A program made the position numbers and the translations under genes. DNA of 64,000 bases from Isoetes taiwanensis (lineage: Eukaryota > Streptophyta > Lycopodiopsida > Isoetales > Isoetaceae), in contig JAJEKV010000020.1 of the NCBI GenBank assembly GCA_021234155.1, forward strand, positions 6,060,563-6,124,562, read 5' to 3'. Position 1 is the stretch's first letter; each line of letters opens with the position of its first letter. Under the pieces are notes generated by a model. It had not been told where the DNA came from. It was given only the letters and a program-made list of their open reading frames with translations, and did not search any database. Positions 1-64,000 of this stretch are shown here, piece by piece.

Positions 1-1877
1 GGTGCAACGCTAGACAATGACAACAAAGAAAACAACATAAACATCAATAGCAAAGAACATAACCAAAGTACTCAAACCATCATAAACAAGCTCCGGGACA
101 ATGGGTAGCTCAGCCAGCCCACATACAGGCCCGATTAGCGGGATAACGCCACCCGCCTTACATTCCAAGCCCTGTAGCGAGGTGGTGGGGTGAACCTCGT
201 ATGCGCATACCCTCTCAGCCCACGTCTGGCACTGGAGGACCTCTTACCATGGAGTTTCACAAGAGTTGACTGACGTAGCAATCCCTGCCAGGAGAACTAA
301 CGCCCAGTGTCACAGAGCACAAGAACCACAGAGAATCACAGATGAACATGAGCATGCCGGAGCAACCTAGGCCACCGAACCTAGAAGCCCGACCCCGGAG
401 GTTCCAAGTACATAGTCAAATACCAAGACAACAGTGGAACAATGCAAAGACCATGACATGTGGGTTCATTAGAGAATTTACTATAATGTGCCTAGATCAT
501 ACTCTTAGCCCTTGTCGAGGTTGCCCATACAACCTAACCATGCCGAAGTAGCTAGATCGATGATGAAAACTATATTGACGACTCAAATGTTGATGTAGCG
601 TGCTCCAACCACCCTATAAGGTCGATGCAGTACTCACTTCACCATATTATTTACTTAAGGTTTCTTAGAGTTAAGTTTCATGATATGTAATTAAATTCAA
701 CCGTTCATAGAATACAAATGCTTATTACATGCCTTTGTCTATTGTATTTCCCCAAATCACTTGCAGCTCACCCAAACTTATTCTCTGAATGATCTGTGCT
801 TCATCCGGCTCCTTATATTTCCTATTTTTCTTTAACCACCAGCTTGTTAAATAACATAAGACAAAAAGTACCAAAACAACAACAAGAACAAACAAGTCAT
901 AAAAATAGCAAAGAGCAAACAAACGCAGACCCACTGTTGGGTCCGGCCTTCCAACCTGCACATGCATAGAGGAGTCTTTCTGGGCAACAACCGGCCTGAT
1001 TAGGCATGGCCAGGAACATCTAAGGCGAAATTGGCCAATCCAAAAGCTAAATCGAAGTGTTCGTGGTGGATTCAGGTCTGCTTGGGCGGTTACGCTCTTC
1101 TCCAAAAGGCATCGATTTCTCAGATTAAAGCCTTTCCCAGCCAAATCGGCACTCAAAATCCCCAATTCGGCTGTTTAGAAGCAATTTCGACCTGTTTTCT
1201 CATGAATCAGGTGGCCATTTGGTTTAATTCTGGCAGCTTTGGAAAGCTTCTGATTTCTCTAATTCACTGCTGCCCAAGGCAGATCGGCCTCTCTAAGTCT
1301 GAATCGGCCTTTTCCGATGCAATTCCCGCTTGATTTAGATATAGGATCCACTGTTTGCCAGCAAAGTTTCGGTGGAGCAAAGCCATTTCTGTACACCTCT
1401 GAGGCTTGGATGCAGCAACTCGACACCATTTCTCCTCTGTCAGCCTTTCTTCTCGCATTACAAATCAGCCCTCTTGAAATATAAATCAATTCTTTAACTG
1501 CCACACTATCTAATCGATCCAGGCTACAGGTATGTGATCAAGCTTTCCTCTCAGTAGGCATTTAACAAAAGCATGCATAAATAGATTTGTGGCAGCTTAT
1601 GCAGACATCAATTTGAATCACAAAATCCAAAACCCCACCTGAAAATTAGAGAGATCAATGTTGAATCTTCAAGCTCCGGATTCCACAGCTCTGATGCAAC
1701 TCCTCCAAAAAGCACGGCCTCTACTCCACGTCTCCAAAAAGCTTCTAAAATTCCTTTCTCAATTGCCTCACTAATTTATAAAGCTTTTGCTTATTTTTTA
1801 GTTCTGCATGCATGTTAAACATGTATATACGTACATGAGTACGTATACTGGCCCATCAAGTAGCCAGGACCGTTACA
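1..1877 (-). repeat. TE-A 3' LTR (left part outside window)
   Basis: This is a long terminal repeat of a minus-strand element. Positions 1-1077 match 3699-4777 almost base for base, and 1078-1877 match 24142-24944, where the second copy resumes after a later insertion. The LTR ends in ...CGTTACA at 1877. A purine-rich tract on the minus strand (about 1878-1892) adjoins it, as expected for the polypurine tract of a minus-strand element. By comparison with the other copy, about 440 bp of the LTR lie before the window. No host coding content is seen; short ORFs in it recur in both copies and are ordinary LTR sequence. Confidence 0.85.
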
Positions 1878-1940
1878 GTCTCTCCTTCAAAAATTTAACC
1901 CATGTCCTCATGGGTCGATCTTAGGAACTATCATGCTTAC

Positions 1941-3155
1941 CTAGAATATAGTAACAATGGGAAGGAAAATAGACAACTGCTTTAAGCTATTACAAACCTT
2001 ACCTGGGATTCGCACTATAGAAGCTTCCTGAGCACCATCACGTGGAGCTTCTATGGCATAGATAATCGTTTGGTATCGCGGAAGGTCTATTATTGTGGCA
2101 GCTCTAGCTTCACCACTTTGTGGCCTTCGCTCAATAGTCCTATTATCTGTATCCGATTTTCCTTCCGGTTGACGCTCCCTTTGATTCCATCGAGGCTCTC
2201 CACGGCCTCTACCTCGTCCAACATTTGGATTGGGATTAAATCTCCCTCCTCCCATACTACCAAGTGGGCAATTACTCCTTGAGTGTCCAATTTCTCTACA
2301 ACGGAAACAACGCCTCTCTTCAAGGCACCGTTGTCTTTCCTCATCAGTGAGTGGCGATAACAACTTGCTTCCAGTCTGGATACTACTTGCCCAATTCTTG
2401 TTATTACTTTGAACTTCCACAGATTGACTAGCATATGGCTCTTCTCTAAATGATCATCTCCTATGAATTCTCAACTGGCCAAGAGGAAGATGCTTGTCTC
2501 TTCCTTTGAGTATCCACTGCAACTTTTCTGCCAGATCTGCTTCCCGATTTTTGGCAATTCTTACTACTTCCTCCAGATCCGTATATGCCACTCCAGACAT
2601 GGTACTTTTGATATCAACATGGAGTCCTTTCACAAATCTGGCACACATCTTAGCTTTATCAAGAATAGGACAATGTGGTTGCAATCTTCTAAACTTTTCA
2701 TTGTATTCTGCCACGGTCCCTGTTTGTGTCAAATCTAAGAACTCATTCATCTTATCAACTTTATATCCTGGAGGTGTAAAATGTCCCTCAAAGGCCTTTT
2801 TGAACTCTTTCCATGTTGCTTGGCCAGGCCTCTTATTCATGTCAGTTAGGCAAGTCTCCCACCAGACTCTTGCAAAACCTCCTAACATTGCCTGAGCCAG
2901 AAGAGCTTTTACGGAATCTTGTGCCTTGATCAAATCAAAATAGAACTCCACTCCACGGAGCCAAGCATCAGCATCATCTCCTGTTGTGTTTTCTCCTGTA
3001 AAAACTTCCCTTTTGGTGTCCTTTAACACCTTTTCAATTGCTTTCTCAGCTTCGGTCTTTTGCTGTGACACGCTTTGCTGCAGAGATTGCTGAATAGCTT
3101 GCAGGATATTAGTTACATCTTGAGCTCCATCTCCTCCTGCACCACCAGCATCCAT
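1941..3155 (-). pseudogene. gag: TE-A Gag (capsid-nucleocapsid), one in-frame stop
   Basis: The first ~230 residues have the retrotransposon Gag layout: a Q/K-rich start, then a capsid-like region containing ARVWWE and WKEFKKAFEGHF. About residue 283 there is one CCHC zinc knuckle (CFRCREIGHSRSNC), followed by an R/G-rich basic tail. The two open segments are in the same frame and are separated only by a TGA at 2454-2456. Gag would form the virus-like particle and bind the element's RNA. No protease, reverse transcriptase or integrase lies between the LTRs, so the element is gag-only and would depend on enzymes supplied in trans. The reading stops soon after the knuckle, near the polypurine tract. 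Confidence 0.8.
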
Positions 3156-3246
3156 GATCTCCTACTACTCTGCAATTAGACAATAGGAGCATTAACAAAC
3201 CACTTCAAGAACATGAATCATTTTCAAATTCCCTCTAAATCAACTT

Positions 3247-3259
3247 GGCTCTGATACCA
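3247..3259 (-). other. TE-A primer binding site, tRNA-iMet type
   Basis: On the minus strand this reads TGGTATCAGAGCC, the usual plant initiator-methionine tRNA primer site. It lies two bases inside the LTR that starts at 3262. It fixes TE-A as a minus-strand element. Confidence 0.85.
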
Positions 3260-3261
3260 AC

Positions 3262-4777
3262 TGTGACGAGCCTGCCGAGTTGACCCTCCTGGCAACTCGG
3301 GATCTTGTCAATACTTGAGGTTAGATCAAGGTTGATATGAAAACTTAAACCAACTATGTCGGTGAAGAATTTAATCTTCCAATAGATAATTGAAAATGAT
3401 TCTCTTTATGTATATAACTAATATCCAACCATTGTAATATAGTTAAAAAAAAATACATCCATAATGCATTTATTCAAAAACCAAAGCTAAGATTCAGCTT
3501 CTAGAAACTCCAACTCAGCCACGATCCTGAACAGTACCACTGCCACTGGCCCGAGCACCACCTTGCTCAATCACTGCATGCACTCAAAGGGGTTAGTCCT
3601 CGTGACTAAGTGGGGATCCCATAGCTGCCTCTGCATGCATAAAACATCTTGAAAGTCTTGGACAACAACATAAACAACTCAAAGACACAAGAACCTCTGG
3701 TGCAACGCTAGACAATGACAACAAAGAAAACAACATAAACATCAATAGCAAAGAACATAACCAAAGTACTCAAACCATCATAAACAAGCTCCGGGACAAT
3801 GGGTAGCTCAGCCAGCCCACATATAGGCCCCGTTAGCAGAGGATAACGCTCAGCCAGCTTACATTCCAAGCCCTGTAGCGAGGTGGTGGGGTGAACCTCG
3901 TATGCGCATACCCTCTCAGCCCACGTCTGGCACTGGAGGACCTCTTACCATGGGGTTTCACAAGAGTTGACTGACGTAGCAATCCCTGCCAGGAGAACTA
4001 ACGCCCAGTGTCACAGAGCACAAGAACCACAGAGAATCACAGATGAACATGAGCATGCCGGAGCAACCTAGGCCACCGAACCTAGAAGCCCGACCCCGGA
4101 GGTTCCAAGTACATAGTCAAATACCAAGACAACAGTGGAACAATGCAAAGACCATGACATGTGGGTTCATTAGAGAATTTACTATAATGTGCCTAGATCA
4201 TACTCTTAGCCCTTGTCGAGGTTGCCCATACAACCTAACCATGCCGAAGTAGCTAGATCGATGATGAAAACCATATTGACAACTCAAATGTTGATGTAGT
4301 GTGCTCCAACCACCCTATAAGGTCGATGCAGTACTCACTTCACCATATTATTTACTTAAGTTTTCTTAGAGTTAAGTTTCATGATATGTAATTAAATTCA
4401 ACCGTTCATAGAATACAAATGCTTATTACATGCCTTTGTCTATTGTATTTCCCCAAATCACTTGCAGCTCACCCAAACTTATTCTCTGAATGATCTGTGC
4501 TTCATCCGGCTCCTTATATTTCCTATTTTCCTTTAACCACCAGCTTGTTAAATAACATAAGACAAAAAGTACAAAAACAACAACAAGAACAAACAAGTCA
4601 TAAAAATAGCAAAGAGCAAACAAACGCAGACCCACTGTTGGGTCCGGCCTTCCAACCTGCACATGCATAGAGGAGTCTTTCTGGGCAACAACCGGCCTGA
4701 TTAGGCATGGCCAGGAACATCTAAGGCCAAATCGGCCAATCCAAAAGCTAAATCGAAGTGTTCGTGGTGGATTCAGG
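3262..4777 (-). repeat. TE-A 5' LTR, first part (split by TE-B)
   Basis: On the plus strand it begins TGTGACG at 3262. From 3699 it repeats window positions 1-1077. It breaks at 4777 where TE-B inserted, and continues at 24142. The intact LTR would be about 2.3 kb (1,516 + 803 bp). The 5 bases before TE-B are TCAGG and those after it are TTAGG, a target duplication with one later change. Confidence 0.85.
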
Positions 4778-6410
4778 TGTGACATTCCAGGGGAATATAC
4801 GCTATGAATACGTATATTCCTGGACCCGTCACTATACAAGTCTATCTTCATAGCCTTGTATACCATAGATTGTGGCACTAGGGGGGCATGACTAAGTTAT
4901 TCATATAACTTAGCCAACCTTAGGTTAAGACCATTTTCCACGTGGCCTTAACCTATTGGGCAACTGCCACACGAGACTCACCCGATTGGTGCCACGTGGC
5001 ATCCTAGGTGGACCTAACTTATATAGGCTGGAACCCTAACCCTAGGCCTCTTTCCAGCCCTAGCACCCAGAGACTCACCTACTCGTTCGAAACCCCGTTT
5101 CGAACATCGTTTGCTGCGGCATAGACTGGTGCAGCAGCCCCAGCAGGGTAGACTCGTTCTTGGAGCAAGAGCAGCATCACGTGAGTCGAAGACCATGGAG
5201 GCACACGGATCTGGAGGGAGAGCATCAGGAGCAGGTATGTAGGGTAGTAGTTGTGATAGCTCATCTGGAATTAGCATTCCAGATGTGCTAGTATATTGTA
5301 TCTAGAGTAGAGCCATCCTAGAACCCGTATTCAACATCTTGAACCCTAATCAATGAACCCTAACCCTTAGTTAGGTTGTATGATTAGGTTAAGATGTTCT
5401 TCTTATGATTATTCTCATGATATGATGATTATGTGATGATGGTTGATCATGTTTGCTCCTCTTGTATTGGGAAGGGGGGTAGAGACCTAGGGCCATATGT
5501 AGTATGCTCCTAGAGTAGATCCCTTAGTTCCTATTAGTTGCGGCCTGTGCATAGGAGCCCACCCAGGCTATCGAGGCTATGATATGACTCAGCACCACAT
5601 AACGGGGCTAGAGGGAATGTGGAGGGAGGATCCCCGGCCGGGGTGGGAGGGGGGATCCCATAGTGGGCTAGGCCTATGGTCGGTCACCGTGTGGGCCGAG
5701 CATGGGTCCGGCACACCTCTGGGGCAATGGTGTCGCCGCCTCGAGAAAGCCGCAAGTGTTGGCTTGGCTCTCGTTTTGGGGGTTAAGTCGGGTACGAATG
5801 GGTGTGTCGCCACGATTCTCTAGCCGCCCACGGAACCTCTAGACCCTGGGAAGGGGAGATGCAACCCTTCCTGCCTCATCGGACGGGGAGATGCAACACG
5901 GAGTAGTCCCGGATGGGTGATGCCACGAGATTGCGTATCCAGGAAGGCTAGAGTCATGCCGAGCTGATTTAGCCCATCCGCAAAGTATGCAATGGGAGGG
6001 GCGGATGGAGTGGTCAACCCTAGCCATTGTCTATAGCCAGCCCCGCCATTGTTATGACTCGGTCCGCTCTACCTTGAGGCCTAGCTATCAATCACCCTCC
6101 TTATGAGTGGAGCCATGGGTAGGAGCTCTTATATTTTATGGCATAGGATTATCTTCTTTGCGGTTGTGGATATGTGATGGACTACCCTTCGAGGTAGTAT
6201 GTTGTATTGTTATTGCTAGTTCGACGTTGTTTATGCTTCCTTTGTGATAGGAGCCCATAGGGGAAGGGCGCCAAGACACCTTTCAGTGTCCCCGCCCGCA
6301 CTAGGATCTCTCGAGTGGGTTAGGCGGAGGGCCCATGCGGTTGATGGACCGGATGGGGATTTCTCGCCGAGTGTACGGCGGGCACCGTATATTTAGCAGG
6401 GAGCATCACA
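4778..6410 (+). repeat. TE-B 5' LTR
   Basis: It starts TGTGACATTCC and ends AGCATCACA. It is nearly identical over its length to 22513-24136, apart from scattered substitutions and small indels. The PBS follows directly. Several ORFs of 60-90 codons are present in both LTR copies on both strands; they show no family resemblance. Confidence 0.92.
4993..5048 (+). promoter_or_regulatory. TE-B LTR promoter: G-box, TATA, ACCCTA repeats
   Basis: A G-box (CCACGTGG, about 4992-5000) is followed by a TATA-like box (TTATATAGG, 5019-5027) and then AACCCTAACCCTAG. TE-D has the same order at 36007-36060. This is consistent with an LTR RNA polymerase II promoter; no transcript evidence is available here. 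Confidence 0.5.
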
Positions 6411-6411
6411 A

Positions 6412-6423
6412 TGGTATCAGAGC
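6412..6423 (+). other. TE-B primer binding site, tRNA-iMet type
   Basis: TGGTATCAGAGC, one base after the LTR end, matches the 3' end of plant initiator tRNA-Met and would prime minus-strand cDNA synthesis. Confidence 0.88.
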
Positions 6424-7243
6424 AATGTTCTTGGTTGACCAAGAGCTAGCACTGACCATATCCCTGAATAGGTAGACTAACTGGCCTAGCTATGGAATGG
6501 AATAAGAATTCCAGTCTTGAACCGCGAAATGTGGGAGAAGTTTTTTCCCCATTAGCAGGGTCGTAATTAGATTAAGTATAGTCTAAGTGGTAGAAATAAT
6601 ATAGTAAAAAAAAACCTTCTAGTAAATTTGAGCTCAAGACCAACAAGTAGACTTCATCGACTTATGATATCAAGAGCCCTAAAGGATGAGACTGGATATA
6701 CCTCCTCGGAAGGGAAATCATCATAGGTATCCAGGCCATAGTAGTATCAGATTTGGACTTCAAGCAAACATGCTTGACTAAGGAGGTACTACAAACCAGC
6801 AAGGGTGGGCTTCTCAGGAATAGGAATATGGCAAACTGCAACAAACTTCTTCCTCATCAGCCCCGATACTTCAGAGCAGCTGCATCAATCTCGATAGCAC
6901 CATCTCAAGATCACGACAATCTTCTACCTTACAGATTGGAGGTCAAGCACCATCAAAAAGAGGCATCATGAGGGACCAAATACCAGAATTATTAATTGAT
7001 CAGTCGAGATTAGTCCTTGTAGATGGATGCAAATAAACTTCTCTCAGCAAGAGAAGTTGCACAGTTAGGAGTGGTAAAGCACTCGACATTGTCTTTAGCC
7101 TTATAACAGCAGCATGTGGCCGCCAGGATGAAGAATCAATCGACAAGCTCAACACAACAATAGCAATTCAGGAGTTGGAAGAATCATCCTCGAATCTCGT
7201 AACCTCCAAGGCAGATGAGCGACATGAAAGATTTTAGAATGTG
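6424..7243 (+). other. TE-B leader and truncated interior, no gene recognised
   Basis: This is about 820 bp between the primer site and the TE-C insertion. I see no ORF resembling the H3-like gene, ORFb or gag, all of which occupy this region in TE-D. This implies a large internal deletion or replacement. Confidence 0.6.
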
Positions 7244-7828
7244 TGTTTGGGGTCTGGGTTCGGGAACTCCTGGAAGACAGCCCTCTGTGAGGACCCGTGG
7301 ATCTAACAGGAGAGTCCGGGGGACTATGTCACGCGGGATTTGCAAGAAGAGAACAAGAAGAAGAAAACAGAACAAATGAGAGGAAAATGATAAGCTTCCT
7401 TGATATCAATGATGAACATACATGAGCTCTCGCAATAGAGAGAAAAACTGAAAGGAGACAAGACTCAAAACTCATCTAGAACTCATGTGCGAGCTCTAGT
7501 CATATATATAGTACAATGGCATTTGGCCCAATATAGACACTCGGTCGATCTCGGTGCCCGACTCACGGAAGGAGGCCTGATTTGCGAGGAATGTGGGCGG
7601 TGCCTCTTGAAGTGCCTAGAATCATGCTTGTGGCCGACGACGGGCGGGACGGGCCGTCATTTGTCCGAGGCGCCCTCTTAGGCGGAGGTTTTGGCCGCGT
7701 GGTCTGGCTGCTTGGTCTTCTCACGAGCCTTTGACGGGGCTGACCCGTGGTCGACCGGGAGGATCCTTGAGCTTGACCTGGTCTGTCAGATGCATGAATA
7801 GTCCTGCACTGTGAGGCATAGACTAACA
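7244..7828 (-). repeat. TE-C 3' LTR
   Basis: It matches 17722-18303 with scattered substitutions and small indels. The C-rich run just after it on the plus strand (7829-7836) is the complement of the polypurine tract. Confidence 0.92.
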
Positions 7829-8740
7829 CCCCCCCACCAAAAGCGACACTTTCGAGTGAAGAAAAAGGAGGAAGTGTTTTCGAGGGGAAGCCATCGTGCG
7901 AAAGTGATCCTCACGGGAGTGAGGACGGGCACCATTATGGTAATGGCCAATGAGATCCCCGGGCGTGTTTGAAGAGCGGGAGGAGTGTTGTGGCCAAGGG
8001 CAGGATCTCGCATCAATAAGAAAGCGAGATCGCACCATGTCTTCAAGGGCGCGATGGGCGTCTGAAGAAATGAACTGACATTCCATGAGGAGGCAGGTCT
8101 GGAGGCCGAAGGCACTGACACTGGCATTCGGATTGCAGTGAAAAATGGGACGCTGCCGATTTAAGGAGCTGAGCAAGATGCATTTGAGAGCAGCACAAAA
8201 ACCTGCTTGAAGATGGACTGAAGGATCAGGTGAGGTGGTGGCATTCTGCAAGAAGGTGTCAAGACCATGAAGCGCATCCGCCGGCCGTTGCCAACCACGC
8301 TCATTAGCAATATAGATCCAATTCGTGGTGGTATCAAGAGTGGCACCTTCTTCCCAATGTGAGCGGCGAACAAAACGTGGATCCCACCGGAGATCCGTCG
8401 AGATCTGAGGTGGAGTCCATCCGGCATGACCATCCATGACCTTGGTCCAAAAGGGGAGGCGCCAATCAGAAGTCAGGAACCTGGGGCGTGGAGGTACTCC
8501 CAGGGAAGCATAGGGAGAAGGAACCATGCCCGTGGGCGTGGGTTGCTGAGCTTGCTCCCTGAATGCACTGACAAGATCCGGATCAAGAGCTTGACACCAA
8601 CGATCCCAAAGAGGAGCAGAGAGTTGAGAGTTGACAGGAGGGCTATCCCATCCTGCGAGGTGCTGCATATAAACTTGTGCATAGGGAAGATCCTCGGGAT
8701 GTCCCAGATTCTTCCTTATCTGTTGCAGCGCTTCCGCTTG
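7823..8740 (-). pseudogene. TE-C accessory ORF, C-terminal part
   Basis: This is an open segment of about 280-300 codons in a different frame from the upstream accessory ORF. In this frame the protein appears to continue that ORF after a frameshift near 8740. It is rich in W, P, D and H (for example W-D-S-P-P, RWDPRF and NWIYIANERGWQRP). It runs to the first codons of the 3' LTR and overlaps the polypurine tract. I recognise no family. It could instead be a separate gene. Confidence 0.5.
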
Positions 8741-9027
8741 CCAGAGAGGTAAATGATTGGCAAGCTTCGGGCATGTACTCGATGAAGAGTGTGGGTCCGA
8801 GCATGATCAGCAAGATATGGATTGTTATCCCGAAGCAACCATTGCACGCTGGGGTCACCTCGAAAAAGCGGGCGTGGCCCATCTCCGAAGTTTTCCCTGT
8901 GTATCACCCGGATAGAAATCATGAAATATGTAAGCCATGGGCTGAACAACTCAAGGTGATAAAGTCCGGATCGCACGACAAAGTGTATGAGATCAAAGAC
9001 CAAAGGGCACAGCATAACCCTTTGTCT

Positions 9028-10770
9028 TCAATGGAGAGTTTCGCCAAACCAAGAAAATCGGCAGTTGTTTCGGGGAATATCCACAGGTCCATCTGCCGCA
9101 TGCCACTTCAAAAGGAAGAGGTGGCGGCGAGCAACCACATAATCGTGATAGCAGGAAGGAACTGGGAAGTCAAAAGGCATTCTGTTTATAATGGCGTTAT
9201 GGCCGTCAAGTTTTGCTTGAGCCTCATCGCCAGATCGAATAGCTTTTTGCGCAATTTGTTGTTCAAGGTCACGGATCCGGTTGTCCTTTTCTAGCAAAGC
9301 AGCGTGATTGGTCCGCGGACCCTTTTCGAGAAGTGTTGACTCCGGGAGGAGGATTGCCCCGAGTATTGATTTAAGCACGGCAATCTCCGCGTCATCAAGA
9401 ATCTTCTGTTTCTGCACCTTTGTAAGCTGATCTTGAAGAGAGGTGAGCTGAGAGGTCTGTGTAGAAAGCTGAGCCGTCAAGGAGGCAATTTGAGCGTCTC
9501 GCTCTGTAAGGTTTTGAACTTGAGTGCGGTAATTGTTACAAAGCTCGGAGTACAAGGCGTTGAGCTTAGCAATATCGTCGTCCTTGGCACCCAGGAGAGT
9601 GTCTTTGGACTTGTTGTGCTCCAATAAAGTCTGAATTTCTGATTGAAGCTGAGCCTGTTGATCTGCAAGTTGGCTGACCTGATCCTGTGCACTTTTGAGA
9701 TCTGTATGAGCCTGTAAGAGAGCTCCGTGCTTGTCTTGAAGTTTGGCCTCCAAGGTTGCAACTTGGGCAGTGGCCGCTTGAAGGTCCCGGTGTACCGCAT
9801 CAGAGGCTTCTAGTGCCATTTGAACCCCGTTCATAAGAGCGTCTTGGAATTCTTGTAACTTTAGAACAGCAGCTTGAGCATCCTGCTGATACTGATACAA
9901 CAGCTGACGAGGGTGTTGTGGTGGTGGAGCTAGCTGTTGCCTGGTTTGTGATGTTTGGGAGATATGGTGTGAACTGGACGGTGTAGCTGAGGAGGAGACA
10001 GTGACATGGGAGTGCGGATTTTGGACATGACCAGTGGAAGGAGGGCGTGAAGTGCCATCTCGGTTAGTCTGGGGAAGGGACTGCTGAGTGGAATTTTGAG
10101 AATTTTGTGGTGTGGGAGGAAAGTAATGACGGATGAGGGCTTGAAGGTGGCCTCCCACAGAAACTTCAGAAATGGAAGTGGCAACCCGAAGGCGGTCCAC
10201 TTCTTGGAGAAGACGGTAGAACATCAATTGGGGCCAATCAATGTGGTGGTTGGAGTGTGTAGCAGTGAGTACCATATTATAGAAAGGCTTATTGATATGG
10301 GTGTTCTTGATAGAATACCCAAGGAACTTGCGCCACAGAAACTTAACAAAGGTTTCGTGAGGCTTGTCGATATTGGTCAGGCGATGCACATTGGCATGAT
10401 AAGGAGGTGCACCAAACTCTGTGACATCGATATCCTGTATGGCAGACCATGATAAACAAGGGGTTTGCAAGGGAATATGAAATACCTCAGAAATCAAATG
10501 TTGAGTCAGTGAAATGGTGGTGCCATCGACCACAGTGGTGTATCCATGCGGGCTGTTAACGATATTGGCGATGAACTGCTTCAGTTGGTCAGGATTTGGA
10601 GCCGGAAGTTCCATTTGAGAGAATTCGTAAAGCTTTTGGCGTTCAGCAACTTCTCGATTTGGGCCAACAAGAGCTTCACGGAAAGTGGACGTCAAGAAGG
10701 ATACAGACTCAAAAAGAGCCGGATCCTTGGGAGCAGTAGCTTGAAGTGTAGAAAATCTTGGTGCAGCCAT
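9028..10770 (-). CDS. TE-C env-position accessory protein, coiled coil
   Basis: From the ATG at 10770 (strong context: ACC before, G after) it encodes 580 residues. The first ~210 are globular and resemble a 'plant mobile domain'-type region seen in other plant retroelement accessory ORFs; this is a loose resemblance. A low-complexity S/T/Q/P stretch follows, then about 230 residues of heptad-rich coiled coil with many Q, L and D. I see no signal peptide or convincing membrane segment, so it is not an obvious envelope glycoprotein. It lies after pol in the place where env-like ORFs occur in Athila-type elements. The ORF ends in TGA (9028-9030), and the same frame stays open beyond it to about 8716. 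Confidence 0.65.
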   Translation of the reverse strand: MAAPRFSTLQATAPKDPALFESVSFLTSTFREALVGPNREVAERQKLYEFSQMELPAPNPDQLKQFIANIVNSPHGYTTVVDGTTISLTQHLISEVFHIPLQTPCLSWSAIQDIDVTEFGAPPYHANVHRLTNIDKPHETFVKFLWRKFLGYSIKNTHINKPFYNMVLTATHSNHHIDWPQLMFYRLLQEVDRLRVATSISEVSVGGHLQALIRHYFPPTPQNSQNSTQQSLPQTNRDGTSRPPSTGHVQNPHSHVTVSSSATPSSSHHISQTSQTRQQLAPPPQHPRQLLYQYQQDAQAAVLKLQEFQDALMNGVQMALEASDAVHRDLQAATAQVATLEAKLQDKHGALLQAHTDLKSAQDQVSQLADQQAQLQSEIQTLLEHNKSKDTLLGAKDDDIAKLNALYSELCNNYRTQVQNLTERDAQIASLTAQLSTQTSQLTSLQDQLTKVQKQKILDDAEIAVLKSILGAILLPESTLLEKGPRTNHAALLEKDNRIRDLEQQIAQKAIRSGDEAQAKLDGHNAIINRMPFDFPVPSCYHDYVVARRHLFLLKWHAADGPVDIPRNNCRFSWFGETLH

Positions 10771-11058
10771 GGTAAAGATTTGCAGAAAAGAACCGGGATT
10801 CAAAAGTGGTAGATGAAAGCCAAGAACGGAGGACGAAGGCGCAGAGGAACGAAAAGGTTTAGGGCGCACAACTGGAGGCGAAGAGGTATGATAAGGGTGA
10901 AACTGGAGCCGTTGATGGTGCCAGGTGTCGAAAGATGCCAAGGAGTGTATTGAGAGGAAAAATTTGGCTAAGTCCCCGAAGGACGTAAGGGAGAAGCAAT
11001 GAACGGTGAGGATGAGACGTGAGAGAAAGATCGGATGTGACAGGTGGCCAAAGGACAC

Positions 11059-11774
11059 ATATTAATTTTTGACGGGTATGAAAAGAAGCAATGGCATTTA
11101 ATGCTGGCAACTCGAAGTGGGATATCATTAAAACGAATGTGTCAGAGAGTACCCTGGCTAGATATGCGGCGGGAGAAAAGATTCTCAGTTTAGAAAGAGC
11201 CTTGCATTGCAAACACGTTGGCAAATTTCTGATTGGCCCACGTCGACTAGCAGTTCCTCGGTTGGCTATATAAGATGAACCGGGAGGGAAGCGAAGACAT
11301 CCGATGGGCTGAGCATGGCTGGCCGCCGGGTTTGAACGAAAAAGCGCACTATGCCCACCAATTGTCGAGTGGATCACCAGTAAAATGAATATGCTCGATC
11401 TTCGGCGCCGCCACAACCGTGGCGTCGCGAATGGATGGTTGGTGCTCCGGGATGGTGAACATCCCGACCCTATGACCAACGGGATGGAGGTGGTTCCCCG
11501 CACCTTATTTGGGACCCCGAAAGCGAGAACCTCTACCACCTCCCCCGCAGATACCTCGCCCCGAACCCGAGTAGAGGGTTTTTTCTTAGGTTTTTAGTAG
11601 ATAGGGCTCGAGCCCGTTTTTTTGTATATAGGGCGCGCCCATAGCGGAAATAGCCGGGTCAGGCCCGTGATTTTTTAAAAAATATCCACTATAATATAAT
11701 ATGCCGCCTTTCTAGTCACCGTCTGCGTGGTGTTTGCTTCTTGAACTCAGACCGCTGTTTGTTGATTGTAAACT
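11059..11774 (-). promoter_or_regulatory. TE-C spacer between pol and accessory ORF, possible internal promoter
   Basis: About 700 bp separate the integrase end from the accessory ORF. On the minus strand there is a TATA-like box CTTATATAGCC (about 11263-11273), roughly 500 bp upstream of the ATG at 10770. It could drive the accessory gene. The AT-rich stretch 11580-11710 has no other feature I recognise. Confidence 0.3.
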
Positions 11775-12062
11775 TTACGTGTGATGAAATGTTTTGAGGC
11801 GAAAACCATTAACCAATGTAGGTAATGGAGTGCCATCTAACTCGCTAGTTGGAAAATTTGGTCCGACCACTTGAACAATTTGATAAGGGCCAAGCCAACG
11901 AAACTTGAGTTTACCGGGAAAATTTTTGTACACGGAATCATAAAGAAGAACCAAATCGCCTTCTTTGAATGTTTTTGTCTTCGGACGTTTGTCATGTAAA
12001 GATTTTTGCAAGCTGTTGTCCATGAAGAACACGAATATAAGCATCCCTTGAAGTTCATCCAA
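11775..12062 (-). pseudogene. TE-C integrase C-terminal GPY/F region
   Basis: It encodes an integrase tail with K-x-F-K-x-G-D-L-V-L and the GPY motif (RWLGPYQIVQV), ending a few residues after a run resembling ...LPTLVNGFRLK. It is out of frame with the catalytic core upstream, so at least one frameshift separates them. No chromodomain follows. Confidence 0.75.
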
Positions 12063-12152
12063 CTGTTTCTAATTGATAGACCCTTTCTTTGAGTCAAAGC
12101 AGGTGGATTATGAGCAGAGCTTGGTGAAAAGCGGAGTGTTGGAAGGATGTAT

Positions 12153-13466
12153 TCAAAACGGCATGAGAGCTTCCTGACCATAAACCAACTTGAAAGGAGT
12201 GTGACCTGTAGCAATTTTGAAACAAGTATTGTAGGCCCAAAGAAAAGTAGGAAGTTTTGTTTGCCAGTCAGTGCGTGAAGCATCACAAATTTTCTTGAGA
12301 ATGGTGACCAGAGTTTTGTTGGTGCTTTCTGCCAAACCATTACCTTGAGGATAGTAAGGTGTGCTCTTGTGATGATGTATCAGGAGATAATCCGTCAGCT
12401 CCTTGATAGTATGATTGATGAAATGGACACCACGATCACTGACCAGCTCCGTGGGGCAGCCGAATCGCGTGATGATTTGTTGATAAAGGACCCTGGCTGT
12501 GCTTGCTGCAGTGTTATCTGGAAGTGCGCAAGCTTCCGCCCATTTGTTAGCGTAGTCAGTGAGAACCAGAATGTAACGGGCACGGGTGTGCCGCGCAGGA
12601 GGATCTATGGGCCCCACAAAGTCCATTCCCCATTTGCTGAAGGGAAGTGGCGTGGCGACCGGCGTCAAGGGAAGAGCGTCACGGGCCGTGGGTCGTCCCA
12701 CCCGCTGGCAAGCATCACACGTGCGGGCGCGGGCGTGAGCGTCTTTGAAGAGCGTGGGCCAAAAATACCCAGCGAGAAGGATTTTGCGTGCCGTGGTGTC
12801 ACCGTGAAAATGACCACCACCTAGCCCTTGATGAGCTTCTTGAACAATATCTGGAACTTCATGAGGTAGAACACAGCGTCGAAGGATGGTATCCTTACCC
12901 TTTTTGTAGAGATGCCCTGCAACCATGGTGTAGTCACGGACCTCGCGGAGAAATTGATGTCGACGGGATTGCCGCTTGGCAGGAGAGAGCGTCGCGTCTT
13001 CTGGTGGAAGAGCACCTGTGAGGAGGTACTGCTGAAAATCATGGAACCAATGTGGTGTTGCCGTGACTAAAAAGAGCTGAGCATCAGGAAAGGCGTCTGA
13101 AACTCCAGTTGAGGGATCATCTGTGTGGATGCGTGAAAGATAATCCGGGACTACATGAGATTTGCTAGCCTTATGAACAATTTCAAAAGGGGCAAATTCT
13201 TGGAGAAGAAGGACCCAACGAGCAATGCGGCCCGTGGGCGTGGACTTGTTGATCAAATAAAGGAGTGCTTGGTGGTCCACAAAGAACTTGATTTGACTGC
13301 CCAAAAGGTAGTGACGGAAGCGTTGGACACGAGAAAATGAGACCCAAAGCTTCACGCCTGGTAGAGAATAGTTGCTTTCCAGCCAGAATTGAGTTTTCAC
13401 GCGCGATCGATTTGGTTTGTCGATTAATGCGATCATATTCTTGAGAAAGAACAGCTCCAATAGCAA
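12153..13466 (-). pseudogene. pol: TE-C RNase H end plus integrase core
   Basis: Residues ~45-113 are the end of RNase H (FRHYLLG...VDHQALLYL...VPDYLSRI). The integrase follows: an HHCC zinc module (H212, H219 or H221, C250, C253 counting from 13466), then the catalytic triad D282 (GMDF), D344 (SDRG) and E380 (GLAES), with 35 residues between D344 and E380. The motif FKLVYGQEALMPF is near the end. The enzyme would insert cDNA into host DNA. The triad is intact, but frameshifts before and after it make the copy non-functional as it stands. Confidence 0.88.
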
Positions 13467-13633
13467 ACGCCGGAGACATCTACATGAACATGAAAGGGCT
13501 TATCCCATTGAGGAGGAACAAGAACCAGGTTTTTCGAGTAAGCAAAAGCTTCAATTTGTTGGAAGCAAAGATCGCTCGGGAATTCCAAGCCCGGTGGATT
13601 AGTCACCCGTGAGTTTATGAATGGGATCCGCAA
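13433..13633 (-). pseudogene. pol: TE-C RT connection / RNase H start, frameshifted
   Basis: A short open segment contains PFHVHVDVSG, the first RNase H strand with its Asp. An overlapping frame continues with AIGAVLSQE. The domain is spread over three frames between 13633 and 13340, so several small indels are present. Confidence 0.6.
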
Positions 13634-13639
13634 TGGCTG

Positions 13640-14383
13640 CTAGTCCGTGTATGAAGGTGGAGTAATAATTGACCTTACCCGGGAAAGAGCGTTATCTCCT
13701 TGATATTGGCCGGTGCTTGAGCTTTGAGCACACAACCGATTTTGGCGGGGATCGTGGTGATACACCGCTTTGCTGACAACATGGCCAACGAGAACTCCCG
13801 AGGTGACGCAAAAGGTGCATTTCTCAGGATTGAGACTAATGCCGGACTCATCACATTTCTGGAAGACGAGTTCCAACTTATCCAAGTGGTCAGCCATGGA
13901 ACTGTAGGCAAAGAAGTCATCTTGAAAAATTTGTAAGAAGGGATTCTCCTTCATAACATCATGAAAAACTGAGAGCATGATGCGTTGAAACGTTGATGGA
14001 GAGTTTGATAATCCAAAAGGAACCACCTTGTAGGCAAAAGTGCCCCACGGGGTGGTGAAAGTAGTCTTGAGCTGATCAGATTCTTTGATTGAGATCTGAT
14101 TGTAGCCAGAAAAACCATCCATGAAGGAGTACATCTCATGTCCAGCAACCTCTTCCAGAACCTGGTCTGTGAAGGGAAGTGGAAAGTGATCACGCTCAGT
14201 GGCCTGATTGAGTTTTCGGTAGTCCACACAGACGCGGATCTTACCATTGTGTTTGAGGGCAATGACGATGGGGCTCACCCATTCAGAATGTTTGACCTCA
14301 TAGATCAAACCTGCAGCAAGGAGTTTGTCAATTTCCGCCTTGACGCGATCACGGTAATTAGGGTTGAGCCGGTACTGTCGTTG
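13640..14383 (-). pseudogene. pol: TE-C reverse transcriptase
   Basis: It contains the RT palm signatures in order: IRVCVDYRKLN, DHFPLPF.DQ, MDGFSGYNQI, TTPWGTFAYKVVPFGL, and FQDDFFAYS at the catalytic YxDD position, where the first residue is F. The DHFPLPF motif is typical of the Athila/Tat group. The true frame is lost near 13750; alternate-frame residues (GKVNYYS...) continue the domain. Its N-terminal side joins the protease segment through a TAG at 14384-14386. Confidence 0.88.
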
Positions 14384-14386
14384 CTA

Positions 14387-15688
14387 AACTGGTCGTGTAT
14401 CAGATTTGGTAGGAATGGTGAGTTCCCCCAAGCTTTTGTTGATTCCCCGAAGATCTCTGTAGCTCCAGGCGAAGATGTGTTTGAATTTTTTGAACAGCTT
14501 GACGGCCCTGTTACGATAAGGGGCTGGAAGATTTGCAGCAATGCGGACAGGTTGATTGTTTCCCACGTCCACGATCTCAACTTCAGGAGTCTGAATATGA
14601 GGTATCACTTCTGTGTCCTCGACAATATGAGCAGGCGGTTGAAGCATGACAGGATGCGTGGCATTCTGCGTGGTGAAAAAGAGAGGTTGTTGAGTTTCAT
14701 CCAGCAGAGGTTGCTTCATGACAGCGTGGACATCAACAGGTGTTGCAGGAGGTTCCGCATCTGAAAAATGATCAACACGTTGGATTCTATTGCACGGAGC
14801 CAGGTAAGGGTCAAGCAAGGCAGCCACAGCCTGGTCCTGATCAAGAGTCATTTCTCTCCAAGGATCAGCATATTCGAGGTAGGATGACAGAGGCAGACTC
14901 GCAGGTGGAGCCTGAACTTGATAAATATTTTGAGCTTCTTCAGAATCGGTGTCTGAGAGAGCGGGTTCCGCATGTTCAACAGAAATGATCCTGCCTGTTT
15001 CCAAGTCCATGGTGGCATTGAGGTGACCATCAGTGATGACTAACTGATCCGTAGTCCAGTAATGGATACTCTTGGCCTGGCGGAGAAAAGGTCTGCCGAC
15101 CAACATTTCATAGTCACCTGGATCTTCGCCAGCCTTCCAAACTCCAAATTCCATGGGGAATCGGAGATCACCTATGTTGATGTGAAGAAGAGGCGTGACG
15201 CCTTGAGGTCTGGTGATATGGCCATTGGCCAATTTGATGTCATATGGGGCACGAAAAAGTTGTTGGATGCCCATTTGTTTGCGGAGTTTATCCGTGATGA
15301 GATTGACTGCGCTACCCCCGTCAATTTGAACATGATTGACTTGTTGATTGCCCACCGTGGCATGGTGGGTATAGAGGTAGCAACAGCCCCAACTAGAACA
15401 GTCGGGAGTGGTAACTGGTCCTTGAGAGCAGGACAGAGTTTCAAAATGGTTGCCAAGCTTAAAGGAATCTTGATCTTGGCGAGCTCCTCTTGGAGTTCCG
15501 AGGCACATGAGAAAAAGGATCTCGCTGGTTCCACGGGTCTTTGGAGTGCGTGGTAATGAAGCAGCAACTGCTTTGAGTAAGTCAACCTCAGCAGCAATAT
15601 TGGGATATGTCTGAGAGCGTGGAGGTTGAGATGTGGAAGGTGTATCGTGGCGTTGTTGAGCTCTGGTGGTGGCATGAACATTTGCCAA
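14387..15688 (-). pseudogene. pol: TE-C protease and linker to RT
   Basis: The aspartic protease active site is QIDGGSAVNLI (the DxG motif as D-G-G-S), typical of this retroelement group. Next is the conserved region YDIKLANGHITRPQGV...LVGRPFLRQAK. An acidic, proline-rich linker and KKFKHIFAWSYRDLRGI, the usual lead-in to RT, follow. The segment ends at TAG 14384-14386, in the same frame as the RT, so it is a single nonsense mutation consistent with CAG to TAG. Confidence 0.85.
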
Positions 15689-17667
15689 TGTGCGCCTTGG
15701 CCAGCTTGCATGAGGTTCAAAATGCTTTGGCGAACTTTTGGCATGACATTTGGCATGAGTTTCTCCAAGTCAGGTGCAAAGTGAACCTTTTTTTCGTCCT
15801 CATGAGGAATGGTGTCAACTACAAAGGCAGGTTGCGTGCCATTTGGAATAAGGGTCAAGGGACGTGATGCCCTTGTCTGGCGTGAAACCAAACCAACCCA
15901 ATTTGTTGGCTGGACTGGAGGATTAAGTGCCTGAAAAATTTCCTCCTGTGCTTGTTGATCCAGCTGAGGTTGATTTGCTGGAGCTGGTTGATAGCGTGAT
16001 TGCTGAGGCGCTCTTGGTGGCTTCTTAAGAACTGGTCGCGGGCCTTGTTTGCCATTAGCAATCCAGAGTTGGTAAGCCGTGAGGCGGACCGATGTGGTCT
16101 GATTAGTGCCAGGAAGCTGTACCTGAACTTGTGGAAGTTGAGGACATGCCGTGGTGGTGTGACCCCATTCTTGACAGTGATAACACTGAGCTTTAGAAGG
16201 ATCAAAAGGAGGACGTGGGTTGGGTCCCCGTTGTTGCTCCTGTTGCTGATAGAGTTGAGTTGGTTGCACCTGAAGTGGTGGCTGCTGATAGTGCGATTGT
16301 TGCTGAGGTGTGGTTTGCACTTGATAAACCAGTTTGTTGCGGAAAGGTGTGGGATGAGTGCGAGTGCACTCTTCCGTGGCATGATTGCACATGTTGCATC
16401 TCTTGCAATGAGGCGGGCCATTGGTGGAGTTGCACTCATTTGCCAAGTGGCCTTGGTATTTGCAAATATGGCACCAGATCTGACTGCGCTGTGGATTGGT
16501 GTGTTGAGGCTGGACAGCCGTCTGTGGAACCATGACAGGTGGAATGAAAGGGAGCTCTTGAAGAGCCACGCCACGGGAGGAGACATTGACTGAGTGATTG
16601 ACAAGGTCGATAGCCTGCTCTAAAGTCTTGGGACGCAGGTATTCAGTCATTAGTCGAATAGCTGGAGGAAGTCCTTGGAGAAACCAGACCAGAATCTGGC
16701 TCTGTGTTGGGTACTCCTTGAGCTTACTGAGCAGAATGTGAAGTCGATCCGCAAAATCCCTGGCAGACTCCGTGGGCTCTTGTTGAAGTTCATTGAGTTG
16801 CTTGAGATGAAGTTGATCATCATCCGTGGTTCCATAATGAGAAAGAAAAGCAGTTTTCATTTCGGACCAGTCTTGTTTCCAATGGCTTTTGTTGGACATG
16901 AGCCATTGATGAGGAGAGCCACGCAGAGTGGTGGAAAAGATGTGGAATTTCAGTTGAGGTTGCGCATGACCATTTAGGACAGCTAGAGCCTCAAATTCTT
17001 CCATGTGGGCCTGAGCACTTTGGTCTAAGGGTTTGCCTTTCGTGTTGCCAAAGGTGGGATAAGTCAGTTTCAGAGTCAGAAAGGTAGATGTGAAAGTGCT
17101 GGGCTGAACAGGAACAGTGTAGTGAGGATATTGAGGTTGAGTTGGAGGTGGCATGGTGCCTGAAGGACCCTGATGAAGTGGTGACTGTGGTTGAGGAAGT
17201 GAAGGTGCCTGAGCATTGGTTTTGAGATCTGTAAGGTTGTAAACAGGAAGTGTAGTGGGAAAGGTATGGAAAGGAAATTCCTGGGTAGGCGCAAAAGAGA
17301 CTTGTGGGTATCCCTGCCCACCCGGGGGAGATGATGGTTGTGAAGGAAGAGGCGTATGGCCTGAAGAGTGATGGATGTAAGTGTGTTCAGGGGTATGAAA
17401 GTAAGGTTGAGAAGGTTGAGCCTGATAGGGCTCCTGATAGTGATGAGGTGACTGAGGTTGTGAGCAATGTTTGCATGCTTGGGGCGGGAACGGGGACGCA
17501 GACAGACACAGGGGGGTGGGTGGCCGACCGAGCCCTAGACCGAAGATGGCCTCCCTCAATGTCATAAGCAGATCCATACATGTCGCGAACGGTTCCCCGA
17601 CGCCGATGACGCCAAAGCGTGATGTCGCCTCGAGAAAGGAGTTCTTCTCGGGCGGAAGTTTCGGCAT
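15640..17667 (-). CDS. gag: TE-C Gag with three CCHC zinc knuckles
   Basis: It begins with a P/Q/H-rich region. The capsid domain follows at about residues 200-360 (FHIFSTTLRGSPHQWL..., FLSHYG, ARDFADRLHILLSKL). Three CX2CX4HX4C knuckles lie near residues 399-412, 421-434 and 495-508 (CHICKYQGHLANEC, CKRCNMCNHATEEC, CYHCQEWGHTTTAC), embedded in Q-rich linkers. Three knuckles is more than the one or two usual in plant Ty3 Gag. The frame stays open past 15640, but protease homology moves to another frame there, so gag and pol are joined by a frameshift or the pol frame is damaged. The exact start is uncertain. Confidence 0.82.
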
Positions 17668-17699
17668 GCATACATGGCTTATGTAAGAAAGTAGGATTG

Positions 17700-17721
17700 A
17701 ATCAGACCGGCAGCGGCATGG
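17700..17721 (-). other. TE-C candidate primer binding site
   Basis: Directly inside the 5' LTR the minus strand reads CCATGCCGCTGCCGGTCTGATTCAA. It resembles a tRNA 3' end complement, with a T-loop-like GATTCAA, but I cannot assign the tRNA. It is not the iMet type used by the other LTR elements here. Confidence 0.4.
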
Positions 17722-18303
17722 TGTTTGGGGTCCGGGTTGGGGAACTCTGGAAGACAGCCCTCCGGAGGACCCGTGGATCTAACGGGGAGAGTCCAGGGGG
17801 ACTATGTCACGCGGGATTTGCAAGAAGAGAACAAGAAGAAGAAAACAGAACAAATGAGAGGAAAATGATAAGCTTCCTTGATATCAATGATGAACATACA
17901 TGAGCTCTCGCAATAGAGAGAAAAACTGAAAGGAGACAAGACTCAAAACTCATCTAGAACTCATGTGCGAGCTCTAGTCATATATATATAGTACAATGGC
18001 CTTTGGCCCAATATAGACACTCTGACTGATCTCGGTGCCGACTCCTGGAAGGAGGCCTGATTTGCAGGAATGTGGGCGGTGCCTCTTGAAGTGCCTAGAA
18101 TCATGCTGACGCTGACGCGGGCGGTGACGGGCCGTCATTTGTCTGAGCGGCGCCTCTTAGGCGGAGGTTTTGGCTGCGTGGTCTGCTGCTTGGTCTTCTG
18201 CTGAGCCTTTGACGGCTGACCCGTGGCTGAATGAGGATCCTTGAGCTTGACCTGGTCTGTCGTATGCATGAATAGTCCTGTACCAGGAGGCACAGGACTA
18301 ACA
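17722..18303 (-). repeat. TE-C 5' LTR
   Basis: This is the second copy of the 7244-7828 repeat. It ends ...GGACTAACA, with the target duplication ATGTG just after it. Confidence 0.92.
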
Positions 18304-19129
18304 ATGTGAAGAACATTATCTTCAAGCTCTTGGGATGCGACACCGAGCGTTATGTTATCTACATCAGCAAGTCCACTAAGAGGGATAATGTTAATGAAGG
18401 TAGTCAGCATCAACATTAAGGATGAGCAGAGTCAGAATATGTGCATTAAAAGAAAGCAGGGCACTTGAATGATCATGCAACAACTCCAAGGATACCAGAT
18501 TCTTTTCAACAAATTATGGATCATCGCCTTGCTACTCCAGTGACTAACGACTACACCAACTTTAAGCAAGCTAGAGGACCTATCAGATAGTTGAGTTTCT
18601 TAGAATTATGGGTGATAGCATCCATGATGGGATGGGGACGAAATTTCGAGTAGATTTTTTTTTTTTTTTGTCTTTTCCTTTAGAAAGATGGACCCAAGAA
18701 TGGAGCAAAGCTTCAAGTATTGGGAAGAAAATGTATGGAGTACAATAATTGTATACATTGCTGGCAGATATCCAACATATTGGAACCTCTTCGTGAGCTT
18801 GATCACCTCGCTAAGAAGGATTCAATAATAGGATAACCGTCGACCATGTATATGACGAGTACTTCCGCAGCATAAGGAATAATCCGACCAAATGAAGGGA
18901 AGCAATCTAATAAGTCCGGCCAACTTCTTAGATGGCATCAACTCAAAGGTGGGGCTATTTCAAGAGGGTAATAATTAAGAAAGGGTAGATCCTAGAGTAT
19001 AGATTAGATCTAAAACAAGAATAATTATCTAATCATATAGTTTTCTATGTGTGCCCAAAAGTAATGTCATGCCGACTAACTTGTGGCCATAGGATTTATG
19101 TAAGTAGTTCTTTAACTTGTAATTTTGCA
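18304..19129 (+). other. TE-B interior after TE-C, unrecognised
   Basis: This is AT-rich sequence with many stops, including a poly-T run near 18657-18669. By position it should be TE-B gag or its remains, but I cannot align it convincingly with the TE-D gag. Confidence 0.4.
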
Positions 19130-21640
19130 CCTCCTAGATGACGGACATCTTTAAGAGCAAGACTCTTAAGTCTAAATCTAGGCCAGTAATTAAGCCAAGG
19201 CCAAGTAATTAGCAGCACCAACGGAACAAGAGTCAAGTTCGACATCAACCTAGAGCGAAGCAAAGTAGAGCATCGGCACCAACTTATGTACATTGGCAAT
19301 TATGACCTCACAATAAGCATGCAATATTAAAGCTGGCTAAAGCAATAATTGATTATTATAAGCAAGAGATACTTATTCCAGCACCAAAGGGCAAGTACCT
19401 TATAATTTAAGTTAAGTAATTCCAATCGTGCAACGCATGTCAGTAAGGCAATTACTTAAGGGCATCATGAGGAATGAGGTCATACACAAGCTACAAGTTG
19501 TCGACCCCGACCGCAAGAGTAAGAAGGAAGATGCTACTTCGAAACAGCTGCCTTGGGCAATTTCTAAGTTAATTAAGAAGTCCCATGATATATCCTTTGA
19601 TGAAATTTGAGAGCTTTTGCTCTATAGAAGCATAGAGACCGAAATCACTCTTGCACCGGAGGCAGAGCCGATCAACAAGGCTCTTTATAGAATCAGCACT
19701 TCCGAGCTAGCAGAGCTCAAGAAGCGGTTGTAGGAGTTGATCGACTTGGGGATCCTTTCGGCCAAGATGGAAGTCTAAAGGTGTATATCAACCATGGGCA
19801 GCTCAACAAGCAACGACATAATGGATCAGCCCCAAAAAGCAGGATTCTTCTACAAAATCGACTTAAGCTCGGGCAATCAGCAAATAAGGATGAAGGGGGA
19901 AGATCATTATAAGACTCCTTCAGAACTTGGTATGGGCACTATCACTTCACAATGATGCCCTTGAGTCTATAGAATGCTCCACCAACTCGTATGCATTTGA
20001 GGACGACATCTTCGAAGATTCCTTGGATGATTTCTTCATCAATTCTCTTCGACGACATCGTGATCTACAGCAAATCAATGGAAGAGCATGCAGCCGTGGA
20101 GATGTTAAGACGTCGCCACTCATTGGCAAGCTTTTGAAGCAGCAATTTGCAATGCCATCTCCACTTCGGCAAGAAGATAGAAGAAGCCATCTTCCCCAAC
20201 ATGGAGTTCAAGCACATGATGGGCTAGTCCTTACAAGAGTGCAAGAACGGATTAAGAAAGAGAAACCTTCAAATATTTTAAAAAGGAAGGTAATATTTAA
20301 TATCAAAGAACAACTATACTCAAAGCATAAGGAGTAAGAAAAATTTTCCAGGACACGCATCCCTATTTCCGGCCATGCAAAATTTATAAAGGCCTACTTC
20401 AAGATTAGAAGTAGCTACGTCTGGCCAGGTATGAAGAACAGATAATCAGACATAGCCAAGAATGTGTCAGTGGAGCCAGCGGACAAGGACGCAACAATTT
20501 TGAATTCCATGAGTTTTGGAACCTTGGGCAGTGCCACACGCCAAGTGGGAAGTCGTCAGCATGGTTTTCATAGCAGGCCTTCGAAGGCCAACAAGAAGCT
20601 TGAAGCCTTGATGGTTGTGGTACATAGTTATCAAAAGGGCACATAATTGCCATGCCACACCATAGACACCGCCTGGGATCTAGCCGTGTGGTCTACATAA
20701 GAGTTCTTTTAGGCTGCATGGAAAATACAGGTCGATCATCACCAAAAGAGATCCGAAGTTTTTTTAGCGACGTTTAGCAGGACTTCTTCAACACGAGCTG
20801 CACCAACTTGTTGATGAGTTTTGCTTATCATTCGCAGTCAATCGGCAAAGGGACCGCACCAACACAATTTTGGAGAGCACATTGAGAAACTATGATTGGA
20901 ACAAGTAATCCAAAGGGGCCGATTACATCCACCTGATCAATTACGTACAATAATATGAAGCAAGAGTCATCGAAGATGCCTCCTCCATGATCAGCTACAG
21001 TTATCAATGCTTGACCCTAGTCATGTGGCATAATCTAGTGCCCAAGGTGGAAGTTTCTCAACAACGACAGCATATATGCGGTAGCTTTTGGTAGAAGTGT
21101 GGGAGTATCTTCAACAGCATGGGCATATCTGAAGAGTCAAGCGGATAGAGGTAAAACTCCTTGGGAGTTGTTTTGTTGTGGCAGATAAAGTTGGCTCAAG
21201 TAAAGGTTAAGCAAGGGAAGCTTCGCATCGGCAATTGTAAGAAGCTCGCCCCTAGGTGGACCGGTCCGTTCACGATCTTGGAGAAGAGTGGGCTCTCAAG
21301 CCTACAAGTTGGATCTCTTGGCCACCTTAAGGTCTTCCATGTGAGTTTATTGAAAAGGCACGATCCTAAGCCTGAGGAGGTTTTGGATACTCCAACTTTG
21401 TTGGAAATGACGGAGGATCAAGTTGAAATAGTGCCTGAGTTCCTTCTTGATAAGTCATTCAAGAGGACTAGGTGATCTAAATTCCTCCAGGATTTGGTCA
21501 AGTGGAAGCACTTGCCCGTGGAAGACACGATCTGGGTATCGAAGCAGGACTTGGAGAAGCAATACCCAGAGTCTATGAAGGAGTTTGATGGGCGAGTCGT
21601 CTCCGAACTAATCGATGTCGACTTGCCAGGAGGTTAGCTT
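19130..21640 (+). pseudogene. pol: TE-B pol relic (protease to chromodomain)
   Basis: Fragments in changing frames match TE-D pol in order. A protease piece comes first (VKFDINLERSK..., about 19230-19310). It is followed by the pre-RT segment RMSVRQLLKGI...ETEITLAPEAEP (19430-19680) and RT remnants with FDDIVIYSKSMEEH near 20050. Then come an integrase zinc-region remnant (about 20375-20460) and the integrase C-terminus (KLRIGNCKKLAPRWTGPF, 21200-21280). The last is a chromodomain remnant (LVKWKHLPVED..., 21490-21560). Stops and indels are frequent, far more than in TE-D. No catalytic domain is intact. Confidence 0.8.
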
Positions 21641-22498
21641 AGTATGTTTCTTAGTTAGCCTTAAGTTCTGGCTCATGTATTCTAGTTAGTAGAGTGCATG
21701 TGCCAGAATCTTGGAACGTGTGGGCGATGATGGGATATGCCTTTAAGGCATTCTCTAGGCCAACACGCACCAAGAGGTGCGCATGACCATTAGGGTCATG
21801 TGAGTGAGGAATGAGGCATGGTGGGCGATGATGAGACATCGATCGGATGCTCTCTATGCCGCGATGCGGGGGACGCACACCTGGCCGTAGGAGGGTCATG
21901 GTGAAGGTGAAAGTGATCATGCACGATGATGGGATCGTGAGACGTTCCCTAGCTTAAAACCCTTGGGGCATGATGCACTGGGGTGTACTCGATCTGGGGG
22001 GATCGTGTACAAGGTAGCACTTGATCATGGGCGATGATAGGATTATCTTAAATGGTCCTTAAGCTCAAATCCTTATGGGGCCATGATCGAGTGCAAGGTA
22101 GTAGGGTAACCTTGAGCTAGTAGTTCGGCTCAAGGAGGTAGGTAAGGGGGGTGGTCCCCTAAAACCACAAATTTATTAATTAAACTAATGTAATGTGCTC
22201 CTTGTGCAGGCAAGTTAGAGGTGGGCATCGAGGAGGGCGACATTTACGAGAGGATAGGGGGAGCCATAATTTAGATTATGAACCCTAATAACTCTTATAG
22301 TAATATTTCCTAATTATTATAAGAAGTAACTTGTTAAGGTTGTATAATTTTGTATAAGTACAAATATAGCCTAAATTTTGACAATTAACTTTTAATAGGA
22401 AGTTGACCGTTTAAATTGAATTAAAGAGTATGTTATGTTGTTTTGCAGGCATAAGGTACGTTAGTCACCTTAGCGCAATGCTGAGGACAGCATTGTCC
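21641..22498 (+). other. TE-B 3' noncoding region with ~100-bp degenerate repeats
   Basis: There is no gene here. A motif close to GCGATGATGGGA recurs about every 100 bp (near 21726, 21826, 21926 and 22028), as it does in the TE-D 3' region. A conserved block near 22465-22498 leads into the polypurine tract. Confidence 0.55.
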
Positions 22499-22512
22499 TA
22501 AGGGGGGGAGAA
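22499..22512 (+). other. TE-B polypurine tract
   Basis: TAAGGGGGGGAGAA adjoins the 3' LTR at 22513. It would prime plus-strand DNA synthesis. Confidence 0.88.
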
Positions 22513-24136
22513 TGTGACGTTCCAGGGGAATATACACTATGAATACGTATATTCCTAGACCCGTCACTATACAAGTCTATCTTCATAGCCTTGTATACCA
22601 TAGATTGTGGCACTAGGGGGGCATGACTAAGTTATTCATATAACTTAGCCAACCTTAGGTTAAGACCATTTTCCACGTGGCCTTAACCTATTGGGCAACT
22701 GCCACACGAGACTCACCCGATTGGTGCCACGTGGCATCCTAGGTGGACCTAACTTATATAGGCTGGAACCCTAACCCTAGGCCTCTTTCCAGCCCTAGCA
22801 CCCAGAGACTCACCTACTCGTTCGAAACCCCGTTTCGAACATCGTTTGTTGTGGCATAGACTGGTGCAGCAGCCCCAGCAGGGTAGACTCGTTCTTGGAG
22901 CAAGAGCAGCATCACGTGAGTCAAAGACCATGGAGGCACACGGATCTGGAGGGAGAGCATCAGGAGCAGATATGTAGGGTAGTAGTTGTGATAGCTCATC
23001 TGGAATTAGCATTCCAGATGTGCTAGTATCTTGTATCTAGAGTAGAGCCATCCTAGAACCCGTATTCAACATCTTGAACCCTAATCAATGAACCCTAACC
23101 CTTAGTTAGGTTGTATGATTAGGTTAAGATGTTCTTCTTATGATTATTCTCATGATATGATGATTATGTGATGATGGTTGATCATGTTTGCTCCTCTTGT
23201 ATTGGGAAGGGGGGTAGAGACCTAGGGCCATATGTAGTATGCTCCTAGAGTAGATCCCTTAGTTCCTATTAGTTGCGGCCTGTGCATAGGAGCCCACCAG
23301 GCTATCGAGGCTATGATATGACTCAGCACCACATAACGGGGCTAGAGGGAATGTGGAGGGAGGGGCTTGGGGGGGATCCCATAGTGGGCTAGGCCTATGG
23401 TCGGTCACCGTGTGGGCGAGCATGGTCCCACACCTCTGGGGCAATGGTGTCGCCCGCCTCGAGAGCCGCAAGTGTTGGCTTGGCTCTCGTTTTTGGGGGT
23501 TAAGTCGGGTGCGAATCGTGTGTCGCCCACGATTCTCTAGCCGCCCACGGAACCTCTAGACCCTGGAAAGGGGAGATGCAACCCTTCCTGCCTCATCGGA
23601 CCAGGGAGATGCAACCTGGAGTAGTCCCGATGGGTGATGCCACGGGATTGCGTATCCGGAAGGCTAGAGTCATGCCAGAGCCTGATTTAGCCCATCTGCA
23701 AAGTATGCACAGGAGGGGCGGATGGAGTGGTCAACCCTAGCCATTGTCTATAGCCAGCCCCGCCATTGTTATGACTCGGTCTGCTCTACCTTGAGGCCTA
23801 GCCAGTCAGTCACCCTCCTTATGAGTCGGAGCCATGGGTAGGAGCTCTTATATTTTATGGCATAGGATTATCTTCTTTGCAGTTGTGGATATGTGATGGA
23901 CTACCCTTCGAGGTAGTATGTTGTATTGTTATTGCTAGTTCTGACGTTGTTTATGCTTCCGCTGTGATAGGAGCCCATAGGGGAAGGGCGCGCAAGACAC
24001 CTTCGTGTCCCCTGCCCGCACTAGGATTCTCTCAAAGTGCGGGTTAGATGGAGGGCCCATGCGGTTGATGGACCGGATGGGGGATTTCCTGCCGAGTGTA
24101 CGGCCGGGCGCCGTATATTTAGCAGGGAGCGTCACA
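22513..24136 (+). repeat. TE-B 3' LTR
   Basis: It starts TGTGACGTTCC and ends GAGCGTCACA. It is nearly identical to 4778-6410. The 5 bases after it (TTAGG, 24137-24141) are the second half of the target duplication. Confidence 0.92.
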
Positions 24137-24141
24137 TTAGG

Positions 24142-24944
24142 TCTGCTTGGGCGGTTACGCTCTTCTCCAAAAGGCATCGATTTCTCAGATTAAAGCCTTT
24201 CCCAGCCAAATCAGCACTCAAAATCCCCAATTCGGCTGTTTAGAAGCAATTTCGACCTGTTTTCTCATGAATCAGGTGGCCATTTGGTTTAATTCTGGCA
24301 GCTTTGGAAAGCTTCTGATTTCTCTAATTTACTGCTGCCCAAGGCAGATCGACCCCTCTAAGTCTGAATCGGCCTTTTCTGATGCAATTCCCGCTTGATT
24401 TAGATATAGGATCCACTGTTTGCCAGCAAAGTTTCGGTGGAGCAAAGCCATTTCTGTACACCTCTGAGGCCTGGATGCAGCAACTCGACACCATTTCTCC
24501 TCTGTCAGCCTTTCTTCTCGCATTACAAATCAGCCCTCTTGAAATATTTCTTTAACTGCCACACTTATGCCTCTATCTAATCGATCCAGGCTACAGGTAT
24601 GTGAACAAGCTTTCCTCTCAGTAGGCATTTAACAAAAGCATGCAGAAATAGATTTGTGGCAGCTTATGCAGACATCAATTTGAATCACAAAATCCAAAAC
24701 CCCACCTGAAAATTAGAGAGATCAATGTTGAATCTTCAAGCTCCGGATTCCACAGCTCTGATGCAACTCTTCCAAAAAGCACGGCCTCTACTCCACGTCT
24801 CCAAAAAGCTTCTAAAATTTCTTTCTCAATTGCCTCACTAATTTATAAAGCTTTTGCTTATTTTTTAGTTCTGCATGCATGTTAAACATGTATATACGTA
24901 GATGAGTACGTATACTGGCCCATCAAGTAGCCAGGACCGTTACA
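24142..24944 (-). repeat. TE-A 5' LTR, second part
   Basis: It continues the LTR interrupted at 4777 and matches 1078-1877. It ends CCGTTACA at 24944. The next bases (GAGAA) would be the TE-A target duplication, but the partner is outside the window. Confidence 0.85.
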
Positions 24945-24952
24945 GAGAACTT

Positions 24953-26629
24953 ATCAAACCACTAAACGTCCTGCAGTTGACCATGTAGAAACCCAAGTGT
25001 TTTGTCGTTCGCACAGTACAAAGGCTCCGGAATGGAGATTCGACTTCACCGTTTCGTTTGGAATGGCAAAATTACCCTAAGGACCAAGTTACACGGTCAT
25101 TTTTTGCAACGAAAGAAACACGAACCCTCTACATGGCAGTATTCCATATCTACCTCTTAGGCTAATTGACTACGAACTTGTTGGACATGAGCTACTTTGG
25201 TGCTTCTTGGAGAAGGGGTGGTCTTCTACACAAGAAACTTAGTCTCCAGAGTAATGTCGACATTTTGAGTCCATTGGCAGAGTCATTTTGGTTGCCCGTC
25301 CGTGGCCAGGGGCCTTAAGGAGAGGACCTTTGGGTCGAACTGCTTCTGGAAGGTTTAAGGGCCCGTCTTCTGGCGTCAACACCCTCCCTCTACGTGATGA
25401 CGTTGGGCAAGACCCTGGACGAATCTGACTAGGATATGGCCTCCGAAACGTAAACCCTGTGTGTTGCTAGGTTATTGAAGGGTTTACGTTATGGAGGTCG
25501 AGCTTTAGTCCGTTGCACTTGGGACATGGTTGAGAACATGAAGCAATAGGAACTGATGGAATGGTTTTTGGAGTTATCCTCCTCCCAGTGTGGCAATTAG
25601 AGCCTTTTGCAGTAGCAAAATTGTTTGGGATCATTCGGGATGGCCAATAGATCCAAACTCTGTTATTTCAGTTGCCATGGCTCCGCATGTGTGTTTAGCA
25701 AAGGCGCACCTAGCTATCCAAGAAAACGACAACGTTTTGGCCTCCGAAACGTAAACCTTGTGTGTTGTTAGGTTATTGTAGGGTTTACATTCCGGAGGCC
25801 AAAACGTGGTCGTTTTCTTGGATAGCTAGGTGCACCTTTGCTAAACACACATGGGGAGTCATAGCAACTGAAATAATAGAGTTTGGATCTATTGGCCATC
25901 CCGAATGATCCCAAATAATTTTGCTACTGCAAAAGGTGCTCTTGACTTCTAATTGCCACACTGGGAGGAAGATAAATCCAAATCCCATTCCCTCAGTTCT
26001 TATTGCTTCACATTTTCAACTGCAACTTCTCGACCATGTCCCAAGTGCAACCGACTAAAACTCGACCTCCATAACGCAAACCTTTCAATAACCTAGCAAC
26101 ACACAGAGTTTACATTTCGGAGGTCGTATCCTAGTTAGATTCAACCAGGATCTTGCACAATGTCATCACGTAGAGGGAGGGTGTTGATGCCAGAAGAGGA
26201 CCCTTAAAACCTTTCAGAAGCAGTTCGCTCCAAAGGTCCTGTCCCGAAGGCCCCTGGCCACGGACGGGCAACTCTCCCACTCCAAAACTGTGAACTGACT
26301 CTGCCAATGGACTCAAAATGTCAATTTTACCCAGGGGACCAAGTTTCGTGGGCAGAAGACCACCCCTTCTCCAAGAAGCACCAAAGTAGATCATGTCCAA
26401 CACGTTCGTAGTCAATTGGCCTAGGAGATGGCTGCAGAATACCGCTATGTAGAGGGTTCGTGTTTCTTTCGTTGCCAAAAATGACCATGTAACTTGGTCC
26501 CTAAGGTAATTTCACCATTCCGGACGACATGGCGAAGTCGAATCTCCATTCCAAAGCCTTTGTACTGCCCAAACGACAAAACACTTGGTTTTCTACGCGG
26601 TCAACCCGTAGGACGCTTCGTGGTTTGAT
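24953..26629. repeat. Large near-palindrome (inverted repeat), arms ~0.8 kb
   Basis: The left arm (24953-25770) is the reverse complement of the right arm (25771-26629), with scattered mismatches and small indels and almost no spacer. The centre lies near 25770, inside a short hairpin of its own: GCCTCCGAAACGTAAACC and its complement around ~23 bp. A second version of that small hairpin occurs in each arm (about 25440-25497 and 26065-26125). The left arm stops where TE-A begins, while the right arm reads on, so the structure was probably longer and was split by TE-A. It may be a foldback-type transposon or an inverted duplication. No transposase is seen. Confidence 0.8.
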
Positions 26630-26881
26630 CTCCCAGACGGATCTTGGATTTTTTTGAGCCTGATCGAAGCAGGTTACTTGAATGATGGATTCAATGATCG
26701 GATTGGAAAATTGAGCTCCCGGAGGGGGGAGAATTGGCATTTGCCCTCCCAGAGGAGCGCTGATGGGAAAAGGCTGCCTCGACAACCTTTCTGAGGTCCA
26801 TCTCCTGGGGTCTGGCCTCTCCCCTCTGGTGAGAAAGCTGCACAAAGTCCTGGCCTGATTCGATTTGGGGAAGGGTGTCAA
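26501..26881 (-). other. Hypothetical ORF at right edge of palindrome
   Basis: 126 codons, rich in P, R and S, with no recognised domain. The same frame is broken further along the right arm by many stops. It may be a remnant of whatever was duplicated to form the palindrome. I would not call it a gene. Confidence 0.15.
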
Positions 26882-26952
26882 CGCTTTAAGTTCTCCAAGA
26901 TCCCTCTATTTTATCCCTTGCCAAACTCCTCTACAAAAATTTCAAAGGTTAT

Positions 26953-27998
26953 CATATTTTGGTGAGAGACTCGTCTAGAGGAGGAAAACCGGCCGATAGA
27001 TAGGCATATCTTTCATCACAGCAGTGTACAAACATTTTGAAAAATATCTAAAGGGCTAGTCGACCACACCAATTTGGTCGGACTACCCACTAATAATAAT
27101 AAAGGGGACCTGCCATAGGAACAACCCAAGCCCCTTTAAGATGGCGTAAAAATAAGAAAGTCAAATAGGAGGCAACGTGCGAAAGTTTATCACCGGGATG
27201 AAAAACCCCGCCCTTCCGGGTTTTCGAGGAAAACCCTAATGATAAACCTTCGTCCGATGGCTCCAAATAAAAAGCCCGGGCCATCAAAGTGGAGATCGTT
27301 GATGAAAAAGTCGAGGAAGCACAAGATGGAGGTCGCAAATAAGACGAATCCTCTCGAACCCAACATGAGAGCCATAAGAAAGAAACAAATGGCCATGATC
27401 ACCTGAAAAACTTAAGGTAAAAAGAAAACGAACAAAATGCATTAGACATTAGAATAGAATAGGAGGAAAGTAACTCAAAAAAGTTCGAGTTCCCCACAGT
27501 TGGACGAGATGGCCTGAAAAAAACAACATAAGAAAAAGCACGTAACTCAAAAATATAAGCCATCACGCCGGCTCGGCGAAGCCCCTCACGGAGGCTGGTC
27601 CATAACAAATCACAATCCTTCAATAATAGAAGGGGCTGGTCACGCGAGCCACGCGATATAACATCATATAGCAAAACAACATAACCTCTCAAATACAGAG
27701 GGTCTATACATGCATGCCACACGAGAATTTACCAATACTTCACGGGTAAAAAAGGGCTGGTCACGCGAGCCACGCGATGTATAATCACATATGAAAAAGC
27801 ATGAAGGTAAATAAGTTAGGGTGGGTAGGGAGGGAACTAAGACAAAAAGAGACTGCTGTGAGAAGACGCCGATAAGGAAAGAAAAAAGCCCAAATGACAT
27901 ATAAATAGCCTCGTCTCTCCCCAAAATGGTGATCCGATGGTGTCGAATCGCATGCATTTTGGTGAGAGACTCGTCTAGAGGAGGAAAACCGGCCGATC
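26953..27998. repeat. Direct repeat pair of ~43 bp, 1 kb apart
   Basis: TTTTGGTGAGAGACTCGTCT followed by AGAGGAGGAAAACCGGCCGAT occurs at about 26955-26996 and again at 27957-27998. Between them is a second pair (GGCTGGTCACGCGAGCCACG, near 27632 and 27749). No ORF of note lies in the interval. The pair may mark ends of an unrecognised element. Confidence 0.5.
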
Positions 27999-28532
27999 AA
28001 AAGAGAACTTCCATTTCGAAGCCCATGATCAATATTGAAACACAAGAAAGAGGGCTTATGACAAATAGACAAGGTGGATATATATCGGAAAAAAAGTTGA
28101 GCACGTTAAGAAGAAGAGGAAATTGCAAGCAAGACTAAGTGTGACGTGTTATTAGGAAATAAAAACACTTAACAAGTAGTCAAATAACACAGACAATAGA
28201 CCAAATCCTGAATGCACCCATAACAAATACAACAATAACCCCAATACTCAACAAAAACAATATGTTTGGAAAGTCTCATTGCTAGAGAACAAATAGGCAT
28301 AAAAATGGTATGATAGAGGAATTGACGGGCATAAGCAACAAGGGCAAAAACAATTTTCAAATGTGCTATCACGGATATTGACAAAAGATAAAAGATATCA
28401 AGTTATGACAAAAGACGAGAGTGAAAAGGAGACAATATACGATGACAAAATAAGTGAAAGCATAACCATAATTTAAAAACCGCACACCGTATGAAGGGAG
28501 TATACGTTATTAAATGTGAAAAACAAAATATG

Positions 28533-28605
28533 CCAACACGTGAATTCGAACTCCTAACCACAAGTTGAAAACCTCACATCCTAACCACTAGGCCAACATC
28601 CATTA
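28533..28605 (-). pseudogene. tRNA-Glu(TTC)-like relic or SINE head
   Basis: On the minus strand the sequence has an A-box (TGGCCTAGTGG), an anticodon-like loop TTTTCAA and a B-box-like AGTTCGAATTC at tRNA-like spacing. The acceptor stem does not pair, so this is not a working tRNA gene. It may be a decayed tRNA-Glu gene or the 5' part of a tRNA-derived SINE. Confidence 0.4.
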
Positions 28606-29216
28606 CGAAATTAAATTAATAAAGCTTCTTTATTAGTGTTGCGGAATGCAGAAACTACACCCTATAACCTGCGCAAGCTAAAATAGAAAGAGCGCAAGCG
28701 AAAATAGAAAGAGAAGGATGCCGTCTAACAGAACGGCATGCCGGATGATGGCAGAGGGATCAGAGATGAATAAATATGGCTGTAAGAAGGAAGCATCAGT
28801 CCAGAAGGTAGAAGGCAGGGCAACCCATACTCATAAGACAACAGAAAAACAGACGGATCACGCCAAGTGACAGTAAGAAGAGTAGACCCACAGATATGGT
28901 AAAGCTATAGGAAACAAAGGAGATTTGAAGGGATGAGCTGACCAAACGATGTGAGAGGGAAAATTCGGATTGGGGATCAGATTTACAGTAATACAAAAGA
29001 ATAGTAGCTGCAAGATTTTCTATTGATGCTATCGAAAAAGTCTATGCTTAGGAAAAAAAGAATCGTTGTAGATCAAGAAGCAATCTATGCTTGGCACAAT
29101 TGACGTGAAATAATCCGAAAATGCCAGAAGAAAATCGATGCATAAGAGGAAGCCATCCATGCTATGCTCTGCTATGCCAAAACCGATATACATCCATGCT
29201 ATACTACATGAAAATC

Positions 29217-29280
29217 GGAAGTGCACAAATCCAAATCACAGAAAAAAGGAAGTGCACAAATCCAAATCACAGAAAAAAGA
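29217..29280. repeat. Short tandem duplication (~31 bp x2)
   Basis: A unit beginning AAGTGCACAAATCCAAATCA and ending in AGAAAAAAG occurs twice in a row. Confidence 0.7.
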
Positions 29281-29705
29281 ATATGAAAATCACAAAACCG
29301 TTGCCGAAAGCCAAATACCAATAATTCAAAATTTATCTATGTGCCAGATAAGAATAAGCGCTATCGCTAGCACCACGAAGAGACATAGCACCAAGAAGAG
29401 ACAAGTACGTTGATGAACATAGTGAATTCAAGACAAAACTAAGACAAAAAGAGACTGCTGTGAGAAGACGCCGATAAGAAAAGAAAAAAGCCCAAATGAC
29501 ATATAAATAGCCCCGTCTCTCCCCAAAATGGCGATCCGACGGTGTCGAATCGCATGCATTTCTTGCATAAAGTCCTAGTCATCATATCCATGTCACCATC
29601 ATCTAGCCATGTCACCTAAAATTTGCGAACATCACTCAATGAAAAGACCAAAGATGGACATCTTTTCATTTTTGGCCTAGTCAAAAGTTGACCTTGCTTA
29701 CTTGG

Positions 29706-32245
29706 CATGCCATGTCACCACTTCGGATGCCTATGTGGCATGCCTGAGCCACCTTGGCATGTTGGAGCCTAGATGGCATGTTGGAGCCTGCGTGGCATGT
29801 TGGAGCCACCTTGGCATGTTTGAGCCTAGGTGGCATGTTTGAGCCACCTTGGCATGTTGGAGCCCACATGGCATTATGGAGTCCACGTGGCATGTTTGAG
29901 CCACCTTGGCATGTTGGAGCCTAGGTGGCATGTTGGAGCCTACCTTGGCATGTTTGAGCCACCTGGCATGTTTGAGCCACCTGGCATGTTTGAGCCTAGG
30001 TGGCATGTTGGAGCCACCTTGGCATGTTGGAGCCCACGTGGCATATTTGAGCCATCTTGGCAAGTTGAAGCATAGGTGGCATGTTGGAGCCCGCGTAGCA
30101 TGTTTGAGCACGTTGGAGCCTAGGTGCCCTGTTTGAGCCTAGGTGGCTTGTTGGAGCCACCTTCGCATGTGGGATCCACCTTGGCATGTTTGAGCCTAGG
30201 TGGCATGTTTGAACCACCTTTTCATGTTGGAGCCCACATGGCATGTTGGAGCCTATGTGGCATGTTGGAGCCTACGTGGCATGTTTGAGCCACCTTGGCA
30301 TGTTTGAGCACGTTGGAGCCTAGGTGGCATGTTTGCGCCACCTTGGCATGTTGGAGCCACCATGGCATCTTGGAGCCTAGGTGGCATGTTGGAGACCAGT
30401 GGCATGTTTGAGCCACCTTGGCATGTTAGAGCCTAGGTGGCATGTTGGAGCCCACGTGGCATATTTGAGCCACCTTGGCAAGTTGGAGCATAGGTGGCAT
30501 GTTGGAGCTCGCGTGGCATGTTTGAGCATGTTGGAGCCTAGGTGGCATGTTGGAGCCACCTTGACATTTTTGAGCCTAGGTGGCATGTTTGAGCCACCTT
30601 GGCATGTTGAAGCCTAGAAGGCACATTGGAGCCCACGTGGCATGTTTGACCTTGGCATGTTGGAGCCTAAGTGAGCCTGCATGGCATGTTTGAGCCTAGG
30701 TGGCATGTTTAAGCCACCTAGGAATGTTGGAGCCTAGGTGGCATGTTGGAGCCCACGTGGCATATTTGAGCCACCTTGGCAAGTTGGAGCATAGGTGGCA
30801 TGTTGGGCAGGTGTGGCATGTTTGAGCACGCGTTGGAGCCTAGGTGGAATGTTTGAGCCATTTTGTCATGTTGGAGCCTAGGTGGCATGTTGGAGCCACC
30901 TTGGCATGTTTGAGCCTAGGTGGCATGTTAGAGCCACCTTGGCATGTTGGAGCCTAGGTGGCATGTTGGAGCCAACGTGGCATGTTTGAGCCACCTTGGC
31001 ATGTTGGAGCCTAGGTGGCATGTTGAAGCCCATGTGGCATGTTTGAGCCACCTTGTCATGTTGTAGCCTAGGTGGCATGTTTGAGCCACCTTGGCATGTT
31101 GGAGCCTAGGTGGCATGTTGGAGCCCACGTGGCATGTTTGAGCCACCTTGGCATGTTTGAGCCTAGGTGGCATGTTAGGAGCCACGGTGGCATGGCATGT
31201 TGGAGCCTAGGTGGCATGTTTGAGCCAACTTGGCATATTTAAGCCTAGGTGGCATGTTGTGAGCCACCTTGGCATGTTGGAGCCTGGAGCCCACGTGGCA
31301 TGTTTGAGCCACCTTGGCATGTTGGAACCTAGGTGGCATGTTGGAGCCTAGGTGGCATGTTGGAGTCCACCTTGGCATGTTTGAGCCCCTGGCGTGTTTG
31401 AGCCTAGGTGACATGTTGGAGCCTAGGTGGCATGTTTGAGCCACCTTGGCATGTTTGAGCCTAGGTGGCATGTTGGAGCCACCTTGGCATGTTGGAGCCT
31501 AAGTGAGCCTGCATGGCATGTTTGAGCCACCTAGGAATGTTGGAGCCTAGGTGGCATCTTGGAGCCCACGTGGCATATTTGAGCCACCTTGGCAAGTTGG
31601 AGCATAGGTGGCATGTTGGAGCCCGCGTGCCATGTTTGAGCACGTTGGAGCCTAGGTGGCATGTTTGAGCCATTTTGTCATGTTGGAGCCTAAGTGGCAT
31701 GTTAAAGCCACCTTGGCATGTTGGAGCCCCGTGGCATGTTAGAGCCACCTTGGCATGTTGGAGCCCACGTGGCATGTTGGAGCCCACGTGGCATGTTTGA
31801 GCCACCTTGGCATGTTGGAGCCTAGGTGGCATGTTGAAGCCCATGTGGCATGTTTGAGCCACCTTGTCATGTTGGAGTCTAGGTGGCATGTTTGAGCCAC
31901 CTTGGCATGTTGGAGCCTAGGTGGCATGTTGGAGCCCACGTGGCATGTTTGAGCCACCTTGGCATGTTTGAGCCAACTTGGCATATTTAAGTCTAGGTGG
32001 CATGTTGTGAGCCACCTTGGCATGTTGGAGCCTAGGTGGCATGGTGGAGCCCACGTGACATGTTTGCGCCACGTTGGCATATTGGAGCCTGCATGGCATG
32101 TTAAAGCCCGCGTGGCATGTTGGAGCCACCTTGGCATGTTGGAGCCACCTTGGTGGCATGTTTGAGCCACCTTGTGTATGTTTGAGCCACCTTGGTGGCA
32201 TGTTTGAGCCACCTTGGCATGTTTGAGCCTAGGTGGCATGTTTGA
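29706..32245. repeat. Minisatellite array, 19-bp unit, ~130 copies
   Basis: The basic unit is GGCATGTTGGAGCCTAGGT, with variants such as GGCATGTTTGAGCCACCTT, GGCATGTTGGAGCCCACGT and GGCATATTTGAGCCACCTT. The order of variants itself repeats: a block containing GGCAAGTTGGAGCATAGGT then GAGCACGTTGGAGCC recurs near 30060-30115, 30475-30540, 30775-30840 and 31590-31650. This indicates higher-order amplification. ORFs on both strands translate to 19-residue repeats simply because 19 is not a multiple of 3 and the unit has few stops; I do not regard them as genes. Confidence 0.95.
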
Positions 32246-32602
32246 GCCAAGTGGACAGAAAATTTGTCCATTGCACATCCCTATGGCAGAAAAAGATATG
32301 TACACTCAAATGATAATATCTTGAGTGTTTTTTAACATTTCTGGCTGATATTTGAAATTATTATCAGGGAACTTGTAGGAACATGTGGAAAGAAATTTGG
32401 CTTGATTTGGAACTAAGGTGATGGAGCGAAATTGGATATATTTTTCTCTCAATGAACTGCAAGAAAAAACCAGCAAATAATTTTTTGAATCCTGATTTCT
32501 ATAAGGTTTTTGTTGTGTGTTTTCAACTCCTGCAAGTCTGAATGGGACCTGAGATCATGTGCATATGCTCAAAAAATGGATTTGAGGCATAAAAAAGCAA
32601 AA
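32246..32602. other. Unassigned sequence before LINE
   Basis: This is AT-rich single-copy-looking sequence with no ORF, RNA gene or repeat that I can recognise. Confidence 0.4.
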
Positions 32603-32642
32603 CTCTCTCTCTCTCTCCCTCTCCCTCTCCCTCTCCCTCTCC

Positions 32643-32690
<48 letters not shown>
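32603..32690. repeat. Microsatellite (CT)n/(CTCCCT)n then (CA)n
   Basis: CT and CCCTCT units run to about 32656, then CA units to 32690. A (CT)n(CA)n tract of the same order lies at the far end of the LINE (49282-49391). Confidence 0.95.
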
Positions 32691-32692
<2 letters not shown>

Positions 32693-32745
32693 GGAAGAAT
32701 GGAAAAGTTCAGATCACGGGTTAGGAAATAGAGGCCATCAGGTTT

Positions 32746-33129
32746 ATGGCATGGAATGTCAACCAATTGAGCATGGCAAAGGTGTATTCGATGGGAGACG
32801 TTCTAGCATCAATAGATGTGGCTTTTTTCTTAGAAACATGGGAGCATGAGGAGTTTGGGTTGCCAGACATCCCAGAATTTTGTGTATTACACTCAGTATG
32901 GAATGAAAAGGGGTGGAGGAGGAGGGGATATGGCGGGATTGCATGCTATGTCAGACATGAGTTGAAGCACTTGGTAAGATTGGTTAGGTATACCAAACAA
33001 TATATTTGGGTGGAACTGGTAGGGAAGAATCGTAAGGTGTTTGTGGCCGGGTGTTATTTTCCCCCTTTGAAACAAAGTACTTATCAGATGTATAATTTGG
33101 ATATGGATGATCCGTTCGGATATTGCTAG
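32746..33129 (+). pseudogene. LINE endonuclease, N-terminal part
   Basis: It starts MAWNVNQL, the N-terminal strand of APE-like endonucleases, followed by FLETWEHEEF with the metal-binding Glu and later VFVAGCYFPP. The frame ends at 33129; the rest of the domain is in the next frame from about 33107, so there is one small indel. The enzyme would nick the target DNA to prime reverse transcription. Confidence 0.75.
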
Positions 33130-35793
33130 TTTTACACCAGCAGGAGATGTAGTGCTCATGGGTGATTTTAATGGGAGAACAGCAAAAAAACAAGCAGCAA
33201 TAACCAGTCCATATGGGGATCCTATCTGGATGGAGCAGCTAGATGAGGGAGAGATGGCTGACATAGGTTGGAATCGCACATCTTTAGATATGGAACAATG
33301 GCCTACCCCTATGGGAGCAGCATTGTTGAACATGTGTAGTGGATTGGATTTGCTCCTGTATAATGGGACGAGGAAGTTTCCTGAAACAGCAAAATGCACT
33401 TGCAGAGGTAAGAGTGTGGTAGATTACTTTATTGCAGCAGCACACTTTGTGGATGAGGTCGACTCCTTGAACATTTTAGATGAGAGAAGTGAATCTGATC
33501 ATGTGCCTGTAATTGCCTCAATAAAGGCATCGGGTATAGCTATGCAAGAGCAGGATCAGGGGGTTTCTCCATGGATATATTTAGTAGAAAGAAGGAAGGA
33601 GGCATATTTGAAATCATTTGAAAGGATGTGTGAAAAAGTAGCATGGCCTACAGGGGCTGAAGAGCTAAGTGCTCTGATTACTTCCATGGTTACTCAGGTA
33701 GCGCAGGAATGTTTTGTATCAGGACGTAGGAGGAAAGGTTTGCCGTGCAATGGGTGGTTCGATGAGGAGTGTAGGGAGAAGAGGAGGCAATACAAAAAGG
33801 TGGTGGGGGATGTCAGGGAGCAGCTAATTAAAGAGTTCAAGAGAATTGTGAAAGTAAAGAAAAGGGCATTTGTGAGAAGTAAACAGGAGAAGCTGGTTAA
33901 GGAGTTGATAGTCGATCCTTTTAAGTTTTGGAAGAAGCTTAAGCAAGGGAAGAGTAAGGTGGCACATTTGCGAGCTGATGGTTTGATTAATGAGGTGAAG
34001 AAATTATATCATGCAGATGGTTTGGGAGAGGATAGCCAACAAGGGGGGCATATTAAAATGGTGTTTTCGGTTGAAGACGTGCAGTGGGGGCTTGGTAAGA
34101 TTGCCAACAGGAAGGCGGGAGATTCTCTTGGACTAGTAGCGGAGCTTTTGAAGTGGGCGGGACCGCAAATGGTGGATGCGCTTACAAGAATGTTTAATGC
34201 GGTTACAGAGGGTTTCCCGTCAGCATGGCAAATTAATAGAGTGGTGCCGATATATAAAGCAGGAGACATTAGCGATCTTAACAACTACAGAATGGTCATG
34301 GTAAGTAATTTATTTGCTAAGCTGTATGCTACCATTGTTGAGCATAAGATTAGTGTTTGGGTAGAGGAGAAAAATGTTAGGGCTAAGGGGCAAGCAGGTT
34401 TTAGACCTCGAAAAGCTACCATAGATCATCTTGTTACTTTCAGGGCGATGATAGACGCTGTTAAGGGGACACGGAAACCATTATTTGCTGCATTTGTAGA
34501 TTGTACTAAGGCTTTTGATACAGTATGCAGGAAAAATCTCTGGATCAGTTTAGAAAGAGTAGGGGTGCCTGAAGAATATAGGGATGCGGTGAGACTGCTT
34601 TATGAAAAGGTTTTAGTTACACTTTCTACTCCGTTTGTTGAGGAGTGTGAGGAGGTAGTGGTTAGTAACATGGGGGTTAAGCAGGGATGTCCAATGTCGC
34701 CAACTCTTTTTGGTATATTCATTGATGAATTGGAAGAGTGGGTGGAGAAATATGGGGGGGAAGGGACAGGTATGGCAGGATATGTTATTCAGTTGCTTTT
34801 ATATGCGGATGACATTGTATTGATTGCCCGGAGCAAAGAGGGGATGCAAAAGCATTTAGATACGTTAGCCTCTTTTTGTGATGTGAAGGGGTTACAGGTG
34901 AACCTAAGCAAGACTAAAGTGGTGATTTTTGGGACGACCTTAGACAAAAACTATGCTTTCTCATACAAAGGAGAATCAGTGGATATCACTACATCCTATA
35001 AATATTTGGGGATTACAGTTGATAAGAATTTCAGGTGGAATCAAGCAGTAGAGCAGCGGGTAAATGGGGGGCTTAAGGCTATTTTTGCAATGCAAAGGAA
35101 ATGTGTGAAAGCTGACATATGGCAATTTGGTTTGAAGAGAATGTTATTCAAAGTGCTGGTACAAGCAGTGGTTCTTTATGGGTGTGAGGTATGGGGGCCG
35201 GGATTGTCGATGGAGTTATGGCAGAAAATTGAAAAGATCCTGAAGAAATTCTTGCATGCAGAGCTGGGGGTTAAGCTGCAGACGCCATATGAGATGATGT
35301 TAGCAGAATGTGGCATGTTGCCATTAGAGTGTGAAGCGTTGTGTCAGTTTTTGACATACTTGAGCAAAGTTGGGACATATGATGATTGCAGTTATCCTCG
35401 ATTGGCGATACAGGAAACTTTTGGTAAGGGATGGTATGCAGATGGCATGATATGGATGAAGAAATGGGGGATTGGTATTGAGGATTTGTGCCGGAATAAA
35501 GACAGGATCAGAGAATGGGTTAAAGAAGCAATAAACTACCGGGTATGGTCTAGTCCGGGTACAAAGATGAGGCATTACAGAGATAAAATGAATCCTGAGC
35601 TAAAGGAGATGAGTTATCTAAGTGACAATATATCGCTTAAGAAAAGACATATTATTTGTAGGATGAGATTGAGTGCCCATCACCTTAATGTGGAGGTAGG
35701 GAGATGGATGAGAATAGCGCATGAACACCGAGTATGTAGGGCGTGCGGAGCAAATGAGGTGGAAGACGAAGAGCATGTAATCTTGTGGTGTCC
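33107..35793 (+). pseudogene. LINE endonuclease end, RT and zinc motif (interrupted)
   Basis: The endonuclease core is completed by VLMGDFNGRT and SESDHVPV. The reverse transcriptase then shows VVPIYKAGD..NNYR, GQAGFRPRKATIDH, AFVDCTKAFDTV, MGVKQGCPMSPTLFG, LLLYADDIVLIAR (catalytic YADD) and GLQVNLSKTKVV. Near the end CRACG...DEEHVILWCP begins a C-C-H-C zinc motif. TE-D lies inside this motif, right after the last Cys codon. The RT catalytic residues are intact. Without TE-D and the upstream frameshift it would be close to full length. Confidence 0.88.
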
Positions 35794-37444
35794 TATGACG
35801 TTCCAAGGGAATATACGCCATAAATACGTATATTCCTGGACCCGTCACCATACAAGTCTACCTAGGTAGCCTTGTATGCCTTGGATAAGTGGCAAGGGGT
35901 GCACATCTAAGTTAATTGTTTAACTTAGATAACCTTAGGATAAGGCTCATTTCCACATGGCCTTATCCTATTGGGCAACCGCCACACGGCCTTATCCTAG
36001 TGGTGCCACGTGGCATCCCAGGTGGACCCACACCTATATGAGCTCTAACCCTAACCCTAGACCCTTTTTCTCGACCTAGCACTGAACTCTCATCCACGTG
36101 CCCAAACCCCCGTTTGAAAGCACCGATTAAATCATAGCCTAGCACGGAGCAAAGAGCCCACGGAAGGTGTGTATGATCGTAGAGGGAGCAGGCCGAACCA
36201 CGCCTAGGAGCATGGAGACGCCGGGGAATGGGAGGAAGCGCTCGGAGGAGGTAGGTTGAGTAGAGTTCATGTTAGTTCATCCGGAAGTTAGCACTCGAGA
36301 TGGGTTAGTGATTCATTATCTAGAGTAGAGCCACCCTAGATCCTTTGTTGAACATCTTGAACCCTAATCAAGGAACTCTAACTATTAGTTAGCTATGTAT
36401 GATTAGGTTAAGATGTTCATATGATGTTGATGTTGATCATGACGTGATGTATGCGATATTGGTTGATCATGTTGCTCCTCTTGTATTGGGAAGGGGGTAG
36501 AGACCTAGGGCCATATGTAGTATGCTCCTAGTGTAGATCCCTTAGTTCCTATTAGTGGTGCGGCCTGTGCATAGGAACCCACTTAGGGCTATGGAGGCTA
36601 TGATGTGACTCAGCACCACATAACGGGCTAGAGGCAAGATGGAGGGTGGATCCTGCCGAAAGTGGGGGGGCCGGGGGATCCCATAGTGGGCTAGGCTTAT
36701 GGTGGGGTCACTTGCGTGTGGGCGAGCATGGGTCCGACACACCTCTGGGGCAATGGTGTCGCCCCGCCTCTCAAGAGTTGCAAGTGTCAGCTTGGCTCTT
36801 GTTTTGGGGGTTGGTCAGTGCGAATCGTGTGTTGCCACGACCAGAGCCGCCGTGGAGCCTCTAGACCCGGGGAAGGGGAGATGCAACCCTTCCTACCTCG
36901 TCGGACCAGGGAGATGCAACTTGGAGTAGTCCCGATGGGTGATGCCATGGGATTGCGTATCCGGAAGGTTAGAATCATGCCACAGCTTGATCTAGCCCAT
37001 CTGCAAAGTATGCACAGGAGGGGCGGATGGAGTGGTCAACCCTAGCCATTGTCTTACGCCAGCCCCGCCATTGTTATGACTCGGTCTGCTCTATCTTGAG
37101 GCCTATCCAGTCAGTCGCCTACCCTATGTGTCAGAGCCACGGGTAGGAGCTCTCATGTTTTATGGTATATGATTATGTTCTTTGCATCTATGGATATGCG
37201 GTTGAGCTACCCTTGGGGTAGCATATTGTATTGTATAGTATTGCTAGTTCTGACGTGTTTATGCTTCCGCTCTGATAGGAGCCCATAGGGGAAGGGCGCG
37301 CAAGACACCTTCGTGTCCCCTTCCCATGCTCCGGAGTTCCCCGAGTGCGGGATAGACGGAGGGCCTGTGCGGTTGTTGAGCCGGACGGGGGATTTCCTGC
37401 CGAGCGTACGGTCGAGCACCGTATGTTTAGCAGGGAGCGTCACA
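35794..37444 (+). repeat. TE-D 5' LTR
   Basis: It starts TATGACG (TGTGACG in the 3' copy) and ends GAGCGTCACA. The 3' copy matches throughout. Confidence 0.93.
36007..36060 (+). promoter_or_regulatory. TE-D LTR promoter candidate
   Basis: A G-box (CCACGTGG, about 36006-36013), then CCTATATGAGC (TATA-like, about 36033), then CTAACCCTAACCCTAG. This is the same arrangement as in TE-B. Confidence 0.45.
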
Positions 37445-37445
37445 A

Positions 37446-37457
37446 TGGTATCAGAGC
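37446..37457 (+). other. TE-D primer binding site, tRNA-iMet type
   Basis: TGGTATCAGAGC, one base after the LTR. Confidence 0.88.
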
Positions 37458-37921
37458 GATGTTCTTGGTTGACCAAGAACTAGCACTGACCATAACTATG
37501 AAAGTAGTCTAACAGGCCTATAGGGGTGTGAAATAAAAAAATTTTCCACCATCGAACCTCGAAAATAGGGGAAAAAATTTTTTTCTCCTAGGTAGTGGGT
37601 CCAAAATTAGGTTAAGAAATGAATGAGTCAAATTCACCTTCTAGTAAAATTGGAGTGAAAATTATGCATCTGCATCAAATTTCACCTAAAATGGGTCGAA
37701 GAATCATGCCAATCGGAGACCTGGGTGAAAAATGGTGCAAATCCATAATTAATACTGCAAACTATTAGGAAATTTGAAATTCTAAAGGTATAATACGAAT
37801 TTTAGTATATGTATTAGAAATTAAACATATATTAATAATAAGGGTACTATGGTGTAATTAATAAGGGGGGCTAATAAGTAGGCCTATTTATGGTAGAAGA
37901 ATATTCCCAGGGACCCTCCTT
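37458..37921 (+). other. TE-D leader, no gene
   Basis: This is AT-rich leader sequence with purine runs and many stops. An ATG at 37890 opens the same frame as the H3-like gene. Translation from it would add 43 residues in front of the histone tail. Confidence 0.5.
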
Positions 37922-37996
37922 TTTAAATACCCATGACACCTCATTTTCCCTCCAACCCTTTCCTCCACCATCTCTCTCTTGCTCAGCCTTACGTCA
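37922..37996 (+). promoter_or_regulatory. Candidate internal promoter of the TE-D H3-like gene
   Basis: TTTAAATA (37922-37929) lies about 90 bp before the ATG at 38019, followed by a C/T-rich leader containing ACGTCA. Transcription from here would skip the ATG at 37890 and make MARTK the true N-terminus. TE-E has a clearer TATA at the same relative place. Confidence 0.35.
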
Positions 37997-38018
37997 CCCA
38001 TTTTCTAGACCGTCACGT

Positions 38019-39122
38019 ATGGCTCGCACCAAACAGACAGCTAGGAAGTTCGGCGAGCGACCCACGCTCTCGATGGCGCAGGTAGCAGCGGGACGCCATA
38101 CGAAGAAAATCCCGGAGCACCTTCGACCTAAGAAGGGGGAAGAGGAGTTTCCCTCCAGCAGTAGTGACGCAACCTACCACGATGCAGAGGAGGAGGCGCC
38201 CAGCAGCAGCAGCTCTTCGTCGGCGGGCACCCAGAGAATTGGCGAGTCCCGACATTTTGGGCCCCACTCGGACACGGAGGTAGAGGAGCAGGTTGAAGAG
38301 CAGGTTGAAGAGGCGGGCCCTTCAGTGCCGAAGAAGAAGGGCAAGGAGAAGGTTACTGAGTGGCCGGAAGAGAGGGCTGCGAGGAAGAAGAGAGAGCGTG
38401 AGCGGGAGCTAAGGGAGCAGTGAAAGGTTAAGAGAAGGAATGACAGCCTCACGGATCAAGCCGTTATTGAAGAACCTCGTCAGGAGGAGGAAGCAGAGGA
38501 GCAAGAAGAGGAGGTAGAAGCAGAAGAAGAGGAAGACGAACGCGCCGGGGAGCCCTCAAACCCCGACGCTAGACCACCTTACCCGAAGTGGCCCAAGCCA
38601 CCCAAGGTGGTCAAGAAGCATATGGCGGGCGAACCGCAATCGCCCTGAGGGAGGAGCCTCTTCGACGCCGCCTGGCATTCGATTCCAGAATACCTCTGTC
38701 GGTGGACGAGGTATAATGACTGGTATTGCCGCCAGAACGTCGACCGCTACGTGAAGGGGGGCTGCCCTAGCAAGAACCAGCCCAAGCCGTCGCCGCCACC
38801 ACCGGAGAAGCCGAAGAAGGTCCACCATGGGCCTAACTTGCCACATGCCCGTGTTTTTCGAGAGATTAGGCACTTCCAACAGTGCACTAATCTCCTGATT
38901 AGGAAGGCACCATTCGAGCGGCTCATGCGGAAGGTGATGCAGGAGTTCCTCACCGACTATAGGGTGACGTCGCTCACAACTAGGGTGTTGCAGGTAGCCG
39001 CTGAGGCCGAGCTCACCCAGTTGTTCGAAGAAGGGAACCTCTGCGCGATCCACGCGAAGAGGGTGACCCTGATGCCCAAGGACATATACTTGGCACGCCG
39101 TATCCGCAAGGAGTACCCTTGA
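38019..39122 (+). pseudogene. Retrotransposon-borne histone H3-like protein (two in-frame TGA stops)
   Basis: One frame of 367 codons. Residues 1-10 are MARTKQTARK, identical to the histone H3 tail through K9; removal of Met would expose A1-R2-T3-K4. Residues ~11-275 are a charged linker (K/R then E-rich, then proline-rich). Residues ~277-367 are a complete H3 fold: [44 protein letters not shown] and [13 protein letters not shown]342, H345 and D355 match the H3-H3' contact residues. By hand the fold is roughly 60-65% identical to canonical plant H3. Loop 1 has H3 length, without the CENH3 insertion. TGA at 38421-38423 and 38646-38648 break this copy; both fit CGA to TGA. It sits between LTR and gag in sense orientation, so it is cargo of the element. 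Confidence 0.9.
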
Positions 39123-39328
39123 GGATACAATTTTGTGTAAATTAATGTAATTGCTAAGTTCCCCCCATAAATATAAAATTTTGTTGCAGACTGACCTTAA
39201 TTTTTGTATGAAAATGTGTTAAGTAGCTCAAAATTTACTTTAGTTTTGACCATTAAAATTGGAATGTTCAAAGAAAATTAATTAGTTAAATATTCTAGCT
39301 TAATTAGTTGAAAAATTAAAAAAATTGG

Positions 39329-39405
39329 CGAAACCGGGTCGCGTTGCGCAAAACCCCTCTGCGTTCGCAACGCAGAGCCATTCTGCGCAACGCCACCCGA
39401 TTTCG
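39329..39405 (+). repeat. Compound hairpin repeat, TE-D copy 1
   Basis: An outer stem of 22 bp (39329-39350 with 39384-39405, 20 of 22 paired) encloses an inner perfect stem CTGCGTT-CGC-AACGCAG (39359-39375). It lies in the spacer between the H3-like gene and ORFb. Confidence 0.8.
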
Positions 39406-39530
39406 GCATTCTGTCATTAATTGATGTCCAATTTGAGTAATAAAAGTTGCTAGTTAGGTTAGAAGCATGCTAAAAAGTCATATTAGGATCTTGAAATTCC
39501 CCGAAACTCTTCATAGAAGTAGAATTGACC

Positions 39531-39607
39531 CGAAATCGGGTCGCATTGCGCGGATACCGCCTGCGTTCGCAACGCAGAGCCATTTTGCGCGACGTGACCC
39601 GGTTTCG
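39531..39607 (+). repeat. Compound hairpin repeat, TE-D copy 2
   Basis: This is a second copy with the same design, about 200 bp downstream. The inner stem is identical (39561-39577). The outer stem (39531-39551 with 39587-39607) has several changes, some of which still allow G-U pairing. Confidence 0.78.
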
Positions 39608-39780
39608 CCCAAATTTGCCAGATTGACCAATTTTCATCCAACAAACTCCCATGTAGTATTTCTTGCTTTGCTTTGCTTAGAATTGCACTTCATGGTAGCT
39701 TATTTGGACACCCATGGCCATAGATTTGAAGTCTTCCCCATCCAGAACCCTTGTGCACGGAACCCGAGGCACCCCTAGCC

Positions 39781-39790
39781 TATAAAAAGG
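39781..39790 (+). promoter_or_regulatory. Candidate TATA box of TE-D ORFb
   Basis: CCTATAAAAAGGGCC lies about 115 bp upstream of the ORFb ATG (39899), a normal plant core-promoter spacing when a 5' leader is allowed for. TE-E has a TATA at almost the same distance. Confidence 0.5.
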
Positions 39791-39898
39791 GCCCTCATTT
39801 GTCATTTTCTCACCATCAGAACTGCTCTCAGCCCCTTTGGCGATTTTCTAGCCCTTTGCTCATTCCCGTCAGCCATTTTTCATAGCCATCTCTGCTCA

Positions 39899-41409
39899 AT
39901 GGCGCCATCAAGCTTTGTTAGATGGTCCAATGACTCCAATCACATCCGTGAAATCCCTGCTGAGCAAGCCTTTCATGTCTTTGATCATCTCTTTGATCTC
40001 CTTGCCACCTTGACCAGAACCCCCTACTACACTAACATCATTTGCCAATACGATCAGCACATTCTACCCTCGGAAGTTAGCTTGCCACCTAGGGGAGGAA
40101 AATGGGTTTCCTTAGACACTCTTACCCAAGCCATAGGCTGGGGATCCAGGGGCAAGAATAGGCTGTGGGATAGAACCAGAAACATGCCGAACTACATGAC
40201 CTGTAAGCATCATAGGCATAGGTACCTCTCAAACCAAGCAGCCTTAGCTTTGTTCATGCAGTACAGGGCAGTTAACCAACCAGGAGAGCCGTCAATTCAA
40301 CCATTGGATTTGGCACCTCTCAACACTCGGGCAGCACAGATAGGCATCCACGAGATCGAGACTGCAGCGTACGAACACTACGGCTCCACATCAGAAACAC
40401 CTGTGTTGCAGATTGAGCAAGATTATGAAGAGGAAGAGGAGGAGAACCCAAGTTGGGAGATGAGGGAGGCAAGAAGGATGGAGAGGCGTCTAGCTCGACA
40501 ACAGGAAGTACCAAGGCGGGACTTCGAGCCACCAGTAGGTATCACGGCCCTCACCCCGGTGATCATCGACGGCGAGGAGTACATATTCGCCACCGATATC
40601 CTCAACCTTCCCTATTGTCAAGAAGAGAGCCTCAGGATGGATGAGCTCCTAGGCCTAATGGCACAAGAGCAGGGCAGTGACTTCATCGACTACTCCTACC
40701 AAGAGATCCCAAGGGAGGTAGCCGAGCGACACTCCTACGCAGGGGAAACTATGTCGGACATCCAGGCGTACCAACAGATAAGGCAGATGTTTCAGCAACA
40801 GCAACCCGTCATTCCAGAAGAAGAATTCCAGGAGATCCAAAGTAGGTTGTACAAGCCGGGAAGAGGCCCAAGCTCAAGCCGACCAGTGCGCTCCGTGAGC
40901 ATGCGTGAGTCATCTAGCAGCATCAATCTGGAGAACGCAACAAGAATGTGGAGGGACCACGAAGATCTTACGGCAATAGATGTTTTCGGCGATGCAGCTC
41001 GGAGGAGGAGTACGGGAGCCACAGGGCCGAACTCAGGTACTATCTTCCGGCCCTTAGCCAAGGACAGATGATAGTCTTCCACAAGGAGTTCAGCCCAAGG
41101 GGTGAAGAATCCGTGGCGCTCCTCATAGCACTCACAGGCTTTGGACAACATGCCAAGATAGATTACAGAATGGACCATGTTATCCTCTTCAAAAGATCCG
41201 TAGCCCTTCATGCCCTCGACTTCGCAAGGGGCCACCTCAGAGATGCGCACTTGTCAGTAGTGGCGGCAACTGCACCAGAACTTCCGGCACCACAGATGGC
41301 AAGAGCATTGGAGGGAGGATCGGCGGCAAGAATCCTACAGAACATGGGCAAGGGCATAGGATTCAAGAATGTCAAGAACTTCTTCAAGTCTATGAAGCGA
41401 CAGCGCTGA
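39899..41409 (+). pseudogene. ORFb: conserved accessory protein of unknown function
   Basis: From ATG 39899 the frame runs to 41071, and homology continues in the next frame to 41409, so there is a frameshift at about 40990-41040. The N-terminus (MAPSSFVRW...HIREI) matches TE-E ORFb (MATEAFISW...HITEV). Further shared blocks are R..MPNYMT versus R..LPTYMT, GEPSIQPLD versus GEPSIQPLE, RYYLP.L..G versus KYYLP.L..G, and DHVIL.KR..AL...DFA..HLR near the end. The middle is acidic and Q-rich. I recognise no known domain and no membrane segment; the C-terminus is basic (KSMKRQR). Its conservation next to the H3-like gene suggests a linked role. Confidence 0.75.
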
Positions 41410-41730
41410 TGGAAAAACTTGTTTTGTTAGTTAATTAAAGTGTATTGTAATTCTCTCTTCAGTATTATCATGTAATTCATCAAATGTACTTCTATATACT
41501 AATTAATGTCTTACCATGATCTTGACTTGTAAGTGGAATTTTCATATGATTTCTTTTGTACCTAACAACAATTCAATTTTAAGCAAGAACAATTAGTGTG
41601 TAACTTAAATAACAAGCATTGATGATTAACCCTTGCAGCAAGGAACACAGGCTCAGGTTCTCAAGGCCGACATCACCAGTGGATACCCAGAAACCTATTT
41701 GGACGTGATCAAGATGACAACAACGACGAA

Positions 41731-42762
41731 ATGACACCGGAAGCAATCAACGCAAGGCTCGTCCAGATGAGGAACCAGATGCATCAGCTGATCCACTGGG
41801 CCACCCCATTGATGAATGCCCAAGAATATGCACCTGCTCCACCACCACCTCCACCGCTACCTCAGCAAGGCATCGAGGAAGGTCCACAGCCGGAAGGGCA
41901 GGACAATCAGGGGAATGTCAGAGACAGGAAGAGGAAAAGGAGAAACAGAAGGAGTCTAACACCACCTAGCTCCAGTTCATCAGACACTTCAGACAGTCAA
42001 GACAGTTCTAGCTCAGAAAGTGAGTCCGACACTCCACAGGTAAGAGCCAGGGCAAGGAAGGAAGATGAATATCAAAAGAAAGTTGACAGTGCTATGAGCA
42101 ATGTGTGGAAGACTAGGAAGTTGGGTCAGTTCTCAGGGAAGGACAGGTCAGGTATGGAGGCAGAAGCCTGGCTCGATGAGATGGAAGAGTTCGGCAACTC
42201 TTATGGCATGAAGGATAAGGATATAGGGAAAGTTGCTACAGCAAACTTGATAGGGGCAGCTAGAATCTGGTGGAAAGGCTATGCGAAGTCCAACAAGCTC
42301 AAAAGGAACAGTTGCAGATTCAAGACTTTCAGCAAGGCTTTTCGCAGACATTATGTGCCTAGGTCACATACTAGCAGGCAGATCCAGCAGTTCTACAGGT
42401 TAAACCAGGGTACATTGTCAGTAGCAAAGTATACAGAGGAATTTATGCGACTTAGACTCCATGTTCCTGGGGTGTCGGAAAGGCAAGCGGTTGAAACTTA
42501 TATTGAGGGATTGAACAGCAATATCAAGAGGCTAGTCCGAGCAATCAACCCTAAGTCAGTGGCAGAAGCCGAGGATAAAGCCATAAGTTTGGAAGAAGCT
42601 CCAGCAACGCCAGGAGAGAGACAGTCGGCCTTCAAAGGAAAGTCAACGGGGCAGTACCAAGGGCAACAATAGAGTAAGCAATCAGCAACTACGCCATCAG
42701 GAGGTCAGCAGCAAGGAAGAGCTCAGGGTAAGAACTTTGGGGACCGTAAGCCGCAGAATGCA
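41731..42762 (+). pseudogene. gag: TE-D Gag
   Basis: An N-terminal coil-like region and a proline run are followed by an R/K and S/D/E-rich stretch. A capsid domain follows at residues ~125-300 (QFSGKDRSGMEAEAWLDEM, ARIWWKGYAK, FRRHYVPRSH, LSVAKYTEEFMRL). A TAG at 42670-42672 interrupts it, consistent with CAG to TAG in a Q-rich stretch. The same frame continues into the zinc knuckle and pol, so gag and pol were a single frame. Confidence 0.85.
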
Positions 42763-43575
42763 TCAGGGGGCAGCGTGTTAAAGCGTATTCTAGACAGCCT
42801 GACGAAAGAGAAGAGACAGGAATGTATTGAGAAGAAGCTATGTTTCAGGTGCTTCCAGCTAGGGCACCGAACACATGATTGCCCATTCGTCATGCAGGCA
42901 GCGTTGGCAGAGCTTATGGATTGGGATTCACCAATAGAAGCGGATGAGGACGACGACCAGCATGAGGCCCAGGACTTCATAGATGGTGAGTGCCATATCT
43001 GTGCAAATATTGAGTCAGATGATATAGAAAATCAGTCGACAGTGATTGCGGCTGATGGAATCATAGATAGCAATCCATATGTAGTCCTCATAGACACAGG
43101 TAGCTCTCACAATTTCGCCTCTCCTAGGCTGGCTGCCCTAATGAAGAACAAAGTATTGAAGTCTAAGCCAAGGCCAGTTGCTATGGCAAACGGCGCCATT
43201 CGGCACACTAAGGGGAGGAGGATTACATTCGACATAGACCTTAGTGGAAGTAAGTGGCCGATGGGGGCAGAGGTCATGGAGATCGGAAGGTATGACCTTA
43301 TAGTAGGAATGGAGTTCCTAAAGCCAGTGAAAGCCATGATCGACTGCGACCGCAATGAAGTTGCCATGACAGCACCGGACGGCACCAAATTCATAGTGAG
43401 AGGTAAGAAGGCAGCTTCTTCTATGCAGTGTATTTCTTTGAAGCAGCTAAGGAAAAATATAGAAAGAAATAAGGTGGAGTACATTTTGAGATTAGAGGCA
43501 ATTGAGCCCAATAAACAGGATGGAAACGACCAAAAGGGGAAGCAGTTGCCCAAGCCAGTAGCAAGGCTTATTTCG

Positions 43576-43623
43576 GAATTCAAGGATGTATTTCCGGATG
43601 AATTCAAGGATGTATTTCCGGAT
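43576..43623 (+). repeat. 24-bp tandem duplication inside pol
   Basis: GAATTCAAGGATGTATTTCC plus GGAT occurs twice in a row, doubling eight residues (EFKDVFPD) in the segment before RT. The frame is preserved. Confidence 0.9.
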
Positions 43624-46309
43624 GAAATCCGGCAGCTACAACCTTATAGGGGTGTGGAGTGTGAGATCACATTAGCACCAGATGCTAAGCCTACCAGCAA
43701 GGCACCATACAGGATGAGCATTCCGGAGTTGGTTGAGCTCAAGAAGCAACTCCAGGAATTGCTTAAGCTTGGTTTTATTAGAGCAAGTGTGTCTCCTTTT
43801 GGAGCACCTATACTCTTCGTGAAGAAGAAAGATGGCAGTTTAAGAATGTGCATAGACTATCGCCAGCTCAACAAGCAGACGGTAAAGAATAAGTATGCAT
43901 TGCCAAGGGCGGATGATTTGATGGACCAGCTCCAAGGAGCAAAGGTATTCTCCAAAATTGACTTAAGGTAAGGATACCACCAAATAAGGATTAAGGAGGA
44001 AGATATCCATAAGACCGCCTTCAGAACGCGGTATGGTAACTTTGAGTTTACAGTAATGCCCTTTGGATTGTCGAATGCTCCAGCAACCTTTATGCGCCTC
44101 ATGAACGACGTCTTCAGGGATTTTCTAGATGAGTTTGTCATTGTCTTCTTCGATGACATTCTAGTCTACAGCAAGTCCATTGAAGATCATAGTCAGCATT
44201 TGAGAAGGGTATTAGAAAAGTTAAGGCGGCATCGTTTGTATGGAAAGCTCTCCAAATGCCACTTTGCTACTGAAAGAGTGGAGTACTTGGGCCATGTCAT
44301 ATCGGCGGAAGAAATCTCCACCGACCCCGCAAAGATTGAGGCAGTAGTGGATTGGCCAGCTCCAAAGAATGTGGCGGAAGTAAGAAGCTTTCTAGGTCTG
44401 GCAGGTTATTACAGAAAGTTCGTGAAGGACTTCGCTAAGTGGGCGTCCCCTTTGACGGACCTCACCAAGAGTGTTAAGGTGAAAGATTGGAGAGCACATT
44501 GGTTAGAGAATGTTCAAGCTTCATTTGAAAAGCTTAAGGAGGCTTTAACAACAGCACCAGTGCTAGTTCTGCCAGATCTAGACAAGGATAAGATAGTAGC
44601 AACAGATGCAAGTAAGATAGCAACAGGAGGAGTCCTTATGCAAGAAGGAAGAGTAATAGCTTATGATTCCAAGAAGTTGAACGACACCGAGCAGCGCTAT
44701 CCAACCTATGATCAGGAACTTCTAGCTATCGTCAAAGCCCTTCGTATTTGGAGGCATTATTTGCTTGGGAGGAAGTTTCAGTTAGATACTGACCACCAGA
44801 GCCTCCAATACATCTTTACCCAACCACTCCTGAATCTAAGGCAAAGGTGGATGGAAATTCCTAGAAGAGTATGATTTCGAGATTGCTTATAAGCCAGGTA
44901 AGTTGAATGTGGTCGCCGATGCTCTTTCTAAAAGACCTCTTGAAACGAGAACACATTGTAATGCTATATCAACTCTTTCCAGTGGGTATGGCAAGAAAAT
45001 TGAGGAGACATTACCATCTGATGGTGATTTCAAGGAGGTATGGGAAAGCCTCTCCAGGGAGGCTAGAACAGATAAGGAACGAGAAGCCTTCAAGCATTAT
45101 AAGAAGGAAGGCAACTTGTTGTACCATAAAGATAAGTTGTGTGTGCCCGAATTGTCAGGTATAAGGAAGCTAATCCTTCATGACACACACAACAGCCCAA
45201 TAGCAGGGCATGCAGGTTTTATGAAGACCTACTTCAAGATTCGAAATAGCTACTTCTGGCCGGGAATGAAGAAGCATATAGCAAGGTATATTCGTGAGTG
45301 CCGGTTGTGTCAAGAAACCAAAGGCGGAGCAGCCAATTCCGGGAGCCTTGGAACCTCTAGCAAAAGGCGAAATGCGAGAAGTGGGAAGTGGTAAGTATGG
45401 ATTTTATCCACAGGACTTCCCAAGACTCTTCGAGGCAAGGATGCATTGATGGTCGTAGTAGACAAATTATCTAAGATGGTACATTTTGTGCCTTGTAGAA
45501 CTCTGAGACAAAGATTAGATCTTGCCAAGCTATTTGTGAAGGAGATTTTTAGGCTCCATGGCATGCCTCGGGAGATAATATCTGATAGAGATTCCAAGTT
45601 TATGAGTGCTTTTTGGCAGGACCTCTTCAGACCATTCAGGGCGAAGCTCTCCATGAGCACACTTATCATCCCCAAACGGATGGTCGACGGAGAGGGCCGA
45701 ATCGAATCTTGGAAGACATGCTCGGAAGCTTTGTGTGGAATAAGCAGTCCAAGTGGGATGAGTATATCCACTTGGTGGAATTCGCCTACAATAGTGCCAA
45801 GCAGGAGTCATCTCAGATGTCTCCTTTCATGGTAAATTACGGGTACCAGTGCTTAACCCCGGATACTTGGCACAATCCCATGTCAAAGGTTGAAGTGTCC
45901 CAGCAGATGCTAGGAGATATGCAGCAGTTGGTGGAAGAAGTGAGGGGTTACCTCCTAGCAGCAAGAAGTCGGCAGAAGAGTGTAGCCGACAAGCACAGGA
46001 CCGTATACAAGGTAGGCGATAGCGTGTGGTTGAAGATCAAGGTCAAGCAAGCTAAGCTTCGGATTGGGAGTTGCAAGAAGCTTGCCCCTAGGTGGGCTGG
46101 TCCGTTCAAGATTTTGGAGAGAGTGGGCTCCCAAGCCTACAAGTTGGATCTTCCGGCCCATCTCAAAGTTCACAATGTTTTCCACGTAAGTTTGTTAAAA
46201 AGGCACAATCCTAACCCTGAGGAGGTTTTGGATACTCCAACCTTGTTGGAAATGACGGAGGAGCAAGTGGAAATCGTGCCTGAGTTACTTCTTGATAAGT
46301 CATTCAAGA

Positions 46310-46440
46310 AGACTAGGAGGTCTCAGTTCCTCCAGTATTTGGTCAAGTGGAAGCACTTGCCCGTGGAAGACGCGACATGGGTATTGAAGCAGGATTTGGA
46401 GAAGCAATACCCAGAATTTATGAAGGAGTTTGATGGGCGA
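46310..46440 (+). other. Chromodomain at TE-D integrase C-terminus
   Basis: RRSQFLQYLVKWKHLPVEDATW... has the chromodomain core YLVKWK..P.E..TW. Where many histone-binding chromodomains have an aromatic after KWKG, this one has H-L, so the methyl-lysine cage may be incomplete. In other chromoviruses this domain guides integration to H3K9-methylated chromatin. Confidence 0.82.
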
Positions 46441-46482
46441 GTCGTTTCCGACTGGGTCGACCCCGACTCACCAGGAGGTTAG

Positions 46483-47303
46483 CTTAGCATGTTCTTAGTT
46501 AGCCTCTAATTCTGGCAGATGTATTCTAGCTAGTGGAATACATAGGCCAGAACCTTGGAACATGTGGGCGATGATGAGATAAGCCTTTAAGGCGTTCTCT
46601 AGGCCAACATGCACCAAGAGGTGCGCATGACCAATAGGGTCATGCGAGAGAGAGAGAGAGGAAAGGCATGGTGCGCGATGATGGGACATCGGTCGGATGT
46701 TCTCTATGCCACGATGTGGGGTTCGCAAACCTGGCCATAGGGGGGTCATGGTGAAGGTCAAAGTGATCATGTGCGATGATGGGATCGTGAGACGTTCCCT
46801 AGCTTAAAACCCTTGGGGCATGATGCACTAGGGGTACTCGGAACCGGGTAGCCGAGTACAAGGTAGCACTTGATCATGGGCGATGATGGGATCATCTTAA
46901 ATGGTCCTTAAGCTCAATCCGAAAGGGCCATGATCGAGTGCAAGGTATTGGTAAGGGGGGTGGTCCCCTAAAACCACAAACTTATTAATTAAACTAACGT
47001 AATGTGCTCCATGTGCAGGCAAGTGAGAAGGAGCTTCGAGGTGGGGCGCATTACGAGAAGATGGGGGAACCATAATTTAGATTATGAACCCTAATAACTC
47101 TTATAATAATGTTTTGAATTATTGTAGGAAGTAACCTTGTTAAGGCTATATAATTTTGTATAAGTACAAATATAGCCTAAATTTTGACATTTAACTTTAA
47201 TAGGAAGTTGATCGTTTAAATTAAACTTAAGTGTATGATCTTATGTTGTTTTGCAGGATAGATAGGCTCGTCACCTTAGCGCAATGCTGAGGACAGCATT
47301 GTC
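46483..47303 (+). other. TE-D 3' noncoding region with GCGATGATGGGA repeats
   Basis: There is no gene here. GCGATGATG(G/A)GA recurs near 46568, 46674, 46772 and 46880, about 100 bp apart, each in related flanking sequence. It is shared with TE-B. Confidence 0.6.
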
Positions 47304-47318
47304 CTAAGGGGGGGAGAA
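47304..47318 (+). other. TE-D polypurine tract
   Basis: CTAAGGGGGGGAGAA adjoins the 3' LTR. Confidence 0.88.
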
Positions 47319-48966
47319 TGTGACGTTCAAAGGGAATATATGCCATAAATACGTATATTCCTAGACCCGTCACCATACAAGTCTACCTAGGTAGCCTTGT
47401 ATGCCTTGGATAAGTGGCAAGGGGTGCACATCTAAGTTAATTGTTTAACTTAGATAACCTTAGGATAAGGCCCATTTCCACATGGCCTTATCCTATTGGG
47501 CAAACGCCACACGGCCTTATCCTAGTGGTGCCACGTGGCATCCCAGGTGGACCCACACCTATATGAGCTCTAACCCTAACCCTAGACCCTTTTTCCTGAC
47601 CTAGCACCTGAACTCTCATCCACGTGCCCGAAACCCCGTTTCGAGCACCGTTCGTCATAGCCTAGCCTGGAGCAGCAGCCCCTGGAAGGTGTGTATGATC
47701 GTAGAGGGAGCAGGCCTTCGAACCACGTCTAGGAGCATGGAGACGCCAGGAATGGGAGGAAGCACTTTTGGAGGAGATAGGTTGAGTAGAGTTCATGTTA
47801 GTTCATCTGGAAGTTAGCACTCCAGATGGGTTAGTGATTCGTATCTAGAGTAGAGCCACCCTAGATCCTTTGTTGAACATCTTGAACCCTAATCAAGGAA
47901 CCCTAACTATTAGTTAGCTATGTATGATTAGGTTAAGATGTTCATATGATGTTGATGTTGATCATGACGTGATGTATGCGATATTGGTTGATCATGTTGC
48001 TCCTCTTGTATTGGGAAGGGGGGTAGAGATCTAGGGCCATATGTAGTATGCTCCTAGTGTAGATCCCTTAGTTCCTATTAGTTGCGGCCTGTGCATAGGA
48101 ACCCACCGGGCTATGGAGGCTATGATGTGACTCAGCACCACATAACGGGGCTAGAGGCAAGATGGAGGGTGGATCCCTGCCGAGTGGGGGCTTCAGGGGA
48201 TCCCATAGTGGGCTAGGCTTATGGTCGGTCACTTCGTGTGGGCCGAGCATGGGTCCGACACCTCCTGGGGCAATGGTGTCGCCCTGCCTCTCAAGAGTTG
48301 CAAGTATCAGCTTGGCTCTTGTTTTGGGGGGTTCAGTCGGGTACGAATCGTGTGTTGCCACGATTCTCTAGCCGCCCGTGGAGCCTCTAGACCTCGGGAA
48401 GGGGAGATGCAACCCTTCCTACCTCGTCGGACCAGGGAGATGCAACCTGGAGTAGTCCCGATGGGTGATGCCATGGGATTGCGTATCCGGAAGGTTAGAG
48501 TCATGCCACAGCTTGATCTAGCCCATCTGCAAAGTATGCACAGGAGGGGCGGATGGAGTGGTCAACCCTAGCCATTGTCTTACGCCAGCCCCGCCATTGT
48601 TATGACTCGGTCTGCTCTATCTTGAGGCCTATCCAGTCAGTCGCCTACCCTATGTGTCAGAGCCACGGGTAGGAGCTCTCATGTTTTATGGTATATGATT
48701 ATGTTCTTTGCATCTATGGATATGCGGTTGAGCTACCCTTGGGGTAGCATATTGTATTGTATAGTATTGCTAGTTCTGACATGTTTATGCTTCCGCTGTG
48801 ATAGGAGCCCATAAGGGAAGGGCGCGCAAGACACCTTCGTGTCCCCTTCCCTTATGAGTTCCCCGAGTGTGGGATAGACGGAGGGCCTGTGCGGTTGTTG
48901 AGCCGGACGGGGGATTTCCTGCCGAGCGTATGGTCGAGCACCGTATGTTTAGCAGGGAGCGTCACA
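47319..48966 (+). repeat. TE-D 3' LTR
   Basis: It starts TGTGACGTTC and ends GAGCGTCACA. It is nearly identical to 35794-37444. TGTCC follows it. Confidence 0.93.
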
Positions 48967-48971
48967 TGTCC

Positions 48972-49281
48972 GGCATACCAAGCTATAAGAGACAGGTTTG
49001 GGATTAGAGGAGTAGACATTATTTCTTTTTTTCATCTGCCTTCAACTAGAGTTGCGAGTTTCTTGATCGATTTGTTACAAATGAGGGAAACAGTTATAAA
49101 AAAATCTAAAGATATTATTGATGATGAGGAAGAGAGAGAGCTTGATGACGAGACCCTTGATTTGGAGGGCTTGTCACATGAACATGTGTTTAATTTTGAA
49201 ACTGTTTTTGTAGACGTCTCATAGACCTGATGGTCTCTAAAAGACAGAATAATACACCACTTCACTTCACTTCACTTCCCC
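48972..49281 (+). mobile_element. LINE, 3' part
   Basis: It continues the LINE protein from 35793 (…CP, then AYQAIRDRFGIRG) to a TAG at 49222-49224. An E/D-rich tail precedes the stop. About 55 bp of 3' untranslated sequence ends in CACTTCACTTC repeats that run into the (CT)n(CA)n tract. Confidence 0.85.
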
Positions 49282-49654
<373 letters not shown>

Positions 49655-50050
49655 ATACCACACCCCTTTAGAGAATCGTACATCCTTTAGAAAAAACCTC
49701 CTTAAAAACTACGCTTACTTATAAACCGCACCTCCAAATACTACACCTCCTTAGAAACATCACCACCTCAAAAGAAAAAACCACAGTTCCTTTAACAAAA
49801 AAACATACCTCCTTAAAAAACCACACGTCCTAAAAAACAAAGACCACAACTCCTTAAAAAAAAAACTACACTTACTTATAAACCACACCTCCAAAAACTA
49901 CACCTCCTTAAAAACACCACTACCTCAAAAGAAAAAACCACAGTTCTTTTAACAAAAAACATACCTCCTTAAAAAACCACACATCCTAAAAAAACAAAAA
50001 CCACAGCTCCTTAAAAAAATAACAGTGGACGTTCCTTGTCCACTTAAAAA
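49655..50050. repeat. Degenerate A-rich tandem repeat (ACCACACCTCCTTAAAAA type)
   Basis: Units such as AAACCACACCTCCTTAAAAA with variable A-runs recur through the region. A long segment repeats as a block (about 49780-49880 and 49905-50010). Similar sequence resumes beyond TE-E (63459), so TE-E inserted into it. Confidence 0.7.
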
Positions 50051-50060
50051 ACAATACCGT

Positions 50061-51721
50061 TGTGACGTCCCCTACTCGTATACGGTGCACTCACCGTATA
50101 CAAACAGGAGTTCATCCCCCATACCAGCTCCATGCTAATACAGGGCCCTCCACATGACACTGCAACCGTGTCGGGTTCCAGTGGGAAGAGTGGAAGGGTC
50201 ATTACACCGTCTTCCTCGGGGCCTACCTAGCTTTGCGGGCGTAAACATACATGTCGTTAGCACATACATCAACATCATATGACCATCACGAAGGATGGTC
50301 CTCCACATATCTGCATAGACAAAGATCAAGATCGCACATAGGAAATCCTACCCAAGGCTCGGACTCAAGGGATGACCGGACGCTTGGGTCTCTCAGAGTT
50401 CATTGCGCATGGAATTCATGGCAATGGATTTGGCTGGCATATGAACATGGCTTAGGGTTGTCCACTCCATCCGCCCCTCCTGTACGCACTTTGCAGAGTG
50501 GTCTGAAAAGTGTCGGGGCCTGACTGTAGCCCGCCGGATGCATAGCCAAGAGGGCTACTCCTGGGCTCATCTTCCCGCCCGATGGGGCGGTAGGGATCAC
50601 TCCCTCCAGATCTACATGCCGACTCAAGGTGGCTAGAGGGCCTTTGCCGTGATCGGGACTGAACCCACCGGAAGGTGAACACCACCCCACGGGTGTCGAG
50701 CCCATGCCTTGCCCCTTGACGCGGTGGCAAGCCATTGGACCTAGCCACAATGGTTCCCGGTAGGCCTTACACACCAGAGGAACCGTTCATGAGTCAGGAC
50801 ATGAACCTCCTTCTCAGCCAGTCTGGCCCCTTCACCCACATCCCGGTGTGGCTCTTGCGCACAGGCCGAATCTACAGTGTGCTAGAGAGGCTACTCTAGG
50901 AGCATCAACTACAAAGCTTTAGGTCTCTACCCCCCTTCCCAATACAAGGAGTTCATAGAGATACATCATCCATATACATCACAGAAGAACTAAAGAACAA
51001 GATCTAACCTACAACATAGAGTTAGGTTCTTTAGTTAGAATCTGCTATCTAGAGATCTGGATGGCCAATCTAATAGGCTAAACCTACTGATTCAATGACT
51101 AAATTAGGGTTTAGACTATCTAATTGGCCAAATACCTGATCCTTGAGGGGCTCCTCCTGACCTGAGCTCGACCATCCTGCTGAAACGCTCGAATCTAGAG
51201 AAACTAAGGATGCAACTCTCCTAGCCCGAGTCTGGGATGCGGTTTTGGCTGTTGAGGCAGCCAAAACAGAGTCCTGAAGCCCTAAAATCAAAAATTGGGC
51301 TAGTTAGGGTTTCCTACTCTATATAGACAAGGGAGTTGGCTAGGGTTTCCAATTATCCCCTTTTGGCATGTGGGATAATTGGAACATGGGCCCACTTGCC
51401 TTTAAGGGCTAGGTGGCCAAATGTGCACACATGGAAATGTGTGCCCACATTAATGTGTACCTTGGAAAAGGTGCACATTAATTGCACCTATGGGTGTGGC
51501 CCACTTGGCATGAAGTGTCCACTTGGAAATGTGTGCCCACATTAATGTGTACATTGGAAAATGTGCACATTAATAGTTGCACATATTTCTGGCAAGTTGC
51601 CCCCTAGGGCTACTCACCTGGCTACACGCTAGCGTACACGTCACCGGAGTGGGCGGTACGCGTGACGCAGGCAAAGCGGTATATACGCCCCGGGCGATAT
51701 CTTTGGCTTTGGAACGTCACA
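50061..51721 (-). repeat. TE-E 3' LTR
   Basis: On the plus strand it begins TGTGACGTCCCC and ends GGAACGTCACA. It matches 61782-63445. An internal partial duplication contains GTGTGCCCACATTAATGTGT twice (about 51440 and 51530). Confidence 0.93.
51304..51349 (-). promoter_or_regulatory. TE-E LTR promoter: TATA between two telo-boxes
   Basis: On the minus strand AAACCCTAG (51341-51349), then CTATATAGA (about 51318-51327), then AAACCCTAA (51304-51312). The same module is in the 5' LTR at about 63032-63078. AAACCCTA is the telo-box of many plant ribosomal-protein and histone promoters. Confidence 0.5.
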
Positions 51722-51734
51722 TTCTCCCCACCTT
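51722..51734 (-). other. TE-E polypurine tract
   Basis: On the minus strand AAGGTGGGGAGAA directly precedes the 3' LTR. Confidence 0.85.
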
Positions 51735-52620
51735 GAATTGATGCTGTCCGCAGCATCGTGGGTCTCCCCACCTTGGGATCAACCTGACCTGCAACAACTT
51801 GATACATACGATGGCTACTATAATTCCTACACATTTATTAAAATTACCTTAAGGTAATATTTTTATGACATTATCACATTGTTGTATTATACCATAACTT
51901 ATCAATTCACAACATTACTAACAGATTACTCCAAGATTCACTTAACATTACAATTAAGTTCATCAAAATTTAGAATTAACGTCCGAGGTACTCTTCATTC
52001 CTTGCAACACATTCCAACAAAATTTGTGTTGCAAGTCTTCGTAGCCCGACCTCCTTGCCCTCCGGAGCGCTCTACTGGCCTGCAGGTCGACACTACGTTA
52101 GTACCATTTAATTATTAAATAAAATTTTGGTTATATGGTGACCACCCCACCTATCTACATGGATGCATGGCTAATCTCCCGGCGTAGGAAGAGGGTGAAT
52201 CTTCCATTATGGCCGCGGAGACAGCGCCTATATGCCTATATGCCGCTCATGCCTACACCTCTAGTTGCCCAGCGTGGAGGATATCCTTCTCGCGTGGGGG
52301 GCGCGAAGGATAGATTCCTCCTATCAAAGCATATATGGGGCTAAAGGTGCTTTCCCTATCAATGCATTCCTTCATGACCTCCTTTCTCTCGAGGTCGTCT
52401 ACTTCCGTGGGACAGAAGTAGACTTTCTAATCTACCTTCCACTCTCCCAAACGGAAACGCGGTCATGCCTACATTGACATTACACCCGCGCCCTAGAGAT
52501 CACCGTAGTGGTCCCATCATCGGTAACAACGCATGCACCCATACTAAGCATAGGTTGCATGCGAGATTAATCTTACTACACAAGAATTAACCTACACAAA
52601 TCGACATGCCCGAGCCGATT
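51735..52620 (-). other. TE-E 3' noncoding region
   Basis: No gene is recognised between the chromodomain and the polypurine tract. The sequence is AT-rich near 51840-52010 and GC-richer beyond. Confidence 0.5.
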
Positions 52621-53152
52621 TCTTGAGGAGATGACCTTGCCGCCCCATTGCTCCATAAACCGTGGATCTTTGCTTTACTAAATCTTTCTTAAGTACCCAC
52701 GCCGCGTCTTCCACCGGTAAGTGTTTCCACTTGACCAAATACCGAGGAATTTCGATCTCCTCGTTTTCTTGAAAGCTTTATCAAGAATCAATTTCGAACT
52801 ATCTCCAAATGCTCCTCCGCCATTTCCAACAACGTTGGCGAATCCAAGACTTCATCCCGGATTTGGAGTATGCTTCTTCAACAAACTCACGTGGAAGACC
52901 TTATGAATCTTTAGGTGTCTTTGGCAAATCTAGCTTGTAGGATTGATTACCTACTCTCTTGACTATTCCGAAGGTCCAGCCCACCTTGGAGCAAGCTTCT
53001 TGCAATTGCCGATCCCGAAGCCACCGCTTCACCTTGATCTTGAGCCAAACATCATCTCCAACTTTGAACTCTCTTATCGTTCGATGCTTGTCTACGATAC
53101 TCTTCTCGACGACTTCTTTGCCGCTAGCGTGATAACCTCGAACTTCTTCCAC
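52621..53152 (-). pseudogene. pol: TE-E integrase C-terminus and chromodomain
   Basis: The segment 53152-52901 reads VEEVRGY...DKHRTI..FKVGDDVWLKIKVKRWLRD, the integrase C-terminal region. The chromodomain core (YLVKWKHLPVEDAAWV on the minus strand, about 52770-52660) lies in another frame. Several single-base losses shift the frame here. Confidence 0.75.
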
Positions 53153-54743
53153 GAAGCCGCGATATCGGCCAACATCTCGGCCGCGAAACTTCCACTTTTG
53201 ACACGGGGTTGTGCCAAGTATCCGAGTTAGGTAATCGATAGCCGTAATTGATCATAAACGGCGACATTTGGGATGATTCCTGCTTGGTGCTATTGTATGC
53301 AAACTCCACCAAGTGAATAAATTCTTCCCACATACTTTGCTTATTCCAGACATAGTTTCGTAGCATGTCCTCTAAAATCCTGTTGGTCCGCTCCGTCTGA
53401 GGATGATATGCCGTGCTCATGGATAGCTTCGTCTGGATTGTCGCAAAGAGGTCTTGCCAAAAGGCGCTCATGAACTTCGGATCCCTGTCGGAGATGATCT
53501 CCCTTGGCATGCCATGAAGCCTGAAGATCTCTTTGGTGAAGAGCTTTGCTGTATCCATAGCTGTATCTGTGGTCCTGCAAGGCACAAAATGTGCCATCTT
53601 AGACAACTTGTCGACCACTACCATCAAAGCATCCTTCCCTCTTGCTGTCCTTGGGAGTCCTGTGATGAAGTCCATGCTGATTACCTCCCATTTAGCGTTT
53701 GGCACCGCTAATGGCTCTAATGCCCCTGGAATTCGAAGCTGCTCCGCCTTTGTCTGCTGACATAGCTGGCATTCCTTGATGTAGCGAGCTATTTGCTTCT
53801 TCATTCCTGGCCAATAATAGCTGCTGCGCACCTTGAAATATGTTTTCATGAATCCCGCATGGCCAGCTATTGGGCTGTTGTGCGTGTCATGGAGGATCAA
53901 CTTCCTTACACCTGATGATTCGGGTACGCACAACTTGTTCTTATGGTATAACAGGTTGCCTTCCTTCTTATAATGCTTGAAGGCCTCCCGCTCTTTATCT
54001 GTTCTAGCCTCCTTAGAAAGGCTTGCCCATACTTCTCTGAAATCCACATCCGTTGGCAAGGACTCTTCAATCCTCTTACCAAAGTCGCTGGAGAGCGTCG
54101 AAATTGCATTGCAATGCACTCTAGTTGTCAGGGGATGCCTTGAAAGCGCATCTGCTACCACGTTGAGCTTCCCCGGCTTGTAGACTATATCAAAGTCATA
54201 TTCTTCGAGGAACTCCATCCATCTCCGCTGCCTCAGATTAAGGTGTGGTTGCGTGAATACATATTGGAGGCTCTGGTGGTCTGTATCCAACTGGAACTTC
54301 CTTCCCAAAAGGTAGTGCCTCCAAATTCTTAATGCCCTGACAACCGCAAGCAATTCCTGATCGTGCGTTGGGTAGCGCGTTTCGGCGTCGTTCATCTTCC
54401 TGGAATCATACGCTACCACGCGCTCTTCTTGCATAAGCACTGCACCTGTAGCTATCTTACTCGCGTCAGTCGCTACAAGCTTATCTTTTTCCGGGTCCGG
54501 CAGGGTTAAGACTGGGGCTGTTGTTAAAGCTTCCTTCAACAATTCAAACCCTGCTTGGGCTTTCTTGTGCCAATGCTCTGCCCAATCTTTCACTTTCTCC
54601 GCCCGCGTCAAGTCTGTTAGCGGGGCTGCTATCTTGGCAAAGTTCTTTACGAACTTCCTGTAGTACCCTGCTAGGCCGAGGAAACTTCTGACTTCATGCA
54701 CATTCTTCGGGCGCCGCCATCGAATCACCGCTTCAATCTTCAT
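53124..54743 (-). CDS. pol: TE-E Pol fragment: RT thumb, RNase H, integrase core
   Basis: 539 codons without a stop. It opens with the RT end ([20 protein letters not shown]). RNase H follows ([48 protein letters not shown]). The integrase zinc module is [16 protein letters not shown]...CQLCQQTK, and the catalytic Asp residues are in SMDFITGLP and IISDRDPKF. The catalytic Glu region reads [10 protein letters not shown], shorter than the usual YHPQTDGQxE form, so a few residues are missing. It is the best preserved part of TE-E and is close to TE-D. Confidence 0.88.
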
Positions 54744-54770
54744 GGGTCCGTTGAGATGCCTTCGCCGAGA

Positions 54771-55260
54771 TCACATGACCAAGGTATTCCACCTTCTCGC
54801 AAGGCGGTGGCACTTCGACAACTTGGCGTACAACTGGTGTCTCTTCAACTTCTCCAGCACTCTTCTCAAGTGTTGTACGTGCTCTTCAAGGGATCTGCTA
54901 TACACCAAAATGTCATCAAAGAAAACAATCACAAAGGTGTCCAGGAACTCCCTGAAGATATCGTTCATGAGCCTCATGAATGTTGCGGGGGCATTTGATA
55001 AGCCGAAAGGCATTACCGTGAACTCATAATGCCCATACCGCGTTCTGAAGGCGGTCTTATGGATATCTTCTTCCTTTATCCTGATCTGATGATAACCTGA
55101 CCTTAAGTCGATTTTGGAGAAGATCTTTGCACCTTGAAGCTGATCCATCAAGTCGTCTGATCTTGGAAGCGCATATTTGTTCTTAATGGTGTGCTTGTTC
55201 AACTGCCTATAGTCTATGCACATCCTTAGACTGCCATCCTTCTTCTTAACAAAGAGAATG
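54771..55260 (-). pseudogene. pol: TE-E reverse transcriptase palm
   Basis: [51 protein letters not shown] and [12 protein letters not shown] are present in order, with the catalytic Asp pair intact. The frame is lost near 54771 (…LSKCH) just before the thumb segment. Confidence 0.85.
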
Positions 55261-56330
55261 GGCGCCCAAATGGCGTAAACACTAGGTCTAATAAAACCTA
55301 GGTCAAGCGGCTCCCAAGAATCGCTTCTTTAGCTCCGACAATTCCTGCGTTGTCATTCTATATGGAGCCTTGCTCGTTGGCTTTGTTCCTGGCTCGAGTG
55401 CAATCTCGCACTCAACTCCCCTGTATGGAGGGAGCTGCTTGATCTCATCTGGAAAGAGATCATGGAATTCGCGGATCAGCTTAGCTACTTGCTTCGCAAC
55501 TTGTCGAGCACCTTGTCTTCTTTGGTTCCTTCCGATTCAGCTCGCTAATCTCAAGCTTGAAGATGTATGCCACTTGCTCACTCTTGATGCACTTGAACAG
55601 CCGTTTAGAAGACATACACGCGCATGATGGGGAACAACTTCCTTACTGTTATCTCAATGATCTTGCCGGGCGTTGGGAAGGTCACCTTCCGCTTCCACCG
55701 CCGATAATGGCCCCCGCCGCCCGAGGTACTCCATTCCTATGATCAAGTCATACTTGCCAATGCCCATTACCTGCCCCTATCCGATATTAATCCCCGGCAA
55801 GTCGATGTCGGTTAATTCTCTTGCCCGCCGCCCCGCCTTTATTGCACCACTTGCTAAGACAACGGGTCTTGGCTTTGACTTTAGCGGCTTCAACTTCAAC
55901 ATTTGAACCATTCGGGGGATGCAAAGTTATGGCTGCTTCCCGAGTCTATCAAGACTATGAAGGACTTGGCCTTGGCCTTCCCTACCGTGGAAATTACCTT
56001 ATCGGGCTCTCTCGCTTGCTCAGATCTATTGCGGCAAAGATATGACACTCACCCCAATGTAGTCGCTGGCCTCTTCGCCGCCGCCGCTCGGACCGGGGCA
56101 TCCCAATCTCCCAACTCCGCTAGAGCCGCACTCATGACGAGGGGCAGTTTGTCGTCCTATGGTTCTGGCCGGAAGCACTCGGGCACAGCTTGCTTTTCTA
56201 TGCATTCCCGCCTCTTTTCCTTGGGCATTGCCTCGCAAAAGGATCGCGACCGCTTTGGAGTAGTTTGACCCCTCCCGCTTGTCCTTGAAGGACACCCGCT
56301 TCTTCTCCGGCTTTGTTTCCCGGGTTCCCA
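55261..56330 (-). pseudogene. pol: TE-E zinc knuckle, protease and pre-RT region, heavily frameshifted
   Basis: Translations in shifting frames match TE-D: a damaged knuckle region (ECIEK... near 56210), SAALAELGDWDAPV near 56130, and protease-like [15 protein letters not shown] near 55880 and IGKYDLIIGMEYL near 55750. No single frame is usable. Confidence 0.65.
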
Positions 56331-57420
56331 CCATATGGGGTCTAGCCGGACTGGACTAGCTGCCCCGGGGCTATAGCTTCCCGTCGCCTTGCCTTTATCC
56401 CGAAATACCGGCCGCTTACGCCTGGCTATTCGGAGGTCCCCACCCCCGCAAGCTTATAGCCTTGGATTCCGCTTCGACATTGTCCCTAGGGTTTATTGCC
56501 CTCACAAGCTTATGGATCTCCTCATTCAGCCCCTCAATATAGCTTTCATCGCATGCTTCTCTCCCAACTTCGGTGACATACTGACCTTAGTCTCATGAAT
56601 TCCTCTCAGATATTTCGACTGATTTGTTGCCTTGCTGCAACCTGTAAAACCGGCCTTGCATCATCTTTGGACTTATGTTCCCTCGAACGTAATGGCGCTT
56701 TGAAGGCTTTAGCAAACTTTACGAACTTACAAGCATCCCCGCTTAAGCCATGTGCCTTTGCATAACCCTTCCACCAAATCCGGCGGCTCCTTTCAAGTTG
56801 GCTGTTGCAACTCTGCCTTTGTCCTTATCCTTCATGCCATAAGCATTTCGTGCTTTCGCTCATTTCGTCCAGCCCATGCCTCTGCTTCCAATCCCCGACT
56901 GTTCTCCCCGAGAACTGTTCGATTCGGGCCTTCCATACATTGCCGGTCGCGGAATCTACCTTCTTCTGGTAGTCGAGGCCCCGGTGTCTCTTTTGTCGTC
57001 CATCGGGGTATTCCTCCGCCTTCAGATCCATTGGATTTCTCGAAGCCTCGTTTCTTCCTCTTCCTGAGGTGAGTCCGAAGTCCGGAACTTGAGTCGGAAG
57101 ATTCCGGGCTGGAGGATCTCCTTCTCTTGCTCCTCTTCTTGTCTTTTCCTGCCCTCCGAGCTGATGCTTGCGGCAACTGAGCGTTGCCCACCGAACCCAC
57201 TCCTGCTTGCGCGGACAGTAATGCCTTTATCTGCTCCAGGTCCGTCCTCATCTGGGCTATCTCCTCCTCTGGGGTCATGGGTTCCATATCCTCAAATAGG
57301 TTCCTTGCCGGGGGTGGTCTGGGTGGGGTTTGCTCTTCTATAAGATCTCGCAGTTGTCGTTCCCCTGCGTTTAGGCCTCTAGCTGCATGCACAAGCAATT
57401 CATGGTTATATGATTAGTTC
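56331..57420 (-). pseudogene. gag: TE-E Gag remnant
   Basis: From about 57400: AGERQLRDLIEEQ, a proline patch, MTPEEEIAQMRTDLEQIKALL, then a K/R and S/D-rich region like that of TE-D Gag. Near 56960-56830 the frame breaks (…FRDRQCMEGPNRTVLGENSRGLEAEAW versus SNVWKTRKLGQFSGKDRSGMEAEAW in TE-D). The capsid part is scattered over frames. Confidence 0.7.
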
Positions 57421-57563
57421 CTTTGTTCTCTTGCATTGATTATGCTTGTTGGTATAATTGTGGGGCAAAATACATCAACAAAACATTTAAAGTGCAATAG
57501 GATTTATATTCATATATCATATAATATTTTAGATACAAAAAGTCTCCGGGATCAAGAGTCTGA
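57421..57563 (-). other. Spacer between TE-E ORFb and gag
   Basis: About 140 bp of AT-rich sequence, equivalent to 41410-41730 in TE-D. No feature is recognised. Confidence 0.5.
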
Positions 57564-59120
57564 CTAGTCTTGAAATCGCCGGTAAGACGGGTTGTCCTCG
57601 AGAAACTTCTTTACTTGGGCTGTACCTACTGTACTTCCCAAGTTCCTGAGTATATCCCTTGCTGTTCCCCCTCGGATGGCGGATGCTAGCTCTTCCACCC
57701 GTCTATGGGAGGTATGAGCTGCCGTTACTGCCAACCTACCTTGTCGAAGGTGGGGTACTGCAAAGTCGAAGATGCCCAAGGCTGTTTTCCGCTTCACTAA
57801 AATGACATGGTCCACCTTTTCTGATAGGCGTGCGTGCATGCCAAATCCCTAGAAAGTGCTACCAAAGATCTCGCAGACGCCTTCCTCTCCCGTGGGCTGA
57901 AGCGGCCAGAAATATTATTACTCTACCCTCTGTTAGGAGCGGAAGGTAATATTTGAGTGTCGCCCGGCACTCCTCCACGTGCCCCTGAGGTGCCCCTGTG
58001 CCTTGATGCATACTGGTCTACGGGTACTTGAACTAATTCCTTGTAATCGTGGAAGAGCGTTCGTACACTTGTCAGGTTTGTGGCTCTCCCTTGGAATTTT
58101 GCTATCTGTTCTTGTGAGGAAGAAGACTCCCCTTGAAGTACTCTTGTTGTCTTCCCCCTTATTCCCATCTCAAGCCTCGGTGCTATAAACTCCTCCTCTC
58201 AGAGGGAAGTTCCTCCGACATCATACCTCCGAGATAGTGCCGTAAGCTTCAATGTCCGAGATGGTGTGTCCTGTGTAAGTGGTCGCCTCTCGTATTTTTG
58301 TACCGGAAAATCTTCCGTTTCTTGGTCGATGAAGTCTTCTAGATCCGGGCTGTTGCCGTAGGGAGGTGAAGGAGTTCATCGACGCGGTAGCCTCCGGCCC
58401 CCAAGCATTGGGGAGGTTTTGATGTCATTTAGCAGCAAGTATTCCCGTCCTTCGACTATGACCGGTGCTAGACTTGTTATTCCTGTACCCAATTGGTTGT
58501 GCAATCCTCTGGTGGGTGGTCCAAAAACCAAGCGGGTGATGTCTTGTTCCGCTTCCCCGGCGTTCCTCCTCCCGGGTCCACCTCTATGTCATCCTCGCTT
58601 CCCTGCTCGGAGTCTTCACTCTCTTGGATGCTTCTCGCTATGGTCTCTTCAGATTCAAGCCAGAGGCGCGTTCGGTCATTCCAAGGCCCAAGGGTGTGAC
58701 TTCTAGCGGCTGAATTGATGGTTCACCTATTACGGTTTTTCGCCCCTATATACTAGATATAGCGCTAAGGTCGTGGTTGTAGGAGAAGAAGACTTTGCCA
58801 TTGCTTGTTAGGGTCATGTAGGTTGGTAAGCGGTTGGTTCTTGTTCCTCAATGCCTTGGCAATATTGGGTACATGATTGAGGGTCGCTGTTTGCAATGCG
58901 GTCCTTGGTACAAAGTACCCTATGCATGGCGGTATCTTCGTAAGCTAGGGACAACTTTCTCTTGGAATTCCTCGCAGGACTTGGCCGGCAGAAAGGATTG
59001 GAGTTCGTGGTTCTTTGAAAGGTCAAATTCTTTTTGAAATACTTGGAATACTATATTGACATCTACTTCAGTGATGTGGGGGGAGGCGCTATACCAACTG
59101 ATGAAGGCTTCTGTAGCCAT
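57564..59120 (-). pseudogene. TE-E ORFb homologue
   Basis: It starts at ATG 59120 (MATEAFISWYSASPHITEV) and ends at 57564 (...VKKFLEDNPSYRRFQD). Blocks shared with TE-D ORFb are listed in that entry. They include GEPSIQPLE near 58715, EECRATLKYYLPLL near 57950 and DHVILVKRKTALGIFDFA near 57800. Stops near 58920, 58855 and 58755 and frameshifts near 57960 disable it. The function is unknown. An AAACCCTA telo-box and a TATA precede its ATG. Confidence 0.72.
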
Positions 59121-59231
59121 GGCGAAGAGCGTGCTGCCGATGTCAAACGAAACTGGGAGCGCCTGACTAAGCTGAAAGATCGCCTCAATTGCGGGAGCAG
59201 TTCTGTGGTTGAGGTTTAGGGGTTATGCGGG

Positions 59232-59272
59232 GATATATATAGGGAATTTATGCCCTAAAATTTTTAGGGTTT
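59232..59272 (-). promoter_or_regulatory. Internal promoter module of TE-E ORFb
   Basis: On the minus strand AAACCCTA (59265-59272) is followed by CCTATATATATC (59232-59243), about 115 bp upstream of the ORFb ATG. Confidence 0.5.
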
Positions 59273-59423
59273 CTAAAACTCCTGACATTTGGGATGAGGC
59301 TAATGTTTCTTGGTTAATTTGAGGCTCGAAGTGGCTTGCCTATAGTCTTAGGGTTCTAATGCAACAAATTTTGGTCGATTTGGGTATGTCTAGCTCAAGT
59401 TATGAACTTGGGAAGTTCGGGCG

Positions 59424-59490
59424 GCTCTAAGAGTGCGCGGGAGGGGTGTTAGGTTGGGACCTAACTAGGCTCTGGCGCACTCTTGGAGTC
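59424..59490 (-). repeat. Compound hairpin repeat, TE-E copy A
   Basis: Outer arms CTCTAAGAGTGCGC and GCGCACTCTTGGAG enclose an inner stem GTTAGGT-TGGG-ACCTAAC. It lies between the H3-like gene and the ORFb promoter. Confidence 0.8.
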
Positions 59491-59632
59491 ACTGGTGAAA
59501 TTACTCCAATTGTTCCAAAACTAATACTGTGCCTAATGAATGTACATTCTTAAACAACTATATATTTTATTATTCAAAATTTTATACATCAGATATAATC
59601 CTGTTAGTTACAAAAAAATAATTTCCCTTCTA

Positions 59633-60833
59633 TTAGTCCCTCCGCTTGATGTACTTAGCCAGTCTCATATCCTTTGGCTGAAGGGTGACTCTTTTTCCAT
59701 GGAGAGTGCATGCTAATGAGTCTTCGAAGTGCTGCACAACCTCCATCTCTGCTGCTTCTTGTAAAGCGAGTAACATGTCGTTGGTTACTCGCTTGTTGGG
59801 GTCGAACTCCCACAAAATTTCTCGGACAAACCTCTGGAATGCTGCCCTCGGGATGAGGAATCCGTAGCTCCTTTGGAAGTGCTTGATTTCCCGCAAGGCT
59901 CTGGCAAAAGGGGAGTCTTGGGATCTCTTCATAGGCTTCTTGGGGGGTTCTGGTAGCTCTGGCGGGGGTTTGAGCTGGAATGCTTCCCGAGTTGGCTTCC
60001 CTCCTTCGACAGTTTTGACCCTGTTTGCTTCGTAGTAAGCTGCGTAGTCTTCGTGCATCTTCTTGTATATTTTGTAATCTGCTAATTCTTTCTTGTACCT
60101 CCTCTCTGGTCCTAAGGTGTACGAGTCTCGGGCGGTTTTGGTTGCTTTCTTGCCGGCTGCCTTCTCTGCATCTAGCTTCTTTGCTTCTTGCCATACCGAG
60201 AATGGTGGGGGCAACGGCGGGGGTAAGTTAATCTGTGTCTCAACTGTGCTTGGAGTTGGGATTGGCTCTTCCTCGCGGATTTCCTCTGTTTCAGGTTGAG
60301 GGTTAAGCTGCTGCTGTGAGGATTCTCCCGTTCCGAGAAGGGTTGCCTCCAAGAATGCTGCTATATCGACAGTCTCCTCCGACGAGGTTGGGGATTGTTC
60401 ACCTTCGGTTGGCTCGTTTATAGATCGCCCGACGGGTTCTTCTCTTCTTTTTCGGGGGTTCTTGAGTCATTACCCTTTTTCCTTTGGGGTCGGGGTCCTC
60501 TCTGTTCTTGGTTCTTTGTTCCCGCCATTGGTCGTCTTCTGGTTCTGCAACCTCCTCATCTGCTTCTGTTCTCGCTTTCTCCTCCTTCCTCTTGGCTCTT
60601 TCTTCTCTTCTTCTTGCCTTTTCCTCTTTCTTCTTGGCCTTTTCTTCTTTCCTCTTTGCCTTTTCTTCTTTCCTCCGCCTCCTCTCCAAATTCCTGTAAT
60701 ACCTAGGCCGCCTCTCCATGTCAGCCTTCAGTTTGTCGTCAGCATCTTTGAGCTTCTGTTCAGCTGCGAGCACTTGGGCGCTGGGCCTATCTTCCTTCTT
60801 TGGCTTGCGGGCGGTTTGTTTGGTCCTAGCCAT
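59633..60833 (-). pseudogene. Second retrotransposon-borne histone H3-like protein (one frameshift)
   Basis: It starts at ATG 60833, in good context (A at -3, G at +4), with MARTKQTARK again. A K/E-rich helical linker (repeats of KEEKA), a basic patch PPKKKRR and a proline-rich part follow. The H3 fold is at the C-terminus: ALREIKHFQ, FLIPRAAFQRFVREI, LALQEAAEM, then ACTLHGKRVT and PKDMRLAKYI. The Cys, His and Asp of the H3-H3' contact are kept. By hand the fold is about 45% identical to both the TE-D copy and canonical H3. FLIP is also a CENH3-like feature, but loop 1 has H3 length. The tail and fold frames are offset and overlap only at 60402-60466, among A and C runs, so a single-base indel there is likely. 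An intron or programmed shift is less likely. Confidence 0.87.
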
Positions 60834-60940
60834 TGTAATGACAAATATTCCCGATTTGGAGCAGGGCGCCAAAAGATCGGCTAATGAGAAGGAGCTCGTG
60901 GAAGCACGGGAGAAACCTAAAAAATGAGCCTATGTCCCGT

Positions 60941-60968
60941 AATTTATAGGGTTGGATTTTTAGGGTTT
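60941..60968 (-). promoter_or_regulatory. Internal promoter module of the TE-E H3-like gene
   Basis: On the minus strand AAACCCTA (60961-60968) is followed by CCCTATAAATTACGG (TATA at 60941-60948), about 110 bp upstream of the ATG at 60833. This is the same layout as at ORFb in this element. Confidence 0.55.
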
Positions 60969-61058
60969 GGTCGATTTAATCTTCTGGTGGTTTTGTTGGC
61001 AAAAGTCTCCCTGTCTTGGGCGAAATTGGGGTCTTGTTTGGTGCTGCTTCTTCGAATG

Positions 61059-61125
61059 GCTCTAAGAGTGCGCGGGAGGGGTGTTAGGTTGGGACCTAAC
61101 TAGGCTCTGGCGCACTCTTGGAGTC
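61059..61125 (-). repeat. Compound hairpin repeat, TE-E copy B
   Basis: It is almost identical to copy A at 59424-59490, and lies about 100 bp upstream of the H3-like gene's promoter module. Confidence 0.82.
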
Positions 61126-61269
61126 GTCGGCCTTCTCTGCTCCAACACACCCAATTTACACAATTTACATGCTGTTACTCCCTAATTTAAGCATTTTAAG
61201 CAGGATCCTATCATTACTTTGACCCTTTTTATTAATTTACGTTTAATTTTAAGGGTCACTTTTGGGGAT

Positions 61270-61337
61270 GACTCTAAGAGTGCGCGGGAGGGGTGTTAGG
61301 TTGGGACCTAACTATGCTCTGGCGCACTCTTGGAGTC
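61270..61337 (-). repeat. Compound hairpin repeat, TE-E copy C
   Basis: It has outer arms GACTCTAAGAGTGCGC and GCGCACTCTTGGAGTC and the same inner stem. One base differs in the loop side (CTATGC for CTAGGC). Confidence 0.82.
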
Positions 61338-61484
61338 GCTGTTCCAAAAGTGACTTGTACTTAATGTTTTTCGATGTTTTAACATACAATTCTAGCTATT
61401 TCGAACTCTTTTGATCGGGATTTCATCTTTTATCTTACCATTTGGAGTTCCTAAGGTCAAGTTCTAGGGTTTATATGGGGTGAC

Positions 61485-61552
61485 GACTCTAAGAGTGCGC
61501 GAAAGGGCCATTAGGTCTGAACCTAACATGCTCCGGGCGCACTCTTGGAGTC
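61485..61552 (-). repeat. Compound hairpin repeat, TE-E copy D
   Basis: This is the most divergent copy. The centre has changed to TTAGGTCTGAACCTAA, which still pairs, and the outer arms are kept. Confidence 0.8.
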
Positions 61553-61768
61553 ATTGGCCAAAAGTGCTATTTCGATTGTTTATTCTATCCTACCTATGTT
61601 CTCTACTTATCTTAATCGTAGATAATTACTATCTCTACCCCGGGAGAAAAAATTTTTCCCGCTACTCGAGGTTTGTGCCTGGGCTTTTATCTCCAAGACT
61701 GAATGTCTAGATGAGTTAGTCCCTATAGGGTTTCGGTCAGTGCTCGATCCTGGTCTGCCAAGATCATA

Positions 61769-61780
61769 GCTCTGATACCA
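61769..61780 (-). other. TE-E primer binding site, tRNA-iMet type
   Basis: TGGTATCAGAGC on the minus strand, one base inside the 5' LTR. Confidence 0.88.
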
Positions 61781-61781
61781 C

Positions 61782-63445
61782 TGTGACGTCCCCTACTCGT
61801 ATACGGTGCACTCACCGTATACAAACAGGAGTTCATCCCCCATACCAGCTCCATGCTAATACAGGGCCCTCCACATGACACTGCAACCGTGTCGGGTTCC
61901 AGTGGGAAGAGTGGAAGGGTCATTGCACCGTCTTTCCTCGTGGCCTACCTAGCTGCGGAAGCGTAAACATACATGTCAGTAGCACATACATCAACATCAT
62001 ATGACCATCACGAAGGATGGTCCTCCACATATCTGCATAGACAAAGATCAGCACTGCACATAGGAAATCCTACCCAAGGCTCAGACTCAAGGGATGACTG
62101 ACGGCTTGGGTCTCCAGAGTTCATTGCAGACAGAATTCATGGCAATGGATTTGGCTGGCATATGAACATGGCTTAGGGTTGTCCACTCCATCCCCCTCAC
62201 ATGACGCACTTTTGCGAGTGGTCTGAAAAGTGTCGGGGCCTGACTGTAGCCCGCCGGATGCATAGCCAAGAGGGCTACTCCTGGGCTCATCTTCCCAGTT
62301 CCGATGGGGCAGGTAGGGATCACTCCCTCCAGAGATCTACATGCTGACTCAAGGTGGCTAGAGGGCCTTGCCCGTGATTCGACCGAACCCACCGGAAGGT
62401 GAACACCACCCCCGGGTGTCGAGCCCATGCCATGCCTTGCCCGCACGCAGTGGCAAGCCATTGGACCTAGCCACAATGGTTCCCGGTAGGCTTTACACAC
62501 CAGAGGAACCGTTCATGAGTCAGGACATGAACCTCCTTCTCAGCCAGTCTGGCCCCTTCACCCACATCCCGGTGTGGCTCTTGCAGACGTGCCTAAATCT
62601 ACAATTGTGCTAGAGAGGCTACTCTAGGAGCATCAACTACAAAGCTTTAGGTCTCTACCCCCCTTCCCAATACAAGGAGTTCATAGAGATACATCATCCA
62701 TATACATCACAGAAGAACTAAAGAACAAGATCTAACCTACAACATAGAGTTAGGTTCTTTAGTTAGAATCTGCTATCTAGAGATCTGGATGGCCAATCTA
62801 ATAGGCTAAACCTACTGATTCAATGACTAAAATAGGGTTTAGACTATCTAATTGGCCAAATACCTGATCCTTGAGGGGCTCCTCCTGACCTGAGCTCGAC
62901 CATCCTGCTGAAACGCTCGAATCTAGAGAAACTAAGGATGCAACTCTCCTAGTCCGAGTCTGGGATGCGGTTTTGGCTGTTGAGGCAGCCAAAACAGAGT
63001 CCTGAAGCCCTAAAATCGAAAATTGGGCTAGTTAGGGTTTCCTACTCTATATAGACAAGGGAGTTGGCTAGGGTTTCCAATTATCCCCTTTTGGCATGTG
63101 GGATAATTGGAACATGGGCCCACTTGCCTTTAAGGGCTAGGTGGCCAAATGTGCACACATGGAAATGTGTGCCCACATTAATGTGTACCTTGGAAAAGGT
63201 GCACATTAATTGCACCTATGGGTGTGGCCCACTTGGCATGAAGTGTCCACTTGGAAATGTGTGCCCACATTAATGTGTACATTGGAAAATGTGCACATTA
63301 ATAGTTGCACATATTTCTGGCAAGTTGCCCCCTAGGGCTACTCACCTGGCTACACGCTAGCGTACACGTCAGCTGGAGTGGCGTGTACGCGTGACGAGGC
63401 AGTACGGTATACGTCCTGGGGCGTATACTGTGCTGGAACGTCACA
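61782..63445 (-). repeat. TE-E 5' LTR
   Basis: It is near-identical to 50061-51721, with the same ends. It contains the TATA/telo-box module near 63032-63078. Confidence 0.93.
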
Positions 63446-63772
63446 ACCGTTAGTTAGTAAAACCACACCTCCACAGATCTACATATAGGTTTTTTTGAAA
63501 TGTCTAAATAAAGAACATGTGGACCTAAGAAAACTATACTTTTCAACGGTGGACCAAAATTCGGGGTCATAGTGCATGGACGCATTCCGAGGAGCTGGAG
63601 CGAGTCAGGGATCAGGTAAATGGTCATTCTGTTGTGCAATCCCAACTTTTAGTCCGGCAATGAGCTGGTTTGGCATGTTAGTTCAGCCTTAGAGGCCTTA
63701 TAGATCCTGAGATCACAAGCTCTGACAAAAGAGCCTAACTATGGATGTTAAGTAAATAGATTAGATGTTATT
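63446..63772. other. Flank of TE-E, unassigned
   Basis: It begins with the target duplication and a little of the A-rich ACCACACCTCC repeat. Beyond that no feature is recognised. Confidence 0.4.
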
Positions 63773-64000
63773 CTACATTTCCACAAAAGTTCCCAAATTC
63801 TCCAACCCAAAAGTTGTAACCCAAATGTTCTCCACAAATTCTCTGTAATTGGAGCTATGCCAAATCTGAATCCCTTGGAATAGCACTTCTCTTTCAAAAT
63901 AAGGCGTGAGATCCTTGCCATTTCTAGGATTAGGCAACAATTCCCCTTCTGGAGTCATCAAGTAGAAAGCCCCACCTGGTACCCTCTTTATCAACCAGAA
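63773..64000 (-). pseudogene. Integrase C-terminal (GPY/F-like) fragment of another Ty3 element
   Basis: An open frame enters from the right edge: LIKRVPGGAFYLMTPEGELLPNPRNG... . The pattern IKRV.PGGA.YL....G..LP.P.NG is typical of the end of Ty3/gypsy integrases of the Athila/Tat type. About 75 codons are visible. It probably belongs to a minus-strand element lying outside the window. Confidence 0.5.

Follow-up and report, generated by a model that had tools for sequence, protein, structure and literature searches.

Introduction

Multi-histone proteins are known from Marseillevirus, and pathogens practise histone mimicry, in which a foreign protein carries a short exact H3-tail sequence. Single histones are also found on the genomes of DNA viruses, H4 in bracoviruses and H3 in NCLDV, and the accessible part of a review gives them as presumed or demonstrated to become part of host nucleosomes (PMC9145170). 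Among transposable elements, the accessible parts of two reports describe hAT DNA transposons of the fungus Pyrenophora tritici-repentis that carry an H3-like gene in 26 very similar copies (PMC3538342), and 784 H3-like copies on hAT elements of P. fijiensis (Mycosphaerellaceae), which were inactivated by RIP, together with similar events in five more genomes (PMC6710886). Group II chromoviruses of plants have been described with long terminal repeats (LTRs), a primer-binding site (PBS), the gag-pol order and a chromodomain after the integrase, and no histone gene is mentioned in the accessible part of that paper (PMC3350952).

Here we analysed a 64,000-nucleotide stretch of the Isoetes taiwanensis genome (the window), in which a Ty3 chromovirus carries a gene for histone H3. 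A first-pass annotation of the window had stated that no plant retrotransposon with such a gene was described. This holds in the literature that we searched (titles and abstract openings, with few subscription papers and no bioRxiv preprints), in which we found H3 genes on DNA transposons of fungi but on no retrotransposon and on no plant element. The word "histone" has 0 occurrences in the main text of the genome papers of I. taiwanensis (PMC8566536) and I. sinensis (PMC10541799).

The Isoetes elements resemble the fungal hAT elements in that a transposable element has amplified a captured H3-type gene to many copies. As far as the accessible text describes them, however, the fungal carriers are DNA transposons whose copies are recent and very similar or RIP-inactivated. 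By contrast, the carriers described here are plant LTR retroelements of deep lineages, their H3 gene is under purifying selection, a long linker lies between the tail tip and the fold, and one lineage has an orphan N-terminal domain. The singlet viral histones likewise represent one histone on a selfish or viral genome, but one of DNA viruses, whereas here an LTR retroelement has been amplified within one genome. An IMG/VR contig (L070, positions 1–4012) encodes an H3-containing protein of 356 aa and a separate H4-like frame of 90 aa, and looks giant-viral. It looks to be of the multi-histone kind and shares a virus-borne H3-like fold with the elements, but its H3 forms one protein with additional histone-like sequence and is strongly diverged (37% to F2, the third lineage described below). 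Plant group II chromoviruses share LTRs, PBS, gag-pol order and a chromodomain after the integrase with the elements, but not, in the accessible description, a histone gene; the reverse transcriptase (RT) of the H3-bearing elements is 48–67% identical to the 23 database hits compared. Finally, unlike pathogen mimics, the element protein carries the mimicking tail on the same chain as a complete H3 fold.

Results

A chromovirus bounded by LTRs carries the H3 frame

The H3 frame lies in TE-D, a 13.2-kb Ty3 chromovirus on the plus strand that is bounded by LTRs and 5-bp target-site duplications (TSDs). Its features are as follows.

35789–35793 and 48967–48971: TSD, exact TGTCC, flanking both LTRs
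35794–37444, plus strand: 5′ LTR (LTR pair K2P 0.050)
37446–37457, plus strand: PBS, TGGTATCAGAGC
38019–39122, plus strand: H3-like gene, with in-frame TGA at 38421 and 38646
38019–38048, plus strand: codons for MARTKQTARK, the H3 tail through K9
38751–39119, plus strand: H3 fold plus the proline-rich stretch before it (Pfam Histone 3.2e-30, PDB H3 3.8e-30)
39899–41409, plus strand: ORF2, an orphan (frames 39899–41071 and 40948–41409), between the H3 gene and gag
41731–42672, plus strand: gag (Pfam Retrotrans_gag 1.1e-17)
42775–45394, plus strand: protease, RT, RNase H and the start of integrase (Pfam; integrase via its zinc-binding domain)
46279–46434, plus strand: chromodomain, C-terminal in integrase, group II type (Pfam Chromo 4.3e-12)
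47319–48966, plus strand: 3′ LTR (LTR pair K2P 0.050)

From the 5′ LTR, the order is H3 frame, ORF2, gag, protease, RT, RNase H, integrase and chromodomain. The marks of a Ty3/Gypsy chromovirus, namely LTRs, a 5-bp TSD, a PBS, the gag-to-integrase order and a chromodomain, are all present. Around the H3 gene, hAT features are absent, with LTRs and gag-pol in place of a hAT transposase and terminal inverted repeats. ORF2 gave no convincing Pfam match. The cage aromatics of group II chromodomains are defined in the accessible part of the paper that describes these domains (PMC3350952); read by eye, the TE-D chromodomain keeps the W45 position and is non-aromatic at the Y24 and Y48 positions.

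The flanks of TE-D (35200–35793 and 48972 onward; read by eye) are apparently LINE-like sequence that hosts the insertion. Remnants of a related chromovirus lie at 19380–21634 on the plus strand, with RT pieces and a chromodomain 82% identical to that of TE-D; neither H3 nor gag was recognised near them in the window.

The frame encodes an H3 tail tip, a linker and a complete H3 fold

The first-pass annotation had read the frame at 38019–39122 as an H3 tail, a linker and an H3 fold joined in one reading frame, and as sense-orientation cargo of the element. Both readings were borne out. The single frame encodes MARTKQTARK, a charged linker of about 260 residues enriched in E, K, P and S, and a complete H3 fold, and the LTRs together with the exact TGTCC duplication mark it as cargo. 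The histone-profile search that the annotation had proposed scored the C-terminal 123 aa far above chance (Pfam Histone 3.2e-30), and the same segment matched solved H3 chains in the PDB at 3.8e-30; chance similarity to H3 is ruled out at an E value of 3e-30. The alignment of the fold with canonical H3 is ungapped between alpha-N and alpha-3. Since the frame contains two in-frame TGA codons, the window copy is not intact. A host H3 gene with elements inserted around it was also considered, and is ruled out by the LTR and TSD bounds and by the 1051 tail sites in the genome (see below).

CENH3 has a longer loop 1 than canonical H3. Loop 1 of TE-D is no longer than that of canonical H3, which rules out its identity as CENH3. 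A contiguous tail joined directly to alpha-N is absent: TE-D and the second element of the window, TE-E, keep approximately the first ten residues, followed by a long linker, and from residue 10 onward the normal H3 tail can be recognised in neither.

We tabulated fold residues in 31 rows (17 from TE-D, after exclusion of one decayed row, 1 from TE-E and 13 from F2). C110, H113, R116, D123, K115, K122, R69 and R72 are kept in 31 of 31 rows, and T118 and L126 in 30 of 31 each. K115 and K122 are dyad residues, R69 and R72 face the DNA, and H3–H3 interface residues are among those kept. This conservation at the interface and the dyad makes it plausible that the fold pairs both with H4 and with another H3 molecule. 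K56 is replaced by Q or M in TE-D (X in one row), and K79 is lost in both TE-D and TE-E; DNA wrapping by the element H3 may be looser.

A second element in the window carries its own H3 gene

TE-E, a second complete LTR chromovirus, on the minus strand at 50061–63445, has its own H3 gene with a MARTKQTARK tail. Its features are as follows.

Both sides of the element: TSD, ACCGT
50061–51721, minus strand: 3′ LTR (LTR pair K2P 0.043)
53124–55313, minus strand: RT, RNase H and integrase (matches to RT, RNase H and the integrase core)
57594–59120, minus strand: ORF2 relative
59633–60352, minus strand: H3 fold and part of the linker (Pfam Histone 2.8e-22)
60399–60872, minus strand: frame with MARTKQTARK and linker (ATG at 60833)
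61768–61781, minus strand: PBS, adjoining the 5′ LTR
61782–63445, minus strand: 5′ LTR (LTR pair K2P 0.043)

The gene order is that of TE-D, with H3, the ORF2 relative, gag remnants, RT, integrase and a decayed chromodomain. As tail and fold lie in different frames, the TE-E copy is broken. Its AlphaFold model is weak (mean pLDDT 57.8), with helices predicted in the H3 region.

The H3 gene is retained across the genome

We searched a genome of 1,658,258,908 bases in 1110 contigs. The codon pattern for MARTKQTARK occurs at 1051 exact sites (516 + 535) versus 0 for the reversed control, and host H3 genes are probably a small share of these sites. A search with canonical H3 found 15 near-canonical genes (96–98% identity, no stops; intron-split genes may be missed) and 135 further rows at 71–86% identity, many in open frames of 400–567 aa. 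When the TE-D fold was the query, 150 of 9423 first-look candidates were scored and all 150 matched, at 85–99% identity; many sit in open frames of 300–430 aa, and 137, counted by hand among these rows chosen by protein score, are stop-free.

Because H3 copies from the fold, canonical-H3 and TE-E-kin searches were chosen by protein score, we relied for retention and for selection in TE-D on a sample blind to H3. A gag search gave 127 scored matches from 15554 candidates; 40 of the 127 were taken, picked down the list, and 4.8 kb upstream of each was retrieved. The first-pass annotation had ascribed the H3 gene to one element and had noted that its claim would fall if relatives lacked the gene everywhere. 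Of the 40 gag-picked relatives, 31 have sequence of the H3 fold. TE-D does carry H3, as annotated, but so does a whole clade, including the second element in the window. The 5′ leader was found in 29 of the 40, all of which have fold sequence, decayed in some. The nine relatives without the fold also lack the leader, and therefore look deleted, truncated or interrupted there; conceivably, they could be an H3-less variant with another leader.

The H3 protein sequence is under purifying selection

We estimated dN/dS by the NG86 method as median dN over median dS, with non-independent pairwise values, frameshifted parts left out and saturated-dS pairs dropped. Among gag-picked copies, the ratio was 0.08 for the TE-D fold (31 rows including the window copy, 5 with a stop), 0.19 for the tail region (30 rows, 1 with a stop), 0.18 for the linker (31 rows, 9 with a stop), 0.16 for ORF2a and 0.15 for the first 100 codons of gag (41 rows, 3 with a stop). 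Binned by dS, it was 0.12–0.20 for the fold and 0.13–0.16 for gag above dS 0.1.

The tail tip was examined with the ATG placed by DNA alignment from the leader. MARTKQ was found in 26 of 29 copies so anchored, and codons 1–5 of the 29 tails differ by 69 synonymous versus 3 nonsynonymous changes. In 34 rows of the TE-D lineage picked by MARTKQ, K9 is present in 31; position 7 is mostly A or Y in this lineage, and S10 is replaced by F, A, Y, P, T or H in rows with an intact tail. For the TE-E lineage, four short stretches of kin were available, three of which span the tail (54%, 60% and 69% identity) and one of which ends before it. All three tail-spanning stretches start with MARTKQTARK; beyond it, the kin at 54% and 60% differ from the kin at 69% and from TE-D. 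As in a histone mimic, an exact short histone-tail sequence is kept under selection.

Dead cargo as a general account is ruled out by the low dN/dS in TE-D and F2 and by the synonymous bias of the tail changes. The evidence supports H3 as the element's own gene, kept across copies, under purifying selection and co-inherited with pol.

A third lineage joins the H3 fold to an orphan domain

F2 was sampled as 13 of the 135 non-host rows of the canonical-H3 search (L050–L062), twelve as stretches of 1.5–2.1 kb and one of 8 kb. Its long frames encode an orphan N-terminal domain of approximately 230 residues, a basic linker and the H3 fold, and are without an N-terminal H3 tail. A search of 5.8 billion proteins yielded 2138 candidates, none of them related to the N-terminal domain and linker at E<=1e-3. 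In nine close F2 copies, dN/dS was 0.10 for the N-terminal domain, 0.28 for the linker and 0.03 for the fold, the last biased low and the first less so because the copies were chosen by H3 likeness. Four F2 proteins (L053, L054, L059 and L062) contain an internal RKSG before the fold, preceded by A in L053, L054 and L062; this motif may be a relic of H3 residues 7–10.

Each of four F2 copies examined downstream is followed by an ORF2 relative (recognised by eye), and three (L066, L068 and L069) also by RT; no RT was seen in the retrieved stretch of the fourth, L067. The element L069 also has a chromodomain (Pfam Chromo 4.9e-9). These gag-pol parts and the chromodomain indicate that F2 is also a chromovirus lineage. 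Thus, at least three lineages, TE-D, TE-E and F2, carry H3.

The H3 genes of TE-D and TE-E descended together with RT

We built an RT tree from five elements that carry H3 and from 33 database hits that were retained when the 120 listed were thinned. The five form one clade (100/98) that stands apart from the database hits, and within it TE-D and TE-E group together (99/90). In the H3 tree, TE-D and TE-E are likewise joined (96/92) and F2 is not resolved from host H3; bootstraps of both trees were unsettled, so all these support values are rough. V84, T85 and H53 are common to the H3 of TE-D and TE-E.

Most simply, a single H3 capture preceded the split of the lineages. It is somewhat unlikely that the F2 fold was taken separately from host H3, such that H3 carriage evolved more than once in the clade, a question of origin that stands beside the readings of mechanism discussed below. 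The F2 fold is 85–87% identical to canonical H3, compared with 54–65% for TE-D and 46–47% for TE-E, and this disparity, the position of F2 in the H3 tree and the different N-terminal parts of the lineages would fit separate captures. However, the RTs of the five tested H3-bearing elements are monophyletic, the order H3-ORF2-gag-pol is found in both lineages, and ORF2 of F2 is weakly but significantly similar to that of TE-D (21–35% identity, best E 2e-11), which favours one capture followed by differing rates.

A possible promoter and hairpin arrays lie beside the H3 genes

The following features adjoin the H3 genes.

37922–37929, plus strand: TATA-like TTTAAATA, 97 bp before the TE-D H3 ATG
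39329–39405 and 39531–39607, plus strand: two strong TE-D hairpins downstream of the H3 gene, spaced at 202 nt (z −8.0 and −6.1)
59412–59491, 61047–61126, 61259–61338 and 61474–61553: TE-E hairpin repeats, beside the H3 gene

Among rows picked by MARTKQ, TTTAAATA is exact in 30 of 34 of the TE-D lineage, 79–100 bp before the ATG (29 of them at 95–100), and TATAAA lies 109–115 bp before the ATG in 4 of 4 of the TE-E lineage, with two kinds of flank. A TATA-like element was found upstream of the F2 genes in 0 of 12 rows, and in 1 of 3 host H3 rows (L063, at −69). The pattern suggests that H3 has its own internal promoter in two lineages, TE-D and TE-E.

Within each array, the hairpins are spaced at 202–215 nt, with z scores of −5.7 to −8.3 (five folded). 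Their sequences differ between TE-D and TE-E; of 40 gag-picked copies, 17 contain the TE-D hairpins. The spacing is close to a nucleosome repeat.

Discussion

We give about an even chance to the proposal that the element gene encodes an H3 variant that is incorporated in chromatin and pairs with host H4. On this reading, a Ty3 chromovirus clade captured an H3 gene and has kept it as a protein-coding gene beside gag-pol. The fold would pair with host H4 and a second H3 and is joined to an element-specific N-terminal part, which in TE-D and TE-E opens with the tail tip ARTKQT, followed mostly by (A/Y)RK. Transcribed from its own promoter, the element H3 could then be taken up by the host H3–H4 chaperone route and assembled into nucleosomes in cis or in trans. 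It would thereby swap out most of the modifiable tail and retain the K4/K9 handle, and the outcome may be that silencing is weakened or that the chromatin met by the chromodomain integrase is shaped.

A fuller version of this proposal is offered tentatively, as we regard it as rather unlikely. The element H3 would be deposited on element chromatin or at target sites, presenting a K4/K9-markable tail without other silencing marks; with the chromodomain integrase it would close a loop of self-recognition and anti-silencing, and the clade would have depended on its encoded histone since before it diverged.

Alternatively, the protein might act off DNA as a soluble histone mimic, its ARTKQTxRK end titrating H3K4 or H3K9 enzymes or readers, or H3–H4 chaperones, such that silencing is blunted. 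A decapeptide that stays exact or nearly so while the adjoining residues change completely between lineages would suit such a role, as would a long charged linker that would release the tail from the nucleosome surface and a fold altered at DNA-facing sites. Nevertheless, we consider this unlikely: the fold is constrained at least as much as the tail region (0.08 versus 0.19) and is common to all lineages, F2 has the fold without an N-terminal tail, and a decoy needs no whole fold with an intact H3–H3 interface.

That the H3-like protein serves in the pre-integration complex, bridging the chromodomain or integrase to target nucleosomes, or coats cDNA, appears to us quite improbable. The elements bear chromodomains and keep the H3 gene together with gag-pol, and a histone in a retroelement suggests the chromatin steps of its cycle. 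However, the H3-like frame was not seen fused to gag or pol, and the TE-D chromodomain, read by eye against the definition in the accessible part of its description (PMC3350952), is without two of the three cage aromatics, which makes direct reading of methyl-lysine on the element tail doubtful. As no second histone was found in the TE-D frames scanned, cDNA packaging is the least supported of the functions that the first-pass annotation had proposed, the others being marking of the integration site and a decoy role. A captured H3 pseudogene copied non-adaptively with the element is very improbable: both window copies are broken, stops interrupt 5 of the 31 rows for the fold and 9 of the 31 for the linker, and functionless H3 capture is documented in fungi (PMC6710886, accessible part), but dN/dS of H3 is close to that of gag, the gene is retained through deep divergence, and 137 of the 150 scored fold matches, rows chosen by protein score, are stop-free.

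As far as we searched, the only earlier cases of histone capture by transposable elements are on DNA transposons of fungi, where the gene is either dead or recent cargo. In the large clade of plant retrotransposons described here, a core histone gene has lasted under selection, and two lineages keep the H3 tail tip nearly letter-exact. As natural H3 variants, these genes show what selection preserves in H3 once the remainder is free to vary; copies of the elements can also swamp H3 counts and annotation in such genomes. The purifying selection on the element H3 protein sequence suggests that the H3-carrying elements produce some of the chromatin that normally serves in their own silencing. Whether a mobile element is able to rewrite the very chromatin by which it is silenced can be tested directly with these elements.
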